The notes under the pieces: generated by a model
What the model was told of the DNA's origin: nothing
Seen by the model: the letters and a program-made list of their open reading frames with translations, nothing else
Database searches by the model: none
Made by a program: the position numbers and the translations under genes
Origin: Halorubrum xinjiangense
GTDB lineage: Archaea > Halobacteriota > Halobacteria > Halobacteriales > Haloferacaceae
Direction: 5' to 3'
Assembly: GCF_900102375.1 (NCBI RefSeq)
Contig: NZ_FNBO01000001.1
Span: 310,001 to 374,000 of the forward strand
Length of the DNA stretch: 64,000 nt
Part shown: positions 1 through 64,000 of the stretch, in pieces
Layout of the letters: the number at the start of each line of letters is the position of its first letter
Numbering within the stretch: the first letter of the stretch is position 1

Positions 1-537
1 GGAATCCCGTACGTCAACGTCCACCTCGGCGCGCACACGGGCGCGGGCGTCGAAGGGGGCCTCGACAACGCCGCGTCGGTGATCGACGACCTCGACGTGC
101 CGGACGGCGTCACGATCCTGATCGAGAGCGACGCGGGCGCGGGGACGAAGCTCGGCGGCGAGTTCGAACACCTCGCGGGAGTCATCGACCGCACGGAGAC
201 GGACATCGACGTCTGCGTCGACACCGCTCACGCGTTCGCGGCGGGCTACGACCTCTCGACCCCCGAGGCGGTCGATCAGACGATCGGGGAGTTCGACGAC
301 GTGGTCGGGTTAGAGCACCTGGAGTACATTCACCTCAACGACTCGAAACACGAGTGCGGCACCCACAAGGACGAGCACGCCCACATCGGCGAGGGCCACA
401 TCGGCGAGGCGGGGATGGAGCGGTTCCTCAACCATCCCGACCTGACGGACGTGCCGCTCGCCCTGGAGACGCCGACCGAGGACGGGAAGAGCTTCGCGTG
501 GAACATCGACCGGGTGCGCGAGCTTCGTCACGACTGA
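1..537 (+). CDS. nfo: Endonuclease IV (AP endonuclease), C-terminal part
   Basis: The reading frame is open from base 1 to a TGA stop at 535-537, so the start lies before the window and about 178 C-terminal residues are seen (the family is about 275-280 aa). Endonuclease IV is a three-zinc TIM-barrel enzyme that cuts DNA 5' of abasic sites in base excision repair. Metal-site motifs are present in order: VHLGAH near the start, [35 protein letters not shown] and the final LALETP glutamate. These match the His/Asp/Glu ligand pattern of the family, so the active site looks intact. Confidence 0.93.
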
Positions 538-632
538 GGCCCCTCGTTCTCCGCGGCTCTGGGTCGCTGTTCTCGCCGAGGACGCCGTCCGTCCGACGCG
601 GATTTAAGTAACCCCGTGTGTGATCCACGGAC

Positions 633-1103
633 ATGCCCACCACGAAGGCGTTGCTCTTCGGACAGCGCCGCGACCGCGCGGTCGGGCTGGTGATCGGGTT
701 CGCCGGCGCCGTGACGCTCGCGCTCGTCGTCGCGTTCGCCGCCGAGTCGGCGGGCGCCGCGACGGCGACGGCGCTGACCGACCGGCTCCTCCCGGTTCTG
801 GTGTTCTACGCGCCCGGCCCGCTGGCCGCCGCCGGGGCGTACGCGCGCTGCGGCGGGCCGGCGTGTCTGGCCGTCGGCGTGGTGCCGGCGCTCGTTCTCG
901 GGGGGTTCGTCCTCCTCGGGACGCTCGTCGGCGTTCCCGGCGTCAACGGCGGGAACCCGGCGATCGGCGACGTGACGGTGAGCTTCGCCGCGATCGGGAT
1001 GACCAGCGCGTTCGTCGGCTACTGCGCCGGCGTGACCGCCGTCCTCGCCGCCGACCTGTTAGGAATCGGGGGCAGCGACGGAGCGGACGGCGACGGGGAG
1101 TGA
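633..1103 (+). CDS. Four-helix membrane protein of unknown function
   Basis: 156 aa, start ATG at 633. A TATA-like GGATTTAAGTA at about 600-610 sits about 25-30 bp upstream, which fits a leaderless transcript. Four hydrophobic stretches are visible at about residues 17-38, 50-70, 78-103 and 113-143, followed by a short acidic tail (GSDGADGDGE). The only cysteines are a pair near residue 71-76 and one in the last helix, and no catalytic motif is seen. It is probably a haloarchaeal family protein in the cytoplasmic membrane; its function is unknown. Confidence 0.7.
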   Translation: MPTTKALLFGQRRDRAVGLVIGFAGAVTLALVVAFAAESAGAATATALTDRLLPVLVFYAPGPLAAAGAYARCGGPACLAVGVVPALVLGGFVLLGTLVGVPGVNGGNPAIGDVTVSFAAIGMTSAFVGYCAGVTAVLAADLLGIGGSDGADGDGE

Positions 1104-1173
1104 GGCGGCGGCGACGAGTGAGGAACGCGACCGATCTCCGGACGTTTATTTTCGCCCGCGGCGAAGCGGGCCC

Positions 1174-2016
1174 GTGCGACGCTTCTCCGCCGAGTACCTC
1201 GAACACACCCGCCGCGGGATGTGGGAGGACGACCGCGACGCGCTCGCGGACCTGGAGTTGGCGAGCCGCGAGCGCGTCCTCGACGTCGGCTGCGGCACCG
1301 GCGAGCTGACGCGCGTGCTAGCCGCCGAAGCGGAGACGGCGGCCCGCGAACGCCCGACGACCGTTCTCGGGGTCGACGCCGATCCAGACCTCCTGGCTGT
1401 CGCGCGCGGGGAGGAACGGAGAGCGGACGCCGGCGCGCGGATCGACTACCTCGCGGGCGACGCGACGCGGCTCCCGGTCGGCGAGAGCGCGGTCGACCTG
1501 GCGGTCTGTCAGGCCCTCCTGATCAACCTCCCCGACCCGACCGCGGCGGTCCGGGAGCTCGCTCGCGTGTCCTCGGACCTCGTCGCGGCGGTCGAGCCGG
1601 ACAACGCCGACGTCCGGGTGGCTTCGACGGTCGACGCCGAGGAGCGACTGGAGCGCGAGGCGCGCGAGGCGTACGTCGACGGGGTGGAGACCGACGTCGC
1701 GCTCGGCGACCGCGTGCGCGAGGCGTTCGACGAGGCGGGGCTGGTCGACGTGCGCACGCGGCGCTACGTCCACGAGAAGCGGACCGAGCCGCCGTACGCC
1801 GAGGCCGCGCTGCGCTCGGCGGCGCGGAAGGCCTCCGGCGCGGGGCTGGCCGACCACCGGGAGGAGCTGGTGGCGGCGACCTCGGAGGCGACGTACGACG
1901 ACCTCCGCGGGCGCTGGCGCGAGATGGGCCGTGAAGCGGTCGACCAGATGGAGGCGGGCGAGTACGAGCGCGTCGAGTACGTCCCGTTCGACGTGACCGT
2001 CGGGCGAGTGGAGTGA
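1174..2016 (+). CDS. Class I SAM-dependent methyltransferase
   Basis: 280 aa, GTG start at 1174. TTTATTTT at about 1145-1152 lies about 25 bp upstream, which supports this start and a leaderless mRNA. SAM-binding motif I is clear (VLDVGCGTGEL, about residues 36-46), followed by an acidic end of strand 2 (VLGVDADPDLL), YLAGDATRLPVGESAVDL and the post-motif VCQALLINLPD. The fold is Rossmann-like methyltransferase with an about 100 aa helical C-terminal lid. The substrate cannot be read from the sequence. Repeat element A follows immediately. Confidence 0.85.
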   Translation: MRRFSAEYLEHTRRGMWEDDRDALADLELASRERVLDVGCGTGELTRVLAAEAETAARERPTTVLGVDADPDLLAVARGEERRADAGARIDYLAGDATRLPVGESAVDLAVCQALLINLPDPTAAVRELARVSSDLVAAVEPDNADVRVASTVDAEERLEREAREAYVDGVETDVALGDRVREAFDEAGLVDVRTRRYVHEKRTEPPYAEAALRSAARKASGAGLADHREELVAATSEATYDDLRGRWREMGREAVDQMEAGEYERVEYVPFDVTVGRVE

Positions 2017-2039
2017 GATAGGGGAGGCGAATCGGAGTG

Positions 2040-2515
2040 TCCGCGTAGTCGTTTATAAACAGCGAGCGGTAGCGTCGGCAGCGTCCAAGGCAGTTTATAA
2101 ATGGATGACGGCGCTGCGGCGAACATCTCCAAAGCCCCTGCCGCTCGATTATAAACGTTTGACCGTGGATCGGCAGCGGACACCTCCAAAGCCCCAGTCG
2201 CGAGAACTCGCGCGACTCGCTGTCGTTCGAAAGGCGCTTCGCGCCTTTCGTGATGACGAGAGAGCTTCGCTCTCTCGAACCACGCTCCTCACTCGGTCGC
2301 TCCGCTCCCTCGTTCCGGTGCTTACGTCGTCGTGCTTCGTTCTCGCGACTGCCCCTTTGAGTCCCACCTCGCACCGCGCAGCACCGCACCTCACGCCTCC
2401 CCAGCCTCGTCGGTCGCCGTCGCTTCGCTCGGCGACCGACTCCCTCGCGGGCGGTTCGCGGCCGCCGGTGGCGGCCGCTCACCGGCGCGCCACCGCGGTT
2501 ATTTATAGATAGCGT
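2040..2515 (-). repeat. Structured intergenic element, copy A
   Basis: This fills the space between two convergent genes and is read on the minus strand. It starts with GTGGCGCGCC near 2500 and has hairpin 2 (GTCGGTCGCC/GGCGACCGAC), the conserved GAGGCTGGGGAGG and GGGACTCAAAGGGGCAG blocks, and a long terminal stem (AGTCGCGAGAAC paired with GTTCTCGCGACT). It then has tail units starting at 2197 and 2140, exactly 57 bp apart, and TTTATAAA boxes near 2152, 2098 and 2056. Copy A carries two extra hairpins inside the terminal stem (around 2230-2280) that other copies lack. No credible protein is encoded. Mechanism and function are unknown. Confidence 0.75.
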
Positions 2516-2530
2516 CGCGGCGGGTCCGTA

Positions 2531-3175
2531 TCAGACCATGTCGCCGCGCACCGAGGCGCCCTCCTGCTCGGCGCGCTGTTGTTTGAGCACGTCCGCGGCC
2601 TCGTTCGCGGCCTCCTCGTCGGCGCCGAGCATCCCGAGCGCGGCGGGCAGCGTCGGCATCGCGAGCGAGGCCTCTCGCAGGCGGTCGAACGCCTCCCCAT
2701 CGCGCTCGCCGTCGACCCACAGACAGACGCCGCGGGGGTCGAGCACCTCCTCGTAGGCGTCGCGGGCGAGCGCCCCCTTCAGGCGCTGGCGGACGTTGTC
2801 CTCAAAGCCCGCGTTACACACTTCGAGGTGGATCGGCTCCTCGTCGTCTACCAATTCAGACGCGAGACATTTCTCGGGCGCCGCGTACCCGTTGTCGCTC
2901 GTCCGGACGCGGTCCGGGTGGGCGTCGGCCCACGCGGCGTCGACCGTGGTGCCGACGCCCTTCACGCCGTACTCGGCCTCGAACGCGGCGGCCGCCTCGC
3001 TGTCGCCGCCCATGATCACGTCCTTCGTGAGGTAAACGTCGAGGCGGTCGACCGGGTCGAGCCCGAGCGCGACGTCGCCAAACGCCCACACCTCGCGGAC
3101 GGGCACCGGCATCGGCTCGCTCGCGACGCTGTCGACGAGCGACTCCAGGCGGTCGACGGCCGGTTCGCGTTCCAT
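2531..3175 (-). CDS. Haloarchaeal conserved protein of unknown function
   Basis: 214 aa, ATG start at 3175. It is acidic with no membrane segment and looks like a folded cytoplasmic protein. Features include VREVWAFGDVALGLDPVDRLDVYLTKD near residue 30-55 and a repeated-helix C-terminus rich in Ala and Glu. The N-terminal pattern resembles families kept as single copies across Halobacteria (possibly the DUF7095 group, from memory and unchecked). The stop codon is adjacent to the 5' side of repeat element A. The coding strand has high third-position GC and no plausible competing frame. Confidence 0.75.
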   Translation of the reverse strand: MEREPAVDRLESLVDSVASEPMPVPVREVWAFGDVALGLDPVDRLDVYLTKDVIMGGDSEAAAAFEAEYGVKGVGTTVDAAWADAHPDRVRTSDNGYAAPEKCLASELVDDEEPIHLEVCNAGFEDNVRQRLKGALARDAYEEVLDPRGVCLWVDGERDGEAFDRLREASLAMPTLPAALGMLGADEEAANEAADVLKQQRAEQEGASVRGDMV

Positions 3176-3214
3176 TATCGAGGCGTAGGCGGCGGGCGGG
3201 CAAACCGGTTACGC

Positions 3215-3751
3215 TCACAGGTCGTCCAACCGCTCCGCGACGTCGTCCCAGTGCCCGCCCTTCCAGAACCACTGGCCGCAGTCCGCGCAGCGCCACCCGG
3301 GACGGCGCGAACCCACGTCATCCGGGACGTAGTCGGGTCGGTCGACCGGGGAGCCGTCCGTTTCGGGGGACGCGACGCGCTCGACGGGCCCGTTACAGGC
3401 GCCGCACCGCGTCGGCTCGTCGGCGAGCTCGACGGGGAAGCCCGCGGCGGCGAGCTCGCCGAGCTGGTCGACCACGTCGCGCTCGGTGAGAAGGACGGCG
3501 TCGGCCGCGGGGTCGCCGCTCGGGGCGCATTCCGCGAGGTCGCGGTCGCGGGTGAGGAGAACGCGGCCCTCGGCGGCCGCGAGCGAGCGGAGCCGGTCGT
3601 CGGCCTCGACCCCGCGGTCGAGTGCGTAGGCGGCGTCGTAGCCGCAGATCCGGAGGTAGGTGGCGAGCTTGCCGCACATGACGTCGACGAGGACCGGCGG
3701 GCGGTCGCCCGTCGGCGGGGCCGCGGCGTCGCGCTCCCGGTCCCCGGTCAC
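3215..3751 (-). CDS. Mut7-C domain RNase-like protein with zinc ribbon
   Basis: 178 aa, ATG at 3749-3751 overlapping the stop of polX by 4 bp (ATGA), so the two are very likely co-translated. The N-terminal half has the Mut7-C (PF01927) PIN-like pattern: LVDVMCGKLATYLRICGYD, then VEADDRLRSLAAAEGRVLLTRDRDL, with conserved Asp residues expected to bind metal. The C-terminal half has two CxxC pairs (CGACNGPVE and CADCGQWFWKG), a zinc ribbon followed by the WKGGHWD signature typical of the family. It is a predicted nuclease; RNA as substrate is inferred from the family. Confidence 0.88.
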   Translation of the reverse strand: MTGDRERDAAAPPTGDRPPVLVDVMCGKLATYLRICGYDAAYALDRGVEADDRLRSLAAAEGRVLLTRDRDLAECAPSGDPAADAVLLTERDVVDQLGELAAAGFPVELADEPTRCGACNGPVERVASPETDGSPVDRPDYVPDDVGSRRPGWRCADCGQWFWKGGHWDDVAERLDDL

Positions 3752-5538
3752 AGCAGGAACGACCGGAGCCCGTTGAGCGACCGCGCGTTGAGCACGTCCC
3801 CGGCCCGCGCCCAGCCCCGCCGAGCAGTGTGGACACCGTAGCGCGCGTTATCGAGTTCGCGGGGCGCGTGCGCGTCGGTGTTGACGGCGATCGTCGCGCC
3901 CGCCTCGATCGCGGCCCGGACGAACTCGCCGTCGGCGTCGAGCCGGGCGGGGTTCGCGTTCACCTCGATGGCGGTGCCGGCCGCCGACGCCGCCTCGGCG
4001 ATCGCCTCGACGTCCGGGTCGAGCCCCGGCCGCTCGTTGATGAGGCGGCCGGTCGGGTGGCCGAGGACGTCGACGTGGGGATGTTCGACCGCGCGGACCA
4101 GCCGCTCGGTGGCGGCCTCGGGGTCCTGCCCGAGCGCGGCGTGGGGCGACGCGACGACGATGTCGAGGGCGGCCAGCGTCTCGTCGTCGGTCGAGAGGCC
4201 GCCGTCGGCGTCGATGTTCGCCTCGATCCCGTGGAAGACCGGGATCTCGACCTCGTCTGCCGCCTCGGCTATCGCCGCGGCCTGCGCTTCGATCTCCGAC
4301 TCGTCGAGGCCGACGCCGCCGACCATCCCCGGCCCGGTCGCGTGGTCGGTGACGAAGTGGTAGTCGTAGCCGCGCTCTTCGGCGGCCCGCGCCATCTCGG
4401 CGATCGAGAAGCCGCCGTCGGACCAGTCGGTGTGAGTGTGGAGATCCCCGCGGAGGTCGCCCGGCTCGACGAGGACCGGGAGGCGCTCCTCGGCGGCCGC
4501 CTCTACCTCGCCGCGGTTCTCGCGCAGCTCGGGGGGGACCGGCTCCATGTCGAGCGCCCGGTAGACCTCCGCTTCGCGCTCGCCTGCGATGCGCTCGCCA
4601 GCGCGGGTCGCGTCCGGCTCCTCGGCGTCGCCGTCCGCGGCGTCCCCGGCGTCGACCTCCTCGCCCTCCACGTCGCTCACGTCGAAGAGGCCGTACTCGT
4701 TCAGCTTGAGCCCGCGGTCAATCGCCCGGTTGCGGACGGCGACGTTGTGCGCCCGCGAGCCGGTGAAGTACTGGAGCGCGGCGCCGAACTCGTCCGGGTC
4801 GACGATTCGGAGGTCGACGCGGGTGCCGTCCGCGCGCACGCTCGCCTTCCCGGTGCCCGCCTCGATGGTCGCGTCCGCGGCCTCCCAGTCGGTGAACGCC
4901 TCGACGATCGGGTCGCGCGCCTCGCTCGCGACGAGCAGGTCGACGTCGCCGATGGTGGGCTTCCACCGCCGGATCGACCCGCACACCTCGACGGACTCGA
5001 CGGCGTCGAGGGCGGAGAGATGCGTGAGCGCGTCGTCCGCGAGCGGTCGGGCGTCGCCGAGGCGGGTGCGCTCGCGGGACTCGCGGGCGAAGGGGATGTT
5101 GTCGAGGATGTTCTCCTCCGTCTTCGCGCCGAAGCCGGACACCTCCTGAACCTCGCCAGCCTCCGCGGCAGCCTCCAGCTCGTCGAGGTCGGAGATCCCG
5201 AGCGCGTCGTACAGCGAGCCGACCGTCTTCGGGCCGACGCCCTCGACCGCGGTCAGCCCGGCCATGTCGACCGGGAGCTCCTCGCGGAGCTCGGTCAGCT
5301 CCGCTATCTCGCCGGTCTCGACGTACTCGACGATCTTCGCCGCGATGGCGTCGCCCACCCGGTCGATCTCGGCGACCGCGTCCTCGCCCTCGGCCGCGAG
5401 CCCCTCGATCGGCGCCGGGTGCTCGCGGACGTTCTCGGCCGCCCGTCGGTAGGCGGTCGGCTTGTACTCGACGCCCGTCGCCTCGAGGAGGTCGGCGAAC
5501 TCCTCTAACCGCGTCGCGACCTCGTCGTTCCGGCTCAT
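3748..5538 (-). CDS. polX: DNA polymerase X with PHP domain
   Basis: 596 aa from the ATG at 5538; an upstream extension of the frame is GC-rich read-through with no supporting features. Domain order: N-terminal helix-hairpin-helix region (about 1-75), a second HhH region (VEGVGPKTVGSLYDALG), the Pol-beta-type nucleotidyltransferase core with GSIRRWKPTIGDVDLLVAS (GS plus DxD metal site) and a third Asp in VDLRIVD, then a PHP domain with DLHTHTDWSDG, FVTDHATG, HGIEANID, DVLGHPTGR and NTDAHA. Family members fill gaps in base excision repair; the PHP domain gives exonuclease or AP-endonuclease activity. It forms an operon with the downstream Mut7-C nuclease. Confidence 0.93.
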   Translation of the reverse strand: MSRNDEVATRLEEFADLLEATGVEYKPTAYRRAAENVREHPAPIEGLAAEGEDAVAEIDRVGDAIAAKIVEYVETGEIAELTELREELPVDMAGLTAVEGVGPKTVGSLYDALGISDLDELEAAAEAGEVQEVSGFGAKTEENILDNIPFARESRERTRLGDARPLADDALTHLSALDAVESVEVCGSIRRWKPTIGDVDLLVASEARDPIVEAFTDWEAADATIEAGTGKASVRADGTRVDLRIVDPDEFGAALQYFTGSRAHNVAVRNRAIDRGLKLNEYGLFDVSDVEGEEVDAGDAADGDAEEPDATRAGERIAGEREAEVYRALDMEPVPPELRENRGEVEAAAEERLPVLVEPGDLRGDLHTHTDWSDGGFSIAEMARAAEERGYDYHFVTDHATGPGMVGGVGLDESEIEAQAAAIAEAADEVEIPVFHGIEANIDADGGLSTDDETLAALDIVVASPHAALGQDPEAATERLVRAVEHPHVDVLGHPTGRLINERPGLDPDVEAIAEAASAAGTAIEVNANPARLDADGEFVRAAIEAGATIAVNTDAHAPRELDNARYGVHTARRGWARAGDVLNARSLNGLRSFLL

Positions 5539-5652
5539 CGATGGCTGTTCGGCGGGACGGTACTTATACCGCGGGGCGAACGCTCGCCGGGGAGCCGTCG
5601 CCGGGGCCACGCCGACCGGTCGCTTATTCCGCCCGAGGCCGAATCGAGCGAC

Positions 5653-6075
5653 ATGTCGAGCGACCACGGCGGTGACGACGCCCCCGGCGACCGCAACGTG
5701 TTCGGCGGCGAACTGGCCCCCTGCGGCCACGAGCCCACGACCGGCTACCTCCGGGACGGCTACTGCCGCGACGTCGACGGCGACGTCGGCGAACACACGC
5801 TCTGTGCGGTCGTCACCGCCGAGTTCCTCCGATACAGCCGCGACCGCGGCAACGATCTGATCACCCCGCGCCCCGAGTTCGACTTTCCGGGGCTGGAGCC
5901 GGGCGACCGCTGGTGTCTCTGTGTCGGGCGGTGGGTAGAGGCGGTCGAGGCGGGGGTCGCCCCGCCGGTCGTCCTCGAAGCGACGGACGAGTCCGTGCTG
6001 CGGGCGGTCGAGGCCGACCGCCTCCGCGAGCACGAGTTCGACCCGGAGGCGTTCGAGCCCGGGAGTCTCGACTGA
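5653..6075 (+). CDS. DUF2237 family protein
   Basis: 140 aa, ATG at 5653, divergent from polX. The full DUF2237 (PF09996) pattern is visible: NVFGGELAPCGHEPTTGY, RDGYCRD, GEHTLCAVVTAEFL, GNDLITPRPEFDFPGLEPGD and RWCLCVGRWVEA. Conserved cysteines (C28, C40, C54, C89 and C91) suggest a metal or structural role. The function is not established in any organism I know of. A GCTTATTCC box lies about 30 bp upstream of the start. Confidence 0.88.
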   Translation: MSSDHGGDDAPGDRNVFGGELAPCGHEPTTGYLRDGYCRDVDGDVGEHTLCAVVTAEFLRYSRDRGNDLITPRPEFDFPGLEPGDRWCLCVGRWVEAVEAGVAPPVVLEATDESVLRAVEADRLREHEFDPEAFEPGSLD

Positions 6076-6099
6076 GCGCCACGAGCGCCATGGGGGCGT

Positions 6100-7338
6100 T
6101 CACTCGGTCACCCACAGCCCGGTGGCGACCGCGGCCGCGAGCCCCATCGAACCGGCGAGCAGCGCGAACGCGGGGCGGAACCCGACCGCGTCGGCGATGA
6201 TCCCGACCGCGCTCGGCGCGAGCGCGCCGGCGCCCATGAGGAGCGTCCGGACGACACCGAGCCCGCCGCCCGCCAGCCGCTCGGGGAGCAGCTCCATCAG
6301 GTAGGCGCTGCGCACGGGCTGGAAGCCGTGCGAGCCGAGGCCGAAGGCGGCGACGACGACCGCGGCTGCGACGGCGCCGAGTCCGAGGCTCGGGAGCGAG
6401 ACGAGCGCGACGAGCGCCGCCGCCGCCAAGCCGAGCGTGCCGACCATCACGGGGAAGCGCCCGACGCGGTCGGAGAGGTCGCCGGTGACCAGCTGGACGA
6501 ACGTCACCGCGAAGACGAGCGAGTAGAGGAGGTTCGCGGTTGACGTCGCGAGGTCGGCCGCCTCCGAGAGGTACAGCGGGAGGAACGCGACGAGGCCGTT
6601 GTGCGCGAACGAGAACCCGACGGTCACCAGCACGAACGCCGAGAACCGGGGGTTCCGGAACAGTCGGAAGTACTCGCGCGTCGCTGGCGAGTCGTCGCCG
6701 TCGTCGCCGTCGCCTCCGCCGGTCGCCGCAGGCGAGCCGGAGAGCCGGACCGCGGTCGCGACCGCGAGCCCGACCGCAAGGAGGCCGGTGAGGAGGAACG
6801 GCGCGCGCCAGTCGGCGCCGGGCAGGCGCGCGAGGACAGCCGCGAGCGCGGGCGGCGCGGAGAGGACAGCGACGACGACCGCGGGCGCGGCCACCCCGCC
6901 CATCGCGCCGAGCGTGTCGTGCGCGCCGAGCATCCGCCCGGTGCGGGCGGGGTAGACGCGGGCGATCAGTCGCACCGAGACGGTCTTGTGGACGCCCGTC
7001 CCCGCGCCGACGACGAGCATCGCCGCGACGAGGACCGCGAAGGGCGCGTCGACGACGATGGCGAGGGACCCCACGCCGGCGACGAGCGCGCCCGCGACGA
7101 TCACCCGCACCGGACCGAGCCGGTCGGCGACCGCGCCGCTCGGGAACTGGAGGAGGGCGTACACGACCATGAAGCCGGTGAACGCGGTCCCGACGGTGGC
7201 GTTGCTCACGCCGTAGGCGCCCTGGATCGACTCGAAAAGTGGCGGGAAGAGGTAGCGGACGAACTTCCCGAGGAACCAGACGAGCGAGACGAGGACCAAG
7301 GCGTCGTACTCGCCGATCCGGTCGCGGTCCATCGCCAA
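6100..7338 (-). CDS. MFS transporter
   Basis: 412 aa with about 12 hydrophobic helices in two six-helix halves separated by an acidic, Gly-rich loop (about residues 200-225, TGGGDGDDGDD). The loop-2/3 motif of the major facilitator superfamily appears as GAVADRLGPVRV and again in the second half as GDLSDRVGRFPVM. It is probably a proton- or sodium-coupled carrier in the cytoplasmic membrane; the substrate is not readable. The ATG at 7338 has TATA-like TTTATAC on the minus strand at about 7356-7362, about 20 bp upstream. Confidence 0.88.
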   Translation of the reverse strand: MAMDRDRIGEYDALVLVSLVWFLGKFVRYLFPPLFESIQGAYGVSNATVGTAFTGFMVVYALLQFPSGAVADRLGPVRVIVAGALVAGVGSLAIVVDAPFAVLVAAMLVVGAGTGVHKTVSVRLIARVYPARTGRMLGAHDTLGAMGGVAAPAVVVAVLSAPPALAAVLARLPGADWRAPFLLTGLLAVGLAVATAVRLSGSPAATGGGDGDDGDDSPATREYFRLFRNPRFSAFVLVTVGFSFAHNGLVAFLPLYLSEAADLATSTANLLYSLVFAVTFVQLVTGDLSDRVGRFPVMVGTLGLAAAALVALVSLPSLGLGAVAAAVVVAAFGLGSHGFQPVRSAYLMELLPERLAGGGLGVVRTLLMGAGALAPSAVGIIADAVGFRPAFALLAGSMGLAAAVATGLWVTE

Positions 7339-7403
7339 GCCGTAGCTCGGTCACCCGTATAAAGGGCCTGAAGCGCTCGGTGGTTGCCGGGAGGTGATGT
7401 TTC

Positions 7404-7760
7404 CGCAGTGGCGCGTGCCTGCGAGCGGCCGCCCCCGGCGGCCGTGAGTCAGCACGCGCGAGGGACGCCGCGAACGCCCGAAGGGCGTGAGCGGCGAGGC
7501 TGGGGAGGTTTGAGGTGCGGTTGCGGTGCTGTGCGGGGCGGGACACAAAGGGGCAGCCGGGAGGCGGCCGCAGGCGAAGTAAGCACCGCAGGGAGCGAAC
7601 GGAGTGAGCGACTGAGGGGCACAGCGAGCGTGCGGCCGCCTCCCGGCTGGGGCTTTGGAGGTGTCCTCCGCCGATCCGCAGTCGACCCATTATAAACGAA
7701 TGACTGGGGCTTTGGAAGGATTCGCCGTCGCCCACGAGGGCGACGACTGATGACCAATTT
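7404..7760 (+). repeat. Structured intergenic element, copy B
   Basis: Plus-oriented copy. GTGGCGCGTGCC (from 7408) pairs with GCACGCGC to close hairpin 1; inside it GAGCGGCCG and CGGCCGTGA form a second helix flanked by GA/GA. Hairpin 2 is GCCGC...GCGGC around ACGCCCGAAGGGCGT. Then come the conserved GAGGCTGGGGAGG and GGGACACAAAGGGGCAG blocks and the terminal stem AGCCGGGAGGCGG / CCGCCTCCCGGCT. Tail units start at 7648 and 7705 (57 bp) with TTATAAA near 7691-7697. It lies between the 5' end of the MFS gene and the islet at 7773. Confidence 0.75.
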
Positions 7761-7772
7761 GCGGCCAGTGGA

Positions 7773-7795
7773 CTCTGTTGAAATCTTCAACAGAG
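7773..7795. repeat. Perfect 10-bp palindrome, left end of islet
   Basis: CTCTGTTGAA at 7773-7782 and its exact reverse complement TTCAACAGAG at 7786-7795 are separated by ATC. The first 13 bases (CTCTGTTGAAATC) are the inverted complement of GATTTCAACAGAG at 9721-9733, and an 11-bp partial copy (GATTTCAACAG) lies at 8422-8432. The pattern looks like ends of an insertion sequence or miniature element that has lost its transposase. I do not recognise the family. Confidence 0.5.
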
Positions 7796-7954
7796 GACAT
7801 ATTCTTAGAGGCGTGTTGAATAGAGGGCGCGGATGTGGTACGAATTGGGGTCGATTTGTGAAAAGGAGTGATCGCTCAGTACAGGGGACTCACGCAACGG
7901 TCAGTACAGAGGACGCAGTGACCGGTAATACTAATAGTCAGATCACCGATTATT

Positions 7955-8335
7955 GTGAATGTGAATCGGCGGGAGTTCCTGACAGTCGTCAGTGTAGGAA
8001 TCGGAGGTATAGCGGGATATCTGTCTCCTTCGGAAGGAAATTCTCGAAGCGAATCCATACTTATAGTCGAAAACCAACGCGACAGCGAACAGGAAGTCGT
8101 CATTCGGTTTGAGGACGGAGATATTGTGTTGTTCGAGGAGACGTTCAGACTTGCTACTGGCGAACAGCATCGGGTAGAGGATGACCTGTCCCGAGGTGCT
8201 ACGCAGGTTGACGTTTTTGTCGACGTCAGGAGTTCACAGGAAGCTATATATGAGGACAGTGTTCCGGGTGGTGTGCCCGAATATCGAGTCTCTCTCCGTT
8301 CAGACGGAGTCGATCTCGTGTGGGCTGAGAACTGA
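7955..8335 (+). CDS. Tat-exported protein of unknown function
   Basis: 126 aa from GTG 7955 (a second GTG at 7961 would give MNRREF). The N-terminus NRREFLTVVSVGIGGIAGYL is a twin-arginine signal without a lipobox cysteine, so the mature domain is probably released or held by its hydrophobic stretch. The mature part (about 90 aa) is beta-rich (ESILIVENQ, EVVIRFEDGD, QVDVFVDVRSS, EYRVSLRSDGVDLVWAEN) and resembles small haloarchaeal surface domains. Base composition is clearly lower in GC than the neighbours. A TATA-like AATACTAATAG lies about 20-28 bp upstream, preceded by direct repeats at 7876-7914. Confidence 0.65.
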   Translation: MNVNRREFLTVVSVGIGGIAGYLSPSEGNSRSESILIVENQRDSEQEVVIRFEDGDIVLFEETFRLATGEQHRVEDDLSRGATQVDVFVDVRSSQEAIYEDSVPGGVPEYRVSLRSDGVDLVWAEN

Positions 8336-8532
8336 TATCTGAATCAATACACGAAATTTGAATTAAAAACACGCAGTTCTCATCGACCAGCTGTTTCAAG
8401 AGATGATATGCCTAAAAATAGGATTTCAACAGCGCCTTTTCTGTTTAAATTGCCAGAAAACACGTGTTAGCAGACAAATAAAACCGTTTAATGTGCCGCC
8501 GAACCCTCTTCGGTGACTCGGTTCTCTCTCAA

Positions 8533-8706
8533 TTACCGTCGTTTCAGACGGATGATTGTGAGATCCCAGTCTGGCATTGATTCATCATTATCAAGAAGTT
8601 CATACCCACAATCGCTTACGCTCACTCCATTCTGGTATGCCCGCCGGACAAGTTTGTCAAGGGATCCCTCTAATTCGGCTTTCGTACTTGGAGACCACTC
8701 ACTCAT
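8533..8706 (-). CDS. Small acidic protein paired with the HalOD1 gene
   Basis: 57 aa, short enough to be missed by length filters. Its ATG (8704-8706) overlaps the TGA of the HalOD1 gene by 4 bases (ATGA), which strongly argues for coupled translation. The protein begins MSEWSPSTKAELEGSL, has an amphipathic helix (DKLVRRAYQNGVSV) and ends MPDWDLTIIRLKRR. There is no membrane segment; one Cys (SDCGYELL). Codon use matches the HalOD1 gene. Function unknown; it may be a partner of the HalOD1 protein. Confidence 0.65.
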   Translation of the reverse strand: MSEWSPSTKAELEGSLDKLVRRAYQNGVSVSDCGYELLDNDESMPDWDLTIIRLKRR

Positions 8707-8954
8707 TGGACAGATACGGAGCCGTCGCCGCTAACTGTAATTTCGTACCCGTTGTAGGGGAATGTCACTTGACCTTCCATTCTATCACCGGTCGGCGTAC
8801 TGGCGAAGATCTGATTCAAGGCCTCGGGGTCGATTACTTCATTGAGCGGGGGAGTAACTTCGACAGGGTCAACGTCTTCTACTTCGGCTACTCGCGTAAC
8901 TACTTCATAAGTTACATTATCGACGTGCGCTGTTGCGGCATTTAATTGGGCCAT
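8703..8954 (-). CDS. HalOD1 output domain protein
   Basis: 83 aa, ATG at 8954. It is a stand-alone HalOD1 domain (PF18545) seen as VTYEVVTRVAEVEDVDPVEV, PPLNEVIDPEALNQIF, a short glycine turn, and the final strand pair VTFPYNGYEITVSGDGSVSV. HalOD1 domains occur as C-terminal outputs of haloarchaeal signalling proteins and as short orphan genes. The molecular target is unknown. It is followed by the coupled 57-aa gene. Confidence 0.85.
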   Translation of the reverse strand: MAQLNAATAHVDNVTYEVVTRVAEVEDVDPVEVTPPLNEVIDPEALNQIFASTPTGDRMEGQVTFPYNGYEITVSGDGSVSVQ

Positions 8955-9033
8955 AAACCACTGTAGGCTCTCGATCCTTATGAAACTATTGGATATTTGA
9001 TAACTTCCAGAGCGACTTAAGAGGGTCTGGAAA

Positions 9034-9522
9034 TTAGCCAGAATCCTCTTCTTCCGTAAACTCTTCGCCGAAGTGGTTGTACGGGTTGGTGTGTTCCTGT
9101 TTCATCATCTCCATCCGCTCAATATCAACGCCAAGTGAGTCCAGAGCTTCAAGGGTATCCTCAATGTCTTCTGACGTGCGGCCCACTACTTCCAGCGACA
9201 GGTTCTCGTTGTTCGTCAATAGCTCTCGGATACTGACGATACCAGATACCTCCATGAGGTCGTCAACCATCTCTTCTCGTTCTTGGAGGGGGACTGTCGC
9301 GGTCACGAGGAGGTGGTGACCTAACCCCGTTTCACTGTACATTATGATGGGTTGATAACTGAGAATGACACCACGCTCCTCAAGACGGTTAATTCGATTA
9401 GCAACCGTACTGGACGAAACACCGACTTTCTCAGCCATGTCCTCGGTCGTATTGCGTCGGGCATCTTTCTGAAGAAGGTACAGGATGCCTTTATCCACGT
9501 TGTCGAGTTCCTTGGAAACCAT
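9034..9522 (-). CDS. Lrp/AsnC-family transcription regulator
   Basis: 162 aa, ATG at 9522. The N-terminal winged helix-turn-helix is LDNVDKGILYLLQKDARRNT, then TEDMAEKVGVSSSTVANRIN and RLEERGVILSYQPII. The C-terminal RAM-like alpha/beta domain runs from about residue 65 to 145 (HHLLVTATVPLQ, VSIRELLTNNENLSLEVVG), with an acidic tail. Family members are dimers or octamers that sense small ligands such as amino acids. GC content is lower than in the flanking core genes, consistent with the islet. The target genes are not evident; the adjacent Tat and HalOD1 genes are candidates. Confidence 0.85.
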   Translation of the reverse strand: MVSKELDNVDKGILYLLQKDARRNTTEDMAEKVGVSSSTVANRINRLEERGVILSYQPIIMYSETGLGHHLLVTATVPLQEREEMVDDLMEVSGIVSIRELLTNNENLSLEVVGRTSEDIEDTLEALDSLGVDIERMEMMKQEHTNPYNHFGEEFTEEEDSG

Positions 9523-9719
9523 CTTTAGAATTTAGAGGTCACATCGGAAAATCGTTTTCCCAGTAGCCACCAGATCAGCTCCTTGAACTGGCTGAGCTGT
9601 TGGTAGTCAATACGCAGGCATATTCTAACGGTTAGTACAAGCATCAAACGGTGAAAATAACGCAATCCTCGTGCTGACTACAACCTCTGTATCTCGCACG
9701 CAGCTTGTGTCAGTTCGAA

Positions 9720-9733
9720 GGATTTCAACAGAG
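9720..9733. repeat. Right inverted copy of the islet-end motif
   Basis: GGATTTCAACAGAG, the reverse complement of the left-end motif starting at 7773. Together the two enclose 1.96 kb containing four AT-richer genes. No transposase gene lies between them, so this is either a decayed composite unit or two independent remnants. Confidence 0.45.
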
Positions 9734-9749
9734 CCGGATAGTAGATTAT

Positions 9750-11141
9750 CTAAAACGGTCCCTTACCGCCGCCCATCATGTCGCCGAGACCGCCGCCCTC
9801 GCCGCCCATCTTCTTCATCATGCGCTGCATGTCGCCCTCGCCCATCCCCTGGAACTGACCGATCGTCTCCTCCATCATCGAGTGCTGCTCTAAGAGCTGC
9901 CGGACCGTCTCCTCGTCGGTGCCGGAGCCGCGGGCGATGCGCTCGACGCGCGACTGGCCGACGACGCGGGGGTTCTCTAACTCCTCCTCGGTCATCGAGT
10001 CCATGATGCGCTCGAAGCGGCGCATCCGGTCTTGGGTGACGTCCATCGCGTCGTCCGGGAGCTCGTCCATCATCCCGCCGCCGAGCCCGGGGATCATGTC
10101 CATCACCTGGTCGAGCGGCCCCATCTTGTTCATCGCGTCCATCTGCCGTTTCATGTCCTTCAGGGTGAACTCCCCCTTTAGCATGTCTTCCGGGTCCCAG
10201 TCTTCGTCCTCCTCCTGGGTCTCCTGCATCGCGCGCTCGACGCGCTCGGAGAGCTGTTTTAAGTCGCCCATCCCGAGCAGGCGGGAGATGAACCCAGACG
10301 GCTCGAAGCGCTCGATGTCCTGCACCGTCTCGCCGGTCCCGAGGAAGGCGATCGAGGAGTCGGTCTCGTTGACCGCGGTCAGCGCCCCGCCGCCCTTCGC
10401 GGTCCCGTCGAGCTTGGTGATCACGACGCCCTCGATGCCGATCGACTTCTCGAACTGGCGGGCCTGATCCTTCGCGCCCTGCCCGATCGCGGCGTCCAGG
10501 ACGAGCAGCGAGCGGTCGGGGTCGACGACGCCCTCGATCTCTTCGATCTCGGCGATCAGGTCGTCTTCGAGCGCGTGCCGGCCCGCCGTGTCGACGATGT
10601 GGACGTCGGCGTCGGCCGTCTCTTCGAGGCCGGTGCGGGCGATGTCGACCGGGTCGTCGTTGTCGGGGTTCCCGTAGAAGTCGACCTCCGCGCGCTCGCA
10701 CATCTGCTTCGCTTGGTCGTACGCGCCGGGGCGGAAGGTGTCCGTCTGGATCACCGCGGGACGGAGCCCCTTCTTTGAGAACCACCAGGCCATCTTCGCC
10801 GCGGAGGTGGTCTTCCCCGACCCCTGGAGGCCGGCCAGCAGGATCGTCTGGTTCTCTAAGGGGAGCTCAGTGGAGTCGCCGACGAGCTCGACCATCTCCT
10901 CGTAGACGATCTTGAGGACGTGGTCCTTCGCGGTGGTGCCGCCGGGCGGCTCCTCTTCGAGCGCGCGGGACTTGATCGAGTCCGACAGCTCCATCACGAG
11001 GGAGACGTCGACGTCGGCGGAGAGGAGCGAGCGCTGGATCTCCTTGACGATCTCCTCGACGTCGCTCTCTGAGAGTCGGGACTTCCCTTGGAGCTTATTG
11101 AGGCTGCTCCGCAGGGACGTGCCGAGGTCGTCGAGTACCAT
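9750..11141 (-). CDS. srp54: Signal recognition particle GTPase SRP54
   Basis: 463 aa, ATG at 11141. The N domain (about 1-90: [20 protein letters not shown]) is followed by the G domain with [15 protein letters not shown] (P-loop), [35 protein letters not shown] and LGTGE. The methionine-rich M domain (from about 330: [13 protein letters not shown]) carries the signal-sequence groove and the RNA-binding helix-turn-helix ([21 protein letters not shown]), and ends in a GGM-rich tail. It binds 7S RNA and targets ribosomes making membrane and secreted proteins. The SRP RNA gene was not found here. Confidence 0.96.
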
Positions 11142-11270
11142 TTGCCGGAGCTAGGCGGGCGACGCGGTAAAGCTTTGTTCGTCGGCGGTTGCCTCGGGGA
11201 GGCCACGCCTCGTGACTTGCGAGGGGATCTGTTTAGTGGCGCACCGCCCGATCCGAGGTTACTGGCACCG

Positions 11271-11993
11271 ATGGACCTCGACCGACTCCGGTACTACACG
11301 CGTTGGCACGCGTTCGCGAACGACCGGCGGTACCGGGTGCCGGCGGACCCGTGGACAACGATACGAATCGACCCGACGAACCTGAGACGCCACAACCAGC
11401 GTCTTCGCCTCGACCGAGGGGTCGGTCGCGTCGAGGGCGGCGACTGGGACGTCGACGGACAGGAACCATTCCGCGAGACGACGGTGTACCGATCAATTCG
11501 ACGGCGGTACGAGGAGGGTGACGCGTGGGAGGAGACGCCCCTGTACCGCCGCGCGAAGGAGCGGTTCGAGGCCGGCGAGCGCGTCCGAGGGTACGAGAGC
11601 GGTGACGAGTATCGGCGGGTGCGCCTCGCGTATCTCGACGACCTGATCCGGTCGATCGAGGAGGAAGGATACCGGCCAAACGCCGAGACAGAACACGGGC
11701 CGGCGTCGGCCAAGAACGACGTCGAGGGAGCGTACGTCCATCGGCTCGAACCGGTCGTCGCAATCGGACGGGGCGGGAAGATCCAACTGTGCGAGGGGTT
11801 CCACCGGGCGGCGATCGCGTCGGTGGCGGGGCTCGACGGAATTCCGGTGAACGTCCTGTGTCGCCACGAGGAGTGGCAGCAGACTCGGGACGAAATCAAG
11901 CGCGGAGCGTCGCGGACGCCGACGGTCAACTGGCCGACGGGTCCGGAACAGCATCCCGACTTGGTAGGGGCGACCGGACCTGGGTGTCGGTGA
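11271..11993 (+). CDS. Haloarchaeal protein with ParB-like sulfiredoxin-type motif
   Basis: 240 aa using the ATG at 11271; the frame is open further upstream but into the srp54 promoter. It is rich in Arg and Tyr. The C-terminal segment KIQLCEGFHRAAIASV followed by IPVNVLCRHEEWQQTRDEI resembles the E(G/N)xHR signature of ParB/Srx-fold nucleoside-triphosphate-binding domains. Similar stand-alone proteins occur in haloarchaea and their viruses. Whether it binds or cleaves nucleotides is unknown. The last 30 residues (RTPTVNWPTGPEQHPDL) look disordered. Confidence 0.7.
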   Translation: MDLDRLRYYTRWHAFANDRRYRVPADPWTTIRIDPTNLRRHNQRLRLDRGVGRVEGGDWDVDGQEPFRETTVYRSIRRRYEEGDAWEETPLYRRAKERFEAGERVRGYESGDEYRRVRLAYLDDLIRSIEEEGYRPNAETEHGPASAKNDVEGAYVHRLEPVVAIGRGGKIQLCEGFHRAAIASVAGLDGIPVNVLCRHEEWQQTRDEIKRGASRTPTVNWPTGPEQHPDLVGATGPGCR

Positions 11994-12029
11994 CTGGCTG
12001 TCGGCGGTTGTGCGCGGTCCCCGAGGGAG

Positions 12030-12971
12030 TCAGCGGTCGACGAGCCGCGCGCCCGCGGCGTCGATCCGACAGACCTCCGGGTCGTAACCCGCGTCGGAGA
12101 GCCCGGTGCCGAGCGCGAAGACGGTGCGCCCGAGCATCGCCATCGCGGCCCCGGGGTCGTCCCCGCCCTCCGTCCCCTCATCGTCGGCCGACTCGACCGC
12201 CTCGATCGCCGTCTCGACCTCCGAAACGAGGAGGTCCGCATCGCGGGCGAACGCCCGGGCCGCGTTCATCAGCGTCGGGAGCCGCGGGTCCGCGCGGAGG
12301 CGGTCGAGGGCCTCCGCCCCGGCCGCGGAGAGGGCCGTCGTGTCTCCTCCCAACACCTCCTCCGTCGACAGCTCGCCGAACGCCACGTACTCGACGCGCG
12401 CGGTCGCCGGGACGCCGTCAAGTTCGCCGACGCCCGGGGCGCCCGGTTCGAGCCGGACCGGGACCCCGCCGCGCGCCTGCGCGACCACGTCCCCGAGCCC
12501 CGTCCCGCGACCGACCTCCGCGGCGTGGGCGATCCGGACGAGGTCGTTCTCGGAGCATCCCCGGTCGAACGCCTCGTTCGCGGCGAGCGCGGCCCCCAGC
12601 GCCGCGGCGCCGGAGACGCCGAAGCCGGCGCCGATCGGGAGGTCGGTCTCGACCGCGACGTCGGCGCCGAGAGCGTCCAGTTCGGCGAGGACGTCGTCGA
12701 CCGCGCCGATCGAACCCGCCTCGCCGTCGATGGTCGTCTCCCCCGCGTCGCCGGCGCTTCCCGGCGCGTCGACCGTACCCTCCGGGGCGTCGACCGCACC
12801 CTCCGGGGCGTCGACCGCGCCCTCCGGCGCCGACACGCGAACGGTCACCCCGTCGGTGAGCGTCACGCCCGCGCCGCGCGACCCGGCGACCGCCGGATCG
12901 TCGGCGGGGTGCGCGCTGAAGAAGGCGGTGACGTGGCCCGGGACGAACGCGGTCGCCCGCTGACTGCTCAT
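12030..12971 (-). CDS. Pantoate kinase (GHMP family)
   Basis: 313 aa from ATG 12971 (MSSQRATAFVPGHVTAFFS, the archaeal pantoate kinase N-terminus). The GHMP ATP loop is PIGAGFGVSGAAALGAALA (about residue 125-145), followed by AHAAEVGRGTGLGDVVAQARGG. It phosphorylates pantoate to 4-phosphopantoate, the archaeal route to coenzyme A with phosphopantothenate synthetase. Oddity: residues about 50-72 hold three tandem seven-residue repeats (APEGAVD-type) encoded by 21-bp units near 12760-12822, an in-frame expansion in a surface loop. Confidence 0.88.
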   Translation of the reverse strand: MSSQRATAFVPGHVTAFFSAHPADDPAVAGSRGAGVTLTDGVTVRVSAPEGAVDAPEGAVDAPEGTVDAPGSAGDAGETTIDGEAGSIGAVDDVLAELDALGADVAVETDLPIGAGFGVSGAAALGAALAANEAFDRGCSENDLVRIAHAAEVGRGTGLGDVVAQARGGVPVRLEPGAPGVGELDGVPATARVEYVAFGELSTEEVLGGDTTALSAAGAEALDRLRADPRLPTLMNAARAFARDADLLVSEVETAIEAVESADDEGTEGGDDPGAAMAMLGRTVFALGTGLSDAGYDPEVCRIDAAGARLVDR

Positions 12972-13096
12972 GTGGCGCCCGACGAGCGGGCCGCGATTAA
13001 CGGTTGTTATCCGGGCCGAGTCGGTCGGAGAGGCGACCACCGCGCGACGGCGACGACACCGCAGGCCTAAGTACCGGCCGGCCGAATCCCGGCCGT

Positions 13097-13615
13097 ATGC
13101 GAAGCCAGTTGCGTCCCGTGCTCGCCGCCGTCCTCGCGCTGGTGTTCCCGGGGCTCGGCCACCTATCGTTGCGCCGGTGGGGGCGGGCGCTGCTGTGGCA
13201 CCTGACGATCGTCGGCGGCGGGGTCGCACTGTTCACGCTGTACGACGTCGAGCCCGTCGACCCCCTCGCCGACCCCGCGGCGGTGTCGGCCGCGGTCCCG
13301 AGCGACGTGGCGCTGCCCATCGTGCTCTTATCAGCGCTGTCGGCGCTCGACGCGTACCTCGTCGGGCGGGCGGACGCCGCGGAGCGCGGCCGCGTCGACG
13401 CCGCCACCGAGGCGATGCGTCGGCGGGCCGCGAACGCTGACGGCGAGGACGGAGCGGGGAGCGCCGGACCCCCGCCGGCCGCCGCCGTGAGCGACGAAGA
13501 CGGCGAGACGTTGGAGGTGACCTGTCCCAACTGCGGCAAGGAGGTCGACGCCGACATCGACTTCTGCCACTGGTGTACCGAGCCGCTCCCGTGGGCCGAG
13601 TCGGACGACCGGTAA
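13097..13615 (+). CDS. Membrane protein with C-terminal zinc ribbon
   Basis: 172 aa, ATG at 13097. A hydrophobic N-terminal region (about 7-52, VLAAVLALVFPGLGHL and LLWHLTIVGGGVALFTLY) and a third segment near 75-90 indicate two to three membrane helices. A disordered linker follows. The C-terminal ribbon CPNCGKEVDADIDFCHWC has two CxxC pairs expected to bind zinc. The architecture matches haloarchaeal DUF7575-type zinc-ribbon membrane proteins (family number from memory). Role unknown. TAAGTACC lies about 30 bp before the start. Confidence 0.75.
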   Translation: MRSQLRPVLAAVLALVFPGLGHLSLRRWGRALLWHLTIVGGGVALFTLYDVEPVDPLADPAAVSAAVPSDVALPIVLLSALSALDAYLVGRADAAERGRVDAATEAMRRRAANADGEDGAGSAGPPPAAAVSDEDGETLEVTCPNCGKEVDADIDFCHWCTEPLPWAESDDR

Positions 13616-13804
13616 CGCGGGCGCCGCGCGTCGCGGAGGCGGCGGTTCCAGTGGCGGCCGCGCTACCGAGATCGGCGGTTTCAGCGCCGTCTCCACCCAT
13701 GAGCCGGCCCCGGGCGTGGTTTCTCATCACTGATAACTGAGAGCCAACTATCATATAACCCCGCCGAGACGGTTCGGGTACGGACGCGAACGACGGACGG
13801 AAAC

Positions 13805-14287
13805 ATGAGTCTGAATCCACGACGGTACGACGTACGGGAGCTGCGCCGGATCGCGGACGCGCCGCGAGACGGTGCGGACGGGGCGCCTCGGGAGCGGGCG
13901 CTCCGGCGGCCGAACCGGAACCGGGCCGAGCAGGCGGCGCGCTCGGCCGCGTTCACGGAGCTGCTCCAGCGTCAGCGTGGTGCGCAGTTGAACGGCGACA
14001 GCGGGGACCGGCCGTACCTGACGGCGATCCCGGCGTCGCCCGCGGCGGAACGCGAGATCGGCGAGTGGCTCGGCTACCTCGTCGACGTCGGCGGCCACGT
14101 GCGGAGCCGGGACGCGCTGTCCTACTACGGCGAGCTCGACTGGGTCGGCGACGACGCGGTCGCGGCGCTTTCGCGCCGGCTGGAGGGGTTCGACGCCCCG
14201 ACGCGCGACCGGCCGTTCATCCCCGCGGACCACCGGATCAGCCTCGTCTCCATCGTCCGAATCGCTTCGTGTGCGAGTGACCAATGA
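13805..14287 (+). CDS. FlaD/FlaE-domain protein linked to an actin homologue
   Basis: 160 aa. It starts MSLNPRRYDVRELRRIAD, as haloarchaeal FlaD/E-type archaellum proteins do. The C-terminal half has the FlaD/E core: PYLTAIPASPAAEREIGEWL, GYLVDVGGHVRSRDALSYYG and LDWVGDDAVAALSRRLEGF. In archaella these domains help connect the motor to chemotaxis (ArlCDE). Here no arl genes are nearby; instead the stop codon overlaps the start of the actin-like gene by 4 bp. I infer a FlaD/E fold reused as partner or adaptor of that filament. Confidence 0.7.
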   Translation: MSLNPRRYDVRELRRIADAPRDGADGAPRERALRRPNRNRAEQAARSAAFTELLQRQRGAQLNGDSGDRPYLTAIPASPAAEREIGEWLGYLVDVGGHVRSRDALSYYGELDWVGDDAVAALSRRLEGFDAPTRDRPFIPADHRISLVSIVRIASCASDQ

Positions 14288-15336
14288 GCGACGACGAATC
14301 CACGGACATCAACGAATCGGACGAATCGGCAGCGGTCGGCGTGAAACTGGGTAGCACCCGAACGGTGCTCGACATCCCCGACGGTCGGGGCGGGCGCGAG
14401 CGCCACTCGGTGCTGACCTGTCTGGCGACCTACGAGGACGCCATCACCGGCGAGGAGAAGGTGCTGTTCGGCGAGGAGGCCGCGGTGGAGTACCCCGACC
14501 GCGTGCGATTTATGCTGCGGTCGGGCCTCCCCGAGGACGACGACAGCGTCGCGGACGCGGAGCGCTTCTTCGAGGCGGTCGTGGACGCCCACGACGTGCC
14601 CGAAGACAGCGCGGTCGTCTACGCGGTGCCGACCATCGACAACGAGGCGGGCGTCGAGAACCTCAAGTCGGTGATCGAGGGCTCCTCGATCGGCGAGGTC
14701 GAGACGCGGAGCTACCCCGAGTCGCTGTGCGGGGCGATCCCCGCCTACGGCGACGACCTCGACGCGATCGACGAGGTGTTCGTCTCGGTGAACCTCGGCT
14801 CGACGACGATGGAGGCGTGCGCCTACCGGCGCGGCGAGCAGCTCTCGCCGTTCTCGACCGGCTCGGTGACGGGCAACGAGGTCGACCGCCGGATCGTCGC
14901 CGCCGTCGAGGAGGAGACCCAGGGCCGGGTCCACATCGACCGGACGACTGCCCGGGAGTACAAAGAGCAGCACGGCGACGTGTACGACTTCGAGCCGTTC
15001 ACGGACGTGGTTCAACAGCCCGGCGGCGGCAGCCACGAGTTCACCGTCGACCGCGGCGTGCGGGAGCCGATCGACCGCTACATCGACGAGGCGGTCGACG
15101 TGGTGGCCAACGAGTTCCTCCCCGAGCTCGCGAACGACCACATGAAGCCCTACCAGCTGGCGCTCGGCCGCCCCATCGCCGCCACCGGCGGCATGGCGTG
15201 TATCCCCGGGCTCACCGAGGAGTTCGAGAAGCGCCTCAGCGAGGAGCTCGACCGCGACGTCGAGGTCGTCTCGCCCGACGAGCCCGCGCTGGCAGCCGCG
15301 GACGGCGCGGCGCGCATCGCGGCGCGACTCGTCTGA
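14284..15336 (+). CDS. Actin-family protein, salactin/volactin type
   Basis: 350 aa. After a 20-residue acidic N-terminus comes GVKLGSTRTVLDIPDG (phosphate-1 loop), then VVYAVPTIDNEAGVENLK (connect-1 region), FVSVNLGSTTMEACAYRRGE (phosphate-2), STGSVTGNEVDRRI, and AATGGMACIPGLTEEFEKR (adenosine motif). These are the ATPase motifs of the MreB/FtsA/actin superfamily. Haloarchaea have lineage-specific actins (salactin in Halobacterium, volactin in Haloferax) that form dynamic filaments and affect cell shape or chromosome partition; which orthologue this is was not tested. Translation is coupled to the FlaD/E-like gene. Confidence 0.72.
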   Translation: MSDDESTDINESDESAAVGVKLGSTRTVLDIPDGRGGRERHSVLTCLATYEDAITGEEKVLFGEEAAVEYPDRVRFMLRSGLPEDDDSVADAERFFEAVVDAHDVPEDSAVVYAVPTIDNEAGVENLKSVIEGSSIGEVETRSYPESLCGAIPAYGDDLDAIDEVFVSVNLGSTTMEACAYRRGEQLSPFSTGSVTGNEVDRRIVAAVEEETQGRVHIDRTTAREYKEQHGDVYDFEPFTDVVQQPGGGSHEFTVDRGVREPIDRYIDEAVDVVANEFLPELANDHMKPYQLALGRPIAATGGMACIPGLTEEFEKRLSEELDRDVEVVSPDEPALAAADGAARIAARLV

Positions 15337-15352
15337 GCGGCGCGCGAGCGGT

Positions 15353-15376
15353 TCGGTTTTTATCATTTTTAAGTCC
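15353..15376 (+). terminator. T-rich stretch after the actin gene
   Basis: Two T-runs (GGTTTTTATCATTTTTAAG) lie 17-40 bp after the actin stop codon. Such runs act as transcription terminators in archaea. The second run could also be a TATA-like element for repeat element C, which starts about 45 bp later. Confidence 0.4.
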
Positions 15377-15413
15377 AACAGCGGCTGATCCGCGCTACGC
15401 CGACCGGGACCGA

Positions 15414-15820
15414 TGCGATGGCGTGCGCCTGCGAGCGGCCGGAGCGAAGCGGAGGCCGCGAGTCAGCACGCGCGAGGGAGTCAGTCGCCGTAGCGAAGCG
15501 GAGGCGACTGACGAGGCTGGGGAGGTGTGAGGCTGCGGTGCTAAGCGGTACGGGCGGGACTCAAAGGGGCAGCCGTGAGGGCGAAGGCGCGCGACGTAAG
15601 CACCGGAACGAGGGAGCGAAGCGACCGAGTGAGGAGCGCAACGAGCGTACCGAGCCCTCACGGCTGGGGCTTTGGCGGTGTTCATCGCCTATCTGCTCGC
15701 GTTTATTTATAAGCAAGCGGCTGGGGCTTTGGAAGTGTTCCCTGCCGATCCACAAGCAGCCATTTATAAACGATCGACCGCCACGGTGGCGACGCTCACA
15801 CCCGATCCACTGCCCACTAT
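15414..15820 (+). repeat. Structured intergenic element, copy C
   Basis: Between convergent genes. Hairpin 1 contains GAGCGGCC...GGCCGCGA; hairpin 2 is GTCAGTCGCC/GGCGACTGAC. The conserved blocks GAGGCTGGGGAGG and GGGACTCAAAGGGGCAG are intact, and the terminal stem AGCCGTGAGGGC pairs with GCCCTCACGGCT. Tail units start at 15664 and 15721 (57 bp), with TTTATTTATAA near 15712 and TTTATAA at 15763-15769. A third, degenerate unit would place its box at 15820-15826, exactly over the stop codon of the minus-strand gene ending at 15821. Confidence 0.75.
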
Positions 15821-16309
15821 CTAAACCTCAAAGAGCCGCTCGGCGTCGTCGGCCTGGCGGCGGTAGATGCCGCGCCCCTTCAGCCGCGGCACCTCGTGGC
15901 GGTGGAGCCGCTCGGCCTCGGCGTCGTACACGAGCGGGAACACGTTCGTCCGGCGCTTCGCGACGGTGAAGTTTGCCATTGCGTCGAGCACCGACGCGTC
16001 GGGGTCCGGAGCCGCGAACGTCACGTAGCCGATGGGCGTCGGGGCCTCGCCGCCGTCGGCGCGCCCGGGACGGGGATCGACGGTGTCGACGAGGACGTCG
16101 CGGAGCGACGCCGCGGTGTCCGCGAGCGTCTCCGCGTCTAGTCCCTCCGCCTCGACGAGCGTCGCCAACGCCACGACGGATCCGAGCGAGTCGTCCGCCT
16201 CGCGCGTCGTCCACAGGCGCTCGAACTCGTCCGTCCGCTCGTCGACCGCCTCGAAGCCGTGTTTTCGCCGGTTCGCCGCGACCGCCGCCCGGTAGTCGCT
16301 GAGGTCCAT
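15821..16309 (-). CDS. Haloarchaeal protein of unknown function
   Basis: 162 aa from ATG 16309; a further upstream ATG would add 13 residues (MCVIFYHADRGCH) that read like promoter sequence. It is a soluble mixed alpha/beta protein starting MDLSDYRAAVAANRRKHGF, with a middle strand region GYVTFAAPDPDASVLD and a basic segment near the C-terminus (HRHEVPRLKGRGIYRRQ). No known motif is recognised. The stop codon coincides with the tail of element C. Confidence 0.65.
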   Translation of the reverse strand: MDLSDYRAAVAANRRKHGFEAVDERTDEFERLWTTREADDSLGSVVALATLVEAEGLDAETLADTAASLRDVLVDTVDPRPGRADGGEAPTPIGYVTFAAPDPDASVLDAMANFTVAKRRTNVFPLVYDAEAERLHRHEVPRLKGRGIYRRQADDAERLFEV

Positions 16310-16409
16310 ATGACACCCACGATCCGCATGGTAAAAAATGACACACATGGTTAAGAGGTGGACCGCTTCCCGACACCAAGGCTATAGGCGCGCCAGTGCT
16401 GTCGGACAT

Positions 16410-17036
16410 ATGACACCGACGCGACGACGCTACCTCCGCGGGGTCGGCAGCGCGAGCGCGGGCGGACTGTGAGCCCTCGCCGGCTGCGCGTCGACCGGCC
16501 CCGGCGGGGACGGGAACGGTAGCAACGGCACCGACGCGGGCGGCACGCGTCCCGAGGGGACCGGCGGGCCGGGGGTCTCGCTCGTCGCTGTCGACGACGA
16601 CGCGGACTTTTGGGTCCAGTCGGCCGTCGAGGTCGTTCGGGAGGCCGCGACCGAGGCCCACCCGCCGCAGCTCCGCACGACGCTGACGAACGCGGGCGAC
16701 GAGCCGATTCGCGTCGGCGAGGGGCGGGCCGTCCACTTCGAGTACGTTTCTGACGGGGACGGCGCGCTCGTGCTCCTCCCGGGCGGCGAGGAGTACCCCG
16801 CCGAACCCGGCTGCTGGCGGCTGACCGACGCCATTGCGATCACCGAGGAGTACCGGACGTTCGCGCTCGACCCCGGCGAGTCCAGCGAGCGCCTCGTCGA
16901 CCTGTACGCGACGCCCGGCGAGGACGCCTGCCTCCCGGTGGGCGAGTACCGGTTCGAGACGACGATTTCGGTCGTCTCCGACGACGCCGAACCGCAGTCG
17001 TCGACGGCGTGGGGATTCTCCGTCGTGCTGGAGTGA
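16410..17036 (+). pseudogene. Lipoprotein gene interrupted by an in-frame TGA
   Basis: From the ATG at 16410 the frame reads MTPTRRRYLRGVGSASAGGL, then TGA at 16470-16472, then ALAGCAS and a full mature domain to the stop at 17036. Without the TGA it would be a 208-aa Tat lipoprotein: twin arginines, hydrophobic core and an LAGC lipobox one residue after the stop codon's neighbours. The mature part (GPGVSLVAVDDDADFWVQSA, then LTNAGDEPIRVGEG, then a C-terminal Ig-like half) is intact. One base change explains the break; a sequencing error or suppressed stop cannot be excluded. Confidence 0.75.
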
Positions 17037-17142
17037 GCGACGGTCGGCGGACCCCGCTCGTCGGCGACGAGGTCGCGCGGAATACATAGCGCTCTATAGT
17101 CCTCTTAGGAACCGTTAATCGGGTGCGCCGGAACGCACGGGT

Positions 17143-17571
17143 ATGAACGACGACGACGACGTCGTGACATTCGGGTTCGTCTGCGTCCAGAACGCCGGTC
17201 GCAGCCAGATGTCGGCGGCCTTCGCGGAGCGCGAGCGCCGCGAGCGCGGCCTCGACGACCGCGTCGAGGTCGTGACCGGCGGAACGCATCCGGCCGACGA
17301 GGTCCACCCCGAGGTGGTGGAGGCGATGCGAGAACTCGACATCGACCTCGCCGACCGCGTTCCCCAAGAGGTCTCGACCGCCGAGCTCGACGCGTGCGAC
17401 GTGGTCGCCACCATGGGATGTTCGACGCTGACGCTCGCCGACGGCGTCGAGGGCCGCGACTGGGCGCTCGACGACCCCCACGGACAGGACCTCGAGCGCG
17501 TCCGCGAGATCCGCGACGAGATCGAGGGACGCGTCCGAGATCTCTTCGACGAGTTCTTCTCGGATAAATAA
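17143..17571 (+). CDS. LMW phosphatase/arsenate-reductase-family protein
   Basis: 142 aa, ATG at 17143. The P-loop FVCVQNAGRSQMSAAF contains the C-x5-R active site (C, then V-Q-N-A-G, then R), and the general-acid loop is seen as ALDDPHGQDL. This is the low-molecular-weight protein tyrosine phosphatase fold shared with thioredoxin-type arsenate reductases (ArsC). The VQNAGRSQ loop resembles the arsenate-reductase side of the family, but a second reactive cysteine pair is only partly suggested (C at DACDVVATMGCS). Arsenate reduction is plausible; a phosphotyrosine phosphatase is the alternative. It is the last core gene before the AT-rich remnant. Confidence 0.82.
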   Translation: MNDDDDVVTFGFVCVQNAGRSQMSAAFAERERRERGLDDRVEVVTGGTHPADEVHPEVVEAMRELDIDLADRVPQEVSTAELDACDVVATMGCSTLTLADGVEGRDWALDDPHGQDLERVREIRDEIEGRVRDLFDEFFSDK

Positions 17572-17585
17572 ACAGAATTACAAAG

Positions 17586-18143
17586 TTATTTTTCGATATT
17601 ATATTTTTTATCGGAGTGTAGGATCCTGTGACAGTTCGCACAGAGCGGGATACACCGTTTGATTTCCTCCAAAATTCGCTGTTTTGATGCGGAATTCGAT
17701 AACAACGTGGATATAGAATCGCCTTTCTCAATGCCTTCTGGATGGTGGAAGTCAATAGTTGCTGGATGATCTTCCCCGCATTCTACACACTGATACTGTG
17801 GTTTGATTTCATTTCTGTACCACTCACGTATTTTTTGCTTGCGTTTATTGGATCGTTCTATTTCCTCTTCTCGGTTTTTGTAGTAATACCGTTGGTACGA
17901 TGTTAAATTGGACCAGTTGGTGTCATCTGGAAGAGATATAGAGACTGGCTTCTGATCAATTGAGTTCTTGTTTTTCAAACACTCATCACACAATTTTCTT
18001 TGCGAGTTTTTATCGTAGAATTCCGTGGCACAATTTAGACACGTTCGGTTAGGTAGTGGAGAATCATGTGCTTGAGTATGGTGTCGTCTAACACCGGTTT
18101 TACCATCGAATCCGGTATTTCCACAGGTTGGGCAGACAGCCAT
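17586..18143 (-). CDS. HNH endonuclease with zinc fingers
   Basis: 185 aa, ATG at 18143, AT-rich and unlike the neighbours. The N-terminus has a C2H2-like finger (CPTCGNTGFDGKTGVRRHH), then a second zinc knuckle (CLNCATEFYDKNSQRKLCDEC). The C-terminal nuclease has QYQCVECGEDHPATIDFHH, EIKRCIPLCANCHRILH: the HNH/His-Me pattern with CxxC zinc ligands and the DFHH and CHRILH catalytic histidines. Such proteins are common in haloviruses and integrated elements and can be homing or packaging nucleases. It is consistent with the mobile remnant at this locus. Confidence 0.85.
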   Translation of the reverse strand: MAVCPTCGNTGFDGKTGVRRHHTQAHDSPLPNRTCLNCATEFYDKNSQRKLCDECLKNKNSIDQKPVSISLPDDTNWSNLTSYQRYYYKNREEEIERSNKRKQKIREWYRNEIKPQYQCVECGEDHPATIDFHHPEGIEKGDSISTLLSNSASKQRILEEIKRCIPLCANCHRILHSDKKYNIEK

Positions 18144-18338
18144 ACGAGTCCGGGATTCACGCTGACATATAAATTTACTAGAATTTTAAACGCGGAGAAC
18201 CACAAATAATTGATATTTGTGTGTGGTTTGGTATCTCTTCTGAATCTGGATTTGTTTAAATTGTTTTCTGTACGTATAGACGATATCGAATAGTCCCTGG
18301 CGGCGGTGGTATTTCGATTTTTGAATCTTTGAGTGAAC

Positions 18339-18890
18339 CTACTTGCTCAACGCCACTCGAAGCCAACAGGTGAGCCCCACGGTAAGAAAGCCCGCGATGA
18401 CGAGAGACATCATGACAATGAGAATCGTCTCAACTATGCCAGAGCCTAGAGAGAAAATCATGAAAAAAGCGGCTGAAACGAACACACCACCGGTCGTTAT
18501 TTTGAGGCTTCTAGCCGTCTCATCATCGTGATCGCCCAAGCTCATCAAGACTGACTCTCCGGCATCAATCCTTCTTAATGCGGAGATAATGCCATGAAGG
18601 TATAGAAGTGGAATCGCGATGGTGAGCACAATAGTCGGTGAGAGTCCAATGACCCTGATCAGGTCGTTGATCCAGCCGTTGGCAATGATGACTGCCACAA
18701 GGAGGACAGTTAGTGCGAAAGCAGTGAGCAGGAGACCCATTCCTTCAATTCGATTAAGCGATTCTGACCACTCAGTTTTCTCAGCCTCCATCCTGACCTC
18801 CGAGGCAAAGTTCTGAACGATATCGCTGCCCGGCAGCAGAATTGCTTTCAACAGATCTAGGACGTCCGGGCGAGGGTCAGAATTAGACAT
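18339..18890 (-). CDS. Four-helix membrane protein of the integrated remnant
   Basis: 183 aa, ATG at 18890, overlapping the stop of the upstream HTH gene by 8 bp. A soluble N-terminal segment (about 1-45, SEVRMEAEKTEWSESLNRIE) precedes four hydrophobic helices at about 48-70, 79-103, 131-150 and 154-178. The loop between helices 2 and 3 is charged (RRIDAGESVLMSLGDHDDE). No enzyme motif is seen. It is co-transcribed with the HTH protein and may be an effector or immunity-type membrane component. Function unknown. Confidence 0.65.
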   Translation of the reverse strand: MSNSDPRPDVLDLLKAILLPGSDIVQNFASEVRMEAEKTEWSESLNRIEGMGLLLTAFALTVLLVAVIIANGWINDLIRVIGLSPTIVLTIAIPLLYLHGIISALRRIDAGESVLMSLGDHDDETARSLKITTGGVFVSAAFFMIFSLGSGIVETILIVMMSLVIAGFLTVGLTCWLRVALSK

Positions 18891-19917
18891 AACGATTCAT
18901 GGACTCCTGACCGTCTCCGTTCTGCGACCCATCAGACGAAGCGTGGGGGATAAGAATTCCCTTCTTGACCTCAACAAAGAGACCTGAGTAGATGAACCAC
19001 TGGTACAAGCGCTTGGCTTTAGTGCTCACCGTACTCTCACTCCAGCCCTTATCGTACTCGTCATTGACTTCTGCCATCAACTCCTGATTTCGAAACTCCT
19101 CATTTGGTGCCAGTTCACAGTATTCTTGAACTAAATTCACGTTCCAGAGGGCATCCCGAATGAGTTGCTTCCGTTCCTCGTCTGACGCCCGGAGAACCTT
19201 TTCACCGAACTCGGTCAAGACAACGTCTCCAGCGTCTTTTTCAGCAATACCCAGCGAATAGCAGGTGGATAGAAGCTTGCTGGCGTAGCTATCTGAAAAG
19301 TCAAAGTGTTCGGCTAGTTCTGTTGAACTCTCGATCCCAGCGTCAATCATGGGTAGTGCTTCGAAGACCAGTTCCGGTCTCACCTTGGGGTACCCAGAAC
19401 TCTCGTCTTTTGGACCCCGCCGCTGGTTACGTTCGGTGTCGGGAGGTTTCTCGGAGTAGAGCGTCTCATTCCCTGCGAATCCTAGTCTTAGGTAGTCGAT
19501 CCAGTTGGCGTAGACACGGCCATATGTTTTGAATGTCCCACTGTCGATCGCCTTTGAATCAGTGTGAAAGGCAATGAGTCGGCCAATTCGCTCAGTGGAC
19601 ATCTGACCGCCGTTTAATTCATCAAGAATTTCACTCACTGCGGGCAGCTCAACAAACCTCTCTTTTAGTACGGTTCGATCTTCCAGTTGGAAGAATTTCA
19701 TCACGTCATCTTGGTCACGGATAGTATACTCGCCGTTTTCGCGTCCAAGAAGACCGAGAGCCGTAGGATCATGAACACGATTATGAACGGTCCTCTCACC
19801 GACGTCCATCGCGTCGGCCAGTTCTTCCTGGGTGGTGTTCCCCTTGACAACGGCACGGAGAACCTCTATTGTCGAGCGAGGACCTTGATAGAGCCGGGGG
19901 AATCCATTCTTACGCAT
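18883..19917 (-). CDS. Two-HTH regulatory protein of the integrated remnant
   Basis: 344 aa, ATG at 19917. The N-terminal winged HTH is TIEVLRAVVKGNTTQEELAD with AMDVGERTVHNRVHD. A central helical segment (MSTERIGRLIAFHTDSKAID, TYGRVYANWIDYLRLG) and a second winged HTH near residue 195-245 (STELAEHFDFSDSYASKLLS) follow. The C-terminal region has STVSTKAKRLYQWFIYSGLF. It resembles the AAA-associated/restriction-linked haloarchaeal HTH proteins, but I cannot name the family. A TATA-like AAATAAAT sits about 20 bp before the ATG, overlapped by a 12-bp inverted repeat, suggesting self-control. Confidence 0.7.
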   Translation of the reverse strand: MRKNGFPRLYQGPRSTIEVLRAVVKGNTTQEELADAMDVGERTVHNRVHDPTALGLLGRENGEYTIRDQDDVMKFFQLEDRTVLKERFVELPAVSEILDELNGGQMSTERIGRLIAFHTDSKAIDSGTFKTYGRVYANWIDYLRLGFAGNETLYSEKPPDTERNQRRGPKDESSGYPKVRPELVFEALPMIDAGIESSTELAEHFDFSDSYASKLLSTCYSLGIAEKDAGDVVLTEFGEKVLRASDEERKQLIRDALWNVNLVQEYCELAPNEEFRNQELMAEVNDEYDKGWSESTVSTKAKRLYQWFIYSGLFVEVKKGILIPHASSDGSQNGDGQESMNRYV

Positions 19918-20413
19918 TTGTGTACCACCTCCATTTATTTGAATCCTGTGGCCGCCTATTTCGTTTTTGAGCGTTCGAGAGCCGTTTGAAGCGGCCCACG
20001 CAAGAAAGGTATGAAGAAGTATGGAGGTGGTAAAATGAAGAAAGGACCGTAAGTGGGAGAATAAAGAGCTGTTAGATGTGAAACCGAGGGGATCATGTCA
20101 ACAGACCCGGGCTAGCTCGCTTATCACAGATAGGTCATTCTAGCTTTTCCTCAATTTTACCCAGATTCCACCTCTTTCTTTGTCTCTACCACCACCGCGC
20201 CAATCGCTAGTATCTATATTGCTTGTCCAAACGCCCTGTTAGAGTGGGAGAGAAAATGAAGCTGTGGTAACTTGATTGGTTCAGAAATCGATCCAACGAG
20301 AAGACAAAGAATCAGGCATAAAAAGCCAGTTTACGCTTTGAAGTGTACTTCAATTCAACAGTTTGCCGTAATCGTAACCAACGCGTGTTCTTAGTATTTA
20401 TTTTTTGATATTT
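19918..20413. promoter_or_regulatory. AT-rich intergenic region with 12-bp inverted repeat
   Basis: About 500 bp without a convincing gene. TACCACCTCCAT at 19923-19934 and its exact complement ATGGAGGTGGTA at 20021-20032 flank an 86-bp spacer. The first arm lies inside the core promoter of the HTH gene, a likely operator position. Around 20391-20413 an AT-rich run (TATTTATTTTTTGATATTT) is the likely promoter of the integrase fragment. The rest (20040-20390) shows no structure I can interpret. Confidence 0.5.
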
Positions 20414-20881
20414 ATGGCAAGCGTGAGCGACATCCACAATTTCAGCGACCAGTTCCAGTACCAACTCCGGAAGCTCGACGGCGCGGACATCGACGAGCGC
20501 GACCGAAAGGCGATCAAGGAGCTCATCCGCTACCAGGACACCCAGCGGAACCTCGCCGCGAGCACGAATGTCAACAACTGCTCCGACCTCCGTCTCAGCG
20601 CCGAGCGCGCCGACACCCCGCTGGTCGACATGGAACGGTCGGATGTCGACGAGCTGCTCTTCCGGTACAAGCACGAGCGCGAGATGGCGGAAGGAACGCT
20701 CCGGAACTACCGGAAGGCCTTTCGGAAGTTCTTCCGCTACCACGACCGCGAGTGGGCCGAGAACATCGAGATCGGCGCGATCCCGGACCAGGAGGTCGAC
20801 GGCGCGCAGACGCTGGCGTGTGAGGATTCTAGACTCCGAAGGCATAGTCCCGGGCGGATTCGAACCGCCGTCAATGGCTGA
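20414..20881 (+). pseudogene. Integrase N-terminal fragment, int(N), overlapping tRNA-Gln
   Basis: 155 codons from ATG 20414. It shows a SAM-like, phage-integrase N-terminal core-binding domain: DERDRKAIKELIRYQDTQRN, LVDMERSDVDELLFRYKHER, MAEGTLRNYRKAFRKFFRY. The catalytic C-terminal domain (R...H-x-x-R...Y) is absent. The last about 12 codons (PGRIRTAVNG) are the complement of the tRNA-Gln 3' half, so the frame ends inside the tRNA gene. This is the arrangement of SSV-type integrases, whose attP lies within int and whose integration splits the gene. It is therefore a scar of an integrated virus or plasmid; the int(C) half is not in this window. Confidence 0.8.
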
Positions 20882-20995
20882 CTTCGGGCATCCGACGGGC
20901 GTTCTGGCAGGAACGACCGACAGCCGCGTGTGAGCCGCAAACGCGGACGGATTCCCTCCAAAGGCCATTATGATTGGCCACTACACCACGGGACT
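20845..20995 (-). tRNA. tRNA-Gln(UUG) with a 78-nt intron
   Basis: Read on the minus strand, the acceptor stem AGTCCCG (20995-20989) pairs with CGGGACT (20852-20846), with discriminator A at 20845. The T arm is GGCGG-TTCGAAT-CCGCC. The anticodon stem ATGGC pairs with GCCAT around the loop CTTTGGA, giving anticodon TTG (Gln). Exon 1 is 20995-20958, exon 2 is 20879-20845, and the intron of 78 nt lies between positions 37 and 38, the canonical archaeal site. Haloferax tRNA-Gln(UUG) also has an intron there. No CCA is encoded. It serves as attachment site for the remnant to its left. Confidence 0.9.
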
Positions 20996-21064
20996 GCGAG
21001 TTCGGCTAACCGGCGGGCACTCAAGTACGTTACTCTCTTCGGCGCGTCTGGGACCGCTCCCCGC

Positions 21065-21655
21065 CTACGCTCCTTCTTCGATCCGGTCGAACCGCTCCTC
21101 GAAGTTCTCTCGACAGGAGCCACAACAGAAGTGGTACAGCGTCCCGTCGATCCGGGCCGACTCCCCCTCGGCGGTGACGGTGTTGCCGCACTCGACGCAC
21201 TCGACCGCGAGGTCCGCGTCGCCGACCGCGGGCGACCACTCGTGGGCGTCGAGCGGCCGCACCGACAGTTCCTCAACGGTCTCCAATCCGACCGCGTCGT
21301 CGACGAGGTCGCGGGCGCTTCCCTCCTCAACGCGCGCGACGACCGTCACCTCGCCGTCGGCGGTGAGGAACGCGTGTTCGACGCGCTCATGGCCCGCGAC
21401 CGCCTCGTGGACGCGCTCGGCGTCCGCGGGCGCGACGGCGAGCGTCGCGAGGACCCGCAGCCCGTCGGAGAGCGCGTCGCCGTCGATCCGGAGGGTGAAC
21501 CCCTCGATGACGCCCACCTCGCGGAGCCGATCGACGCGGTCGGACACCGCGGGCGCCGACAGGTCCACGCGCTCGGCGATGTCGCTGTACGGGCGCCTGG
21601 CGTCGGAAAGCAGCAGTCGGATGATCTCTCGGTCCGTCTCGTCGAGGGTGCGCAT
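21065..21655 (-). CDS. Lrp-type regulator with TRASH metal-sensing domain
   Basis: 196 aa from ATG 21655 (MRTLDETDREIIRLLLSDAR); an extended frame upstream is not needed. N-terminal AsnC HTH (YSDIAERVDLSAPAVSDRVD), central RAM-like domain, and a C-terminal TRASH domain VECVECGNTVTAEGE with YHFCCGSCRENFEERF. The cysteines form a treble-clef metal site typical of haloarchaeal copper/heavy-metal regulators. It is divergent from a copper-chaperone-like HMA gene, which is a likely target; a CopA-type ATPase is not in the window. Confidence 0.88.
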   Translation of the reverse strand: MRTLDETDREIIRLLLSDARRPYSDIAERVDLSAPAVSDRVDRLREVGVIEGFTLRIDGDALSDGLRVLATLAVAPADAERVHEAVAGHERVEHAFLTADGEVTVVARVEEGSARDLVDDAVGLETVEELSVRPLDAHEWSPAVGDADLAVECVECGNTVTAEGESARIDGTLYHFCCGSCRENFEERFDRIEEGA

Positions 21656-21799
21656 GGCCGGGCGTTCGACCGGCGCGGGCAAAAGCCGTCCGGCAGGCGG
21701 GGGGTCAGAGAGAACGGGCCGGACCAGCGGCGTCCGGAAAACCGGTCGGCCTCGGGGGCGACGGAAAGGCAGTTGTGCCCGCGGCGCCTACGGCCGCGC

Positions 21800-21994
21800 A
21801 TGACGACGATAGATGTCGACGGCATGTCGTGTACCGGCTGCGAGGACAACGTGACCGACGCGCTCGGCGAGCTGCCGGGCGTCGAGTCCGCGAGCGCCGA
21901 CCACGAGGCGGGCACCGCGACGGTCGAGGGCGACGTCGACGTGGACGCGGTCGTGGCCGCCATCGAGGACGCCGGCTACGAGGCGTCGGCGTAG
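21800..21994 (+). CDS. Heavy-metal-associated (HMA) domain copper chaperone
   Basis: 64 aa, ATG at 21800. It is a single HMA fold: MTTIDVDGMSCTGCEDNVTD carries the MxCxxC metal site, followed by VESASADHEAGTATVEGDVD and AVVAAIEDAGYEA. Such proteins carry Cu(I) to a P-type ATPase or buffer it. It lies divergently from the TRASH regulator with 144 bp between starts. It is too short for any ATPase, and no ATPase follows. Confidence 0.9.
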   Translation: MTTIDVDGMSCTGCEDNVTDALGELPGVESASADHEAGTATVEGDVDVDAVVAAIEDAGYEASA

Positions 21995-22121
21995 GAGGCG
22001 TCGGCGTAGGTAATCGAAACGCACGGACGACAACGCACGCGCGTCTCTCGCGGTCGAAACTCCGAACTTTTTCGCCCGATCTCTTTCACCCGAACACGCT
22101 CGCCGACGCGGGCCGACGAGA

Positions 22122-23360
22122 TCAGGCGCGGTTGTCGCCTCCTTCGTCCGGCGTTGCCTCGCCACCGCCCGTCGATCGGGAGGCGGTCTCCCGGCCGTCC
22201 CCGTCCTCGATCACGTCGGCGGCGGCGCCGTGCTCGTCGTCCGGCGAGTCGCCGTCCATCGAGAGAGACGAGTCGGTCGCAGTCGAGTCCGCCGCCGGCG
22301 CGGGCGGGCGGTAGGTGTAGAGGAACTCGCCGGAGACCGCGTGGAACGCGCCGGTGTCGGGGTCCTCCACGACGCCGGTGTCGTTGTCGATCGCGAAGTC
22401 GACGAGGTCTCGCAGCGATCCCGCCTCGGCAGTCGGACGCTCGTGGACCGAGGCCGGGAGCCGGACCGTCGTGATCCACTCCGCGAACTCCGAGCGGTCG
22501 TCGCGGTACGAGAGGTACTCGCGCTCCGCGGGCGTGAGCGCGAGCTCGTACTCCCACCTCGCGTACCCGACTCCGCCGGCGCCGACGAGGCCGACGAGCA
22601 GGAGGAGCGGGCCGCCGAACGACCGGAGCACGCCGTACTCTCGCTCGACGGTCACCTGCTCGGTCCGCTCCGTGGTGTCGGACTGGACGCCGGGCTCGGA
22701 GACGGAGTAGGTGTCGCCGCCGTGGTCGAGCGTCATGTCGAGCGTCTGCGTCGACGCGGTCGGGACCCCGCCGATCGACCCGTCGACCGTCACCTCCGTC
22801 CTAACGAACGTCTCCGTCTCGCCGGGGGAGGCGCCGAGTTCGTCTTCGATCGACGCCACGCGCTCGTCTATCGCCGTGCTGTTGAGCGCGAACGAGGCGT
22901 TCACCGTCTCGCCGGGCGAAACGCTCGAGGACGTCTCCGACGCGAGCGGCTCCGTCTCGCGCCAGTAGACGGTCCCCTCCTCCCCGACGTTCCGCATCAC
23001 GAGCGTGGAGCCGACCTCGACGGTCACGCTCTCGGCGGTCGGCGCGGCGTAGCTGGTCGCCACGGTCACGTCCAGTTCGGGGGCAACCCGCGCGAAGTAC
23101 GTGTTTCGCTCGTCGAGCACCGTGCCAGTCTCGAAGACGGCGTTCGGCTCCGTCACGGTCGCGCTGTGGCGGTACTCGCTCTCGACGGTGAGCGACGAGA
23201 CGGTGCGGCTCTCCGTCTCCGTCCCGGGGTCGACGTGCGTCGTGTACGCGAGCCCCGCCCCGACCGCGACGAGGAGGAGACAGACGACGAGGATCGCGGT
23301 GGACTGTGCGTTCAAGACGGCGCGGAGTCGGAGTCGACGTTCGTCGTGAGCTGAAGACAT
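22122..23360 (-). CDS. DUF5305 membrane-anchored surface protein
   Basis: 412 aa, ATG at 23360, three bases after the signal-peptidase stop. An N-terminal membrane helix (about 20-42, AILVVCLLLVAVGAGLAY) is followed by a large extracellular beta-rich domain (about 50-230; SLTVESEYRHSATVTEP, YFARVAPELDVTVATSY) typical of DUF5305. A second helix (about 240-262, LLLLVGLVGAGGVGYA) and a cytoplasmic C-terminus of 140 aa with an acidic end follow. In haloarchaea DUF5305 genes are next to signal peptidase I and DUF1102 genes, as here. An accessory role in export or assembly is inferred. Confidence 0.85.
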   Translation of the reverse strand: MSSAHDERRLRLRAVLNAQSTAILVVCLLLVAVGAGLAYTTHVDPGTETESRTVSSLTVESEYRHSATVTEPNAVFETGTVLDERNTYFARVAPELDVTVATSYAAPTAESVTVEVGSTLVMRNVGEEGTVYWRETEPLASETSSSVSPGETVNASFALNSTAIDERVASIEDELGASPGETETFVRTEVTVDGSIGGVPTASTQTLDMTLDHGGDTYSVSEPGVQSDTTERTEQVTVEREYGVLRSFGGPLLLLVGLVGAGGVGYARWEYELALTPAEREYLSYRDDRSEFAEWITTVRLPASVHERPTAEAGSLRDLVDFAIDNDTGVVEDPDTGAFHAVSGEFLYTYRPPAPAADSTATDSSLSMDGDSPDDEHGAAADVIEDGDGRETASRSTGGGEATPDEGGDNRA

Positions 23361-23363
23361 GTG

Positions 23364-24527
23364 TCACCTGTAGAGCTCGCGGAGGAGTCGCTTGTAGAGC
23401 GGGGGGCGCTCGCGGGAGTCGCGCGACCGGATCCGGGCGGGCTCGCCGCGCAGGAGCAGCAGCCCGATCCCGACGATACCGCCGCCGAGCAGCCCGTTTA
23501 TCGCGACGAGCGGGGCCCAGGGGTGAACCCCGTACAGCTCGTCGACGACGCCGGGCGGCAACACCGCGAGGTAGCGGTGTTCGACGACGAACAGGCGGTA
23601 GTACCCCGTCTCGTCGGGCGCGGACAGCGTCACCGTCGTCGACGCCTCGCCGCGACTGCCGACCGAGAGCCGCTGCGGGTCGACGTCGACGCCCGGGCTC
23701 GCGGGCGTGACGTACGCGTACACGGGGACGAGTCCGGCGTTGGGGACGACGTACTCGAGCTCCTGGCTCGTGCCGCTCTCGATGACGGTCGGGTTCTCAG
23801 ACTCGAACTCGGCGCTCACGACGCCGTACTCCTGTGTCCCACCCGGGACGACCATCGCCGCGGTTGCCGTCGCCATTAATACGAGCGCCAGCACGCCGAG
23901 GATCGCGAACACGGAGGTGCCGTCGTCGCGCGAGCGGTCGCGCGAGTCCCGGTCGCGCGAGCCGGCGTTGAGGTACCAGTCGACCGCGTACGCGACGACC
24001 GACAGCCCGAAGACGATGTACGCGAGCCCCTGCGTGCCCTGGAGCGAGCGGACGCCGAACGTCACCGCCAGCTGCGTCTGAACGGCGTCGAGTACGGACT
24101 GGAACCCCATGGCGACGGTCCCGAGGTGGGGGATCACGACGACGCTCCCGCCGACCTGAAGCGCCTTCGCCACCACGTCCGCGTCCTGAACGACCGGCTC
24201 GCCGCCGTCCTGATCGGTGAACGGATTGTTGTCCCCGCGGGTGATATAGCCGCGCTCGGTCTCCTCGACGACGCGGTGAGTCGTCAGCCCGCCGCCCTGG
24301 ATCTCCTGTGCGTCGAACGTCACCACGTCGCCGGAGCCGATCCCGCCGGCGATCTGGGCCGGGATCGCGACGAACCCGTCGCCGGGGTTGAGCGTCGGCT
24401 GCATGCTCCCGGTCTCGACGTAGCTGAGGAGGATCGGCTGGCCGAGGAGCTGCCCGACGACGAGCGAGACGACGACCAGCACCGCGGCCGCCTGAAGGGC
24501 CACGGACAGCGTTCGGTTGATGGACAT
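23364..24527 (-). CDS. Signal peptidase I (archaeal/SipW-type, S26)
   Basis: 387 aa, ATG at 24527. After an N-terminal membrane helix the catalytic serine box is YVETGSMQPTLNPGDG, then SGDVVTFDAQ, THRVVEE (the His that replaces bacterial Lys in archaeal/ER-type enzymes) and YITRGDNNPFTDQDGG. Two further helices and an extra C-terminal beta domain (about 220-340; ESENPTVIESGTSQELEYV) distinguish it from a minimal type I enzyme. The gene neighbours (DUF5305 and DUF1102 proteins) suggest it is dedicated to the local secreted proteins rather than general secretion. Confidence 0.9.
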   Translation of the reverse strand: MSINRTLSVALQAAAVLVVVSLVVGQLLGQPILLSYVETGSMQPTLNPGDGFVAIPAQIAGGIGSGDVVTFDAQEIQGGGLTTHRVVEETERGYITRGDNNPFTDQDGGEPVVQDADVVAKALQVGGSVVVIPHLGTVAMGFQSVLDAVQTQLAVTFGVRSLQGTQGLAYIVFGLSVVAYAVDWYLNAGSRDRDSRDRSRDDGTSVFAILGVLALVLMATATAAMVVPGGTQEYGVVSAEFESENPTVIESGTSQELEYVVPNAGLVPVYAYVTPASPGVDVDPQRLSVGSRGEASTTVTLSAPDETGYYRLFVVEHRYLAVLPPGVVDELYGVHPWAPLVAINGLLGGGIVGIGLLLLRGEPARIRSRDSRERPPLYKRLLRELYR

Positions 24528-24676
24528 GGTGTCGGGCTCGGCTCGGAGACTATCTCGCAGCGGGCGCCGCCGCGAAACGGTTCGTGTCGTTCGTACGTCA
24601 GGTGGCCGTCGATAGCTGAACGGCGGCGTGCCCTAATAAGTTCGTGGGTGGAGGCGAGTCCGGAGGGTGGGGACGG

Positions 24677-25576
24677 TCACTCGTCGAAGACGCCGGCCGC
24701 GAGCAGCGCGAACGGGCCGATGAAGCCGAGACAGAAGCCGAGCAGGTGGACGTACAGGTTCACGACGCCCCCGCCGCCGACGGGGTCGGACGGGAAGCCG
24801 ACGACCGGGTAGCCGACGACCACCACCGCGCCGACGGCGAGCAGGTCCCCGTAGCCGGGGCGCGCCGCAAGCGATTTCACCCCTGGCCGAACCGACCGCG
24901 GGAACCGCACCCCGCTGCTGGCTGCGTACAGGACCGCGAGGAGCGCGCCGGCGACGACAATCGCGAGCCCCGCCTGTCCGTCGCCCTCGGTCGAGACCGG
25001 CAGGGCCAGGAGCGCGATCCACCCGACGAGCGCGAAGAAGGCCGCGGGCAGCGCGCCGACCGAGGCCGCGGGCGCGAACCGGTCGCGGGCGTAGCAGAAC
25101 CACAGGATCGGGAGCAGGCCGGCGAGCGCCATGTTGACGCCGGAAAAGCCGAAGCCGACCGCGTCCCGCGGGACGGCGAGGTTCAGCGCGGACAGCGCGA
25201 ACGGGAAGGCGAGGAGGAAGGCGACGAGCGCCGTGAAAAAGAGCCGGCGGCGTCCGCTCAGGACCGCGAGCGCGTAGCCGACCCCGGCGAGGAGGCCGTA
25301 CCCGGCGAGGTTCCCGAGGAGGTGGTCCGCGCTCAGGTGGACGTAGTGGGCGGTGAACGCGGACAGCGCGGTCGGATCCGCGTAGGCGAACGCAAGCGAC
25401 CGCCGGGTCGCTTCCGGCAGCGCGAAGACCGCGAGGAGGACCGCCGGCACCGCGAGCAGGACGAGCAGGTCGATCGCGCGGACGCTCGCGAGCAGCTCAC
25501 GGCGGAACGCGCGGTCCGTGCGCCGGTCGGCGGCGTCGGCAGCGCGGTCCCCCGCGTCTGTCGCGGACGGTGTCAC
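24677..25576 (-). CDS. Rhomboid-family intramembrane serine protease
   Basis: 299 aa, with about seven membrane helices. Rhomboid landmarks: TAHYVHLSADHLLGNLAGY (helix-2 H and N), GFGFSGVNMALAG (GxSG catalytic serine, about residue 155) and NLYVHLLGFCLGFIGP (catalytic His in the last helix). It cleaves within or near membrane segments of substrates. An extended disordered N-terminus (about 1-25) is Asp/Arg rich. It sits between the signal peptidase and the DUF1102 genes, so a role in processing the local surface proteins is possible. Confidence 0.88.
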   Translation of the reverse strand: MTPSATDAGDRAADAADRRTDRAFRRELLASVRAIDLLVLLAVPAVLLAVFALPEATRRSLAFAYADPTALSAFTAHYVHLSADHLLGNLAGYGLLAGVGYALAVLSGRRRLFFTALVAFLLAFPFALSALNLAVPRDAVGFGFSGVNMALAGLLPILWFCYARDRFAPAASVGALPAAFFALVGWIALLALPVSTEGDGQAGLAIVVAGALLAVLYAASSGVRFPRSVRPGVKSLAARPGYGDLLAVGAVVVVGYPVVGFPSDPVGGGGVVNLYVHLLGFCLGFIGPFALLAAGVFDE

Positions 25577-25691
25577 GCGCTCGAAAAGGTCGACCAGCGG
25601 TTAAGAGCTGTCGGCGCGCGTCTCGGCGGTGACAGCCGGGGAGCGCCCCACACCAGTCGAGACGAGAGGCCGTCCCGGGAACCGTCGGCCC

Positions 25692-27308
25692 TCACGAGCG
25701 CGGCATCCGGCGGAACAGCGCGAGGGTAGCCACGGCGAGGGCGACCGCACCGAGCAGTCCGCCGAGTTCCACGAAGTCGATCCCGCCGGGCTCCTCGGTC
25801 GGGCCGTCGCCGGCGTCGGATTCGTCCGTCCCGCCGGATTCGTCCGTCCCGCCGGATTCGTCCGTCTCCCCGGCTCCATCCGTCCCGCCGGCTCCGTCCA
25901 TCTCGCCGGCTCCGTCCGCCCCGGCGGAACTCCCCTCGTCGCCGCCCGCGGAGTCGTCAGCCGGGTCCCCGACGAGCAGCGTGCCGACCGGGGTGCCGTC
26001 GACCGCGAGCTCGTACGCGCCGGCGGTCTCGACGGTCGCGTCGAACGCCACCGTCGCCGTCTCGTTGGGCGCGAGCGCGACCGTCTCGTTCGCGATCGGG
26101 TCGCCGTCGGCCGTCAGCGTCACCGCGCGCTCGCCCGCCGCGCCGCCCCCGTTCCGCACGGTCGCCCGGACGGTGGCGTTCTCGCCGGGGTCGATCGCCT
26201 CGGGGGCGAGCGTCGCCTCGATCACGTCGAACCGGGGCTCGCGCGCCGCGACCGCGAACGTCGAGAACTCCGTGGTCCGCGCGCGGAAGTGGACGCGGTC
26301 CTCGGGGAGTCCGAGGATCTCCACGACATCCTCGTCGACGACCTCGACGGGCTTCGCCTCCCAGTCGCCCGCGTCCGTCTGCCGGTAGAGCGTCACGTCG
26401 GCGGGGTCGGTCCCGGTCTCGTTGAGGTGGGCTGGGTCCGCGCTGAACCGGATCGTCATCGCGTCGACCGCGTCGGGCGCGAAGTCGTAGTCGAGCGCGA
26501 GGTACCCGACCGGCCGGGGGCGCGTCGGCGCGGTCAGCGCGCTCCCGTTCGCGACGGGGTCCGGACTCCCCGCTGCGGTGAGTTCGACGCGCTCGTTCCG
26601 GACGCCCTCTAAGTCGATCCCTTCGAGCGTGACATCGTCGCGGTCGAGCTCCATCCCCTCGGCGCGGAACCGGACCTCCTCGCCGCGGTCGACGTCGCTC
26701 GCGACGAATCCGCGGTGGGTCGCGTTCGGGGACGTGACCGTCGTTGTCGCGCCGCCGCCGTCGGTCTGCTGTGTCGACGCGCCCGTTCCCGCCATTTCGT
26801 CGGGCTCCGCGATCTTCGCCTCGATGGAGAACTCGTCGGCGCCCAGTTGCGTCCCGGCGGCCTTCCCACGCGTGTCGAGCGCGAGGCCGATCGTGACCGT
26901 CTCGTTTGGCGCGAGCGTGACGTTGTTCGCCTCGCCCTCGATCGAGTCGCCGTCGGCGACGAAGGTGACGTTCTCGCTCGCGTACTCGATCCACACGTGC
27001 GCGTACTCATCGGCCGTGTACGTGATCGTGAACACGTCGTCGATCGTACCGGTCGAACCGACGTTGACGCCCTCGAAGGAGGGGTCCTTGATATTCGGAT
27101 TCGACGCCGAGACGTCGATCGCGATCTCGTCGTTGTCATTTAAGTAGGCGTACCGCCCGTTCGGGCCGTCGGCCGGTTGGACCGCGAGGTCTCCGTCGGC
27201 GACGGTGTCGGCCGGACCGTCGATCACCGCCGCACCCGTGGCGAACGCGAGCGACCCTGCGGCTACGAGCAGCAGGGCGAGGGTCAGGGTGCGGCGGGTG
27301 GTAGGCAT
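25692..27308 (-). CDS. DUF1102-like secreted protein with C-terminal anchor
   Basis: 538 aa from ATG 27308 (MPTTRRTLTLALLLVAAG, a Sec or Tat-like signal). N-terminal DUF1102-like domain (about 25-165; TYTADEYAHVWIEYASENVT, NNVTLAPNETVTIGLALDTR), a PGF-pre-PGF-like region (about 290-370, VHFRARTTEFSTFAVAA), a CARDB/Ig-like domain (about 375-450, NPGENATVRATVRNGG-like), an Asp/Gly/Thr-rich linker of GGTDESGGTDES repeats, and a final membrane helix (VELGGLLGAVALAVATLALF). It is probably a cell-surface protein spanning the S-layer, and the largest member of the local family. Confidence 0.8.
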   Translation of the reverse strand: MPTTRRTLTLALLLVAAGSLAFATGAAVIDGPADTVADGDLAVQPADGPNGRYAYLNDNDEIAIDVSASNPNIKDPSFEGVNVGSTGTIDDVFTITYTADEYAHVWIEYASENVTFVADGDSIEGEANNVTLAPNETVTIGLALDTRGKAAGTQLGADEFSIEAKIAEPDEMAGTGASTQQTDGGGATTTVTSPNATHRGFVASDVDRGEEVRFRAEGMELDRDDVTLEGIDLEGVRNERVELTAAGSPDPVANGSALTAPTRPRPVGYLALDYDFAPDAVDAMTIRFSADPAHLNETGTDPADVTLYRQTDAGDWEAKPVEVVDEDVVEILGLPEDRVHFRARTTEFSTFAVAAREPRFDVIEATLAPEAIDPGENATVRATVRNGGGAAGERAVTLTADGDPIANETVALAPNETATVAFDATVETAGAYELAVDGTPVGTLLVGDPADDSAGGDEGSSAGADGAGEMDGAGGTDGAGETDESGGTDESGGTDESDAGDGPTEEPGGIDFVELGGLLGAVALAVATLALFRRMPRS

Positions 27309-27405
27309 GGGCAAGTCACCTTTCAAATAATTATTTAAACATGGATAACGGCACTGAGCCGAAAATCAGATTTAGGGAAAAGAAACCCCACAATTTGGAA
27401 GTTTT

Positions 27406-28020
27406 TTATGTATCTGATTTTCTGTGGCTAGGCAGTTCCTTTTCAGTTGCTGTACTCTCCAGAGAGATCTCTCCGGAGATGTCATCATGCGCCTCATCCG
27501 CAGTAACGCGGAATGCTATGTTTATCGGGTTCCCCGGTGTGATGTTTCGAGCCGTTATACCCGCTTCGCTCTGTGAGTTATCAACTGTGAACTGTTTTTT
27601 GTTCTGGCCGGTTGGCTGCCAGCTGAAGAACCATCGCATAGAGGAACTTCCTATGTTGTCCTGATCCCAGCTATAACTGAACTCAACATTTTGAGCCTGC
27701 GAGCCTTTGTTCATCACTTGAATTGTAGGTGTAACGACCTTACTGGAAGGGTTCCAATCGCCGAACTCGTGAGTTGAGCCGGCTTTTACCCCCTCGTCGT
27801 CATCTCCTTCTGCGGCGTCAATGGTTAACCTGCCGTCATCAATTTGGATCGTGTCTCCCGAATAGGGGACCCTCAGCGATAGTAGCGCCTCGTTATCAGG
27901 GACGACTTTGATCGACACTTGCCGTTCAATTCGGGCGGTACTGAAAGCACCAGTTCCCATGGCCGACGCGCCTCCTCCAGTAGCAGCGGCCAAACCGAGT
28001 AGATAGGTTCGGCGCTTCAT
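27406..28020 (-). CDS. Secreted DUF1102/TasA-like subunit 1
   Basis: 204 aa, ATG at 28020. Signal MKRRTYLLGLAAATGGGASA, then the motif GTGAFSTARIER shared with two other proteins of the cluster (GTGALETSASER, GTGAFSSVEAER). The mature part is beta-rich with a DUF1102-type order (SIKVVPDNEALLSL, VVTPTIQVMNKGSQ, NVEFSYSW, NPINIAFRVTADEAHDD). There is no C-terminal anchor; the end is hydrophilic (KELPSHRKSDT). It is probably processed by the adjacent signal peptidase and could be a fibre subunit. Confidence 0.75.
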   Translation of the reverse strand: MKRRTYLLGLAAATGGGASAMGTGAFSTARIERQVSIKVVPDNEALLSLRVPYSGDTIQIDDGRLTIDAAEGDDDEGVKAGSTHEFGDWNPSSKVVTPTIQVMNKGSQAQNVEFSYSWDQDNIGSSSMRWFFSWQPTGQNKKQFTVDNSQSEAGITARNITPGNPINIAFRVTADEAHDDISGEISLESTATEKELPSHRKSDT

Positions 28021-28054
28021 TTGAGGAGGTGTTGGATGTAGCTAGTAGCCTGTA

Positions 28055-28666
28055 TTACGAGTCGGATCCGAGCACATCCGAGAGTTTAGCTTGATTGCCA
28101 CCGGTAGCAGCGTGAATAGTCAGCGTTCCACCGACATTACCCGTCGTACCATCATCTTTTGTCTCAATAGTCATATCGACATCAACTTTGTCAGGCTGGA
28201 CAAGCTTTGGCACGTTAGCCGTATCACTGTAGTCTTCGGCACGTAGAGAAGTTCCACCAGAGATATCATCTGCCTCACTTCCTTCTGCCGTGAGTTCAAT
28301 ATTTTCTAATTCGAAGCCAGTTGCTTCGATAACGACATACAGATCGCCTTGTCCAGCGCCATTCCTAACGCTGAATACCTCTTCAAAAGTGAACGTTGAG
28401 TCGGGGTTGAGCCCCTGAGCATCGCCAGCGATAACCCCAAGGCCAGAGTCACTGTTGAAATCCAGTTCGAGCTGACCATCGCTAGTACCAGAAGCGTACG
28501 TACTGTTCTCTGCCGCAATCTCAACGAAACCAGAACTGTCAGCAGCGACGTTCACATTAACCGTCCGCTCGGATGCGGAGGTCTCAAGAGCCCCCGTACC
28601 TACAGCAGCCGCACTACCCGTAGCCAATGCGCCCAGTCCGGCGATGAACTTGCGTCGGTTTGCCAT
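28055..28666 (-). CDS. Secreted DUF1102/TasA-like subunit 2
   Basis: 203 aa, ATG at 28666. Signal with RRKFIAGLGALATGSAAAV, then GTGALETSASERTVNVNVA, the cluster's shared post-signal motif. A mature beta-sandwich-like domain follows (SGFVEIAAENSTYA, TFEEVFSVRNGAGQGDLYVV, VDVDMTIETKDD). It has no membrane anchor. Strand order and size fit the camelysin/TasA/DUF1102 superfamily. The gap to subunit 1 is 34 bp, so both are probably on one transcript starting in 28667-29102. Confidence 0.75.
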   Translation of the reverse strand: MANRRKFIAGLGALATGSAAAVGTGALETSASERTVNVNVAADSSGFVEIAAENSTYASGTSDGQLELDFNSDSGLGVIAGDAQGLNPDSTFTFEEVFSVRNGAGQGDLYVVIEATGFELENIELTAEGSEADDISGGTSLRAEDYSDTANVPKLVQPDKVDVDMTIETKDDGTTGNVGGTLTIHAATGGNQAKLSDVLGSDS

Positions 28667-29102
28667 TGTTGTTTACCTCGTTGACCGCACACGACCCGCG
28701 AGCCGTCGACGCGAGACATCCCGCGTCACCCGGGGTCGCTCTACTTCACCCATGGGGCCTATCCCATATCGTTATGAATTTCCAGAAACAGTTCCGGGCG
28801 AGACTGAAACCTCGGTCGCCCGGTTCCGCCCCCACCTGAATCCGGGGTGGATCGGTTCAAGCCGATCCTGAGACCGCGTTCAGGCCCGTCCTGAAACGAC
28901 AATCAGGGCTTTTTCGGCGCGGTTATAATTACTATAATATGATAGTAAGGAGTCAAAATTCGTATCTGCGAGGCGTATGACCCCATTTATCGGGTTCTTA
29001 GCCCGTGAAACGCGGGAAATCGCGTTCGAACTGGCTACGCTTTGAACGGCGAGAAAGTTTAGCAGATTATCATAACCACGGGATTTATGTTGGCCGATTC
29101 AT
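28667..29102. promoter_or_regulatory. Divergent control region of the DUF1102 locus
   Basis: 436 bp between the minus-strand DUF1102 genes and the plus-strand HTH gene. It contains an AT-rich core (TTATAATTACTATAATATG near 28922-28940), an inverted repeat TTCAGG-CCCGT-CCTGAA at 28879-28895, and a CCTGA-type repeat series at 28836-28916 (CCTGAATCC, GATCCTGAG, CAATCAGGG). ATTTATG at about 29081-29087 lies 16-22 bp before the HTH start. A shared operator for a locus regulator is plausible. No small gene is evident. Confidence 0.5.
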
Positions 29103-29699
29103 ATGTGTCTGACAGAAATGGCGTCGGCACAGCAGATCGACGGGGGAGGGGCAGAACCGGCGACGGAGGTGTCCGAAGACGAGCTGTTCGACGTGCTGGC
29201 GAACCAGCGGCGACGGTTCGCAGTCCATCTGCTGAAGCGGGAGGAGAAAGAGCGGTTCGAGATCGGCGACATGGCCGAACAGATCGCGGCGTGGGAGAAC
29301 GGGATCGACACGGCCGAGATCACGGGCGACGAGCGCAAGCGCGTGTACACTGCGCTCCAGCAGTCCCACCTGCCGAAGATGGACGACGCGGGCGTCGTCG
29401 ACTTCAACAAGGACCGCGGCGTCGTCGAGCCGACGCCCGCGATCCAGAACGTCGATTTATATATGGACGTCGTCGAGGGGAAGGAGATCCCGTGGAGCAC
29501 CTACTACCTCGGGCTCTCGGGCGTCGCCGTCGCGCTCACCGGCGCGGTGTGGCTCGGCGCGTGGCCGTTCATCCTGCTGCCCGACATGGCGTGGACGGTC
29601 GCCATCGTGGTCGCGTTCGCGTTCTCCGCGATCACGCACAAGTACTACACCGCGGAGATGAAGGTCGGCGAACCGGACGAACCGCCGGAACTGACGTAG
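29103..29699 (+). CDS. DUF7344-type HTH membrane regulator
   Basis: 198 aa from ATG 29103; MASAQQ at 29118 is the alternative start. The N-terminal winged helix (SEDELFDVLANQRRRFAVHL, VYTALQQSHLPKMDDAGVVD) is typical of haloarchaeal DUF7344 regulators, and VVDFNKDRGVVEPT closes the wing. Two membrane helices follow (about 133-150 and 155-178). It is probably a membrane-tethered transcription regulator. Its position between the DUF1102 genes suggests control of that locus. Confidence 0.82.
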   Translation: MCLTEMASAQQIDGGGAEPATEVSEDELFDVLANQRRRFAVHLLKREEKERFEIGDMAEQIAAWENGIDTAEITGDERKRVYTALQQSHLPKMDDAGVVDFNKDRGVVEPTPAIQNVDLYMDVVEGKEIPWSTYYLGLSGVAVALTGAVWLGAWPFILLPDMAWTVAIVVAFAFSAITHKYYTAEMKVGEPDEPPELT

Positions 29700-29802
29700 G
29701 GCGGGCAGTTTCAAGCGGCGCCTGTCAGGGATTCCGGCGCCGCATAACCTTAGGATCCGGACGCGTTGTGTCGAGTGAACGAACCGTGCGACCCCATCGT
29801 AA

Positions 29803-30636
29803 ATGAAACGACGAAACCTCATCCTGCTGCTCGGCGGCGCGAGCTCCGGCGCGATGAGCGTCGGCACCGGCGCGTTCAGCAGCGTCGAGGCCGAGCGCGG
29901 CGTAGAGGTGAACGTCGTGGAGGACGAAAACGCGTATCTGGGGCTGGAAGAAGGATCTGGCGAGGGGTTCGTCCGGATCAAAAACCAGTTCGCTGGAGAC
30001 CTCGGTCTGACCGTGACCGCGGCGCTTCCGTCGAGCGAGGGCGAAGTCGAAATCGAAGCCGAAGAGAACGACGAAATCGAGATCGAAGTCGAATCTGACG
30101 GAGGTGACGAGAAAGACGGCGACGACGATTCTGTCGGCGTGGATATTCCGACAGGTGAGTCCGCCAACGTGATCGCCGAATGCGACGAGGACGGATCGCT
30201 GGATCTCAAACTCACTTTTACAGGCGAAGTCGACGAAACTGGGACGAGCGTGGACAAAACGCGGACGTTCACAGTCGAGTGCGAGGAAGACGACGACGAA
30301 GCCAACGAGGACGTGACGGACAAAGTCGAGAAAGTGAAATTCTTCGGAAGCGCGGAGAAAGTCCGCGTCCTTACGACCGAGAACGACGGCGGCGGCAACG
30401 GGAGCGACGGAACCGTTAGTGCGAAACTGTACTGCGGCGACGAGGGGAATACCGAGAGCGAGAGCTTTGAGACGGTCCATGTGAACGAAGATTTGTGGAT
30501 AGATAATTTCGATGACGACGATCTCGAGGGCCCCATCGCAGGAGTGGAGGTCGAGGGAATCGGCGTCTTCGAGAATCCGGATCCCGGGAGCGGAAATACC
30601 GTTGACGAAGCCCATCCCAGCGACGATTCATCCTAA
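29803..30636 (+). CDS. Secreted DUF1102/TasA-like subunit 3
   Basis: 277 aa, ATG at 29803. Signal MKRRNLILLLGGASSGAMSV, then GTGAFSSVEAERGVEVNVV, the third copy of the cluster motif, and DENAYLGLEEGSGEGFVRI, the classic DUF1102 opening. The domain is interrupted by very acidic stretches (EGEVEIEAEENDEIEIEVES, about 85-105). Two cysteine pairs may form disulfides. No C-terminal anchor. It is opposite in strand to subunits 1 and 2 and may be an alternative or capping subunit. Confidence 0.78.
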   Translation: MKRRNLILLLGGASSGAMSVGTGAFSSVEAERGVEVNVVEDENAYLGLEEGSGEGFVRIKNQFAGDLGLTVTAALPSSEGEVEIEAEENDEIEIEVESDGGDEKDGDDDSVGVDIPTGESANVIAECDEDGSLDLKLTFTGEVDETGTSVDKTRTFTVECEEDDDEANEDVTDKVEKVKFFGSAEKVRVLTTENDGGGNGSDGTVSAKLYCGDEGNTESESFETVHVNEDLWIDNFDDDDLEGPIAGVEVEGIGVFENPDPGSGNTVDEAHPSDDSS

Positions 30637-30706
30637 GTTCCGTATCGCTCTCAAAAAACTGGACTCACTCGAGGACCGATTGCGGACTACTCGATCGACC
30701 TCGCGT

Positions 30707-30982
30707 TCATCTCTCCGCATGTTCCGTATCGAAATCCGCTGCCTCGTCGAGTTCCGCTCGCGCGAACTCCCGGATCCGCTTTGTGTCCTCGGCGCTCACG
30801 TCGACCGCCTGCGCGCTCTCGATCTGTCCGTTCACGACCGCGTTCTGCTGTGGGCCCCACACCTCCGGCGGCTGTGCTTTGATGTACTCGGCCCACCGGA
30901 TCACCTGCTCGTAACGGGGCGGTCGCTCGGGACCGTCGTCAGCTCCGGCCGAGCCCTTCTCAGGCGTTCGTGAGTCGCTCAT
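30707..30982 (-). CDS. Small protein coupled to a nucleotidyltransferase-like gene
   Basis: 91 aa, ATG at 30982, overlapping the end of the upstream gene by 23 bp. Helical: RYEQVIRWAEYIKAQPPEVW, QQNAVVNGQIESAQAVDVSA, ending TKRIREFARAELDEAADFD. No membrane segment. The overlap and size resemble the second gene of a toxin-antitoxin pair. Function unknown. Confidence 0.6.
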   Translation of the reverse strand: MSDSRTPEKGSAGADDGPERPPRYEQVIRWAEYIKAQPPEVWGPQQNAVVNGQIESAQAVDVSAEDTKRIREFARAELDEAADFDTEHAER

Positions 30983-31562
30983 AGCGGTCCTCGACGTCGA
31001 GTCGTTCGACCCACGTTTCGAGCCGGTCCCGGGAAAGCGTTTCTCCGAAGAGGGTGTAGAGGTGCGCGGCGTCTTCGAGGTCGGTTCGACCGCCGAGCGA
31101 GAGCTTGTACGCGATCTGGAGTTCCAGCGGTCCGATGGGAACCGTGCGGTCGCCGACGTGCGCGTCCACGGCGTTCGCGAGGGACGCGTCGTCGAACTCG
31201 TCGCTCGGGAACTTCACCTCGAGGTGCGGCGTCATCTCGCCATCCGGAGCGACCCAGATATTCGTCCCTTTAGAGAGGTTACCGTACATCTCGGAGAGCG
31301 GCATCGCGGGGCCCCAGTATCCCTCCTGTTCCAGTTCGGCGACGAGTTTGTCGATCCGCTCGGCGGGACAGCGCTCGATGAACACGTCGATGTCCTCGGT
31401 CGACCGCGATCGGCCGGCGAGGATCGCGACGTAGCCGGCGACAAAGACGTGGTCGATATCGAGTCGAGAGAGAATCTCGGAGAAGCCGACCGCAAGTTCG
31501 TCGAGCCGGTTGGGCTCGCGGTCGACGACGAGTCCACGATCGGTGAGTTCGACACCGGTCAT
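30960..31562 (-). CDS. DUF6036-type nucleotidyltransferase-like protein
   Basis: 200 aa from ATG 31562 (18 bp of alternative start upstream). VFVAGYVAILAGRSRSTEDI followed by DVFIER gives the GS/G-type turn plus DxD-like Asp pair (EDIDVF) of the MNT/AbiEii nucleotidyltransferase fold, as in DUF6036. Later segments include HLEVKFPSDEFDDASLANAV and PIGPLELQIAYKLSLGGRTD with DLEDAAHLYTLF, typical of that family's C-terminal helices. With the overlapping 91-aa gene it forms a compact two-gene unit. Toxin or antitoxin role is inferred only from layout. Confidence 0.75.
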   Translation of the reverse strand: MTGVELTDRGLVVDREPNRLDELAVGFSEILSRLDIDHVFVAGYVAILAGRSRSTEDIDVFIERCPAERIDKLVAELEQEGYWGPAMPLSEMYGNLSKGTNIWVAPDGEMTPHLEVKFPSDEFDDASLANAVDAHVGDRTVPIGPLELQIAYKLSLGGRTDLEDAAHLYTLFGETLSRDRLETWVERLDVEDRYERLTNA

Positions 31563-31684
31563 ACGTGTCGGTTCACGCACCGTCTAATAAATCTCCCCGA
31601 GAACGAGCCGACGGGAGATCGCATTCGTCGCTTCTGCTGTTCCGTTCAGGTGGCCTTATGTATCCCCCGGCCGGATCCGCGAGC

Positions 31685-31834
31685 ATGGACGACCACTCGC
31701 ACGAGCCCGACCCGGACGCACGCGTGACCGCCCCGATGCAGGAGTTCGGGAGCCGCGAGGTCGGCATCGGCGCGGCCGTCACGCTCGTCGGCCTACTGAT
31801 CGCGTACGCGGTGCCGTTCCTCGCGACCTTCTGA
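31685..31834 (+). CDS. Small single-helix membrane protein
   Basis: 49 aa from ATG 31685. A His/Asp/Pro-rich soluble N-terminus (MDDHSHEPDPDARVTAPMQE) is followed by FGSREVGIGAAVTLV and a membrane helix ending AYAVPFLATF. TTATGTATCC at 31655-31664, about 25 bp upstream, fits a leaderless promoter. It matches haloarchaeal single-helix proteins (DUF7550-like, from memory). Function unknown. Confidence 0.72.
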   Translation: MDDHSHEPDPDARVTAPMQEFGSREVGIGAAVTLVGLLIAYAVPFLATF

Positions 31835-31888
31835 GCGCCGTCGCTCGTCGTATTTTATCCGACTCACGACCCGCCAGTAGCGGCTCGC

Positions 31889-33076
31889 TTACCGCGGGTA
31901 CCAGGCGAGCGGGTGGTCCGCGGTGAGCTCTAAGGTGACGGGCTCGTCGAGGTCGAACTCCTCGACGTGGTTGTGCAGGCAGTGGACCGCCTCGCCGGAG
32001 TCGAGCTCGACCCGGTAGACGAACGAGGGGCCGACGTACTGCCGCGAGGTGACGACGCCGTCGGCGAGCTCGCTGGCCGCGGGCGTCGCGCGGAGGTCAT
32101 CGGGGCGCACCAGAACGTCGACGGGCGCGCCGTCGTAAACGGTGTCGTACCCCTCCAGCGTTACGGCGTCGAAGCGGCCGATCCCGGTCTTGACCTTCCC
32201 GTCGCGGAGCTCGCCTTCGAGGAACGACGCCCGGCCGAGGAAGGAGGCGACGAACTTCGACTCGGGGCGCTCGAAGACGGACTCGGGGCGGCCGACCTGC
32301 TCGATCTGCCCGTCGTTCATCACGGCGACGCGGTCGGAGATCGAGAGCGCCTCCTCCTGGTCGTGGGTGACCGAGACCGCGGTGACGCCCGCCTTCTTCA
32401 GGATGCGGCGCACCTCCTCGCGCATCTCCACGCGGAGGCGCACGTCGAGGTTCGAGAACGGCTCGTCTAAGAGGAGCACCTCGGGTTCCGGCGCGAGCGA
32501 GCGCGCGAGCGCGACTCGCTGCTTCTGTCCGCCGGAGAGCTGGTCGGGCGTCTTCTCGCCGTGGTCGACCATCTCGACCAGTTCGAGCAGCTCGTCGACG
32601 CGCGCCTCGCTCTCGTCGGCGTCGGCGTCGGTCAGCCCGAACGCGATGTTCTCCCGGACGGTCAGGTGGGGGAATAAGGCGAAGTTCTGGAAGACGATCC
32701 CCACGTCGCGCCGCTCCGGCGGGACGAACGACCCGTCGCCGGCGACGACCTCGTCGCCGAGGGTTATCTCCCCCTCTGTCGGCTCCTCGAGGCCCGCGAT
32801 GGTGCGGAGCGTCGTCGTCTTGCCGCACCCGGAGGGGCCGAGGAACGTCAGCAGCTCACCGGAGTGGACGTCGAGCGACACGTCGTCGACGGCGGTCTCG
32901 GGGCCGAACGCCTTCGTGACGTCCGACAGCGATAAGACGGGGTCCGCGGCGGCGCTCGACTCCTCGTCGGAGGCGGCGCTCGCTCGGCCGTCGACCGCGG
33001 AGTCGTCCGACCCCGCGGCCGTCGCGTCGTCCGACTCGACCGAGCGCGTCGTGCCGACTGGTTCCGTAGATGCCAT
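31889..33076 (-). CDS. ABC transporter ATPase (PotA/FbpC type)
   Basis: 395 aa from ATG 33076. A disordered Ser/Ala/Asp leader (about 1-45) precedes the ATPase: LGPSGCGKTTTLRTIAG (Walker A), VFQNFALFPHLTV (Q loop), LSGGQKQRVALARSLA (signature), EVLLLDEPFSNLD (Walker B) and SVTHDQEEAL (H loop). The C-terminal TOBE-like region (about 285-395) suggests import of iron, spermidine, sulfate or similar. Its permease and binding protein are not adjacent in this window, which is unusual for this class. Confidence 0.9.
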   Translation of the reverse strand: MASTEPVGTTRSVESDDATAAGSDDSAVDGRASAASDEESSAAADPVLSLSDVTKAFGPETAVDDVSLDVHSGELLTFLGPSGCGKTTTLRTIAGLEEPTEGEITLGDEVVAGDGSFVPPERRDVGIVFQNFALFPHLTVRENIAFGLTDADADESEARVDELLELVEMVDHGEKTPDQLSGGQKQRVALARSLAPEPEVLLLDEPFSNLDVRLRVEMREEVRRILKKAGVTAVSVTHDQEEALSISDRVAVMNDGQIEQVGRPESVFERPESKFVASFLGRASFLEGELRDGKVKTGIGRFDAVTLEGYDTVYDGAPVDVLVRPDDLRATPAASELADGVVTSRQYVGPSFVYRVELDSGEAVHCLHNHVEEFDLDEPVTLELTADHPLAWYPR

Positions 33077-33213
33077 CGATGAGGGCGGGCGCCGAGTCGA
33101 CCGGCGTCCCGCGGTTGCCGCCACATACTTTAGGAGTACCTAAAAGCGTATCGCTCGCTCTCGCGGCGTCGAAATCGCCCGGAGGAGTCGTCGAACCGCC
33201 GCGTCGCGAGCGC

Positions 33214-35481
33214 TCAGGCGAGTTCGCGTTCGATCACGTCGCGGCGGTCGCGGACGGTGTCGGCCGAGAGCGCGACCGACTCGTCGCCGACCGCGAGCGA
33301 GAGCGTGCCGTCGGTCGTCACGTCGCCGATCCGGAAGACGGGGAGGTCACCGGCCGCGGCCGCGACGGCCTCGGGGTCGGTCGTCTGGACGAGGAGGCGC
33401 CCCGGCGTCTCGTCGAAGGCCGCGACGCGGTCGGGGAGGGTCGCATCGACCCCGGCGTCGTCAGTGATCAGTTCCGCGAGCGCGACCGCCAGCCCTCCCT
33501 CGCTCACGTCGTGGGCCGCCAGCGTCGACTCGTGGCGGGCGGCCGCCGCGAGCGACGCGACGAGGCCGCCGAGGTCGTCGGCCGCGCCGGAGTCGTCGGG
33601 CAGCGTCGGGAACCGGTCGCTGCCGCCAGCGTGCGCGAGGTACTCGGAGCCGCCGAGCGCGTCGCCGCCGGCGCCGACGAGCAGCAGTTCGGAGTCGGCA
33701 GCGCGGTCGGCGTCGAGCGCGGCCGGCGGGGCGTCGTACCCCCGCGTCGTGCCCAGCACCGCGAGCGTCGGCGTCGGCGGGATCGGGCCCTCGACGCTGT
33801 CGTTGTACAGCGAGACGTTGCCGCCGACGACGGGCGTTTCGAGTGCCGAGCAGGCGTCCGCGAGGCCGTCGACGATCCCCTTGAACGCGCCGTACACGTC
33901 CGGCTTCTCCGGGTTGCCGCCGTTGAGGCAGTCGACCGCGGCGAGCGGGACCGCGCCGGTCGCGGCGAGGTTCGTCGCGTTCTCCAGCGCGACCGCACGG
34001 GCGCCCTCGTACGGCGCGACCGCGGTCCACTTCGGGTTCGCGCCGGAAGCGAGCGCGAGGCCGACGCCGTCGGCGGAATCGTTCTCACCCTCCGTCTCGC
34101 GGACAGCGAGCAGCGCGGCGTCGTCGCCGGGCTTCACCGCGGTGCGCGTCCCGACCTCGTGGTCGTACTGGCGGTACACCCAGCGCTTGCTCGCGGTCGA
34201 CGGGGCCGCGAGGACGGCCTCGACGGCCTCGGCGAGCGGGGGCTCGTCGTCGGGGAGGTCCCTGGCGGGCTGGCTCGGCGGCTCGCTCGCGAGGTCGTTC
34301 ATCGGGGCGCCGTCGGCGAGGAACTCGGCGTCCGCGTCGACGACGACCTCGGACTCGGCGTCGTCGCCGTTGCCCTCCGCGTCGCCATCGCCGTCCGCGT
34401 CGCCCGCGAACTCGCAGACGTAGTTCCCGTCCGTCACCTCGCCGATGACCGAGCAGCCGAGGTCGAACCGCTCGGCGAGGGCGGCGACGCGGTCGACGTC
34501 CTCGGGCGTGACCTCGTAGCACATCCGCTCCTGGCTCTCGGCGAGCAGGATCTCGGTGGCGTTCATGTTCGGCTCGCGCTGGTGGACCCGGTCGAGATCG
34601 ATCCGCGCGCCGAGCCCGCCCTTCGCGACGAGCTCGGAGGAGGCGCCGCCGAGGCCGGCCGCGCCGAGGTCGCGGGCGGAGAGCACGAGGTCCTCGTCGA
34701 CCAGCGCCTCGTTACACTCGATCAGGCGCTTCTCGGCGTAGGGGTCGCCGACCTGGACCGCGGGGCGGTCCTCGGTCTCGGCGTCCTCGGCGAGGTCCTC
34801 CGAGGCGAAGGAGGCCCCGCCGAGCCCGTCGCGCCCGGTGCCGTTCCCGACGAGGACGAGCTTGTTGCCCGGCTCCTGGGCGGTCGCCGTCACGAGCCGG
34901 TCCTCGTTCGTGACGCCGACGCAGGCGACGTTGACGAGGGGGTTCCCCTCGTAGCCGCCGTGGAAGGCGACGCTGCCGCCGACCGTGGGGACGCCGATGC
35001 AGTTGCCGTAGTGGGAGATGCCCTCGACGACGCCCTCGAAGAGGTACCGGGAGCGCTCGCGGTCGAAGCCGCCGAAGTACAGCGAGTCGAGAAGGCCGAT
35101 CGGGTACGCGCCCATGCTCATCGTGTCGCGGACGATGCCGCCGACGCCCGTCGCCGCGCCGTCGAACGGGTCGACGAAGGAGGGGTGGTTGTGGCTCTCG
35201 ACGCCGAAGGTGACGTAGGTGTCGCCGTAGTCGTCGGCGTCGCGGTCGGCCGCGGGCCGGTCCGCGGCGTCCGGTTCGGGCAGCGCGAGGACGGCGGCGT
35301 CGTCGCCGGGGCCGACCACGACCTGGTCGCCCTCGCTGTCGAACGCCGACAGCAGGGGCCGCGAGGAGCGGTAGGCGCAGTGCTCGCTCCAGAGGTTCTC
35401 GAACAGCGCGGCCTCGGCCGTCGTCGGCTCCCGACCGAGCTCCGCGGTCACGAGCTCGTGGTCCGCATCGGACAGACTCAT
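33214..35481 (-). CDS. purL: Phosphoribosylformylglycinamidine synthase PurL
   Basis: 755 aa, ATG at 35481. Small-type PurL: starts [20 protein letters not shown] with [82 protein letters not shown] and the repeated second half with [11 protein letters not shown]. It uses ATP and ammonia (from PurQ, with PurS) to convert FGAR to FGAM in purine synthesis. An acidic insert of about 25 residues ([15 protein letters not shown]) lies near residue 360; the bulk of the protein is normal. Confidence 0.95.
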
Positions 35482-35591
35482 TCACTTACGTGGTTACCGA
35501 GCCGGTTCTAATGCTTTTCTATACGCACGTTCATGTGTATCCGGCGACCGCGACGCCGACACGGACGCGACACGAGACGACCCCACGTCGC

Positions 35592-35823
35592 TGTGCGGTG
35601 GCGCGTGCCTGCGAGCGGCCTTTTGGCCGCGAGCAGCACGCGCGAGGGAGTCAGTCGCCGGAGCGAAGCGGAGGCGACTGACGAGGCTGGGGAGGAGTGA
35701 GGTTGCTGTGCTGTGCGGTCGGGTGGGATTCAAAGGGGCAGCCGCGAGGGCGCAGTAGGCGACGTAAGCACCGCAGCGAGCGAAGCGAGCGAGGAGCGCA
35801 ACGAGCGTACTGCGCCCTCGCGG
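35592..35823 (+). repeat. Structured intergenic element, copy D (hairpin part)
   Basis: The clearest copy. Hairpin 1: GCGCGTGC pairs with GCACGCGC, enclosing GAGCGGCC-TTTT-GGCCGCGA (GA/GA flanks). Hairpin 2: GTCAGTCGCC/GGCGACTGAC around GGAGCGAAGCGGA. Conserved blocks GAGGCTGGGGAGG and GGGATTCAAAGGGGCAG. The terminal stem AGCCGCGAGGGCGCAGTA pairs with TACTGCGCCCTCGCGGCT, enclosing CGACGTAAGCACCG and GGAGCGCAACGAGCG. The stem sequences differ between copies while pairing is kept, so selection on RNA or single-strand DNA structure is likely. Located between the 5' end of purL and the 3' end of the next gene. Confidence 0.78.
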
Positions 35824-36108
35824 CTGGGGCTTTGGAGGTGTTCGCCGTCGACCTCCAATCAACCATTTATAACCGAGCGGCTGGGGCTTTGGAGGTGTTC
35901 GCCGTCGACCTCCAATCAACCATTTATAACCGAGCGGCTGGGGCTTTGGAGCTGTTCGCCGTCGACCTCCAATCAACCATTTATAACCGAGCGGCTGGGG
36001 CTTTGGAGCTGTTCGTCGTCGATCCGTACTCAATTAGTTATAAACGAGCGACTGAGCCTCAGAGCTGTTCGCTGCTTGCTCAGTAAGGGTATTTATAAAC
36101 GACGAACC
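35824..36108 (+). repeat. Tandem 57-bp tail of element D, five units
   Basis: Units start CTGGGGCTTTGG at 35824, 35881, 35938, 35995 and CTGAGCCTCAGA at 36052, each exactly 57 bp apart. Units 1-3 contain GGAGGTGTTC or GGAGCTGTTC, GCCGTCGACCTCC and AACCATTTATAACCGAGCGG and are nearly identical; units 4-5 are diverged. TTTATAA or similar occurs at 35866, 35923, 35980, 36037 and 36092. A last TTATAA at 36125-36130 overlaps the stop codon of the next gene. The box resembles an archaeal TATA element and is palindromic. Confidence 0.85.
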
Positions 36109-36124
36109 GCATTCCGGCAATCGC

Positions 36125-36502
36125 TTATAACAGAACGCTCACCGCACCGAAGACGATCACCGTTCCGACCGCGCCGATCGCCACCGCCTTCGCGTTGAGC
36201 CGGACCGCCTTCTTGCGGTCGGCGGCGAGCGCCGCCTCGTTCTGGACTTCGTTCGTCCCCTCGCCGACGTCGAAGACGCCGACACCGGCGAAGCCGATAC
36301 AGAAGCGCTCGCGGTACTGTAACGCGCCCATCGCGGCGCCGTACAGCGGGAACACCGCGAGGACGAGCGCCCACTGCGGCCACGCCAGCGCGACGACGGC
36401 CGCGACGTAGACCGCGGCGAGCGCGAGCGACGCGACGCCGAGGAGGAGCCGCCGTCGCTGTTGGGTCGGTCCGATGTTACACACGCCCGGTTGGTACTCC
36501 AT
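36125..36502 (-). CDS. Small haloarchaeal membrane protein
   Basis: 125 aa from ATG 36502. A hydrophilic N-terminus with Cys (MEYQPGVCNIGPTQQRRR), then three membrane segments: LLLGVASLALAAVYVAAVVA, WALVLAVFPLYGAAMGALQY and the C-terminal AVAIGAVGTVIVFGAVSVLL. Two further cysteines occur, one in RFCIGFAGVGVFDVGEG. The pattern occurs as a stand-alone gene in haloarchaea. Function unknown. Confidence 0.72.
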   Translation of the reverse strand: MEYQPGVCNIGPTQQRRRLLLGVASLALAAVYVAAVVALAWPQWALVLAVFPLYGAAMGALQYRERFCIGFAGVGVFDVGEGTNEVQNEAALAADRKKAVRLNAKAVAIGAVGTVIVFGAVSVLL

Positions 36503-36693
36503 ACGGTGCGAACGGACGGGAGAAGCAAAGCCCCAACGGATCGGGGGCTGAGGACAGAACGAAGCCCGAAGGACGGCGGAGCGGCGCGACACCCGGCGAC
36601 CGCGAAACGACCCGACACCCGGCGGACGGAGGTGCGGCGCCGCGCCCAACGATGGTTTATTACCGGTCAGACGGGATCAGAATACGAACACAG

Positions 36694-37722
36694 ATGGGCG
36701 AGCGCGATGAGGGTCGACGAGCGCGCGACCTGCGTCGGTACGAGACGATCCTGGAGTCGCTCGACGACGCCGTCTACGCCATCCGGCCCGACGGCACGAT
36801 CGTCTACGTCAACGAGCGGTACGCGGAGATGAAGGGCGTCGACCGCGAGGAGCTGCTCGGGACGGATATCTACGACTGGGTGAGCGAGGAGACGGCGGAG
36901 CGGGCGCTCCGGGAGCGCGCGGCGATGCGCGAGGAGGCCCGCGAGACCGGCGCGATCGAGTACGAGTTCGAGCCGGTCGAGGGCGACCCGTTCCCCGCGG
37001 AGATGCGGTTCGGGCAGACCGACCCCGACGTTAGGGAGGAACTCGGCCGCGTGGGCGTCATCCGCGACGTGAGCGAGCGGAAGCGGCGCGAGCGCGAGCT
37101 GGAGCGGCAGAACGAGCGGCTCGACGAGTTCGCGAGCATCGTCTCCCACGACCTCCGGAACCCCCTCGACGTGGCGCGGGGACGCCTCGACCTCGTCCGC
37201 GAGGAGCGCGACTCGGAGCACCTGGAAGCGGTCGCGCGGGCCCACGACCGCATGGCGACGCTCATCGACGACCTCCTGACGCTCGCACGCGAGGGGGTCG
37301 ACGTTGAGTCGCTCGAACCGGTCGCCCTCGCGGCGGTCGCCGAGGAGTGCTGGGCGAACGTCGACACCGCGGCGGCGACGCTGCGCGCGGAGACCACGCT
37401 GACGGTCCGCGCGGACCGGAGCCGGCTCAAACAGCTGCTGGAGAACCTCCTGCGGAACGCCGTCACGCACGGCGGCCCGTCGGTCACCGTCACCGTCGGC
37501 GAGCTCGACGGCGGCTTCTACGTGGAGGACGACGGGCCGGGGATCCCCGAGGGCGAGCGCGACGACGTCTTCGAGGCCGGCCACACGACGGACCCGGACG
37601 GGACCGGCTTCGGGCTCGCGATCGTCGAGCGCGTGGCCGAGGCGCACGGCTGGGCGGTCGCGGTCACCGCGGGCGCCGAGGGCGGGGCGCGCTTCGAGTT
37701 CACCGGCGTCGACGTCGAGTAA
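36694..37722 (+). CDS. PAS-domain sensor histidine kinase
   Basis: 342 aa from ATG 36694, chosen because TTTATTA at 36655-36661 is a likely TATA box about 35 bp upstream; an upstream ATG at 36652 would overlap it. One PAS domain (about 14-130; DDAVYAIRPDGTIVYVNERY), a short coiled coil, the H box EFASIVSHDLRNPLDVARGR (His phosphorylated), then N box LKQLLENLLRNAVTHGG, G1 VEDDGPGIPEGERDDVFEAG and G2 GTGFGLAIVERVAEAHG. It is soluble, with no membrane helix, so it senses an intracellular signal. No response regulator is adjacent. Confidence 0.92.
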   Translation: MGERDEGRRARDLRRYETILESLDDAVYAIRPDGTIVYVNERYAEMKGVDREELLGTDIYDWVSEETAERALRERAAMREEARETGAIEYEFEPVEGDPFPAEMRFGQTDPDVREELGRVGVIRDVSERKRRERELERQNERLDEFASIVSHDLRNPLDVARGRLDLVREERDSEHLEAVARAHDRMATLIDDLLTLAREGVDVESLEPVALAAVAEECWANVDTAAATLRAETTLTVRADRSRLKQLLENLLRNAVTHGGPSVTVTVGELDGGFYVEDDGPGIPEGERDDVFEAGHTTDPDGTGFGLAIVERVAEAHGWAVAVTAGAEGGARFEFTGVDVE

Positions 37723-37788
37723 GCGCTGACTCCCGAACGGACGCGCCGCGGTGGAAACGGTGAAATGCCCGGCCGGCGAGTGGTCCGT

Positions 37789-38838
37789 GTGAAACGGATT
37801 CAGCTCGGCAACACCGTCTTCGAGGGCGCAAACGACGTCTACCTGCTCGACGGCGAGACGACCGCGCTCGTCGACACCGGCGTCGCGCTCCCGGACGTGC
37901 GCGGCGAGTTGGTCGACGGCCTCGCCGAGTACGGGGTCGCGTTCGCCGACGTCGACGCGGTCGTCCTCACCCACTGGCACCCGGACCACGCGGGGCTCGC
38001 GGGCGAGATCCAGGCCGCAGGCGGCGCCGACGTGTACGTCCACGAGGCGGACGCTGGCCTCGTCGACGGGACCGAGACGCCGCTGTTCGCCGACCGCGAC
38101 CTCCAGCGCGAGACGTTCGAGCGGTGGGGGATGCCCGCGGCCGACCGCGAGCGCCTGACCGACTTCTTCGACGCGGTCAGCACGGACCTCTCCGGGGAGC
38201 CCGCCGACGTGACGACGTTCGTCGACGGCGACGCGATCGAGGCGGGCGGCGTCGAGCTGGAGGCTCTCCACCTGCCGGGCCACACCGCCGGACTCTCCGG
38301 GTTCGCGTTCGACCCGCGGATGGTGCCCGACCACGAGCCGGTCGCGGGAGACGACGCGACCGAGGAGGCGTTCACGGGCGACGCGCTGCTCCCGAAGTAC
38401 ACCCCCAACGTCGGCGGCGCGGACGTGCGCGTCGAGGGGGCGCTCGCCGCCTACGGGGAGAGCCTCGCGCGGATCGTCGCCCGCGACTTCGACGCCGCCC
38501 ACCCCGGCCACCGCTGGCGGATCGACGAGCCGAGCCGCCGCGCGGCGACGATCCTCGATCACCACCGCCACCGGACCCGCCGGGTGATCGGCGTGCTCGA
38601 CGAGTCCGGGCCCGCGACCGCGTGGGAGGTCTCGGCCGCGCTGTTCGGCTCGCTGGAGGGGATCCACGTCCTCCACGGCCCCGGCGAGGCGTTCTCCCAC
38701 CTCGACCACCTCGCGGCCGCCGGCGTTGTCGAACGTGATGGGACCGCCTACCGCCTCGTCGACCCCGACCCCGACGTCGACGCGCTGTTCCCGACGACGC
38801 CGCTCGACGACCTCGTCGACGGGAGCGACGACGCGTAG
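37789..38838 (+). CDS. MBL-fold metallo-hydrolase
   Basis: 349 aa from GTG 37789 (MKRIQLGNTVFEGANDVYLL); an ATG at 37765 would add eight basic residues. The metallo-beta-lactamase motif THWHPDHAGLAGEIQ provides HxHxDH, followed by HLPGHTAGLSGFAF and AFTGDALLPKY (D and H ligands) and AAHPGHRWRID. A winged-helix-like C-terminal region (about 260-345) is typical of the haloarchaeal subgroup. Substrate unknown. Confidence 0.88.
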   Translation: MKRIQLGNTVFEGANDVYLLDGETTALVDTGVALPDVRGELVDGLAEYGVAFADVDAVVLTHWHPDHAGLAGEIQAAGGADVYVHEADAGLVDGTETPLFADRDLQRETFERWGMPAADRERLTDFFDAVSTDLSGEPADVTTFVDGDAIEAGGVELEALHLPGHTAGLSGFAFDPRMVPDHEPVAGDDATEEAFTGDALLPKYTPNVGGADVRVEGALAAYGESLARIVARDFDAAHPGHRWRIDEPSRRAATILDHHRHRTRRVIGVLDESGPATAWEVSAALFGSLEGIHVLHGPGEAFSHLDHLAAAGVVERDGTAYRLVDPDPDVDALFPTTPLDDLVDGSDDA

Positions 38839-38911
38839 GCGGACAGATCCGAGGAGTCGACCGCGTCCCGCCCGCCGAAAGCTATTCCCGGCGGCCGGCG
38901 TATTCGGGGAC

Positions 38912-39856
38912 GTGAAGCGGGACGCCCTCGCTGCGGTCGCCGTCGCCCTCCTCGCTCTCGTCGCGCTCGGCGTCGCGGCCGCGACGCTGGACACCGCCGT
39001 CGACGTCGGCAGCGGCGGGTTCGGCGGCGGCGGCGGCGAGGCCTCGAGCGTCGGCGAGGACGCCGGTGACCCCGGCGTCCTCACGTCGTCGGGCGAGGCG
39101 GGCGAGTTCTCCGTCTCGGGCGTCTGTTTCCCGTTCCTCAGAGAGCCGCCCGCCGTGCTCGCGCTGCTCGCCGGACTGACGCTGATAGCCGGAGTCACCT
39201 ACCGCGACACCGCGTCACCGTTCGCGAGCCTCGCCGTCACCGGCGTGCTGGGCGTCCCGATCGGGGCCCTCTTCTGGATCCTGTCGACGTGCCGGTCGGT
39301 CGCGCAGAGCCTCTCCATGTCGCTCGGACTCGGCGGCAACGAGACGGGGCTGTTCCCGGCCGGCGCCGCCGGCGGCGGGTTCGGGGGCGGGGAGGGCGCG
39401 GCGTCGGCGCCGCAGGCCCTGTTCGCGCTCGTCGTCGTCGCCGCGGTGATCGCGAGCGCCGCCGCGCTCCTCCTCGCCGGCGGCGACGACGAGGGCGACG
39501 CCGCCGAGGGCGGCCAGTCCGACGGGCCGGAGGAGGAGCCGCCGGACCTCGACGCGATCGGCCGGACGGCCGGCGAGGCCGCGGACCGGATCGAGTCCTC
39601 GGACGCGGACAACGAGGTGTATCGGGCGTGGCGGGACATGACCGACGTCCTCGACGTCGACCGCCCGGCCTCCTCGACGCCGGCCGAGTTCGCGACCGCC
39701 GCGGTCGACGCCGGCGTCGACGAGGAGCCGGTGACCGGGCTCACCGAAGTGTTCGAACGCGTGCGCTACGGCGGCGAGGACGCGACCGACGACCGCGAGC
39801 GACGCGCCGTCGAGGCGCTGCGCCGGATCGAGGAGCGACACGGGGGCGACTCGTGA
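38912..39856 (+). CDS. DUF4129 membrane protein
   Basis: 314 aa from GTG 38912. An N-terminal helix, a Gly/Ser-rich external loop (GSGGFGGGGGEASSVGEDAG), then helices near 75-93, 100-125 and 165-190. The C-terminal cytosolic domain has EVYRAWRDMTDVLDVDRPAS with STPAEFATAAVDAGVDEEPV, the DUF4129 pattern. First gene of an operon with DUF7269-like, DUF58 and DUF7519-like genes, a set often found with MoxR and transglutaminase genes in other archaea and bacteria. Exact role unknown. Confidence 0.85.
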   Translation: MKRDALAAVAVALLALVALGVAAATLDTAVDVGSGGFGGGGGEASSVGEDAGDPGVLTSSGEAGEFSVSGVCFPFLREPPAVLALLAGLTLIAGVTYRDTASPFASLAVTGVLGVPIGALFWILSTCRSVAQSLSMSLGLGGNETGLFPAGAAGGGFGGGEGAASAPQALFALVVVAAVIASAAALLLAGGDDEGDAAEGGQSDGPEEEPPDLDAIGRTAGEAADRIESSDADNEVYRAWRDMTDVLDVDRPASSTPAEFATAAVDAGVDEEPVTGLTEVFERVRYGGEDATDDRERRAVEALRRIEERHGGDS

Positions 39857-39908
39857 ACCGGGGGCGAACCGCGGCCGCGGGCGCCGACGCCGACGGAGGT
39901 GATCCGTA

Positions 39909-40460
39909 GTGCGACCGCTCGCGGTCGCGGGGGTGGTGGCGGTCGCCGTCGGCCTCCTCGCGGCGCTCGACCGCGGCATCGCGGCCGCCGTCTCCCCCAC
40001 CTCGGCGGTCGTCACGCTGCTCGGCGTCCTCGGCGTGGTTCAGGGGGTCAGGTACGCGAACGCGCGCCGCGACCGGCGTCGGCTCCTGACCGAGCCCGGC
40101 GAACCGGAGCGGCGCGCGCCGGCCGCGGTGCCCGGCTCGGCCCTCGACGAGCGGATCGCGCGGGCCGCCGACCCGGCGCCGGGCGGGTACCGGGACCGCC
40201 GGGACCTCCGCGACCGGGCCCGGGAGATCGCGGTCGACGCCGTCGCCCGCGACCGCAACTGCTCGCGGGAGGCCGCGGCGACGGCCGTCGGCGACGGGAC
40301 GTGGACGGACGATCCCGCCGCGGCCGCCTTCTTCGGCAGGCGGGCCGAGTACCCGCTCCGAGTCCGGCTGTCGGCCGGTATCCGAGGGCGCTCGAACTAC
40401 TGGTACGGGCTCCGGGCCGCGATCGACGAGATCGAACGGATCGAGGAGGGCGAGCCGTGA
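39909..40460 (+). CDS. DUF7269-like membrane protein
   Basis: 183 aa from GTG 39909. Two N-terminal membrane helices (about 3-21 and 30-50), then an Arg/Ala-rich cytosolic domain (DERIARAADPAPGGYRDRRD, YWYGLRAAIDEIERIEEGEP). The stop TGA overlaps the GTG of the DUF58 gene (40457-40459), so translation is coupled. It is specific to the haloarchaeal form of the DUF58 operon. Confidence 0.75.
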   Translation: MRPLAVAGVVAVAVGLLAALDRGIAAAVSPTSAVVTLLGVLGVVQGVRYANARRDRRRLLTEPGEPERRAPAAVPGSALDERIARAADPAPGGYRDRRDLRDRAREIAVDAVARDRNCSREAAATAVGDGTWTDDPAAAAFFGRRAEYPLRVRLSAGIRGRSNYWYGLRAAIDEIERIEEGEP

Positions 40461-41935
40461 GCGATTCGCGGGACGCCGCGGTCGCGGCCGAGCCGGACGG
40501 GTCCGAAGGCGACGGGACACGGCCCAGCGGCGCGGACCGAAACGACGCGACCGGATCGGACGCAGAGGACGGTAACGCGACCGGAGCGGCTGGCGACGGC
40601 GAGAGGAACCGGAACGCGACCGACCCGGCCGCGACGCGGTCAGCCGAGCCCTCGACCGAGGGGAACCACCGGCGCGAGGTCGCGACCGACCGCTGGCTGG
40701 GGATCGCCGGCGCGGCGCTGGCGCTTGTCGGCCTCGGCGTGCTCGTCCGGCAGCCGTCGCTGGTGCTCGCCGGCGCGGTCGGCGTCGGCTACGCGGTGTA
40801 CGCCCGGACGGGCGAGGCGCCGACGCCGACGCTCGCGGTGACGCGCTCGGTGAGCGACGAGGCCCCGGCGCCCGGCGACGAGGTGCGCGTGACCGTCCGC
40901 GCGGAGAACGCGGGGGAGACGGCCCTCCCGGACCTCCGCCTCGTCGACGGCGTCCCGCCGGGACTGGCGGTCGTCGACGGCCCCGCGCGGGTCGCGACGG
41001 CGCTGCGGCCCGGGGCGGCGGTGACGTTCGAGTACACCGTCCGCGCGGCCCGAGGCGACCACGAGTGGGAGCCGCTGACCGCGATCACGCGCGACGTCGC
41101 GGGCGCACGTGAGCGCACGACGACCCTCGACGCGCCGACCGCGATCGCCTGTACCCCCGAACTGGCCGCCGGGGGTGACCTCCCCTTGCGCGGGCTGACG
41201 ACCGTCCACCACGGCAGAGTGCCGACCGACGTGGGCGGCGCCGGCGTCGAGTTCCACGCGACGCGGGAGTACCGCCGCGGCGACCCGCTCAAGCGGATCG
41301 ACTGGAACCGGCGGGCGCGGACGGGCGAGCTGTCGACCGTCGAGCTGCGCGAGGAACGCGCCGCCACCGTCGTGCTGCTCGTCGACGCCCGCGAGTCCGC
41401 GTACGTCGCGGCCGACCCCGACGCGGAGACGGCGGTAGAGGCGAGCGTCGCGGCCGCCGGGCAGGCGTTCTCCGCGCTCCTCGACGGCGGCGACCGAGTG
41501 GGAATCGCGGCGCTGTCGCCGCTCGACTGCTGGCTCCCGCCCGGCAGCGGGACCGTCCACGCCGCCCGCGGGCGCGAGACGCTGGCGACCGACCCGGCGT
41601 TGGCGCCCACGCCGAGCGGCGAGCGGTTCTACCGGTCGCTGTGGCTCCGCCGGTTCCGGCGGCGGCTCCCGGGCGACGCGCAGGTGTTGTTCTTCACGCC
41701 GCTCGTCGACGACACGGCGGCGACGCTCGCCCGTCGGATCGACGCGCACGGGCACCTCGTGACGGTCCTCTCGCCGGATCCGACGACGACAGAGACCGCC
41801 GGCCGGCGGCTGACCGCCTTCGAGCGCCGCCAGCGGCTCCGGACGCTGCGGTCGGCGGGGATCCGGGCACTGGAGTGGGGCGACGACTCCTTCCCGGTCG
41901 CCGTCGCGGCCGCGACGAGGCGGTGGTCGCGATGA
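40457..41935 (+). CDS. DUF58 domain protein
   Basis: 492 aa from GTG 40457. A disordered Asp/Asn/Thr-rich N-terminus (about 1-75), two helices (about 80-120), an Ig-like domain (PAPGDEVRVTVRAENAGETA), then the DUF58 core: EFHATREYRRGDPLKRIDWN, RRARTGELSTVELREER and a vWA-like continuation (TVVLLVDARESAYVA, GDRVGIAALSPLDC). DUF58 proteins accompany MoxR ATPases in envelope or metalloenzyme maturation. Third gene of the operon. Confidence 0.88.
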   Translation: MSDSRDAAVAAEPDGSEGDGTRPSGADRNDATGSDAEDGNATGAAGDGERNRNATDPAATRSAEPSTEGNHRREVATDRWLGIAGAALALVGLGVLVRQPSLVLAGAVGVGYAVYARTGEAPTPTLAVTRSVSDEAPAPGDEVRVTVRAENAGETALPDLRLVDGVPPGLAVVDGPARVATALRPGAAVTFEYTVRAARGDHEWEPLTAITRDVAGARERTTTLDAPTAIACTPELAAGGDLPLRGLTTVHHGRVPTDVGGAGVEFHATREYRRGDPLKRIDWNRRARTGELSTVELREERAATVVLLVDARESAYVAADPDAETAVEASVAAAGQAFSALLDGGDRVGIAALSPLDCWLPPGSGTVHAARGRETLATDPALAPTPSGERFYRSLWLRRFRRRLPGDAQVLFFTPLVDDTAATLARRIDAHGHLVTVLSPDPTTTETAGRRLTAFERRQRLRTLRSAGIRALEWGDDSFPVAVAAATRRWSR

Positions 41936-42534
41936 GCGGCGAGGCGTCTGCGGGCGTGGCGAGCGACGCGGGGTCGGCGAGCGAGGCGAGCGGCGACGAA
42001 TCCGCGGGAACAACAGCCGGCGACGACGCGCTCGTCGACTTCCACGAGACGGACTCGCGGCCGCCGACGGTCGCGATAGTCGCGAGCCTCGCGGCCGCAG
42101 GGGTCGCGGCGACCGCCGCGCTGGTCGCGAGTCCGGTCGGCGGCGCGCTGCTCGGCGTCGCCGCGCTCGGGCTCCTCGGCGGGTCGCTCCGGAGTTCGAC
42201 GCGGGTCTTGGGGTGGGGCGCGGCCGTCGGCGTGGTCGGCCTCGCGGTCGCGGGGTACCGCGGCGCGCCCGCCGAGGCGCTGCTCGTCGCCGCCGTCGGG
42301 CTCGCGGTCGCGTGGGACGTCGCCGACCACGGCGTCGGCCTCGGCGAGCAGGTGGGTCGGGGCGCTCGGGTCCGGCGCAACGTCGCGGTCCACGCGGGCG
42401 CGAGCCTGCTCGTTGGCGCGCTCGCGGCGGCCCTCGTCTACGGCGTCTCCCTCGCGGTCGGCGGCGGCCAGCCGGTGGCCGCGCTCGCGCTGCTGTTGGC
42501 GGGCGGCATCGCGCTCGTCTCGGCGCTGCGGTGA
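41932..42534 (+). CDS. DUF7519-like membrane protein
   Basis: 200 aa, ATG at 41932 overlapping the DUF58 stop by 4 bp. A disordered Ser/Ala/Asp N-terminus (about 1-40) is followed by about six hydrophobic helices (e.g. VAIVASLAAAGVAATAALVA, GWGAAVGVVGLAVAG, GASLLVGALAAALVYGVSLA). No motifs beyond the helices. Last gene of the operon; the family number is from memory. Confidence 0.72.
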   Translation: MSGEASAGVASDAGSASEASGDESAGTTAGDDALVDFHETDSRPPTVAIVASLAAAGVAATAALVASPVGGALLGVAALGLLGGSLRSSTRVLGWGAAVGVVGLAVAGYRGAPAEALLVAAVGLAVAWDVADHGVGLGEQVGRGARVRRNVAVHAGASLLVGALAAALVYGVSLAVGGGQPVAALALLLAGGIALVSALR

Positions 42535-42646
42535 CGGCGGAGTCACGGGACGGGGGGCGTCGACCGTGAGCCGGCCGCTCCGCTCGCGTCGCCCCGCGAC
42601 GCCGGAGCTAAACCCTTATCAGCGCGCGGGTGGCAGGTACGCTCGT

Positions 42647-43342
42647 ATGAGCGACCTCCCGGACGACTTCGACTGCACGCTCACCAACTGGGAGTACATC
42701 TACGGGCTCTGCCGCAACGTCTCCGACGCGGTGAAGCGGGCCGACTTCGAGCCGGACGTGGTCGTCGCCTTGGCCCGCGGCGGCTGGTTCGCGGGGCGCT
42801 GCGTCTGCGACTTCCTCGGGCTCAACGACCTCACGAGCCTCAAGATGGAACACTACGTAGGGACCGCCGAGAAGAGCGGCGAGCCCCAGATCCGCTACCC
42901 GATGCCGGAGGGGAGCGTGGAGGGGAAGAACGTCCTCATCATCGACGACATCGCCGACACCGGCGGCTCGATCCGCCGCGCCGAGGAGTACGTCGACGAC
43001 CGGGACGCGGCCGAGATCCGCACCGCGACGCTCCAGCTGCTCGGCACCTCCGAGTTCCAGCCCGACTTCGTGGGCGAGCGGCTCGAACAGTGGACGTGGG
43101 TCGTCTACCCGTGGAACTTCCTCGAGGACATGGTCGACCTCACGGAGGGCGCGATGGAGCGCGCCGACGAGTCGGCGTTCTCGCGGGAGGACCTGCGCCA
43201 CTACTTAGAGGAGTTCCACGGCATCGGCCGGATCGAGATGGAGGTCGCCCAGCCCGACCGCCTCGGCGAGGTCATCGACGAGATGGTCCGCCGCGACGTG
43301 GCGGAGCCCGTCGGCGAGGACGTCTGGGCGCTCGCCGAGTAG
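42647..43342 (+). CDS. Purine-type phosphoribosyltransferase
   Basis: 231 aa, ATG at 42647; AACCCTTATCAG at about 42612-42623 is a TATA candidate. The PRPP-binding loop is KNVLIIDDIADTGGSIRRAE (about residues 97-116), preceded by VVVALARGGWFAGRCVCDFL and an EHYV flexible-loop region. This is the type I PRTase fold of Gpt/Hpt-like purine salvage enzymes. The base (guanine, xanthine or hypoxanthine) is not certain. Its neighbour 12 bp downstream is a nucleotidase-type HD protein. Confidence 0.85.
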   Translation: MSDLPDDFDCTLTNWEYIYGLCRNVSDAVKRADFEPDVVVALARGGWFAGRCVCDFLGLNDLTSLKMEHYVGTAEKSGEPQIRYPMPEGSVEGKNVLIIDDIADTGGSIRRAEEYVDDRDAAEIRTATLQLLGTSEFQPDFVGERLEQWTWVVYPWNFLEDMVDLTEGAMERADESAFSREDLRHYLEEFHGIGRIEMEVAQPDRLGEVIDEMVRRDVAEPVGEDVWALAE

Positions 43343-43354
43343 CGGGCCGGAGCG

Positions 43355-43999
43355 ATGGCCGGAGAATCGAACGATGACGACAACCGCGAGGCCGCGCTCG
43401 ACGCCGTCCTCGCCGCCTACGACCTGAAAGACGAGCGGCGCACCGGCTGGCAGCTCCGCGGCGTCGACAAACCCGAGTCCGTCGCCGCCCACTCGTGGGG
43501 GGTCGCGTACCTCGTCGTGACGCTCGGCGACCGCTTCCGCGAGGACCTCCCGGGCGTCGACCTCGACCGCGCCCTGCGGCTCGCGGTCGTCCACGACGTG
43601 GCCGAGGCGGAGACCGGTGACGTGGCGACCCGGGCAGATTCCACCGCCGAGGGAGTCGACCGCGAGGCGAAGGTCGCCGCCGAGCGCGAGGCGATGGCGG
43701 CCCTCGCCGGCCCGCTCCCCGAGCGCGTGCGGGACGCGTGGGAGGCGTACGAGGCCCGCGACTCGCCGGAGGCGGTCCTCGTCAAGGAGTGCGACCTGCT
43801 CGACACCTGCCTCCAAGCCGTGACCTACGAGCGGGACGACCGGTACGACCCGGAGCGGGGCGACCCCGGCGCATTCCGCGAGTACGACGACTTAGACGAG
43901 TTCTTCGCGACGACCGAGCCGCGGCTCCGGACCGAGACCGGGACGGAGCTGTTCGCGGCGATCCGCGAGCGATACCGGACCGCGCGCGACGGGACGTGA
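43355..43999 (+). CDS. HD-domain nucleotidase (YfbR/HDDC2-like)
   Basis: 214 aa, ATG at 43355, 12 bp after the PRTase stop. HD motifs: SVAAHSWGVAYLVVTLGD, RLAVVHDVAEAETGDVATRA (His-Asp pair) and VLVKECDLLDTCLQAVTYE (distal Asp). Family members dephosphorylate 5'-deoxynucleotides with divalent metal. With the PRTase upstream and a nucleoside phosphorylase downstream (opposite strand), this is a nucleotide salvage cluster. Confidence 0.88.
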   Translation: MAGESNDDDNREAALDAVLAAYDLKDERRTGWQLRGVDKPESVAAHSWGVAYLVVTLGDRFREDLPGVDLDRALRLAVVHDVAEAETGDVATRADSTAEGVDREAKVAAEREAMAALAGPLPERVRDAWEAYEARDSPEAVLVKECDLLDTCLQAVTYERDDRYDPERGDPGAFREYDDLDEFFATTEPRLRTETGTELFAAIRERYRTARDGT

Positions 44000-44015
44000 G
44001 AGACGGGGCGTGAGG

Positions 44016-44825
44016 TCAGTTCGATGCCCCCCAGGCGGCCGCGGCGGCGTCGATCACTTCCAACGCGTCGCGGGCGCCGTCCGCGTCCCCCTTCTCGAAG
44101 TCCTCCTCGGTCTGCCCCATCTGGTTCGTCACGTGCGCGAAGCAGACGACCGGCCGGTCTCGGACGTCGGCGAACGCGTACAGCGCCGCCGCCTCCATCT
44201 CGACGGCGAGGATCCCCTCGGACCGGGCGCGCTCGATCGCGGCCTCCGTCTCGCGGAAGGGCGCGTCGGTCGTCCACGTCGCGCCCGCGAAAACCGGACG
44301 CGACACCGCTTCGCACGCGCGCTCAACCGACTCCCGGAGGTCGGGGTCGAGGCGGGCGTAGCGGCCCGCCGACCGGTAGTGGTGACTCGTCCCCTCGTCG
44401 CGAAGCGCGCGCTCGACGAACACGAAGTAGGGCGGGTCGTCCTTCGGGACGATCCGTCCCGAGGAGGTGACGCTCACGAGGAACTCGCAGCCGGCGGCGA
44501 ACAGCTGCTCCGCGACGAGGACCGCGAACGACGCCCCGACGGCGCACCCCACGATCCCGAACTCCTCGCCGTCTCGCTCGAACCGGTAGAGGTCGGTGTG
44601 ATAGCCGGGCCACGTCTCGTCTTTTTGCGCCGTGCCCGTGGCCGTCAGGTGGCGGACGACGTCCCCGTCCGGGTCGAGGACGCAGACGTCTGGGACCGAG
44701 CGCTCCGGGAGGGCCTTCTGTCGGCGCGCGTTCTCGAGGAGGGCCTCCGGGTCGAAGACGGACGGTTCGTCGAACGCCTTCGCCTCGAAGAGCGGGGACG
44801 CCTCCGGACCGGGGGAGTCGGGCAT
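44016..44825 (-). CDS. Nucleoside phosphorylase (uridine phosphorylase-like)
   Basis: 269 aa from ATG 44825. Pattern of the NP-I fold: GIVGCAVGASFAVLVAEQLF, FLVSVTSSGRIVPKDDPPYF, SHHYRSAGRY, then GILAVEMEAAALYAFADVRD (the EMEAA substrate motif). It cleaves nucleosides with phosphate to give base and ribose-1-phosphate; uridine phosphorylase is the closest class by motif. It converges with the HD gene. Confidence 0.88.
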   Translation of the reverse strand: MPDSPGPEASPLFEAKAFDEPSVFDPEALLENARRQKALPERSVPDVCVLDPDGDVVRHLTATGTAQKDETWPGYHTDLYRFERDGEEFGIVGCAVGASFAVLVAEQLFAAGCEFLVSVTSSGRIVPKDDPPYFVFVERALRDEGTSHHYRSAGRYARLDPDLRESVERACEAVSRPVFAGATWTTDAPFRETEAAIERARSEGILAVEMEAAALYAFADVRDRPVVCFAHVTNQMGQTEEDFEKGDADGARDALEVIDAAAAAWGASN

Positions 44826-44938
44826 ACGCCGGTGTTCGCGGAACCGACGAAAGGGCGTTGCGGTCAGTCGGTCAGCCCCGCCGCGCGCTCGGTCGGCGTC
44901 CCGCCGTCGACGCCCGCAAGTCCGCGTGCGCGGCCGAG

Positions 44939-45673
44939 CTAGTCGGCCGCTCGTTCGGTCCGGCGCGTCTCCTCGACCTCCAGCGGGTCGCCCGTCGCCG
45001 TCGCGGTGACCAGTCGCAGGTACTGTCCCGCGTTCGTGAGCAGCTTGTTCTCCGCCTTCCGGAGGTGTTCCTCGTACGTCGAGCGAGCGACCGCCGTCTG
45101 GTCGGCGAGCTCCCGCAGCGAGGTCTTCCGCGGCTGCGTGTAGTACCCGCGCTCTAAGGCCAGCTGGAGCGCCGCCAGCTGGCGGTCGGTGATTTCCTCG
45201 AACAGCTGGCTCGCCGGCGCCAGCATGCTGTGCGGGATCTGCTGTTCGGAGATCGAGGTCTTCGAGAGCAGCTCGATGTCCCTGTCGGCCCGCAGGTCGC
45301 CGAGCAGCTCCCGGACGTCCGCCTCGTCGAACGCGACGACCGTGTAATGCTCCCACCCCTGCCGGTAGATCGTCGGCGACTGATACAGGCAGTTGTGCGC
45401 CTCGAAGCGGTCGATGACGGACTCCTCGAACGAACAGAGACAGGACTGCGTGACGACGTGGTACCCGTCGTCGTCCGCGGACTCATGGAGGACGGTCCCG
45501 ATGCGGTCGATCTCGTCGAGCAGCGCGTCCGTCGGCGTCGTCTCCGCGGTGATCTCGAGCACCTGGCAGTCGCTCAGCGGCCACTCCCGGATGGTGAGGT
45601 CCGGGTGCCGCTCCGAGATCTCCCGGTACGGACACTCGTGTTTGACTCGTATCGAGGCCTCGTACAGACTCAT
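44939..45673 (-). CDS. Bacterio-opsin-activator-type HTH regulator
   Basis: 244 aa, ATG at 45673. N-terminal sensory-like domain (about 1-150; YREISERHPDLTIREWPLSD) and C-terminal HTH_10: LTDRQLAALQLALERGYYTQ, SLRELADQTAVARSTYEEHL, RKAENKLL. This is the haloarchaeal Bat family of transcription factors. It is divergent from the rhodanese/MBL remnant and MFS gene, which may be its target operon. Cysteines near residue 115-117 (SCLCSF) could be redox or metal ligands. Confidence 0.88.
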   Translation of the reverse strand: MSLYEASIRVKHECPYREISERHPDLTIREWPLSDCQVLEITAETTPTDALLDEIDRIGTVLHESADDDGYHVVTQSCLCSFEESVIDRFEAHNCLYQSPTIYRQGWEHYTVVAFDEADVRELLGDLRADRDIELLSKTSISEQQIPHSMLAPASQLFEEITDRQLAALQLALERGYYTQPRKTSLRELADQTAVARSTYEEHLRKAENKLLTNAGQYLRLVTATATGDPLEVEETRRTERAAD

Positions 45674-45760
45674 ACGGGGGGTTGGAACTGCCGCTGATTA
45701 ATGGTGCCGGTCATGTCCGGCAGCGGCCGTATCCCCCTGTTCCCGCTATTCCGGAGTACG

Positions 45761-46106
45761 ATGCAGGAGCTATCGCCGGACGCGCTCAGCGAACGGCTGC
45801 GAGACGACGACGAGGGGACGCTCGTCCTCGACGTCCGCCACGAGACAGCGTTCGAGGAGTGGCACGTCCCGGGCAGCGTCAACGTCGACGTGTACGACGA
45901 ACTGACCGAGGACCTCGGAAGTGAAGAGCCGGAACGCGGACCTCGCTCGCGACCGCGAGTCGTTCGTCGCGGCGCTCGCCTCGGACGTTCCGGACCACCC
46001 GCCGAACTTCGAGCGCGTCAAGCGCACGAACGTGGGACAGGAGTCGGTTCCGGCGGACGAACTGGCCGAGCTGGAGCTGGGCCCGAACAACTGCGCGGCC
46101 GAGTGA
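45761..46106 (+). pseudogene. Rhodanese/MBL hydrolase with large internal deletion
   Basis: From ATG 45761 the frame gives the start of a rhodanese domain (LSPDALSERLRDDDEGTLVL, DVRHETAFEEWHVPGSVNVD) up to about DELTED. Near 45915-45925 the homology jumps to the C-terminal end of an MBL-fold hydrolase in a different frame (NADLARDRESFVAALASDVP, HPPNFERVKRTNV, ELELGPNNCAAE, stop at 46106). The typical haloarchaeal protein has rhodanese plus MBL domains of about 390-400 aa, so about 280 codons including all active-site residues are missing. A Bat-type regulator and an MFS gene flank it. Confidence 0.78.
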
Positions 46107-46109
46107 TCC

Positions 46110-47399
46110 ATGAGCACGGCAACTGATATCAAACAGGGAATTCGCGAACACCTCGGCCAGTTCTCGCTCCACGTCCTGCTCGTCTTCGCGACCGGGCTGA
46201 CGATCGGGTCCGAGCGCACCGTCGTCCCCGCGCTGGGCGAGGACGTCCTCGGCGTCGAGTCGTTCCTCGTGATCGGCTCGTTCGTCGTCTCCTTCGGGGT
46301 CGTGAAGGCGATCCTCAACCTCTACGCGGGGAAGTGGGGCGAGGAGTACGGCCGCAAACCCGTGCTCGTCACCGGGTGGGTCACGGCGCTCCCGCTGCCG
46401 GTCATCCTCATCTTCGCCCCCAGCTGGGGCTGGATCACCGTCGGGAACATCTTGCTGGGGATCAACCAGGCGCTGACGTGGAGCATGGCGATCAACGCCA
46501 AGATCGACCTCGCGAGCCCCGACCAGCGCGGCCTCGCGGTCGGCATCGACGAGTCGTTCGGCTACACAGGGGTGGCCGTCGGCGCCTGGGTGACGGGCGT
46601 CATCGCCAGCCGGTGGAGCCTCCGGCCGGAGCCGTTCTACTTCCTCGCTATCGTCGTGGCCCTGGCGCTCCTCATCTCGGTGTTCCTGATCAAAGAGACC
46701 GTCCAGTTCGCGGAGGCGGAGGGAGACGACGACGACCGCGACGCGAACCTCCCCTTCACCGAGGTGCTGAAGCGGGCGACCTACGGCGACCGGACGCTGT
46801 TCGCGGCGGCGCAGGCGGGCCACGTGGAGAACTTCGTCGACACGCTGTTCTGGATCGCCGTCCCGCTGTACCTGCTGAACCAGGGCCTCGACATCGCGGC
46901 GGTCGGGGCCGTAGTCGGCGTCCACAGCGCGATGTACTTTCTGCAGATCGGCACCGGCGGCCTCGCGGACCGGATCGGCCGACGCCCGCCGGTGATCGCC
47001 GGGATGTTCCTCGCCGGCGCGGGCGTGCTCGGGATGGTCCTCGTCGAGGGGTACCTCCTGTGGGCCGCGCTGGCCGGCGTCTCCGGGCTCGGGATGGCGC
47101 TTCTGTACCCGAACCTGATGACCGTCCCGAGCGACGCCGCCCATCCGACCTGGCGGTCGGCCGGGATGGGGGTCTACCGGATGTGGCGCGACGCGGGCTA
47201 CGCCGTCGGCGCGGTCCTGATCGGCCTCTCGATGGAGTTCGTCGACGCCGAGGCGGCGTTCTACCTGACCGCCGTCCTGATGTTCCTCTCCGGCGCGATC
47301 GTGGTCGTCTGGATGGAGGAGACGCATCCCAAGTTCGGGACTCACGAGCCGCCCGCCCCCGCGCCCGAGTCGCCGGCCGAACCGACCGCAGACGACTAG
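46110..47399 (+). CDS. MFS transporter next to the broken rhodanese/MBL gene
   Basis: 429 aa, ATG at 46110, three bases after the remnant's stop. About 12 helices in two halves; the first-half signature is NLYAGKWGEEYGRKPVLVTG, the second GLADRIGRRPPVIAGMFLAG. An acidic loop (FAEAEGDDDDRDANLPFTE) separates the halves. Such MFS genes pair with MBL/rhodanese genes in haloarchaea, so the carrier may handle a sulfur compound or drug; the pairing is now one-sided. It looks functional. Confidence 0.88.
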   Translation: MSTATDIKQGIREHLGQFSLHVLLVFATGLTIGSERTVVPALGEDVLGVESFLVIGSFVVSFGVVKAILNLYAGKWGEEYGRKPVLVTGWVTALPLPVILIFAPSWGWITVGNILLGINQALTWSMAINAKIDLASPDQRGLAVGIDESFGYTGVAVGAWVTGVIASRWSLRPEPFYFLAIVVALALLISVFLIKETVQFAEAEGDDDDRDANLPFTEVLKRATYGDRTLFAAAQAGHVENFVDTLFWIAVPLYLLNQGLDIAAVGAVVGVHSAMYFLQIGTGGLADRIGRRPPVIAGMFLAGAGVLGMVLVEGYLLWAALAGVSGLGMALLYPNLMTVPSDAAHPTWRSAGMGVYRMWRDAGYAVGAVLIGLSMEFVDAEAAFYLTAVLMFLSGAIVVVWMEETHPKFGTHEPPAPAPESPAEPTADD

Positions 47400-47551
47400 C
47401 AGCCGACGGGCGCGTTCTCGGACGGCGATCGTTCGACGTTCGTCGAACCTCAAAAACGACGAATGTAGGTCCTCTGTCGGCCGATTAGCGGCGAGAGATA
47501 GCAAGAACGTTAACGGGGGAGCGTGTCTCGTGAGGTGAGCTTTCACCACGC

Positions 47552-49030
47552 ATGTCTGACACCGATCTCGTAATCATCGGCGGGGGGATAAGCGGGGCGT
47601 CGCTTCTGTACACGGTCGCGAAGTTCACCGACGTCGACGACGTCACGCTGATCGAGAAGGAACGAGAGATCGCCGCGATCAACTCCCATCGCACGAACAA
47701 CTCCCAGACGCTCCATTTCGGGGACATCGAGACGAACTACACGCTCGAAAAGGCCGAGGAAGTCAAGGAGGGCGCCGAGCTGCTCGCGGGCTACCTCGAG
47801 GGCTCTGACCCCGACCGCGAGATGCACAGCAAGCGGAGCAAGATGGTCCTCGGCGTCGGCGACGAGGAGGTCGCCAAGCTGGAGGAGCGCTACCGCGAGA
47901 ACGGGTTCGGCGACCTGTTCCCGAAGCTGCGCGAGATCGGCCGCGAGGAGATCGCGGAGCTGGAGCCGAAGGTCGTCGAGGGGCGCGACCCCGGTACCGA
48001 GCTCAAGGCGCTCCAGACGCCCGACGGCTACGTGGTCGACTACGGCGCGGTCGCGGAGTCGTTCGTCGACGCCGCCCGCGAGGAGGAGGGCGTCTCCGTC
48101 CACCTCGGGACGACGGTGACCGGCGTCGACGACCGGGGCGACGGGTTCGTCGTCGAGAGCGACGACGGCGAGTTCGACGCCGAGGCGGTCGTCGTCGCGG
48201 CCGGCTCGCACAGCCTCCAGTTCGCCAAGGAGATGGGGTACGGCGAGGGGATGTCGCTTCTGCCGGTCGCGGGGAGCTTCTTCCTCGCGGACGACCTGCT
48301 GAACGGGAAGGTGTACACGCTCCAGATGAAGAAGCTCCCGTTCGCGGCGGTCCACGGCGACGCCGACGTCCACGACGGGAGCGTCACCCGCTTCGGGCCG
48401 ACGGCGAAGCTCGTGCCCGCGCTGGAGCGCGGCCACCTCTCGACGGTGAGCGACTTCGTCGACGTGTTCGGATTCAACCCCGACTCCGTGCTGAGCTACG
48501 TCAACATCCTCTCGGACAAGATCCTCTTCCCGTACGTCGTGCGCAACCTCGTGTACGACCTCCCCGCGGTCGGCAAGCGCGCGTTCCTCCCGAACGTCCA
48601 GAAGGTCGTGCCGAGCGTGGACATCGACGACATCGACCGCGCGAAGGGGTACGGCGGCGTGCGCCCCCAGATCGTCGACACCGAGACTAAGGAGCTCGAC
48701 ATGGGCGAAGCGAAGATCGTCGAGGACGGGGTGCTGTTCAACATCACGCCCTCGCCCGGCGCGTCGACCGCGCTGAAGAACGCGATGACGGACGTCGAGA
48801 CCGTCCTCGACTTCTTCGAGGAGGACTACGAGTTCGACGAGGCGGCCTTCCGCGACGCGACGATCGAGAACTTCCCGCGGCCCGACGACGCGGCGGAGAC
48901 GGGCGCGGCGGAGACGGACGCGGAGGAGTCAGAAGCGGCGGAGGCGGAGACGGAGAAGGCGGACGAAGATAGCGGTGCGGGCGAGGCGGAAGCGGACGCC
49001 GAGGACGTCGCCGCCGAGGCGGACGACTGA
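47552..49030 (+). CDS. FAD-dependent oxidoreductase, malate:quinone oxidoreductase-like
   Basis: 492 aa, ATG at 47552. N-terminal dinucleotide fold DLVIIGGGISGASLLYTVAK, then LIEKEREIAAINSHRTNNSQ with TLHFGDIETNY, VVVAAGSHSLQFAKEMGYGE and SFFLADDLLNGKVYT. The C-terminal pattern FNITPSPGASTALKNAMTDV matches the MQO family. These enzymes oxidise malate and feed electrons to quinones at the membrane. An about 55-residue tail of Glu/Ala repeats (from about 435) is extra to the family and probably disordered. Confidence 0.75.
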   Translation: MSDTDLVIIGGGISGASLLYTVAKFTDVDDVTLIEKEREIAAINSHRTNNSQTLHFGDIETNYTLEKAEEVKEGAELLAGYLEGSDPDREMHSKRSKMVLGVGDEEVAKLEERYRENGFGDLFPKLREIGREEIAELEPKVVEGRDPGTELKALQTPDGYVVDYGAVAESFVDAAREEEGVSVHLGTTVTGVDDRGDGFVVESDDGEFDAEAVVVAAGSHSLQFAKEMGYGEGMSLLPVAGSFFLADDLLNGKVYTLQMKKLPFAAVHGDADVHDGSVTRFGPTAKLVPALERGHLSTVSDFVDVFGFNPDSVLSYVNILSDKILFPYVVRNLVYDLPAVGKRAFLPNVQKVVPSVDIDDIDRAKGYGGVRPQIVDTETKELDMGEAKIVEDGVLFNITPSPGASTALKNAMTDVETVLDFFEEDYEFDEAAFRDATIENFPRPDDAAETGAAETDAEESEAAEAETEKADEDSGAGEAEADAEDVAAEADD

Positions 49031-49084
49031 TCGGGATCCGACGCGAGCGACACGCGTAAGTAGCGCCCCGGCCGATTCGCCGCC

Positions 49085-49240
49085 ATGGTATCGAACGGCG
49101 ACGAGGGATCGGGGGCCGACCGCTCGACGGCCGGCGCCGGCGGGCTCGTCGACCGCTGGACCGCGCTCGACCGCGGCTGGCAGGCCCTCGCGCTGGGGCT
49201 CGGGGTCGTCGCCGCGCACCTCGTCGGACAGGCGCTGTGA
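49085..49240 (+). CDS. Small single-helix protein coupled to YeiH
   Basis: 51 aa, ATG at 49085; its stop TGA overlaps the GTG start of the YeiH gene at 49237. A disordered leader (VSNGDEGSGADRSTAGAG) is followed by LVDRWTALDRGWQALALGLG and a hydrophobic helix (VVAAHLVGQAL). TAAGTAGCG lies about 30 bp upstream. Coupled translation suggests a small partner subunit of the YeiH transporter. Confidence 0.65.
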   Translation: MVSNGDEGSGADRSTAGAGGLVDRWTALDRGWQALALGLGVVAAHLVGQAL

Positions 49241-50235
49241 CGGGGGTCGCCGAGGCGGTCCGGGCGCATCTCCCGGGGCTCGCGCTGCTCGCGGGCGGCG
49301 CGGTCGCGGCGACGCTCGTCGCGGGCGCGGTCCCCGGCCTCCAGCCGCTCGTCGTCGCCGTCGCGCTCGGCGTCGGCGTCGGGAACACCGTCGGGATCCC
49401 CGCGGTCGCGGAGCCGGGCGTGAGCGTCGACAAGCTGTTCTTGGAGACCGGTATCGTCCTTCTCGGGGCGGCGGTCGCGGTCGAGGAGTTCCTCGCCGCC
49501 GGTCCGACCGTCCTCGGACTGGTGGTGGCGTTCGTCGGCGGCGGACTCCTGTTCGCGGAGGTCGTCGCCCGCGGCATCTTCCGGATCGAGTCGCCCACCT
49601 CCTCGCTTTTAGCGGCCGGGGCGAGCATCTGCGGCGTCTCCGCGGTCGTCGCGATCGGGAGGGTGCTGGACGCGCGCGGGGCCGCGATCACGTTCGCGGC
49701 CGCGACGATCCTACTCTTCGACGCCGCGACGCTCGTCGCGTTCCCGCTCGCGGGCGAGTGGCTCGGCCTCACCGGCCGGCAGTTCGGCGTCTGGGCGGGC
49801 GTGAGCATGTTCTCGACCGGGCCCGTCGCGGCCGCGGGGTTCGCGCACTCGCCCGAGGCGGGCCAGTGGGCGACGGTGACGAAGCTGGCGCGCAACTCGC
49901 TTCTGGGCGGCGTCGCGGTGGCGTACTCGCTGGCGTACACGGCGCGGTCGGCCGCCGACCCGGGCGTCCGACGGCTCTGGGCGGAGTTCCCGAAGTTCCT
50001 GCTCGGGTTCCTCCTCGTCGCGGCCGTCGCCAACACCGGGCTGCTCTCGCCGGCCGCGCTGGCGTCGATCGGCCGCGTCTCGGACGCGCTGTTCGCGCTG
50101 GCGTTCGTCGGCCTCGGCCTCTCGATCCGGGTCGACGACATGCGCGCGGTCGGCGCCGCGCCGGTCGGCGCGGTGTTAGTCCACCTCCTCGTCGTGAGCG
50201 CGGTCGCGCTCGCGGCGGTGCGCTGGCTGCTCTGA
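49237..50235 (+). CDS. YeiH-family putative sulfate/anion exporter
   Basis: 332 aa from GTG 49237. About ten helices; family landmarks are LVVAVALGVGVGNTVGIPAV, DKLFLETGIVLLGAAVAVEE, SSLLAAGASICGVSAVVAIG and SMFSTGPVAAAGFAHSPEAG with QWATVTKLARNSLLG. PF03601 (conserved hypothetical 698, YeiH/YadS) members are thought to export sulfate-like anions. Direction and substrate are not proven. Confidence 0.86.
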   Translation: MTGVAEAVRAHLPGLALLAGGAVAATLVAGAVPGLQPLVVAVALGVGVGNTVGIPAVAEPGVSVDKLFLETGIVLLGAAVAVEEFLAAGPTVLGLVVAFVGGGLLFAEVVARGIFRIESPTSSLLAAGASICGVSAVVAIGRVLDARGAAITFAAATILLFDAATLVAFPLAGEWLGLTGRQFGVWAGVSMFSTGPVAAAGFAHSPEAGQWATVTKLARNSLLGGVAVAYSLAYTARSAADPGVRRLWAEFPKFLLGFLLVAAVANTGLLSPAALASIGRVSDALFALAFVGLGLSIRVDDMRAVGAAPVGAVLVHLLVVSAVALAAVRWLL

Positions 50236-50315
50236 GCCTCTTCGACCGCGCGCTGCCTCCCCGAGCGGCGACGCCGGTTCACGCCTTATAAGTAGCGAGC
50301 GGGCGCACTCCGGGT

Positions 50316-51182
50316 ATGGGAACCATCGGATTCATCGGCGGCAGCGGCATCTACGAGGCGCTCCCTCTCAACGACGTGCGGGAGGTCGAGTTCGACACGC
50401 CGTACGGCGAGCCGAGCGACGCGGTGACGATCGGCGAGTTCGGCGACACGGGCCGCGAGGTGGCGTTCCTCCCGCGGCACGGCTCGGACCACGGCGTCTC
50501 GCCGACCGACCTGCCGTACCGCGCCAACATGTACGCGTTAAAGAAGGCGGGCGTCAGCCACATCTTCGCGTCGAACGCGGTCGGGAGTTTAAAAGAGGAA
50601 CTGGAGCCCGGTACCCTCGTCGTCCCGGACCAGATCTACGACCGGACGAAGGGCCGCGACCTCTCCTTCTACGGCGACGGGGTCGTCGTCCACCAACCGT
50701 TCGCGGACCCGTACAGCCCCGAACTCGTCGACCACCTCACCGAGGCGGCGGAGTCGGCCGCGCCCGAGGACACGAACGTCGTGAAGGGCGGCACCTACGT
50801 CTGCATCGAGGGGCCGCAGTACTCGACGCGCGCGGAGTCGGAGTTCTACAAGTCCCAGGGCTGGGACCTGGTCGGCATGACCGCGATCCCGGAGGCGAAG
50901 CTGGCCCGGGAGGCCGAGATCGCGTACGCGACGATCGCCGGCGTCACCGACTACGACGTCTGGAAGGAGGACAGCGAGGTGACGCTCGAAGAGGTGCTCG
51001 AAAACGCCGAAAAGAACCAAGCGGCGATCAAGGCCGCCGTCGAGGAGGCCGTGCGGACGCTGCCCGAAGACCTGGCGTGCGAGGCGCACACCGCGCTCGA
51101 AGGAACCGTCAACACGCCGACCGAGGCGATTCCGGAGGAAACGCAGGAGCGCGTCGAGCCGCTGCTGGGCGATTACTTATAA
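50316..51182 (+). CDS. mtnP: S-methyl-5'-thioadenosine phosphorylase
   Basis: 288 aa, ATG at 50316 with TTATAAGTAG at 50286-50295 about 25 bp upstream (leaderless). IGFIGGSGIYEALPL, FLPRHGSDHGVSPTDLPYRA, NMYALKKAGVSHIFASNAVG, YVCIEGPQYSTRAESEFY and LVGMTAIPEAKLAREAEIAY are the MTAP/PNP family motifs. It cleaves methylthioadenosine to adenine and 5-methylthioribose-1-phosphate (polyamine and methionine salvage). The stop codon forms part of TTATAAATAG at the start of element E. Confidence 0.93.
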   Translation: MGTIGFIGGSGIYEALPLNDVREVEFDTPYGEPSDAVTIGEFGDTGREVAFLPRHGSDHGVSPTDLPYRANMYALKKAGVSHIFASNAVGSLKEELEPGTLVVPDQIYDRTKGRDLSFYGDGVVVHQPFADPYSPELVDHLTEAAESAAPEDTNVVKGGTYVCIEGPQYSTRAESEFYKSQGWDLVGMTAIPEAKLAREAEIAYATIAGVTDYDVWKEDSEVTLEEVLENAEKNQAAIKAAVEEAVRTLPEDLACEAHTALEGTVNTPTEAIPEETQERVEPLLGDYL

Positions 51183-51620
51183 ATAGACGAGGCAGTGCGG
51201 TGGCGCGTGCCGGTGAGCGCCGCACCGCGGCGCGAACCGCACGCGCGAGGGACGCCGTGAGCGACGGGCGACCGAAGGGAGCCCGGAGCGAACGGCGAGG
51301 CTGGGGAGGCGTGAGGTGCGGTCGCGGTGCTGTGCGGGGCGGGACTCAAAGGGGCAGCCGCGAGGCCGCAGTAGGCGACGTAAGCACCGCAGCGAGCGCC
51401 GCGAGCGAGGAGCGCAACGAGCGTACTGCGGCCTCGCGGCTGGGGCTTTGGAGGAGTCCGTAGTCGATCCGGCAGAGTCTATTTATAAGTAAACGGATGG
51501 GCTTTAGAAGTGTTCTCTACGGGCGCAACGACGCACGGCCGAGCGGCCGGGATTCGGGAGCGTCTGTGTATCGCCGAGCAGCGCTGGACTATTTATAAAC
51601 GAGCGGTCGAGGATTCGAGA
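51176..51620 (+). repeat. Structured intergenic element, copy E
   Basis: Begins at the mtnP stop, where TTATAAATAG could serve as promoter about 24 bp before GTGGCGCGTGCC (51200). Hairpin 1 has GGTGAGCGCC...GGCGCGAACC, with GA/GA flanks; hairpin 2 GCCGT...ACGGC. Conserved blocks GAGGCTGGGGAGG and GGGACTCAAAGGGGCAG are intact, and the terminal stem AGCCGCGAGGCCGCAGTA pairs with TACTGCGGCCTCGCGGCT. Tail units start at 51440 and 51497 (57 bp); later units diverge and end at TTTATAA near 51592. It is the only copy pointing towards the 5' end of a downstream gene on the same strand (ncsA, 51719). Confidence 0.75.
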
Positions 51621-51718
51621 GCGTCCCGATAAGTGTCGCTTACGGCTCGTCTCGCGACCGCTTCGTTCACGTAGGCGGCCCGAAACGGGTATCCCCGCGC
51701 GACCGCAAGCCGACATCG

Positions 51719-52717
51719 ATGGAGTGCGACAAGTGCGGGGCCGACGCGATCCACCACGCCGCCTACTCCGGGGCGCACCTCTGTGGCGAACACCTCCGGC
51801 AGTCGGTCGAGAAGCGCGTGAAGCGTCGGGTCCGCGAGGACGGCCTTCTCGATCCGGACGCGACGCCTGACGACCCCGACCGCTGGGTGATCGGGCTCTC
51901 GGGCGGGAAAGACAGCGTCGCGCTGACGCGGATATTAGACGACGTGTTCGGGAAAGACCCCCGCGTGGAGATGCTCGCCTTAACGATCCACGAGGGGATC
52001 GAGGGGTACCGCGACGCCAGCGTCGACGCCTGCGTCGAGCTGGCCGACGAGCTCTCCTTGCGCCACGAGCTCGTCTCCTACGAGGAGGAGTTCGGCGTCC
52101 GGATGGACGACGTCGTCGAGGACGACCCCGAGAACATGGCGGCCTGCGCGTACTGCGGTGTGTTCCGCCGTGACCTCTTAGAGAAGTACGCCGCCGAGTT
52201 CGACGCCGACAAGCTGCTCACCGGCCACAACCTCGACGACGAGGCCCAGACCGCGATGATGAACTTCCTCGAGGGCGACGTGCGACAGGTCGCGAAACAC
52301 TTCGACGCCTCGCTCGGCCCCTTCGACGAGCGCGAGGCGACCGACGCGTTCGTCCCGCGCGCCAAGCCCCTCCGCGACGTACCCGAAAAGGAAATCGCCT
52401 TATACTGCCACGTCCGCGACCTCCCCACGCACATGGCCGAGTGCCCGCACGCCGAGGAGGCGTACCGCGGCGAGATCCAGTCGACGATCCACGAGCTCGA
52501 GGCGAACCACCCCGGCGCGCGCCACTCGATCATGGCCGGCTACGAGGAGCTGTCCGCGCTCGCGGCCGACGCCTACCGCGGGGGCGACGGGGACGACGCC
52601 GACGGCAAAGAAGACGGCGAGAAATCCGCGCTCGGCGAGTGCGAGCGCTGCGGCTCGCAGACGAGCCGCGACGTCTGCCGGAAGTGCCGGCTGCTGGAGT
52701 CGATCGAAGCCGTCTAA
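51719..52717 (+). CDS. ncsA: tRNA 2-thiolation protein NcsA
   Basis: 332 aa, ATG at 51719. N-terminal zinc finger (CDKCGADAIHHAAYSGAHLC), PP-loop ATPase SGGKDSVAL (about 62-70), ACAYCGVFRRDLLEKYA (catalytic CxxC), DKLLTGHNLDDEAQTAMMNF and a C-terminal zinc ribbon CERCGSQTSRDVCRKC. It is the archaeal Ncs6/TtuA-type enzyme that makes 2-thiouridine at tRNA position 34, with sulfur from a SAMP ubiquitin-like protein. The domain order is complete and it looks functional. Confidence 0.9.
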   Translation: MECDKCGADAIHHAAYSGAHLCGEHLRQSVEKRVKRRVREDGLLDPDATPDDPDRWVIGLSGGKDSVALTRILDDVFGKDPRVEMLALTIHEGIEGYRDASVDACVELADELSLRHELVSYEEEFGVRMDDVVEDDPENMAACAYCGVFRRDLLEKYAAEFDADKLLTGHNLDDEAQTAMMNFLEGDVRQVAKHFDASLGPFDEREATDAFVPRAKPLRDVPEKEIALYCHVRDLPTHMAECPHAEEAYRGEIQSTIHELEANHPGARHSIMAGYEELSALAADAYRGGDGDDADGKEDGEKSALGECERCGSQTSRDVCRKCRLLESIEAV

Positions 52718-52793
52718 GCGGGCGAAAAATCGTTCCGCGGACAGCGTCGAAAACGCGGGTTCGTCGCCTGTTCTCCGGGGAAACGGGTGCGAC

Positions 52794-54017
52794 TCAGCGG
52801 ATGACGTCGAGCCCGTTGTTCTTCTCGATCGGGTCGCTGCCGCCGTCGGACTCCCAGCCGCGGTCGGTGCCGCCGGAGACCGCCGGCTCGCCTCGGTTGC
52901 CCCCGCTCTCGTTCGCCTCGGCCGCCCGCTGGCGCGAGTCGCCGAGGTCGTCGCCGTTGACCGCGGCGCGGGACTTGTCCGCCTGCTTCTGGGTGGAGGG
53001 GCCGAGCACCTGCGCGCTCTGGACGCCCGTCATGATCGCCATGACGCGCACCTTCCCCTTGTACTCCTCCTGGATGCGGGCGCCCCAGATCACGTTGGCG
53101 CTCGCCTCCAGCCGCTCGGTGATGTTGTTCGCGATCCCCTCGGCCTCCTTCAGCGTGAGGTCCGGGCCCCCCGTGATGTGGACGAGCCCGCCCGAGGCGC
53201 CGCGGTAGTCGACGTCGAGCAGCGGGTGGTTCATCGCGTCGTTGACCACCTCCTGGGTCTTGTTCTTGTCCTGCGTCTCGCCGACGAGCATGACCGCGAC
53301 GCCGCCCTGGTTCATGATCGTCGACATGTCCGCGTAGTCGAGGTTGATGAGGCTCGGCTGGGTGATCGTCTCCGAGATCCCCTTCACCGTCTCCGCGATG
53401 ATCTGGTCCATCACGGAGAACGCCTTCCCGATCGGCAGGTTCGGAACGTAATCGAGCAGGCGGTTGTTGTCGAGGACGATGATCGAGTCGGCCTCGTTGC
53501 GGAGGTCTTCGAGCCCCTCCTCGGCTTTGACCGTGCGGGCGCGCTCGACGTTGAACGGCGTCGACACCATGCCGACGACGATGGCGCCCTGCTCTTTGGC
53601 GATCTTCGAGACGACCGGCGCCGCGCCGGTGCCCGTGCCGCCGCCCATCCCGGCGGTGACGAAGACGAGGTCGGCGTCGCCGAGCACCTCCTTGATCGTG
53701 CCCTGGGCCATCTCGGTGGCGCGCTCGCCCATCTTGGGGTCGCCGCCGGCGCCGAGCCCCTGCGTGAGCGACTTACCCACGAGGATCTTGGTGTCAGCCT
53801 CGATCATCTTGAGGTGCTGTTTGTCCGTGTTGATGGCGACGGTGTCGGCGCCGTCGACGCCGATGTTGTACAGCCGGTTGACCGTGTTGTTCCCGGCGCC
53901 GCCGGCACCGACGATGACGATCCGGGGGTCCCCGAACTCGTCGTCGTCCATGTCGACGTCCATGTCCCGCTTCTCCGCTTCCGCGTTGTCGAGGGCATCC
54001 TGAACGAGATCTTGCAT
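52794..54017 (-). CDS. ftsZ2: Cell division protein FtsZ2
   Basis: 407 aa, ATG at 54017. The N-terminus ([19 protein letters not shown]) and C-terminal motif NGLDVIR match FtsZ2 rather than FtsZ1 as I recall the Haloferax proteins. GTPase motifs: [38 protein letters not shown] (tubulin signature), [13 protein letters not shown] and the T7 loop NLDYADMS. In haloarchaea FtsZ2 acts with FtsZ1 in constriction of the division ring. It follows cdrS with a 4-bp gap, so the two are co-transcribed. Confidence 0.93.
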
Positions 54018-54021
54018 CAGT

Positions 54022-54201
54022 TTACACCTTCGCCCAGTTGCGGTTGCGGCCGCGCTCGTCGCGCTCGCCGTCCTGTTCGTTCAACATGTCGCGGACGGCC
54101 GACCGGATCGCCTCGCTCCGGTTCGGGAACTCGCCCGTCTCCACCATCTGTTCGACCTCGTCGATCTGCTGTTTCGGGATTCGTAGTGTCACACGCTCCA
54201 T
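54022..54201 (-). CDS. cdrS: Cell division regulator CdrS (ribbon-helix-helix)
   Basis: 59 aa from ATG 54201. [20 protein letters not shown] followed by [20 protein letters not shown] is a canonical ribbon-helix-helix DNA-binding domain; the C-terminus is short and charged ([16 protein letters not shown]). Known from Halobacterium as CdrS, which controls ftsZ2 expression and division. The gene is directly upstream of ftsZ2. Confidence 0.92.
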
Positions 54202-54417
54202 TGGTATTCCCCCGGTAAGACGGCGAACACGCGACGCGTGTGTCTTACAGCGCGAAACCGCCCGACTGCGGGGCGACACCCCGCATCGGACGCCTGCTGT
54301 AAGACGACCGTCTTACGCAACTGAAGTCACCGAGGCTACCATTATAAAACTATCGGAGGCTGTAAGACAGAGCGTGAAAACGCCCGAGTAGTCGCGTATA
54401 CAGGCCCCTACAGCCGA
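54202..54417 (-). promoter_or_regulatory. cdrS-ftsZ2 promoter with GTAAGAC operator motifs
   Basis: Minus-strand TATA box TTTTATAAT (54341-54349). Around it are GTAAGAC or its complement GTCTTAC at 54215-54221, 54242-54248, 54299-54305, 54310-54316 and 54362-54368. The pair 54299/54310 forms a perfect inverted repeat with a 4-bp spacer downstream of the TATA box; 54362 is just upstream of it. One more copy lies inside cdrL (54629-54635). CdrL is reported to bind this operon's promoter; assigning these motifs to it is inference. Confidence 0.7.
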
Positions 54418-55023
54418 TTACGGATCTTTCAGGACGTCCGCAGCCGGGGTCCGACGCCCGCAGCTAGGGCAGAACGCCCAGTCGGTGCGGAGCTCGTCGC
54501 CGCACTCACAGAAGGCCCTGTGGGATTGTTTCTCTCCGCAGTTCGGGCAGTATACGTGGTCAGACGGGACGATTTCGCCACATCCGCCGCAAGCGTTTTC
54601 GCGCGTTTGCGCGCCCGGACTGGCGTCTGTCTTACGCGTATTCGTATCCACCTCGCCGGCCGTCTCACGCGTCACACGCACGTCGTCGTCCCGGTCGTCG
54701 GAGTCGGCGCTCGGGGCGTCGAGCGTGACGTTTACGTTGATTTCGCCGGCGTTTCCGGGCGTATACGCCCGCGTCGCTGCGCCGCTCGCCGGACCGAGCC
54801 GCTCGTCTAACGCGGCGTCGAGCCGCTCCGCGATCAGCTCGTCGACGCGTTCGGCGAGGACGTCGTCGACGCTCCCGGCCGCCGCGTCGGACGCGTCGGA
54901 CGCGCTCCCCTCCCCGTCGAGGTGCGTCCGGAGCGCCTCCCGCATCACCTCGCTTTTGGAGGCGTCACACGCTTCCAGCCGGTCGACGAGATCGTCGTCC
55001 GCCCGGAAGGTGATCTTGCTCAT
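54418..55023 (-). CDS. cdrL: Cell division regulator CdrL
   Basis: 201 aa, ATG at 55023. N-terminal ribbon-helix-helix (MSKITFRADDDLVDRLEACD, KSEVMREALRTHLDG), a disordered Ala/Asp linker, and two C-terminal zinc ribbons (CGGCGEIVPSDHVYCPNC and CECGDELRTDWAFCPSC). It pairs with CdrS in regulating ftsZ2. The gene contains a GTCTTAC motif (54629-54635) on the sense-opposite strand. Confidence 0.9.
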   Translation of the reverse strand: MSKITFRADDDLVDRLEACDASKSEVMREALRTHLDGEGSASDASDAAAGSVDDVLAERVDELIAERLDAALDERLGPASGAATRAYTPGNAGEINVNVTLDAPSADSDDRDDDVRVTRETAGEVDTNTRKTDASPGAQTRENACGGCGEIVPSDHVYCPNCGEKQSHRAFCECGDELRTDWAFCPSCGRRTPAADVLKDP

Positions 55024-55181
55024 ACCGAAGGGGTATCCCCGGTCAGTACAAGTATCTTCCCCTGTCGTCTGACACGTTTCACGACGCCGAGATGTTCAGC
55101 GGACGGCGGCAGAATCGTGCGGGTTGGTCACACGTGTGTCTGACGCAGATTTATACGCGTCGCGCGAGCATGCGTGTGTAT

Positions 55182-55652
55182 ATGAGTAACCGCGTCGAGG
55201 ACCTCGAACGGCAGGTCGCGGAGCTACAGGCGGCGGTCAACGGGCTCACCGAGGAGCTCGTCGAGATGAAAGAGCGCGTCCGACAGCTGGAAGACGAGCG
55301 GTCGGTCGCGGTCGAGGCCGGCGCCGCCGGGGCGACGGCCGGCTCCGAGACGGCGGACGCCACGGCGGACGACGCGGCGAGCGACCGACCTTCGGGGGAC
55401 GACGCCGCGGAGGCGGCCGGCGGCGAGCGGACGACCCACTCCGACGACCACGTCGACGTCTTCGAGTCCGTCGAGGAGCCGTCCGACGGCGCCGAAGCGG
55501 AGGCGGCGACGGCGGACGACGCGGGCGAGGGAGACGACGTCATCGTCCCCGAGCAGTCGGCGACGACGCCCGACGCCGACGCGGCGGCCGAGGAGTCCGC
55601 CGAGGACGACGAGGGCGAGTCGAGCGAGGGCGACGACATCATCGTCGCGTAA
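55182..55652 (+). CDS. Coiled-coil protein upstream of smc
   Basis: 156 aa from ATG 55182 (MRVYMSN start at 55170 is possible). An N-terminal coiled coil (about 3-43; VEDLERQVAELQAAVNGLTE, MKERVRQLEDERSVAVEA) and a long acidic disordered tail ending in two similar motifs, EGDDVIVPEQ and EGDDIIVA. It lies 16 bp before smc and is probably in its operon. The resemblance to DUF7518-like haloarchaeal proteins is from memory. It may be an SMC partner; not proven. Confidence 0.75.
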   Translation: MSNRVEDLERQVAELQAAVNGLTEELVEMKERVRQLEDERSVAVEAGAAGATAGSETADATADDAASDRPSGDDAAEAAGGERTTHSDDHVDVFESVEEPSDGAEAEAATADDAGEGDDVIVPEQSATTPDADAAAEESAEDDEGESSEGDDIIVA

Positions 55653-55668
55653 GCGGTCGTCAGACCAC

Positions 55669-58600
55669 ATGCACATCACTGAAGTCGTTCTGGACGGGTT
55701 CAAGAGCTTCGGGCGAACGACGAGAATCCCCTTTTACGAGGACTTCACCGTCGTCACCGGCCCGAACGGCTCCGGGAAGTCGAACATCATCGACGGCGTG
55801 CTGTTCGCGCTCGGGCTCGCCCGCACCCGCGGGATCCGCGCCCAGAAGCTCACCGACCTCATCTACAACCCCGGCCACGACGACGGCGAGGCCGCCGACG
55901 GGCCGAGCGAGGCCTCCGTCACGGTCGTGCTCTCCAACGAGGACGGCACCCTCGACCGCTCGCAGGTGGTCTCTGCGGCCGGCACGGAGAACGTCGGCGA
56001 CGTCTCCGAGATCACGATCAAACGGCGCGTGAAGGAGACCGAGGACAACTACTACTCGTACTACTACCTCAACGGCCGGTCGGTGAACCTCTCTGACGTC
56101 CAGGACCTGCTCGCGGCCGCGGGCGTCACCCCGGAGGGGTACAACGTGGTGATGCAGGGCGACGTCACCGAGATCATTAACATGACCCCCTACCAGCGGC
56201 GGGGGATCATCGACGAGATCGCGGGCGTCGCGGAGTTCGACGAGAAGAAGGAGGCGGCCTACGAGGAGCTCGACACGGTCGAAGACCGGATCGGCGAGGC
56301 GGACCTCCGCATCGGCGAGAAGCAGGACCGGCTCGACCAGCTCGCCGACGAGCGCGAGACCGCCCTCCAGTACCAGGATCTCCGCGACGAGCTCGAGGAG
56401 TACCGCGGGTTCCGCAAGGCCTCCGAGCTCGAGGAGAAGCGCGACGCGCTCGCGGGCGTCGAGGGCGACATCGACGAGGCCGAGACCGACCTCGAAGGAC
56501 TCCGCGAGGAGCTCGACGCCAGACAGGGGAAGCTCACTCGCTTGGAGGAAGACTTAGCGGACCTCAATCACGAGATCGAGACGAAGGGCGAGGACGAACA
56601 GATCCAGATCCGCTCGGAGATCGAAGAGATCAAAGGCGAGGTCTCGCGGCTGGAGGACAGGATCGAGTCGGCCGAGTCGCGCGCCGAGTCGGCCGAGAAC
56701 GACCGGCGCCAGGCGTTCGTCCAGATAGACAGGAAAGAGGAGAAGATCGAGGAACTCGACGCGGAGATCCGCGAGACGAAAGTGGAGAAGGCGTCGGTGA
56801 AGTCGGAGCTGGCGACGAAGCGCTCCAAGCTGGCCGACGTCGAGGCCGAGATCGAGGGGGCCGACACCGAGTTCGACGAGCTGAAAGCCGAGCTGTCGGA
56901 GAAGAAGGAGGCGATCGAGACGCTCCGCGAGGAGAAAAACGAGACGCAACGCGAGAAGGACCGGCTGCTCGACGAGGCCCGCCGCCGCTCGAACGCCGTG
57001 AGCGAGGCCCGCGAGGAGTTAGAGGCGGCCCGCGAGTCGCTCCCGGAACACAAGGCGCGGATCTCCGAGCTGAAAGGCGAGCTCGACAAAGCCGAGAAGA
57101 ACCAGGCGACCATCGAGGACGCGGTCGCCGACCTGTTCGCCGAGAAGGCCGAAAAGCAGGAGCGGTTAGAGGATATCGAGGGGACGCTGCGCGAGAAGCA
57201 GAACGAGTACGCCAAGCTGGAGGCGGCCGCCGACCAGCGCGGCGACGCCTCCTGGCCCCGGGCTGTCACCGAGGTGAAGAACGGGGGCATCGACGGCGTC
57301 CACGGCGCCGTCGGCGAACTGGGGTCGGTCGAGGCCGAGTACGCCGAGGCCTGCGAGACCGCCGCCGGCGGCCGGCTGGCGAACGTCGTCGTCGACGACG
57401 ACGGCGTCGGCTCGACCTGTATCGACTACCTCAAACAACGGAACGCGGGGCGGGCGACGTTCCTCCCCATCACGAAGATGGACGACCGGAGCCTGCCGCG
57501 GAAGCCCTCGCTGCCGGGCGTCGTTGACTTCGCGCGAAACCTCGTCGACTACGACGCCGAGTACGAGTCGATCTTCTCGTACGTGCTCGGCTCGACGCTC
57601 GTCGTCGAGGACATGGCGACCGCCCGCGAGCTGATGGGCGACTACCGGATGGTCACGCTCGACGGCGACCTCGTCGAGAAGTCCGGCGCGATGACCGGCG
57701 GCTCCGGCGGCGGCTCCCGCTACTCGTTCACGAAGTCCGGCGGCGGGAAGCTCGAACGGCTCGCGACCGAGATATCCGACCTCGAAGACGAGCGGCAGTC
57801 GGTCCAGTCAGAGATCGACGCGCTCGACGACGACATCGAGGACGCGCGCGACCGCAAGGCCGACGCGGCCGAGCGCGTCCGGTCGCTGGAGGCGGACGTC
57901 GAGCGCGCCGAGGACGACCTCGCCGAGGCCGAAGCCCGGATCGAGGAGCTGGAGGCCGAGCTGGAGGAGCTTGAGGCCGAACGCGAGTCGGTCGACGCGG
58001 AGATGACGGCCTTAGACGAGCAGCTCGCGGAGACCGACGCGGAGATCGACGAGGTCGCCGCCGAGATCGACGAGATCGAGGCCGAGCTCGCCGACTCGAA
58101 GATCCCGGAGCTCTCCGAGCGCGCCGACGAGATCCGCGCCGAGATCGGCGAGTTGGAAGGCCGGATGGACTCGCTCGACGGGCGGATAAACGAGCTGGAG
58201 TTAGAGAAGGGGTACGCCGAAGACGCCGTCGACGACCTCCACGACGACGTCGAGGAGGCGCAGAACGCGAAGGCGGAGGCCGAGGAGGCGATCGCCGACC
58301 ACGAGGCCGCGATCGAGGAGAAGGAGGCGGAGTTAGCGGAAAAGCAGGAGGCGATCGCCGACTTAGAGGAGGAGCTCACGGAGCTGAAATCGGAGCGCGA
58401 GGAGCTCCGCGAGGAGATCCGGGAGGCGACCCGGAAGCGCGACGAGCAGCGGTCGCTCGTCTCGGAGGCCGAGTCCGACCTCTCCGATCTCACCGACCGC
58501 CGCGACCGCCTGGAGTGGGAGATAGACGAGCTGGAGTCGCAGGTGGGCGCCTACGACGCCGACGAAATTCCCGACCTCGACGAGGTGGAGTCGCGGATCG

Positions 58601-59253
58601 AGGCGCTCGAGTCGGAGATGGAGGCGCTCGAACCCGTGAACATGCTCGCGATCGACGAGTACGACGAGGTCCAGGCGGCCCTCGACGAGCTTCAGGAGCG
58701 CCGCGACGTCCTCGTCGAGGAGCGCGACGCCATCGAGGAGCGCATCGAGGGGTACGAGGCGGCGAAAAAGGAGACGTTCATGGAGACGTTCGAGTCGATC
58801 AACGACCACTTCCGGGACATCTTCGCGCGGCTCTCGGCCGGGACCGGCGAGCTCGTCTTGGAGAACCCCGAGGACCCGTTCGAGGAGGGGCTGACGATGA
58901 AGGCACAACCCGCGGACAAGCCGGTCCAGCGGCTCGACGCGATGAGCGGCGGGGAGAAGTCGCTCACCGCCCTCTCCTTTATTTTCGCCGTCCAGCGGCA
59001 CAACCCCGCCCCGTTTTACGCCTTAGACGAGATCGACGCGTTCCTCGACGCGGTCAACGCCGAGCGCGTCGGCGAGATGATCGAGGAGCTGGCCGCGGAC
59101 GCGCAGTTCGTCGTCGTCGGGCACCGCTCGGCGCTTTTAGAGCGCTCGGACCGCGCCATCGGCGTCACGATGCAGGGCGACAACCTCTCGGCGGTGACCG
59201 GGATGCAGTTCGGCGACGACGCGGACGAGGAAGGGGTGAGCGCGGATGACTGA
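55669..59253 (+). CDS. smc: Chromosome segregation protein SMC
   Basis: 1194 aa. N-terminal ATPase half (VLDGFKSFGRTTRIPFYEDF, Walker A GPNGSGKSNIIDG), long antiparallel coiled coils (about 170-505 and 680-1025), hinge domain (about 515-665; GVHGAVGELGSVEAEYAEAC, MTGGSGGGSRYSF), then the C-terminal half with the signature LDAMSGGEKSLTALSFIFAV and Walker B FYALDEIDAFLD. SMC dimers with ScpA compact and separate chromosomes. It overlaps scpA by 8 bp. Confidence 0.96.
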   Translation: MHITEVVLDGFKSFGRTTRIPFYEDFTVVTGPNGSGKSNIIDGVLFALGLARTRGIRAQKLTDLIYNPGHDDGEAADGPSEASVTVVLSNEDGTLDRSQVVSAAGTENVGDVSEITIKRRVKETEDNYYSYYYLNGRSVNLSDVQDLLAAAGVTPEGYNVVMQGDVTEIINMTPYQRRGIIDEIAGVAEFDEKKEAAYEELDTVEDRIGEADLRIGEKQDRLDQLADERETALQYQDLRDELEEYRGFRKASELEEKRDALAGVEGDIDEAETDLEGLREELDARQGKLTRLEEDLADLNHEIETKGEDEQIQIRSEIEEIKGEVSRLEDRIESAESRAESAENDRRQAFVQIDRKEEKIEELDAEIRETKVEKASVKSELATKRSKLADVEAEIEGADTEFDELKAELSEKKEAIETLREEKNETQREKDRLLDEARRRSNAVSEAREELEAARESLPEHKARISELKGELDKAEKNQATIEDAVADLFAEKAEKQERLEDIEGTLREKQNEYAKLEAAADQRGDASWPRAVTEVKNGGIDGVHGAVGELGSVEAEYAEACETAAGGRLANVVVDDDGVGSTCIDYLKQRNAGRATFLPITKMDDRSLPRKPSLPGVVDFARNLVDYDAEYESIFSYVLGSTLVVEDMATARELMGDYRMVTLDGDLVEKSGAMTGGSGGGSRYSFTKSGGGKLERLATEISDLEDERQSVQSEIDALDDDIEDARDRKADAAERVRSLEADVERAEDDLAEAEARIEELEAELEELEAERESVDAEMTALDEQLAETDAEIDEVAAEIDEIEAELADSKIPELSERADEIRAEIGELEGRMDSLDGRINELELEKGYAEDAVDDLHDDVEEAQNAKAEAEEAIADHEAAIEEKEAELAEKQEAIADLEEELTELKSEREELREEIREATRKRDEQRSLVSEAESDLSDLTDRRDRLEWEIDELESQVGAYDADEIPDLDEVESRIEALESEMEALEPVNMLAIDEYDEVQAALDELQERRDVLVEERDAIEERIEGYEAAKKETFMETFESINDHFRDIFARLSAGTGELVLENPEDPFEEGLTMKAQPADKPVQRLDAMSGGEKSLTALSFIFAVQRHNPAPFYALDEIDAFLDAVNAERVGEMIEELAADAQFVVVGHRSALLERSDRAIGVTMQGDNLSAVTGMQFGDDADEEGVSADD

Positions 59254-60325
59254 CGAGGACGACGGCGCCGCCGACGGCGGCGTTCCGGACCTCGACCTGA
59301 CGAGCGAGCGCGACGGGGCGGACCCCTTCGCGGACGACGCCCCGGGAGGCGACGGACCCGACTCGGCCGACGAAGCCGACGCGGGCTCGGCCGGCGGTTC
59401 CGGCGCCGACGAAGCCGACGCGGACATCGCCGACAAAGCCGATGCGGACGTCGCCGACGCTTCCGACGCGGACTCGACAGACGAACCCGACCCGGACGTG
59501 CCCAATGTTACCACGCCGGGCGAGGCCGACGACGACGAGGTCGAGCCCGTGGAGCTCCTCGTCCAGCTCGCCGAGGAGGGCGAGATCGAGCCGTGGGATA
59601 TCGACATCGTCCAGGTGACGGACGCGTTCTTAGAGAAACTCGACGAGACGGACCTCCGGACGACCGGGCGGGCGCTGTTCTACGCCAGCGTCCTGCTCCG
59701 GATGAAAAGCGACGGCATGCTGGCGGACGACGACGAAGAGACGGAGCCCGAGCCGGAGCCGTGGGAGGTCGCGATGGAGGGCGGCGCGCCCGACCCGGCC
59801 GACGGCGACTTCGACCCCGTCGACAAGCTGGAGGCCGAGATGGACCGCCGGCTCGACCGCAAGAACACCCGCGGGTCGCCGGAGACGCTCGACGAGCTGG
59901 TCCGCGAGCTGCGCGAGGCCGAGCGCGGCTCGTGGTGGAAGGACTCCCGCGAGTACGACACCTCCGAGTCGCCCCACGGCCACGCCCGCGGCACGCAGAC
60001 GCTCGACTACCACGCCGGCGACGAGTTCCGGCAGGACGGGGAGCCGACCGCGGGCGAGGCGACCGACCGCACCCACGACGAGGACATCGAGGAGGTGATA
60101 GTGGAGATCGACACCGCCCTCAGGACCCACTTCGACCGCGGGCGCACGGAGGTCCTGTTCGCGGAGATCGAGACCGCGGGCGGCCGCCCGTTCATAACGT
60201 ACCTCGCGCTGCTTTTCATGGCCCACCGCGGCTCGGTCCGGCTCCAGCAGGACGACCTGTTCGGCGACCTGTGGGTGAAGGACCCGACGGCGATGACCGG
60301 CGAGTCGGAAGCGATCGCGGACTAA
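59246..60325 (+). CDS. scpA: Segregation and condensation protein ScpA (kleisin)
   Basis: 359 aa, ATG at 59246 inside the smc end. A disordered acidic N-terminus with four Asp/Ala segments (about 1-85) precedes the kleisin N-domain PVELLVQLAEEGEIEPWDID, then IVQVTDAFLEKLDETDLRTT and GRALFYASVLLRMKSDGML, which binds the SMC neck. The C-terminal winged helix (IVEIDTALRTHFDRGRTEVL, FITYLALLFMAHRGSVRLQQ) binds the SMC head. ScpB is not adjacent. Confidence 0.93.
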   Translation: MTDEDDGAADGGVPDLDLTSERDGADPFADDAPGGDGPDSADEADAGSAGGSGADEADADIADKADADVADASDADSTDEPDPDVPNVTTPGEADDDEVEPVELLVQLAEEGEIEPWDIDIVQVTDAFLEKLDETDLRTTGRALFYASVLLRMKSDGMLADDDEETEPEPEPWEVAMEGGAPDPADGDFDPVDKLEAEMDRRLDRKNTRGSPETLDELVRELREAERGSWWKDSREYDTSESPHGHARGTQTLDYHAGDEFRQDGEPTAGEATDRTHDEDIEEVIVEIDTALRTHFDRGRTEVLFAEIETAGGRPFITYLALLFMAHRGSVRLQQDDLFGDLWVKDPTAMTGESEAIAD

Positions 60326-60374
60326 CAGCTTTTCGAGAACACAGCAGCAGGTCTCCAGTACGTGTGTTCTGCTA

Positions 60375-60605
60375 CATCGACGGTGAACACCGCCAAATCC
60401 CCAGCCATTCGTTTATAAATAGCCGACAGCTGATCGGTGACACCGACCTCCAAAGCCTCAGCCGTGAGTCCCGCCCGGCACGGCGACCGCACCGCAGCCT
60501 CACGCCTCCCCAGCCTCGCGGCTCCCTCCGCTTCGCTCCGGTCGCCGCGTCCCTCGCGCGTGCGACTCGCGCCCTCCGGGCGCTCGTCGGCACGCGCCAC
60601 CGTGG
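60375..60605 (-). repeat. Structured intergenic element, copy F (shortened)
   Basis: Read on the minus strand, starting GTGGCGCG at 60600. It keeps hairpin 1 (GACGAGCGCCC/GGGCGCGAGTC), hairpin 2 (GCGGC...GCCGC) and the block GAGGCTGGGGAGGCGTGAGG. The block AAAGGGGCAG and the whole terminal hairpin are missing; GGGACTCACGGCTGAGGCTTTGG joins the two sides directly. Tail units start at 60461 and 60404 (57 bp), with TTTATAAA near 60412-60419 facing the end of scpA. Confidence 0.7.
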
Positions 60606-60695
60606 GTCGTGTGAGCGAGCGTCCGACGTCGACAACCCCCGGCCGGTTGTCGCCGGTTCCGACATCGGTTTGTCGCCGGGCCGCCGCGGATCGCC

Positions 60696-61214
60696 GTGAG
60701 CGATTCCCCGACCGGGGTCGACCGCGACCCCGACCCGCGACCGTTGCGCGAGGACCCGCCGGCCGAGAGCCGCCGGACCCGGCTCTGGCGGCTCGGGTTC
60801 AACCTCCTTCCCGCGTACCGGGGCACGGGGGCGCGCGTCGACCACATCGCCGCCGACTGGCGCTACATCCGGATCCGCGTCCCGTTCAACTGGCGCACGC
60901 GGAACGCGGTTGGAACGGTGTTCGGCGGCAGCATCTACGGCGCGATCGACCCGGTGTACATGACGATGCTCCGACGGATCCTCGGTGACGACTTCACCGT
61001 GTGGGACAAGTCGGCCGCGCTGGAGTTCATCGAGCCCGGTCGCGAGGCGCTGTACGCGGAGTTCGACCTGCCGGTCGCGGAGACGGAAGCGATCCGCGAC
61101 GCGCTCGAGCCCGGCGAGTCGACCGACCGCAACTACCTCGTCTCGCTCGTCGACGAGGCCGGGGAGGTCCACGCGGCCTGCGAGAAGACGCTGTACGTGC
61201 GCCGCGACGCCTGA
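60696..61214 (+). CDS. DUF4442 hot-dog-fold protein
   Basis: 172 aa from GTG 60696. After a Pro/Arg/Asp leader come RLGFNLLPAYRGTGARVDHI, WRYIRIRVPFNWRTRNAVGT and VFGGSIYGAIDPVYMTMLRR, the DUF4442 variant of the PaaI-like thioesterase hot-dog fold. The catalytic Asp/Glu of classical PaaI enzymes is not obvious. Possibly an acyl-CoA-related enzyme or binding protein; unproven. Confidence 0.83.
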   Translation: MSDSPTGVDRDPDPRPLREDPPAESRRTRLWRLGFNLLPAYRGTGARVDHIAADWRYIRIRVPFNWRTRNAVGTVFGGSIYGAIDPVYMTMLRRILGDDFTVWDKSAALEFIEPGREALYAEFDLPVAETEAIRDALEPGESTDRNYLVSLVDEAGEVHAACEKTLYVRRDA

Positions 61215-61231
61215 ATCGGTCCCGCCCCGAA

Positions 61232-62185
61232 TCAGGCCGTCGCGCCCGCGACGAGCGCCTCCTCGACCGTTTCGACGAAGCGCTCGGGGTGTTCGACGTG
61301 GGGGAGCAGCCGCGCGCGGTCGAAGACGACGAGGCGCGCGTCGGCGGCGTCCGCGAGCTCGCGGCCGTCGGTGAGCGGGCTCACGGTCGCCTCCCGGCCC
61401 CAGACGATCGTCGGGGGCACGTCGAGGTCGGCGAGCGCGGCGGCGAGGTCGATGTCGCTGTTCAGGCTTCCCGAGACGAACGACGCGGGCGCGAACCGCG
61501 CGTTCTCGACATGGGTGGTGCGCCACTCGTAGTCGGTCCACTCCGCGCTCGGGTTCGCCGGATCGTCGTAGCCGTGGTCGGCGTTGAAGTAGCGGATCGA
61601 CGGCTTCGCGGTGATGACGTTGAACAGCGCCCGTCCGACGAGCGGGGCGCGGAGCAGCTCGCGGAGCCACGCCTTGGCCGGGCTCGGCCCCGCGGTCGCC
61701 GTCGGACAGACCGCGACGAATCCGCTGAGGGTGACGCCGTCGTCCCCGTCGCCGCCGTCGACCGCCGCGGCGGCGTACGCGGCCGAAAGCGAGGAGGCGA
61801 CGACGGCCGGCTCGTCGAACTCGGCGAGGAAGTCGTGCGCGAAGTCCTCGTACAGCGCGGCGGAGTACCGGAGCGGCGGCCGGTCGGAGCGGCCGTACCC
61901 CGGGAAGTCGGGCGCGACGACGTGGTACTCGTCGGCTAAGTCGTCGAACACCGCGCGCCACTCCCCCGAGGAGCCGGCGGCGTTGATCCCGTGGAGTAAG
62001 AGGAGGTCCGGGTCGTCCGGGTCGCCCGCCTCGGTGTACGCGACGTCCATCCCGCGCCAGCGGAAGACGCCGTCGTCGCCGTCGAGCGGGGACTCCAGTT
62101 CGCCCTCGTACCGGAGACCGGTGTTGAGCGCCGCGAGCGCGCCGACGCCGAGGACGGCGCCGCCGAGGAGATTCCTGAGCTTCAT
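61232..62185 (-). CDS. Alpha/beta hydrolase with altered acid position
   Basis: 317 aa from ATG 62185; ACTTATACCC at about 62208-62217 is a promoter candidate. N-terminal hydrophobic stretch (LLGGAVLGVGALAALNTGL), then LLLLHGINAAGSSGEW (oxyanion HG), DFPGYGRSDRPP, nucleophile elbow VVASSLSAAYAAA, and the His in LLPHVEHPERFVE. The usual Asp in WGxxD is alanine here (VWGREATVSP), so the acid of the triad may come from elsewhere or be absent. Substrate unknown. Confidence 0.85.
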   Translation of the reverse strand: MKLRNLLGGAVLGVGALAALNTGLRYEGELESPLDGDDGVFRWRGMDVAYTEAGDPDDPDLLLLHGINAAGSSGEWRAVFDDLADEYHVVAPDFPGYGRSDRPPLRYSAALYEDFAHDFLAEFDEPAVVASSLSAAYAAAAVDGGDGDDGVTLSGFVAVCPTATAGPSPAKAWLRELLRAPLVGRALFNVITAKPSIRYFNADHGYDDPANPSAEWTDYEWRTTHVENARFAPASFVSGSLNSDIDLAAALADLDVPPTIVWGREATVSPLTDGRELADAADARLVVFDRARLLPHVEHPERFVETVEEALVAGATA

Positions 62186-62259
62186 AGAAACCTGTTGGTT
62201 CGCTGGCGACTTATACCCGTGGGACGCGGCGACGGATCCGGCGAGTGTGGGGGCGGCCG

Positions 62260-63474
62260 TCAGTCGTCGCGGTCGCCGTCCCCGGCCTCGTCGACGCAGT
62301 CGGCGATCGGCCCGACGATCGCCTCCGCGACCGCGTACGGGTCCGTCTCGCGGTCGCGGACCCGCTCCGCGAGGCGCTCGATCCCGCCGCGGCGCTCGAT
62401 CTCGGCGGTCGCGAGCGCGCCCACGTCCGCCCGCACGAGCGTCCGGATCTCCGCCGCGTACCGGCGGCGCTGGGTCGTCTCGATCTCGCCCGACTCCCGG
62501 AGGTACGCCGCGTGCGCGTCGAACGCCTCGATCAGGGCCGCGACGCCCTCGCCGCTGTTCGCGACGGTCTCTAAGACATCCGGCGTCCACGACTCGTCCG
62601 AATTGCCTGCGCCGTGCGCGTCGGAATCACCCGCGCCGTGGGCATCGGACTCGCCATGCTCGGAACCGCCCGCGTGATCGCCGTCGTGGTGGCCGTCGCC
62701 GTGGCCCGCCGCGGAGTCGCCGCGGCCGGTCGAGGCCATCGAGGCCGCGCCGTGGTGGCCGGCGCCGCGGCCGGTCGTTCCGCCCTCGCGGCGGTGGACC
62801 ATCTCCTCTAGCTCCGCGACGGTCCGCTGTGCGCCGTCCATGTCGGCCTTGTTGACCACGAAGACGTCGCCGATCTCCAAGATGCCGGCCTTCAGCGTCT
62901 GCACGTCGTCGCCGGAGCCGGGCTGGACTAACACGGCGACCGTGTCGGCGGTGCGGACCACGTCGACCTCGTTCTGCCCGGCGCCGACCGTCTCTAAGAC
63001 CACCACGTCCTTCCCGAAGGCGTCGAGCGCCTTCACGGCGTCCGCGGTCGCGGTCGAGAGGCCCCCGAGCTGTCCGCGCGCGCTCATCGAGCGGAAGAAC
63101 ACGTCCATGTCGCCGACGTTCGACCCCATCCGGATCCGGTCGCCGAGGACGGCGCCGCCGGTGTACGGCGAGGAGGGGTCAACCGCGATCACGCCGACCG
63201 TGTCGCCGCGGTCGCGGTAGGCGGCGGCGAGCTTGTCGACGAGCGTCGACTTCCCGGCGCCCGGCGAGCCCGTGATCCCGATCACGTCCGCGCCGCCGGT
63301 GTGCTCGTGGAGCGCGGAGACGATCGCGCGGTACCCCGGCGTCCGGTTCTCGATCTTGGTGATGACGCGGGCGAGCGCGCGGTGGCTCCCCGAGAGGAGG
63401 TCCTCGACGAGCGCCGCGTCGTCGTCGGAGAGCGTCGGCGCGTCCGCGAACGCCGGTTCGTCCGGCCCGGCCAT
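62260..63474 (-). CDS. meaB: Methylmalonyl-CoA mutase GTPase chaperone MeaB
   Basis: 404 aa, ATG at 63474, abutting the upstream gene. GITGSPGAGKSTLVDKLA (P-loop), IAVDPSSPYTGGAVLGDRIR, VVLETVGAGQNEVDVV and VVNKADMDGA are the MeaB/ArgK G motifs. MeaB proofreads B12 loading of methylmalonyl-CoA mutase. Oddity: a low-complexity insert (about residues 235-300) rich in His, Gly, Asp (GHGDGHHDGDHAGG, DAHGAGDSDAHGAG) that could bind metal; standard MeaB lacks it. Confidence 0.9.
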   Translation of the reverse strand: MAGPDEPAFADAPTLSDDDAALVEDLLSGSHRALARVITKIENRTPGYRAIVSALHEHTGGADVIGITGSPGAGKSTLVDKLAAAYRDRGDTVGVIAVDPSSPYTGGAVLGDRIRMGSNVGDMDVFFRSMSARGQLGGLSTATADAVKALDAFGKDVVVLETVGAGQNEVDVVRTADTVAVLVQPGSGDDVQTLKAGILEIGDVFVVNKADMDGAQRTVAELEEMVHRREGGTTGRGAGHHGAASMASTGRGDSAAGHGDGHHDGDHAGGSEHGESDAHGAGDSDAHGAGNSDESWTPDVLETVANSGEGVAALIEAFDAHAAYLRESGEIETTQRRRYAAEIRTLVRADVGALATAEIERRGGIERLAERVRDRETDPYAVAEAIVGPIADCVDEAGDGDRDD

Positions 63475-63894
63475 CTACGCGCGCTCCGGGACGTTGTTCC
63501 GGATGAACTCGATCGTCTCCTCCATCGGCGTCCCGGGGCCGAACACCTCGGCGACGCCCTGCTCTTTCAGGTCGGCCTCGTCCTCGTCCGGAATGATCCC
63601 CCCGACGAGGACGAGGGTGTCGTCGAACGCGTCGTACTCTTTCAGCCCCTCGATCACCTTCGGGATCAGCGTGTTGTGCGCGCCCGAGAGGATCGAGATG
63701 CCGAGCACGTCGACGTCCTCTTGCACCGCCGCCTGGACGATGTCCTCCGGCGCGCGGTGGAGCCCGGAGTAGACGACCTCGAAGCCGGCGTCGCGGAACG
63801 CCCGCGCGATCACGTGTGCGCCCCGGTCGTGGCCGTCGAGCCCGACCTTCGCGACCAGACACCGGACGGCCCGCTCCTGCTGTTCGGCGCTCAT
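63475..63894 (-). CDS. Methylmalonyl-CoA mutase cobalamin-binding subunit
   Basis: 139 aa. The B12-binding fold begins at about residue 12: VAKVGLDGHDRGAHVIARAF (DxHxxG, base-off His), VVYSGLHRAPEDIVQAA, DVLGISILSGAHNTLIPKVI and VLVGGIIPDEDEADL with VFGPGTPMEETIEF. It is the separate small subunit that pairs with the catalytic chain; that gene is not in the window. meaB starts one base after its stop codon, so both are on one transcript. Confidence 0.93.
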   Translation of the reverse strand: MSAEQQERAVRCLVAKVGLDGHDRGAHVIARAFRDAGFEVVYSGLHRAPEDIVQAAVQEDVDVLGISILSGAHNTLIPKVIEGLKEYDAFDDTLVLVGGIIPDEDEADLKEQGVAEVFGPGTPMEETIEFIRNNVPERA

Positions 63895-64000
63895 ACCCCA
63901 CGATGGGTCGCGTGCCCGCTTGATTCTAACGGACGATAGGGAAGGTTCGGTGAAAGCGGCGTCGCCCGAGACGGGGCCGCGACCGACGCGTTGAACGCGC

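Follow-up and report, generated by a model that had tools for sequence, protein, structure and literature searches.

The region at 22122-30636 of the window (the whole 64,000-nucleotide stretch of Halorubrum xinjiangense DNA that was analysed, to which all coordinates refer) can be assigned with high confidence to a Tat-fimbria (tafi) locus, and its new part is the rhomboid protease that it encodes, not the kind of fibre. The genes that lie together here encode a DUF5305 protein, a signal peptidase of SipW/archaeal type, a protease of the rhomboid type, a DUF7344 regulator and four secreted proteins that are related to one another. Gene calls and family matches thus bear out the original prediction, which had grouped DUF5305, a SipW-type signal peptidase, a rhomboid protease, a membrane HTH regulator and four secreted proteins, with gene coordinates that are correct within the region. 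Haloarchaeal Tat-fimbriae were reportedly described by Galeva et al. in iScience in 2025. The fibre itself is therefore of a recently described kind, and the locus adds to it two testable parts, the peptidase and the rhomboid. We also consider likely the fuller proposal of a tafi assembly with a dedicated peptidase, a rhomboid acting on the tail of a TafF-like protein, and roles for the DUF5305 and DUF7344 proteins.

Three of the secreted proteins are Taf subunits, each with a twin-arginine signal followed by a GTGA(F/L) cleavage region. Two are encoded on the reverse strand, at 27406-28020 (GTGAF; TafE model NF052522, E=3e-9) and at 28055-28666 (GTGAL; TafE, E=4.2e-14; TafA, E=3.1e-11; PF06510, E=4.1e-6), and the third on the forward strand on the regulator side, at 29803-30636 (GTGAF; TafE, E=1.5e-8; TafC, E=8.9e-6). 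A profile of 86 mature subunits (A2), in which 27406-28020 is aligned, matched chain 9p0a_C of the PDB with E=6.3e-19; 9p0a is, by its PDB title, the solved Tafi pilus of Natrinema sp. J7-2. The locus resembles tafi in this subunit family, in the twin-arginine signals and in encoding Taf-type proteins together, but differs in that sequence divergence leaves all four secreted proteins below the curated NCBIfam equivalog cut-offs for TafA, TafC, TafE and TafF. The best TafE scores of the three subunits are 36.9, 52.7 and 34.6 bits against a cut-off of 155, and because the cut-offs are missed we give no single Taf equivalog name to any of the four. The description of all four as DUF1102-like holds in the sense that each matches NCBIfam Taf models, below cut-off, whereas Pfam DUF1102 matches only two of them (25692-27326 and 28055-28666).

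The motif GTGA(F/L)-x5-ER-x-V, originally noted as common to three proteins, is present in exact form in 27406-28020, 28055-28666 and 29803-30636. Across the fetched loci and the window, 27 of the 172 Taf ORFs with a looser form of the motif have the exact one, as against none of 11631 unlabelled ORFs. Twin-arginine signals, which the earlier reading had omitted, are found in 163 of the same 172 ORFs; the three window subunits all begin with RR motifs.

We also modelled the subunit encoded at 28055-28666 (pLDDT 77.7, pTM 0.76). The model aligned to the Tafi pilus 9p0a, to the Pyrobaculum AbpA pilus 7ueg and to the Sulfolobus 0406 filament 7pnb with Z scores of 8.2, 8.0 and 7.8 (VIA), values that can reflect a common arrangement and are not decisive. 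The match to 7ueg_A (rmsd 3.7 over 125 residues, Z 8.0) extends to our locus the beta-sandwich subunit of the AbpA bundling pili. In this monomer model, alignments to archaeal filament chains begin at residue 17-19, and that to self-complemented FimA (6erj) at residue 1. A Foldseek search with the same model returned nothing at E<=0.001; among its leading entries were FimA and AbpA, with E of about 0.01.

The proposal of an extracellular fibre system is upheld by the profile match to the solved Tafi pilus and by the alignment of the predicted fold with three archaeal filaments. It is hardly probable that the DUF1102 proteins are instead secreted monomers with no role in a fibre: no filament has been observed in H. 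xinjiangense and the present evidence is computational, but the subunit family includes a solved pilus subunit. In the fibre reading, the twin-arginine motifs suggest that folded subunits would be exported via Tat. The SipW-type peptidase would then cleave them at the GTG(A)F region, and the N-terminal strand freed in this way may fill the groove of the next subunit by donor-strand exchange, as the fold kinship with 9p0a, AbpA and FimA would imply. Such exchange, filaments and a matrix function are putative for H. xinjiangense.

The peptidase (23364-24527, reverse strand; 387 aa) combines a Ser-His-Asp catalytic set with an extra C-terminal domain. It is of the SipW/ER type, passes the model TIGR02228 (57.7 bits; cut-off, 51.85), and does not reach the cut-off of the Bacillus SipW model NF046067 (33.3 against 190 bits). 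Residues S41, H84 and D99 are invariant across 38 homologues, a Ser-His-Asp rather than a Ser-Lys arrangement. Among 292 haloarchaeal genomes, 229 have both the peptidase and Taf subunits, 58 have neither, two have the peptidase only and three the subunits only, so that presence agrees in 287 and is discordant in five. This co-occurrence sustains the earlier suggestion of a peptidase dedicated to fibre subunits, and we are confident, slightly less so than for the locus as a whole, that 23364-24527 serves the Taf subunits in this way. That it is a general signal peptidase located here by chance would fit its score above the cut-off of TIGR02228, a model for archaeal signal peptidase I in general, but is very improbable given that it is present or absent together with the subunits in all but five of the 292 genomes, its absence from 61 of them and the presence elsewhere in the H. 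xinjiangense genome (C13) of a second, higher-scoring S26 peptidase (106 bits).

The co-occurrence of a SipW-type peptidase with the subunits (287/292) ties archaeal Tat-fimbriae to the logic of TasA. As in the Bacillus TasA-TapA-SipW and Pyrobaculum AbpA systems, a SipW-type Ser-His-Asp peptidase is found with subunits bearing a small-Ala-aromatic cleavage region. Unlike those systems, the locus has Tat-type signals, additional rhomboid, DUF5305 and DUF7344 proteins, and secreted proteins of which none of the four matched the TasA/camelysin family in Pfam up to E=1. Of the TasA/AbpA-like fibre originally proposed, the mechanism and the AbpA-like fold are therefore retained, and the nearest family is that of the Tat-fimbriae.

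The fourth secreted protein is TafF-like (25692-27308, reverse strand), with a DUF1102 domain (PF06510), a PGF-pre-PGF domain (TIGR04213; 28.8 bits, cut-off 28), CARDB (PF07705) and a C-terminal tail. Its ORF was called from a TTG as 25692-27326, and an in-frame ATG at 27308 is the likelier start. The TafF model NF052523 matches it with E=4.5e-15 and 55.7 bits, against a cut-off of 420. The tail (25695-25844, reverse strand) is tripartite, PTEEPGGI followed by a hydrophobic helix and RRMPRS, and is a predicted rhomboid target; in proteins adjoining rhomboids the consensus is PxxEPGGF, helix, RR. The Taf-like domain together with this EPGG, membrane helix and RR tail suggests that TafF might be a membrane-proximal anchor or a terminator of the fibre. 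Relative to tafi, a rhomboid and a tailed TafF stand out in the H. xinjiangense locus, a statement that says nothing on the content of published clusters.

The rhomboid-type intramembrane serine protease (24677-25576, reverse strand) is rhombosortase-like, as judged from its S145, H277 and HxxxN residues, a weak TIGR03902 match and a clade tree. Across 18 aligned family members Gly-x-S145-Gly is invariant, H277 nearly so and H85xxxN89 conserved. Pfam Rhomboid (PF01694) matches eight of the 18, weakly, and not the window protein itself; the rhombosortase model TIGR03902 matches all 18, in every case weakly, with the window protein at 15.4 bits against a cut-off of 84. Eight of 19 low-scoring rhomboids match TIGR03902 as well, so that the match is not specific to the paired clade. 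In the tree (from which the frameshifted L078 was omitted, with L203 added by hand as paired) those high-scoring rhomboids with a tailed neighbour that it includes lie within one 61-row haloarchaeal set with support of 100/99. The best match outside the order, among 294 genomes of the phylum, reached only 1.1e-25, so the strong clade looks haloarchaeal. A PDB profile search with the rhomboid gave nothing useful.

Members of this clade usually adjoin a tailed surface protein, here the TafF-like protein, a feature missed in the earlier reading. Tailed neighbours lie beside 43 of 60 examined high-scoring rhomboids, leaving 17 with none, and in 37 of 40 named loci (four of the 37 from a frame scan); two spurious tails, L182 and L161:9993, were dropped. 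The motif is present in 32 of 119 genes flanking high-scoring rhomboids, in none of 38 genes flanking low-scoring ones, and in 14 of 2331 genes elsewhere in the loci. Paired loci are often orthologues, and the counts are thus not independent. Apart from TafF in this locus, surface proteins of other kinds occur as neighbours, several of them giant. Loose linkage merged 41 of the 43 neighbours, and stricter clustering gave eight clusters (34, three and six single members). The idea that the neighbours come from unrelated families was discarded: most of them have CARDB, PKD or Taf domains in common, and a relationship among them is possible.

The rhomboid is found in 18 of 82 sampled sources, most sampled tafi loci having none. 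By eye, an EPxG-type tail is present in 17 of the 18 rhomboid-bearing tafi loci versus three of 20 C-terminally anchored TafF proteins without a rhomboid. The exceptions run both ways: in L167, L169, L206 and L207 (tafi-type) the TafF-like protein adjacent to the rhomboid has no C-terminal helix, in L084 a rhomboid is present but the motif is absent, and EPxG-like tails occur with no rhomboid in L066, in L073 and, in part, in L091. A search of the 292 genomes with a tail profile gave 37 non-model matches at E<=1e-7, mostly TafF orthologues when compared by hand, of which 28 adjoin a rhomboid and nine do not; at E<=0.01 the profile matches 233 genomes and is thus unspecific.

Archaeosortase A belongs to an enzyme family unrelated to rhomboids. 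The archaeosortase A/PGF-CTERM system likewise marks surface proteins of haloarchaea at the C terminus with a tripartite signal, and the tail could be such a signal, with the adjacent rhomboid incidental. The PGF-pre-PGF domain of TafF, the resemblance of EPGGFG to PGF, a neighbour (L180) that ends in a PGF motif and matches of the PGF-CTERM model TIGR04126 to two of 42 tails (best E=1.1e-11) would fit this reading. We nevertheless consider it improbable, since the window tail (up to E=10) and 40 of the 42 tails have no TIGR04126 match and tail type tracks the presence of the rhomboid.

Rhomboids cleave near helix-breaking, small-residue motifs. An ordinary sheddase or quality-control protease might clip membrane-bound TafF, or else misassembled subunits, and neither sort them nor attach a lipid, the tail being just a good substrate; the weak, below-cut-off and non-specific TIGR03902 match and the absence of the rhomboid from most sampled tafi loci are in keeping with this. 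We regard such a role as rather unlikely, as one tripartite tail is common to adjoining proteins in eight sequence clusters, across a 61-row clade.

Our own preference, held with modest confidence, is that the TafF tail is the target of the rhomboid. On the model of bacterial rhombosortase, the protease would cut this tail and then either pass TafF to a lipid or release it with the fibre. PMC3237569 describes rhombosortase/GlyGly-CTERM as a rhomboid protease beside a protein with a motif, helix and basic tail, dedicated pairs tending to adjoin. The H. xinjiangense gene pair has this arrangement, but the rhomboid is below the TIGR03902 cut-off, belongs to a haloarchaeal clade and is paired with an EPGG-type tail; the GlyGly-CTERM model TIGR03501 matches only two of the 42 tails, weakly (best E=0.021), and not that of the window. 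A broader reading strikes us as evenly balanced: a haloarchaeal rhombosortase-like system in which each rhomboid of the clade, usually beside one PxxEPGGF-helix-RR surface protein, cuts and re-anchors it, part of the clade having been recruited to fix the base of the Tat-fimbria via TafF and others serving giant surface proteins. The accessible portions of the open-licence literature searched (including PMC12687288, PMC9674648, PMC10269814, PMC11980579, PMC12615303, PMC7157517, PMC4343526 and PMC9263693) describe no haloarchaeal rhombosortase or EPGG-type tail, and PMC11985538 names the natural substrates of haloarchaeal rhomboids as future work. The protease may thus be an archaeal counterpart of rhombosortase, and the gene pairs with a common tail name candidate substrates directly.

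The remaining two proteins recur with tafi. The DUF5305 protein (22122-23360, reverse strand; 412 aa; PF17231, E=5.7e-57), encoded in 75 of the 82 sources searched, has an Ig-like beta ectodomain flanked by two membrane helices. A PDB profile search with it gave nothing useful, and its AF2 model (pLDDT 90) matches Ig-like folds of a generic kind (best Z 8.9), a weak list from which a chaperone role is not readable and which does not speak against one either; it is a putative membrane assembly partner of the fibre. The DUF7344 regulator (29103-29699, forward strand; PF24035, E=2.1e-30), with C-terminal membrane segments and a gene in 72 of the 82 sources, may control expression of the locus. 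It is divergent from the subunit operon, and the intergenic segment between them (28667-29102) is, by its position, a presumed control region; the divergent arrangement is repeated across the sampled tafi loci.

The genes that the original prediction had described are present at window 22122-30636 where it placed them, and beside the rhomboid protease (24677-25576, minus strand) they encode a DUF5305 protein (22122-23360, minus), an archaeal/SipW-type signal peptidase that scores above the curated cut-off of its model (23364-24527, minus), a DUF7344 regulator (29103-29699, plus) and four secreted proteins (25692-27308, 27406-28020 and 28055-28666, minus; 29803-30636, plus). All four of the latter had been called DUF1102-like, which holds for two; the other two have no DUF1102 match, and the NCBIfam models for Taf (Tat-fimbria) proteins match all four, each under its cut-off. 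From 108 small subunits found by an iterated profile, 86 mature sequences were aligned with that of 28055-28666 first, and the resulting profile matches a single PDB chain at E<=0.001, chain C of 9p0a (E=6.3e-19), from the entry "Structure of Natrinema sp. J7-2 Tafi pilus". Tat-fimbriae of haloarchaea were reported in a 2025 iScience paper, according to another article that cites it. The locus is a real Tat-fimbria (tafi) locus, widespread in the class and of a kind already known. DUF1102 is matched in none of 14 control genomes, Haloferax volcanii included, and its absence from that model organism may be the reason that the fibres were not revealed there.

An AF2 model of the 28055-28666 subunit (pLDDT 77.7, pTM 0.76) was compared by VIA-align with 9p0a (Z 8.2), AbpA (7ueg, Z 8.0), the Sulfolobus 0406 filament (7pnb, Z 7.8) and self-complemented FimA (6erj, Z 6.5). 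The alignments start at residue 17-19 of the model for the three filament chains and at residue 1 for 6erj; this is compatible with a donor strand at the N-terminus being swapped within fibres, but is no proof of it. The post-signal motif GTGA(F/L)-x5-ER-x-V, said to be common to three of the secreted proteins, is indeed found in exact form in three of the four, and among the loci in 27 of the 172 Taf ORFs with a looser form vs 0 of 11631 unlabelled ORFs. SipW is reported to cut TasA at a site with Phe at P2' (PMC10269814), and GTG(A)F here, by inference, resembles a site of that type.

The SipW-type peptidase appears to be dedicated to the Taf system. Its Ser-His-Asp residues are invariant in 38 homologues, and it carries an extra C-terminal domain. 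A search of 292 genomes from the class detects the peptidase in 231 and Taf subunits in 232 (both in 229, neither in 58, peptidase only in 2, subunits only in 3), counts that are not independent events given the shared ancestry of the species. The same genome has a further S26 match on contig C13 that is stronger than the window peptidase (106 bits), and weaker ones on C3 and C9. To 80 stretches picked non-randomly around peptidase homologues (target at least one per genus, peptidase present by design) we added the window and its own-genome paralogue; these 82 sources contain DUF5305 (75 of them), DUF7344 (72), Taf-type proteins (76) and the rhomboid (18), usually arranged as Taf and regulator on one side, diverging from subunits, TafF, the rhomboid where present, the peptidase and DUF5305. 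Contig C2 of the same genome bears a second Taf cluster (120001-138000, cluster at 4585-10170 of that stretch), which comprises a TafF-like protein, two subunits, a DUF7344 regulator and a divergent subunit, with no peptidase, DUF5305 or rhomboid gene nearby; since it lacks a nearby peptidase, the window peptidase may serve both clusters. The regulator-side subunit on C2 is without a clear twin-arginine motif.

The rhomboid is missing from most sampled tafi loci. Its family conserves G-x-S-G, a late His and HxxxN, and every one of its 18 members matches TIGR03902 (rhombosortase) and 8 of the 18 match Pfam Rhomboid, in each case weakly; the TIGR03902 match is non-specific, being seen also in 8 of 19 low-scoring haloarchaeal rhomboids. 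By eye, TafF ends in an EPxG-type motif, helix and basic residues in 17 of the 18 rhomboid-bearing tafi loci, and similarly in 3 of 20 C-terminally anchored TafF proteins from rhomboid-less loci. The TafF-like protein beside the rhomboid lacks the C-terminal helix in the tafi-type loci L167, L169, L206 and L207, and the EPxG-type motif is missing from L084. In locus L078 the rhomboid gene (4885-5829) has an apparent frameshift, from assembly error or decay.

Rhomboid profile matches occur in 129 of the 292 genomes, and 60 stretches were fetched around listed matches, many distant from any tafi locus. The motif is present in 32 of 119 genes flanking rhomboids that score >180, in 0 of 38 flanking lower-scoring ones and in 14 of 2331 other genes in the loci. 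Where the score exceeds 200, 43 of 60 rhomboids have a neighbour bearing a C-terminal hydrophobic tail and 17 do not; the consensus from 42 tails is PxxEPGGF, helix, RR. Some of these neighbours are 2100 to 3000 aa long, one of them carrying beta-helix and Ig-like domains, and others are PKD proteins or TafF; no single NCBIfam model covers the 42 tails (PGF-CTERM matches 2, GlyGly-CTERM 2, weakly). In a tree of 78 rhomboids all 42 paired rows fall in one 61-row set (support 100/99), whose other members are 17 unpaired rows and 2 that score low. The tail adjoins the rhomboid in 37 of 40 named loci, mostly of Halorubrum, which also supplies the named loci nearest to that of the haloarchaeal window; outside the order there is no rhomboid match stronger than 1.1e-25. 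The likeness of the tails could arise from membrane constraints alone. In bacteria, a rhombosortase that has just one target is usually encoded next to it (PMC3237569). The haloarchaeal rhomboid may be part of an undescribed sorting system, in which it would cleave the tail at the predicted site, a lipid then being attached.

On either side of the locus, inspection by eye revealed an AsnC-type regulator with a Cys-rich, metal-binding-like C-terminus and an opposite ORF ending in a heavy-metal-associated domain (21065-21994), which look like a copper-response pair, and a small protein with a nucleotidyltransferase-like protein on one strand (30707-31580), possibly of toxin-antitoxin type. Elsewhere in the window, G+C dips to 0.50 (8001-10000) and 0.49 (18001-20000) vs 0.62-0.77 in most of its length, and because of this low G+C both segments suggest inserted DNA.

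Follow-up and report, generated by a model that had tools for sequence, protein, structure and literature searches.

The window, i.e., the whole 64,000-nucleotide stretch of Halorubrum xinjiangense DNA analyzed here (contig C1:310001-374000, in a genome totaling 3.26 Mb), contains six repeated elements (A to F; Table 1) that had been noticed in a first-pass annotation and were each read here on their own strand. The PurL encoded next to element D shows 92–94% identity to the proteins of Halorubrum ezzemoulense, H. trapanicum, and H. distributum. A tRNA gene of 151 bp, a length suggesting that it is probably intron-bearing, was identified by Rfam at positions 20845–20995 of the window on the minus strand. 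The element family itself had no Rfam match at the gathering score, and no description of it was found in the literature searched, which consisted mainly of open-access papers; it appears to be undescribed so far. Sequence amounting to approximately 1.2 Mb of the 3.26-Mb genome was examined stretch by stretch. Heads were collected by an iterated profile search of 850 kb, which yielded 58 heads; 48 head copies make up the alignment used below (alignment A1).

Table 1. Elements in the window and component features of element D.
Feature	Position	Strand	Remarks
Element A	2073..2495	-	head 2198-2495; unit starts 2197, 2140; two-hairpin insert within hairpin III
Element B	7404..7760	+	units at 7647, 7704
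Element C	15415..15776	+	units at 15664, 15721
Element D	35596..36108	+	three-hairpin head and tail array; between purL and next gene
D hairpin I	35600..35645	+	GGCGCGTGC C TG CGAG CGGCC tttt GGCCG CGAG CA GCACGCGC; alignment A1
D hairpin II	35650..35682	+	GTCAGTCGCC ... GGCGACTGAC; tip is the GCGAAGC mini-hairpin motif
D unpaired conserved segment	35683..35702	+	GAGGCTGGGGAGGAGTGAGG; core of module X, present in many haloarchaeal genera
D hairpin III	35731..35834	+	CAAAG-GGG-CAGCCGCGAGGGC... / ...GCCCTCGCGGCTG-GGG-CTTTG; 3′ arm ends inside unit 1
D tail unit 1	35824..35880	+	begins as hairpin III 3′ arm; TTTATAA at 35866-35872
D tail unit 2	35881..35937	+	identical to unit 1
D tail unit 3	35938..35994	+	98% identity to unit 2
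D tail unit 4	35995..36051	+	81% identity to unit 3; older
D fifth unit, degenerate	36052..36108	+	start reads CTGAGCCTCAGA; TTTATAAA at 36092-36099
Element E	51176..51599	+	border TTATAA; head from 51198; unit at 51440; further units degenerate
Element F	60348..60605	-	short head without hairpin III; units at 60461, 60404

Structure of the Head

Full heads share hairpin I, hairpin II, an unpaired GAGGCTGGGGAGGnGTGAGG segment, a G-rich stretch, and hairpin III (alignment A1, 48 copies). Hairpin I of element D contains a single bulged C and a tandem G·A step, and the arms of hairpin III read CAAAG-GGG-CAGCCGCGAGG and CCTCGCGGCTG-GGG-CTTTG across the alignment. In every full tail, hairpin III takes its 3′ arm from the first CTGGGGCTTTGG, and the 57-bp unit makes up the 3′ module of a multi-hairpin element that is dispersed between genes. 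Double-sided changes were found at 25 of the 41 counted pairs in the aligned heads; paired cells amounted to 98.4%, as compared to 85.9% after shuffling, and the covariation score was 0.342, as compared to 0.121 for shuffled data and at most 0.041 for slid structures. In Halobaculum and Natrinema, the hairpin III helix reads GAAAGGGGCC.../...GGGGGCTTTC, which represents compensation of the whole helix. Compensatory changes can also be generated by template switching without selection (PMC8794818).

Mismatched intermediates presented G·T and A·C at a ratio of 48:14 (109:80 when shuffled; p = 0.002); this preference for G·T indicates that the strand as written folds and that only one strand is structured. 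Among loops closed by a C-G pair, C(GNA)G was found 73 times (5.3 expected), C(GNRA)G 8 times (3.3 expected), and UNCG 0 times, as counted with a simple hairpin finder against a mononucleotide shuffle; the GNA excess may partly stem from inserted two-hairpin modules and from kinship among copies. GCGAAGC occurs 95 times on the plus strand of heads and its complement GCTTCGC 7 times, as compared to 13 and 13 in the window overall. GNA loops are known as the stable loops of DNA rather than of RNA. Such mini-hairpins have been documented to be exceptionally stable as DNA (PMC10527192). The DNA-type loops give moderate support to single-stranded DNA as the probable folding form; tolerance of G·T and the conserved internal loops would fit RNA as well.

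Short heads lacking most of hairpin III, in which the GGGACTCA region leads almost directly into the first unit, were observed in the window (60462–60605), elsewhere in the same genome (C1:73533), and at L074:1996. Two-hairpin modules of approximately 49 nt (CAGCGAGGGACCGAAGGTCCCTCTGGCAGCCGGCGCGTAGCGCCGGCGA and kin) are present in either orientation within varied hairpin tips and joints of heads (window 2205–2290; L048:2390-2696, L066:5983-6278, L069:13975-14266, L071:11427-11724, L077:4081-4392, and L044:5347-5607) and resemble the small mobile repeats that target PATE palindromes (see below). Outside the genus, the module of hairpin III (GGGACTGAAAGGGG...GGGCTTTC) was found separate from that of hairpins I/II (L147, L152, and L277); there, the two modules sometimes face each other with GCTAGC-type sequences between them.

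Length and Duplication of Tail Units

The 12-mer CTGGGGCTTTGG was found 15 times in the window with up to two mismatches (2.7 expected; 100 shuffles, maximum 7). Steps of exactly 57 bp separate the unit starts listed in Table 1 for elements A, C, and F and for the first four units of element D. The first-pass annotation had reported a 57-bp distance between the first two units of all six elements, which is real but only approximate in element E, where the second unit, near 51497, is one base short (ATGGGCTTTAG); in element B the spacing is indeed 57 bp, although both starts lie one base off the reported 7648 and 7705. Five starts in 57-bp steps had been described for element D, of which the fifth (36052) is exactly in step but degenerate in sequence. 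Contrary to the same annotation, this period is not invariant, nor does a series of units follow every element: 57 bp accounted for 83 of 96 steps in pieces of the same genome (51, 54, 56, 60, and 66 bp for the rest), distinct units in congeners span 48–69 bp, and 25 of 77 head-bearing arrays in the same genome have a single unit; about one third of elements contain one unit only.

Lengths of distinct units other than 57 bp are divisible by three in 42 of 44 cases (48, 51, 54, 60, 63, 66, and 69 bp), an excess that is inflated by shared descent of a few length classes, although several classes differ in sequence. Four identical units at C2:276894-277060 show that a length of 51 bp is common to the whole local array, and in G149 and G105 the altered length, 48 or 54 bp, is again array-wide; since a whole array takes on the changed length, the period is inherited by copying. 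A coding repeat, considered on account of the 3-bp length steps, was rejected, as stops occur in 28–112 of 152 units per frame, conservation is flat by position modulo three, the frame between head and tail is random, and no consistent open frame is present.

Adjacent canonical units were at least 95% identical in 10 of 29 cases, whereas none of 1035 pairs of first units from different elements reached this level. Among the 28 arrays with at least three units, mean identity was 0.906 for the head-proximal pair and 0.593 for the distal pair; the proximal pair was the more alike in 25 arrays, with two ties and one array showing the reverse. Stepwise duplication, one of the possibilities raised in the first pass, is borne out by both comparisons, and it is well supported that extra units are local tandem duplicates with the newest on the head side; the period is therefore the length of the copied unit. 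The tail unit presented no covariation and hence no sign of being structured.

The 5′ arm of hairpin III (CAAAGGGGCAGCCGC) is able to pair with the start of any unit (GCGGCTGGGGCTTTG), from which we infer that duplication may proceed by slippage at this hairpin. If the 5′ arm paired with the GCGGCTGGGGCTTTG of a later unit instead of that of unit 1, one whole unit would be looped out and then copied or lost. By eye, the base before unit 2 does not visibly change along with its would-be hairpin III partner, which counts against slippage, and the model leaves the 3-bp quantized unit lengths unaccounted for.

TATA-Like Boxes and Element Borders

TTTATAA occurs 22 times in the window (0.13 expected). 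This palindrome, described in the first pass as ending most units, is far above chance and strongly kept in units of the 57-bp type, but internal units can lack it: in other arrays they bear CACGTAnnnCCGAGCGG or GCGTAGTACCGAGCGG and no TATA box, whereas the last unit usually carries TTATAA. This order, with TATA-less internal units followed by a TATA-bearing last unit, was seen in two other species. TATA-less units of 48, 51, and 54 bp were observed in the same genome (C2:276843-277060) as well as at L319, L324, and L332. Of 113 arrays, 74 carry a TATA box after their last unit, as compared to 1 of 111 control stretches located 300 bp further on, and TTATAA is found 8–15 nt upstream of the head in 37 of 80 heads under a strict criterion. 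TTATAA is best described as a border motif at both outer edges of the element.

At locus E, the upstream gene ends TAC TTA TAA (window 51174–51182), its stop codon overlapping TTATAA; with so high a GC content, TTA would be expected to be an uncommon codon. Across 30 alleles of this locus, the stop reads TTATAA in most alleles where the element is present, the element has the reverse orientation in three species, in which the same TTATAA serves as its tail border, and the element-free alleles present TTATAA three times and CTGTAA three times. Other element-free sites are without TTATAA; the boundaries of element-free alleles are too diverged, or the gene order too changed, to show a clean insertion site.

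Distribution and History

The unit motif had 288 matches in the genome (9 for a reversed-pattern control) and 19–328 in each of 29 congeners, while other genera of the family were at background, except for one genome (G014). Module X had 168 matches (1 in the control), with 14 to 194 across congeners; elements number about 170–200 per genome. The hairpin I/II module with CTGGGGAGGnGTGAGG matched in 115 of 293 sampled genomes, representing 44 of 87 genera of the order, although a lone match in a genome may be due to chance. All 56 elements whose neighborhood was recorded are intergenic, with the flanking genes (E denoting the element) arranged as >E< (19), <E< (16), >E> (14), and <E> (7); no strand bias along contig C1 was obvious by eye.

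All six window elements have counterparts at the same place and in the same orientation in two genomes (G132 and G095), with five, four, and one found in G100, G013, and G129, respectively, and element D adjoins purL in most of 30 congeners. Orthologous heads are 0.73–0.85 identical, which is not above the level for non-orthologous heads, and the highest identity between any two of 79 heads from the same genome is 0.906. With near-identical copies absent and orthologues no closer than paralogues, nothing points to recent spread; the copies stay in place and retain their fold while their sequences diverge rapidly. Since some copies that differ elsewhere have identical hairpin II sequences, hairpins are perhaps exchanged between copies by gene conversion. 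No element match was found in the phages of the collection; its plasmids had five. Compared with G129, the segment between elements E (plus strand) and F (minus strand), window 51200–60600, appears to be inverted, and the breakpoints coincide with the two elements, suggesting recombination between inverted copies.

Interpretation and Comparison with Known Systems

The core of the first-pass observation is real, and its reading shifts to a structured element whose 3′ module is duplicated stepwise and in a polar manner. The account that we favor, and hold to be on balance probable, is a dispersed intergenic multi-hairpin family with polar tail duplication that forms a structured single strand and is old and mostly immobile. 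The element would act as a structured single strand, more likely of DNA than of RNA; by analogy with REP/BIMEs or PATEs, it may offer DNA-handling proteins a site for landing or processing, and the family would now be maintained in place. No partner protein emerged: no element lies within 1.5 kb of any of the six IS200-type (Y1) transposase loci. It is doubtful, if conceivable, that these are specifically chromosomal elements of folded single-stranded DNA, bounded by TTATAA, with a spacer-free tail lengthened leader-proximally via hairpin-arm exchange. A multi-copy structured ncRNA, with selection acting on the RNA fold and the TTTATAA boxes on either side serving as promoters, is an unlikely reading that nonetheless deserves weight, as covariation with strand asymmetry, conserved unpaired segments, and TATA boxes close to both ends would all fit it. 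Archaeal transcription starts approximately 27 nt from the TATA box, however, and the upstream box, about 14–15 nt before the head, would place a normal start inside hairpin I; the loops are of the DNA type rather than GNRA or UNCG, and Rfam silence and some 170–200 divergent copies per genome also argue against an ncRNA. The first pass also raised a promoter array or phased protein binding, in which the 57-bp period itself would be functional. The strong conservation of the TATA-like palindrome in many units and the conserved GGTGTTCG blocks read approximately 27 bp from it on both sides are in line with this, yet it is very unlikely: one-unit elements are common, gene starts show no link and neighboring genes lie in every arrangement, internal units can be TATA-less, a start from the upstream box would hit hairpin I, and lengths of 48, 51, 54, and 57 bp, within an overall span of 48–69 bp, preserve no helical phase and no constant size.

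That the element is still mobile, as a non-autonomous PATE- or IS200/IS605-like element inserting at palindromic TTATAA with Y1 transposase supplied in trans and with tail units as repeated right ends, is improbable. The TTATAA at both borders, the reversed orientation at locus E in other species with TTATAA at the edge, the three element-free alleles that retain it, the Y1 transposases encoded in the genome, and the wide range of module X copy number among congeners (14 to 194) speak for mobility, but no near-identical copies exist (maximum of 0.906 among heads of this genome), positions are conserved across species, plasmids are almost and phages entirely free of elements in the collection, other element-free sites are without TTATAA or read CTGTAA, and the distance from TTATAA to the head varies from 8 to 15 nt. 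A CRISPR-like integrase copying the leader-proximal repeat, to which polar growth by the head and a degenerate distal unit would conform, is hardly credible at all in view of successive units that are near-identical copies without acquired spacers. TnpB guide-RNA ends were also considered and rejected, as the sole TnpB insertion seen near purL (L090) ends, by eye, in unrelated sequence.

Among known systems, the PATEs (palindrome-associated transposable elements) of Haloquadratum walsbyi are likewise haloarchaeal, transposase-free, heterogeneous, and of high copy number, lack terminal inverted repeats, have palindromes near their ends, and are targeted by small hairpin repeats (PMC3119063). 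The Halorubrum elements share the absence of terminal inverted repeats and the palindromes near the termini and are too short to encode a transposase; they differ in being position-conserved across the genus, with three covarying hairpins and tail arrays. The near-terminal palindromes of PATEs also resemble those of IS605-type transposons, and PATEs show strain-specific insertions with an empty site and no target duplication; for the Halorubrum elements, the element profile was empty around the Y1 loci, and the element-free alleles had diverged boundaries or altered gene order. Bacterial REP/BIME sequences with their RAYTs also comprise hundreds of intergenic imperfect hairpins in tandem or mosaic arrangements (PMC2817692, PMC3733652), whereas the Halorubrum elements are archaeal, approximately 300 nt long with three hairpins, and without a linked RAYT. 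Where a REP is a palindrome of 20–40 bp with a GTAG/CGTC tag and a RAYT gene is flanked by repeats, the hairpins here measure approximately 33–100 nt with no tag at their feet (alignment A1, by eye), and no element was found beside Y1-type genes. IS200/IS605 ends resemble the elements in that the hairpins inside the borders are asymmetric and strand-specific and in that each border carries a short motif; the elements, however, have no transposase ORF and no adjoining Y1 gene, and their borders lie at variable distance. CRISPR arrays likewise grow beside a leader-like head and have an old, degenerate distal repeat, but the Halorubrum arrays are without distinct spacers, their units being plain duplicates that are near identical over their full length.

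If the favored account is true, Halorubrum chromosomes can each carry approximately 170–200 position- and structure-conserved elements that are absent from Rfam, with core modules in at most half of the sampled genera of the order. Such a family would lend itself naturally to the study of structured single-stranded DNA in archaea and of hairpin-driven repeat expansion, and would allow one to ask whether dispersed repeats are maintained for the sake of the host or by their own mutational dynamics.
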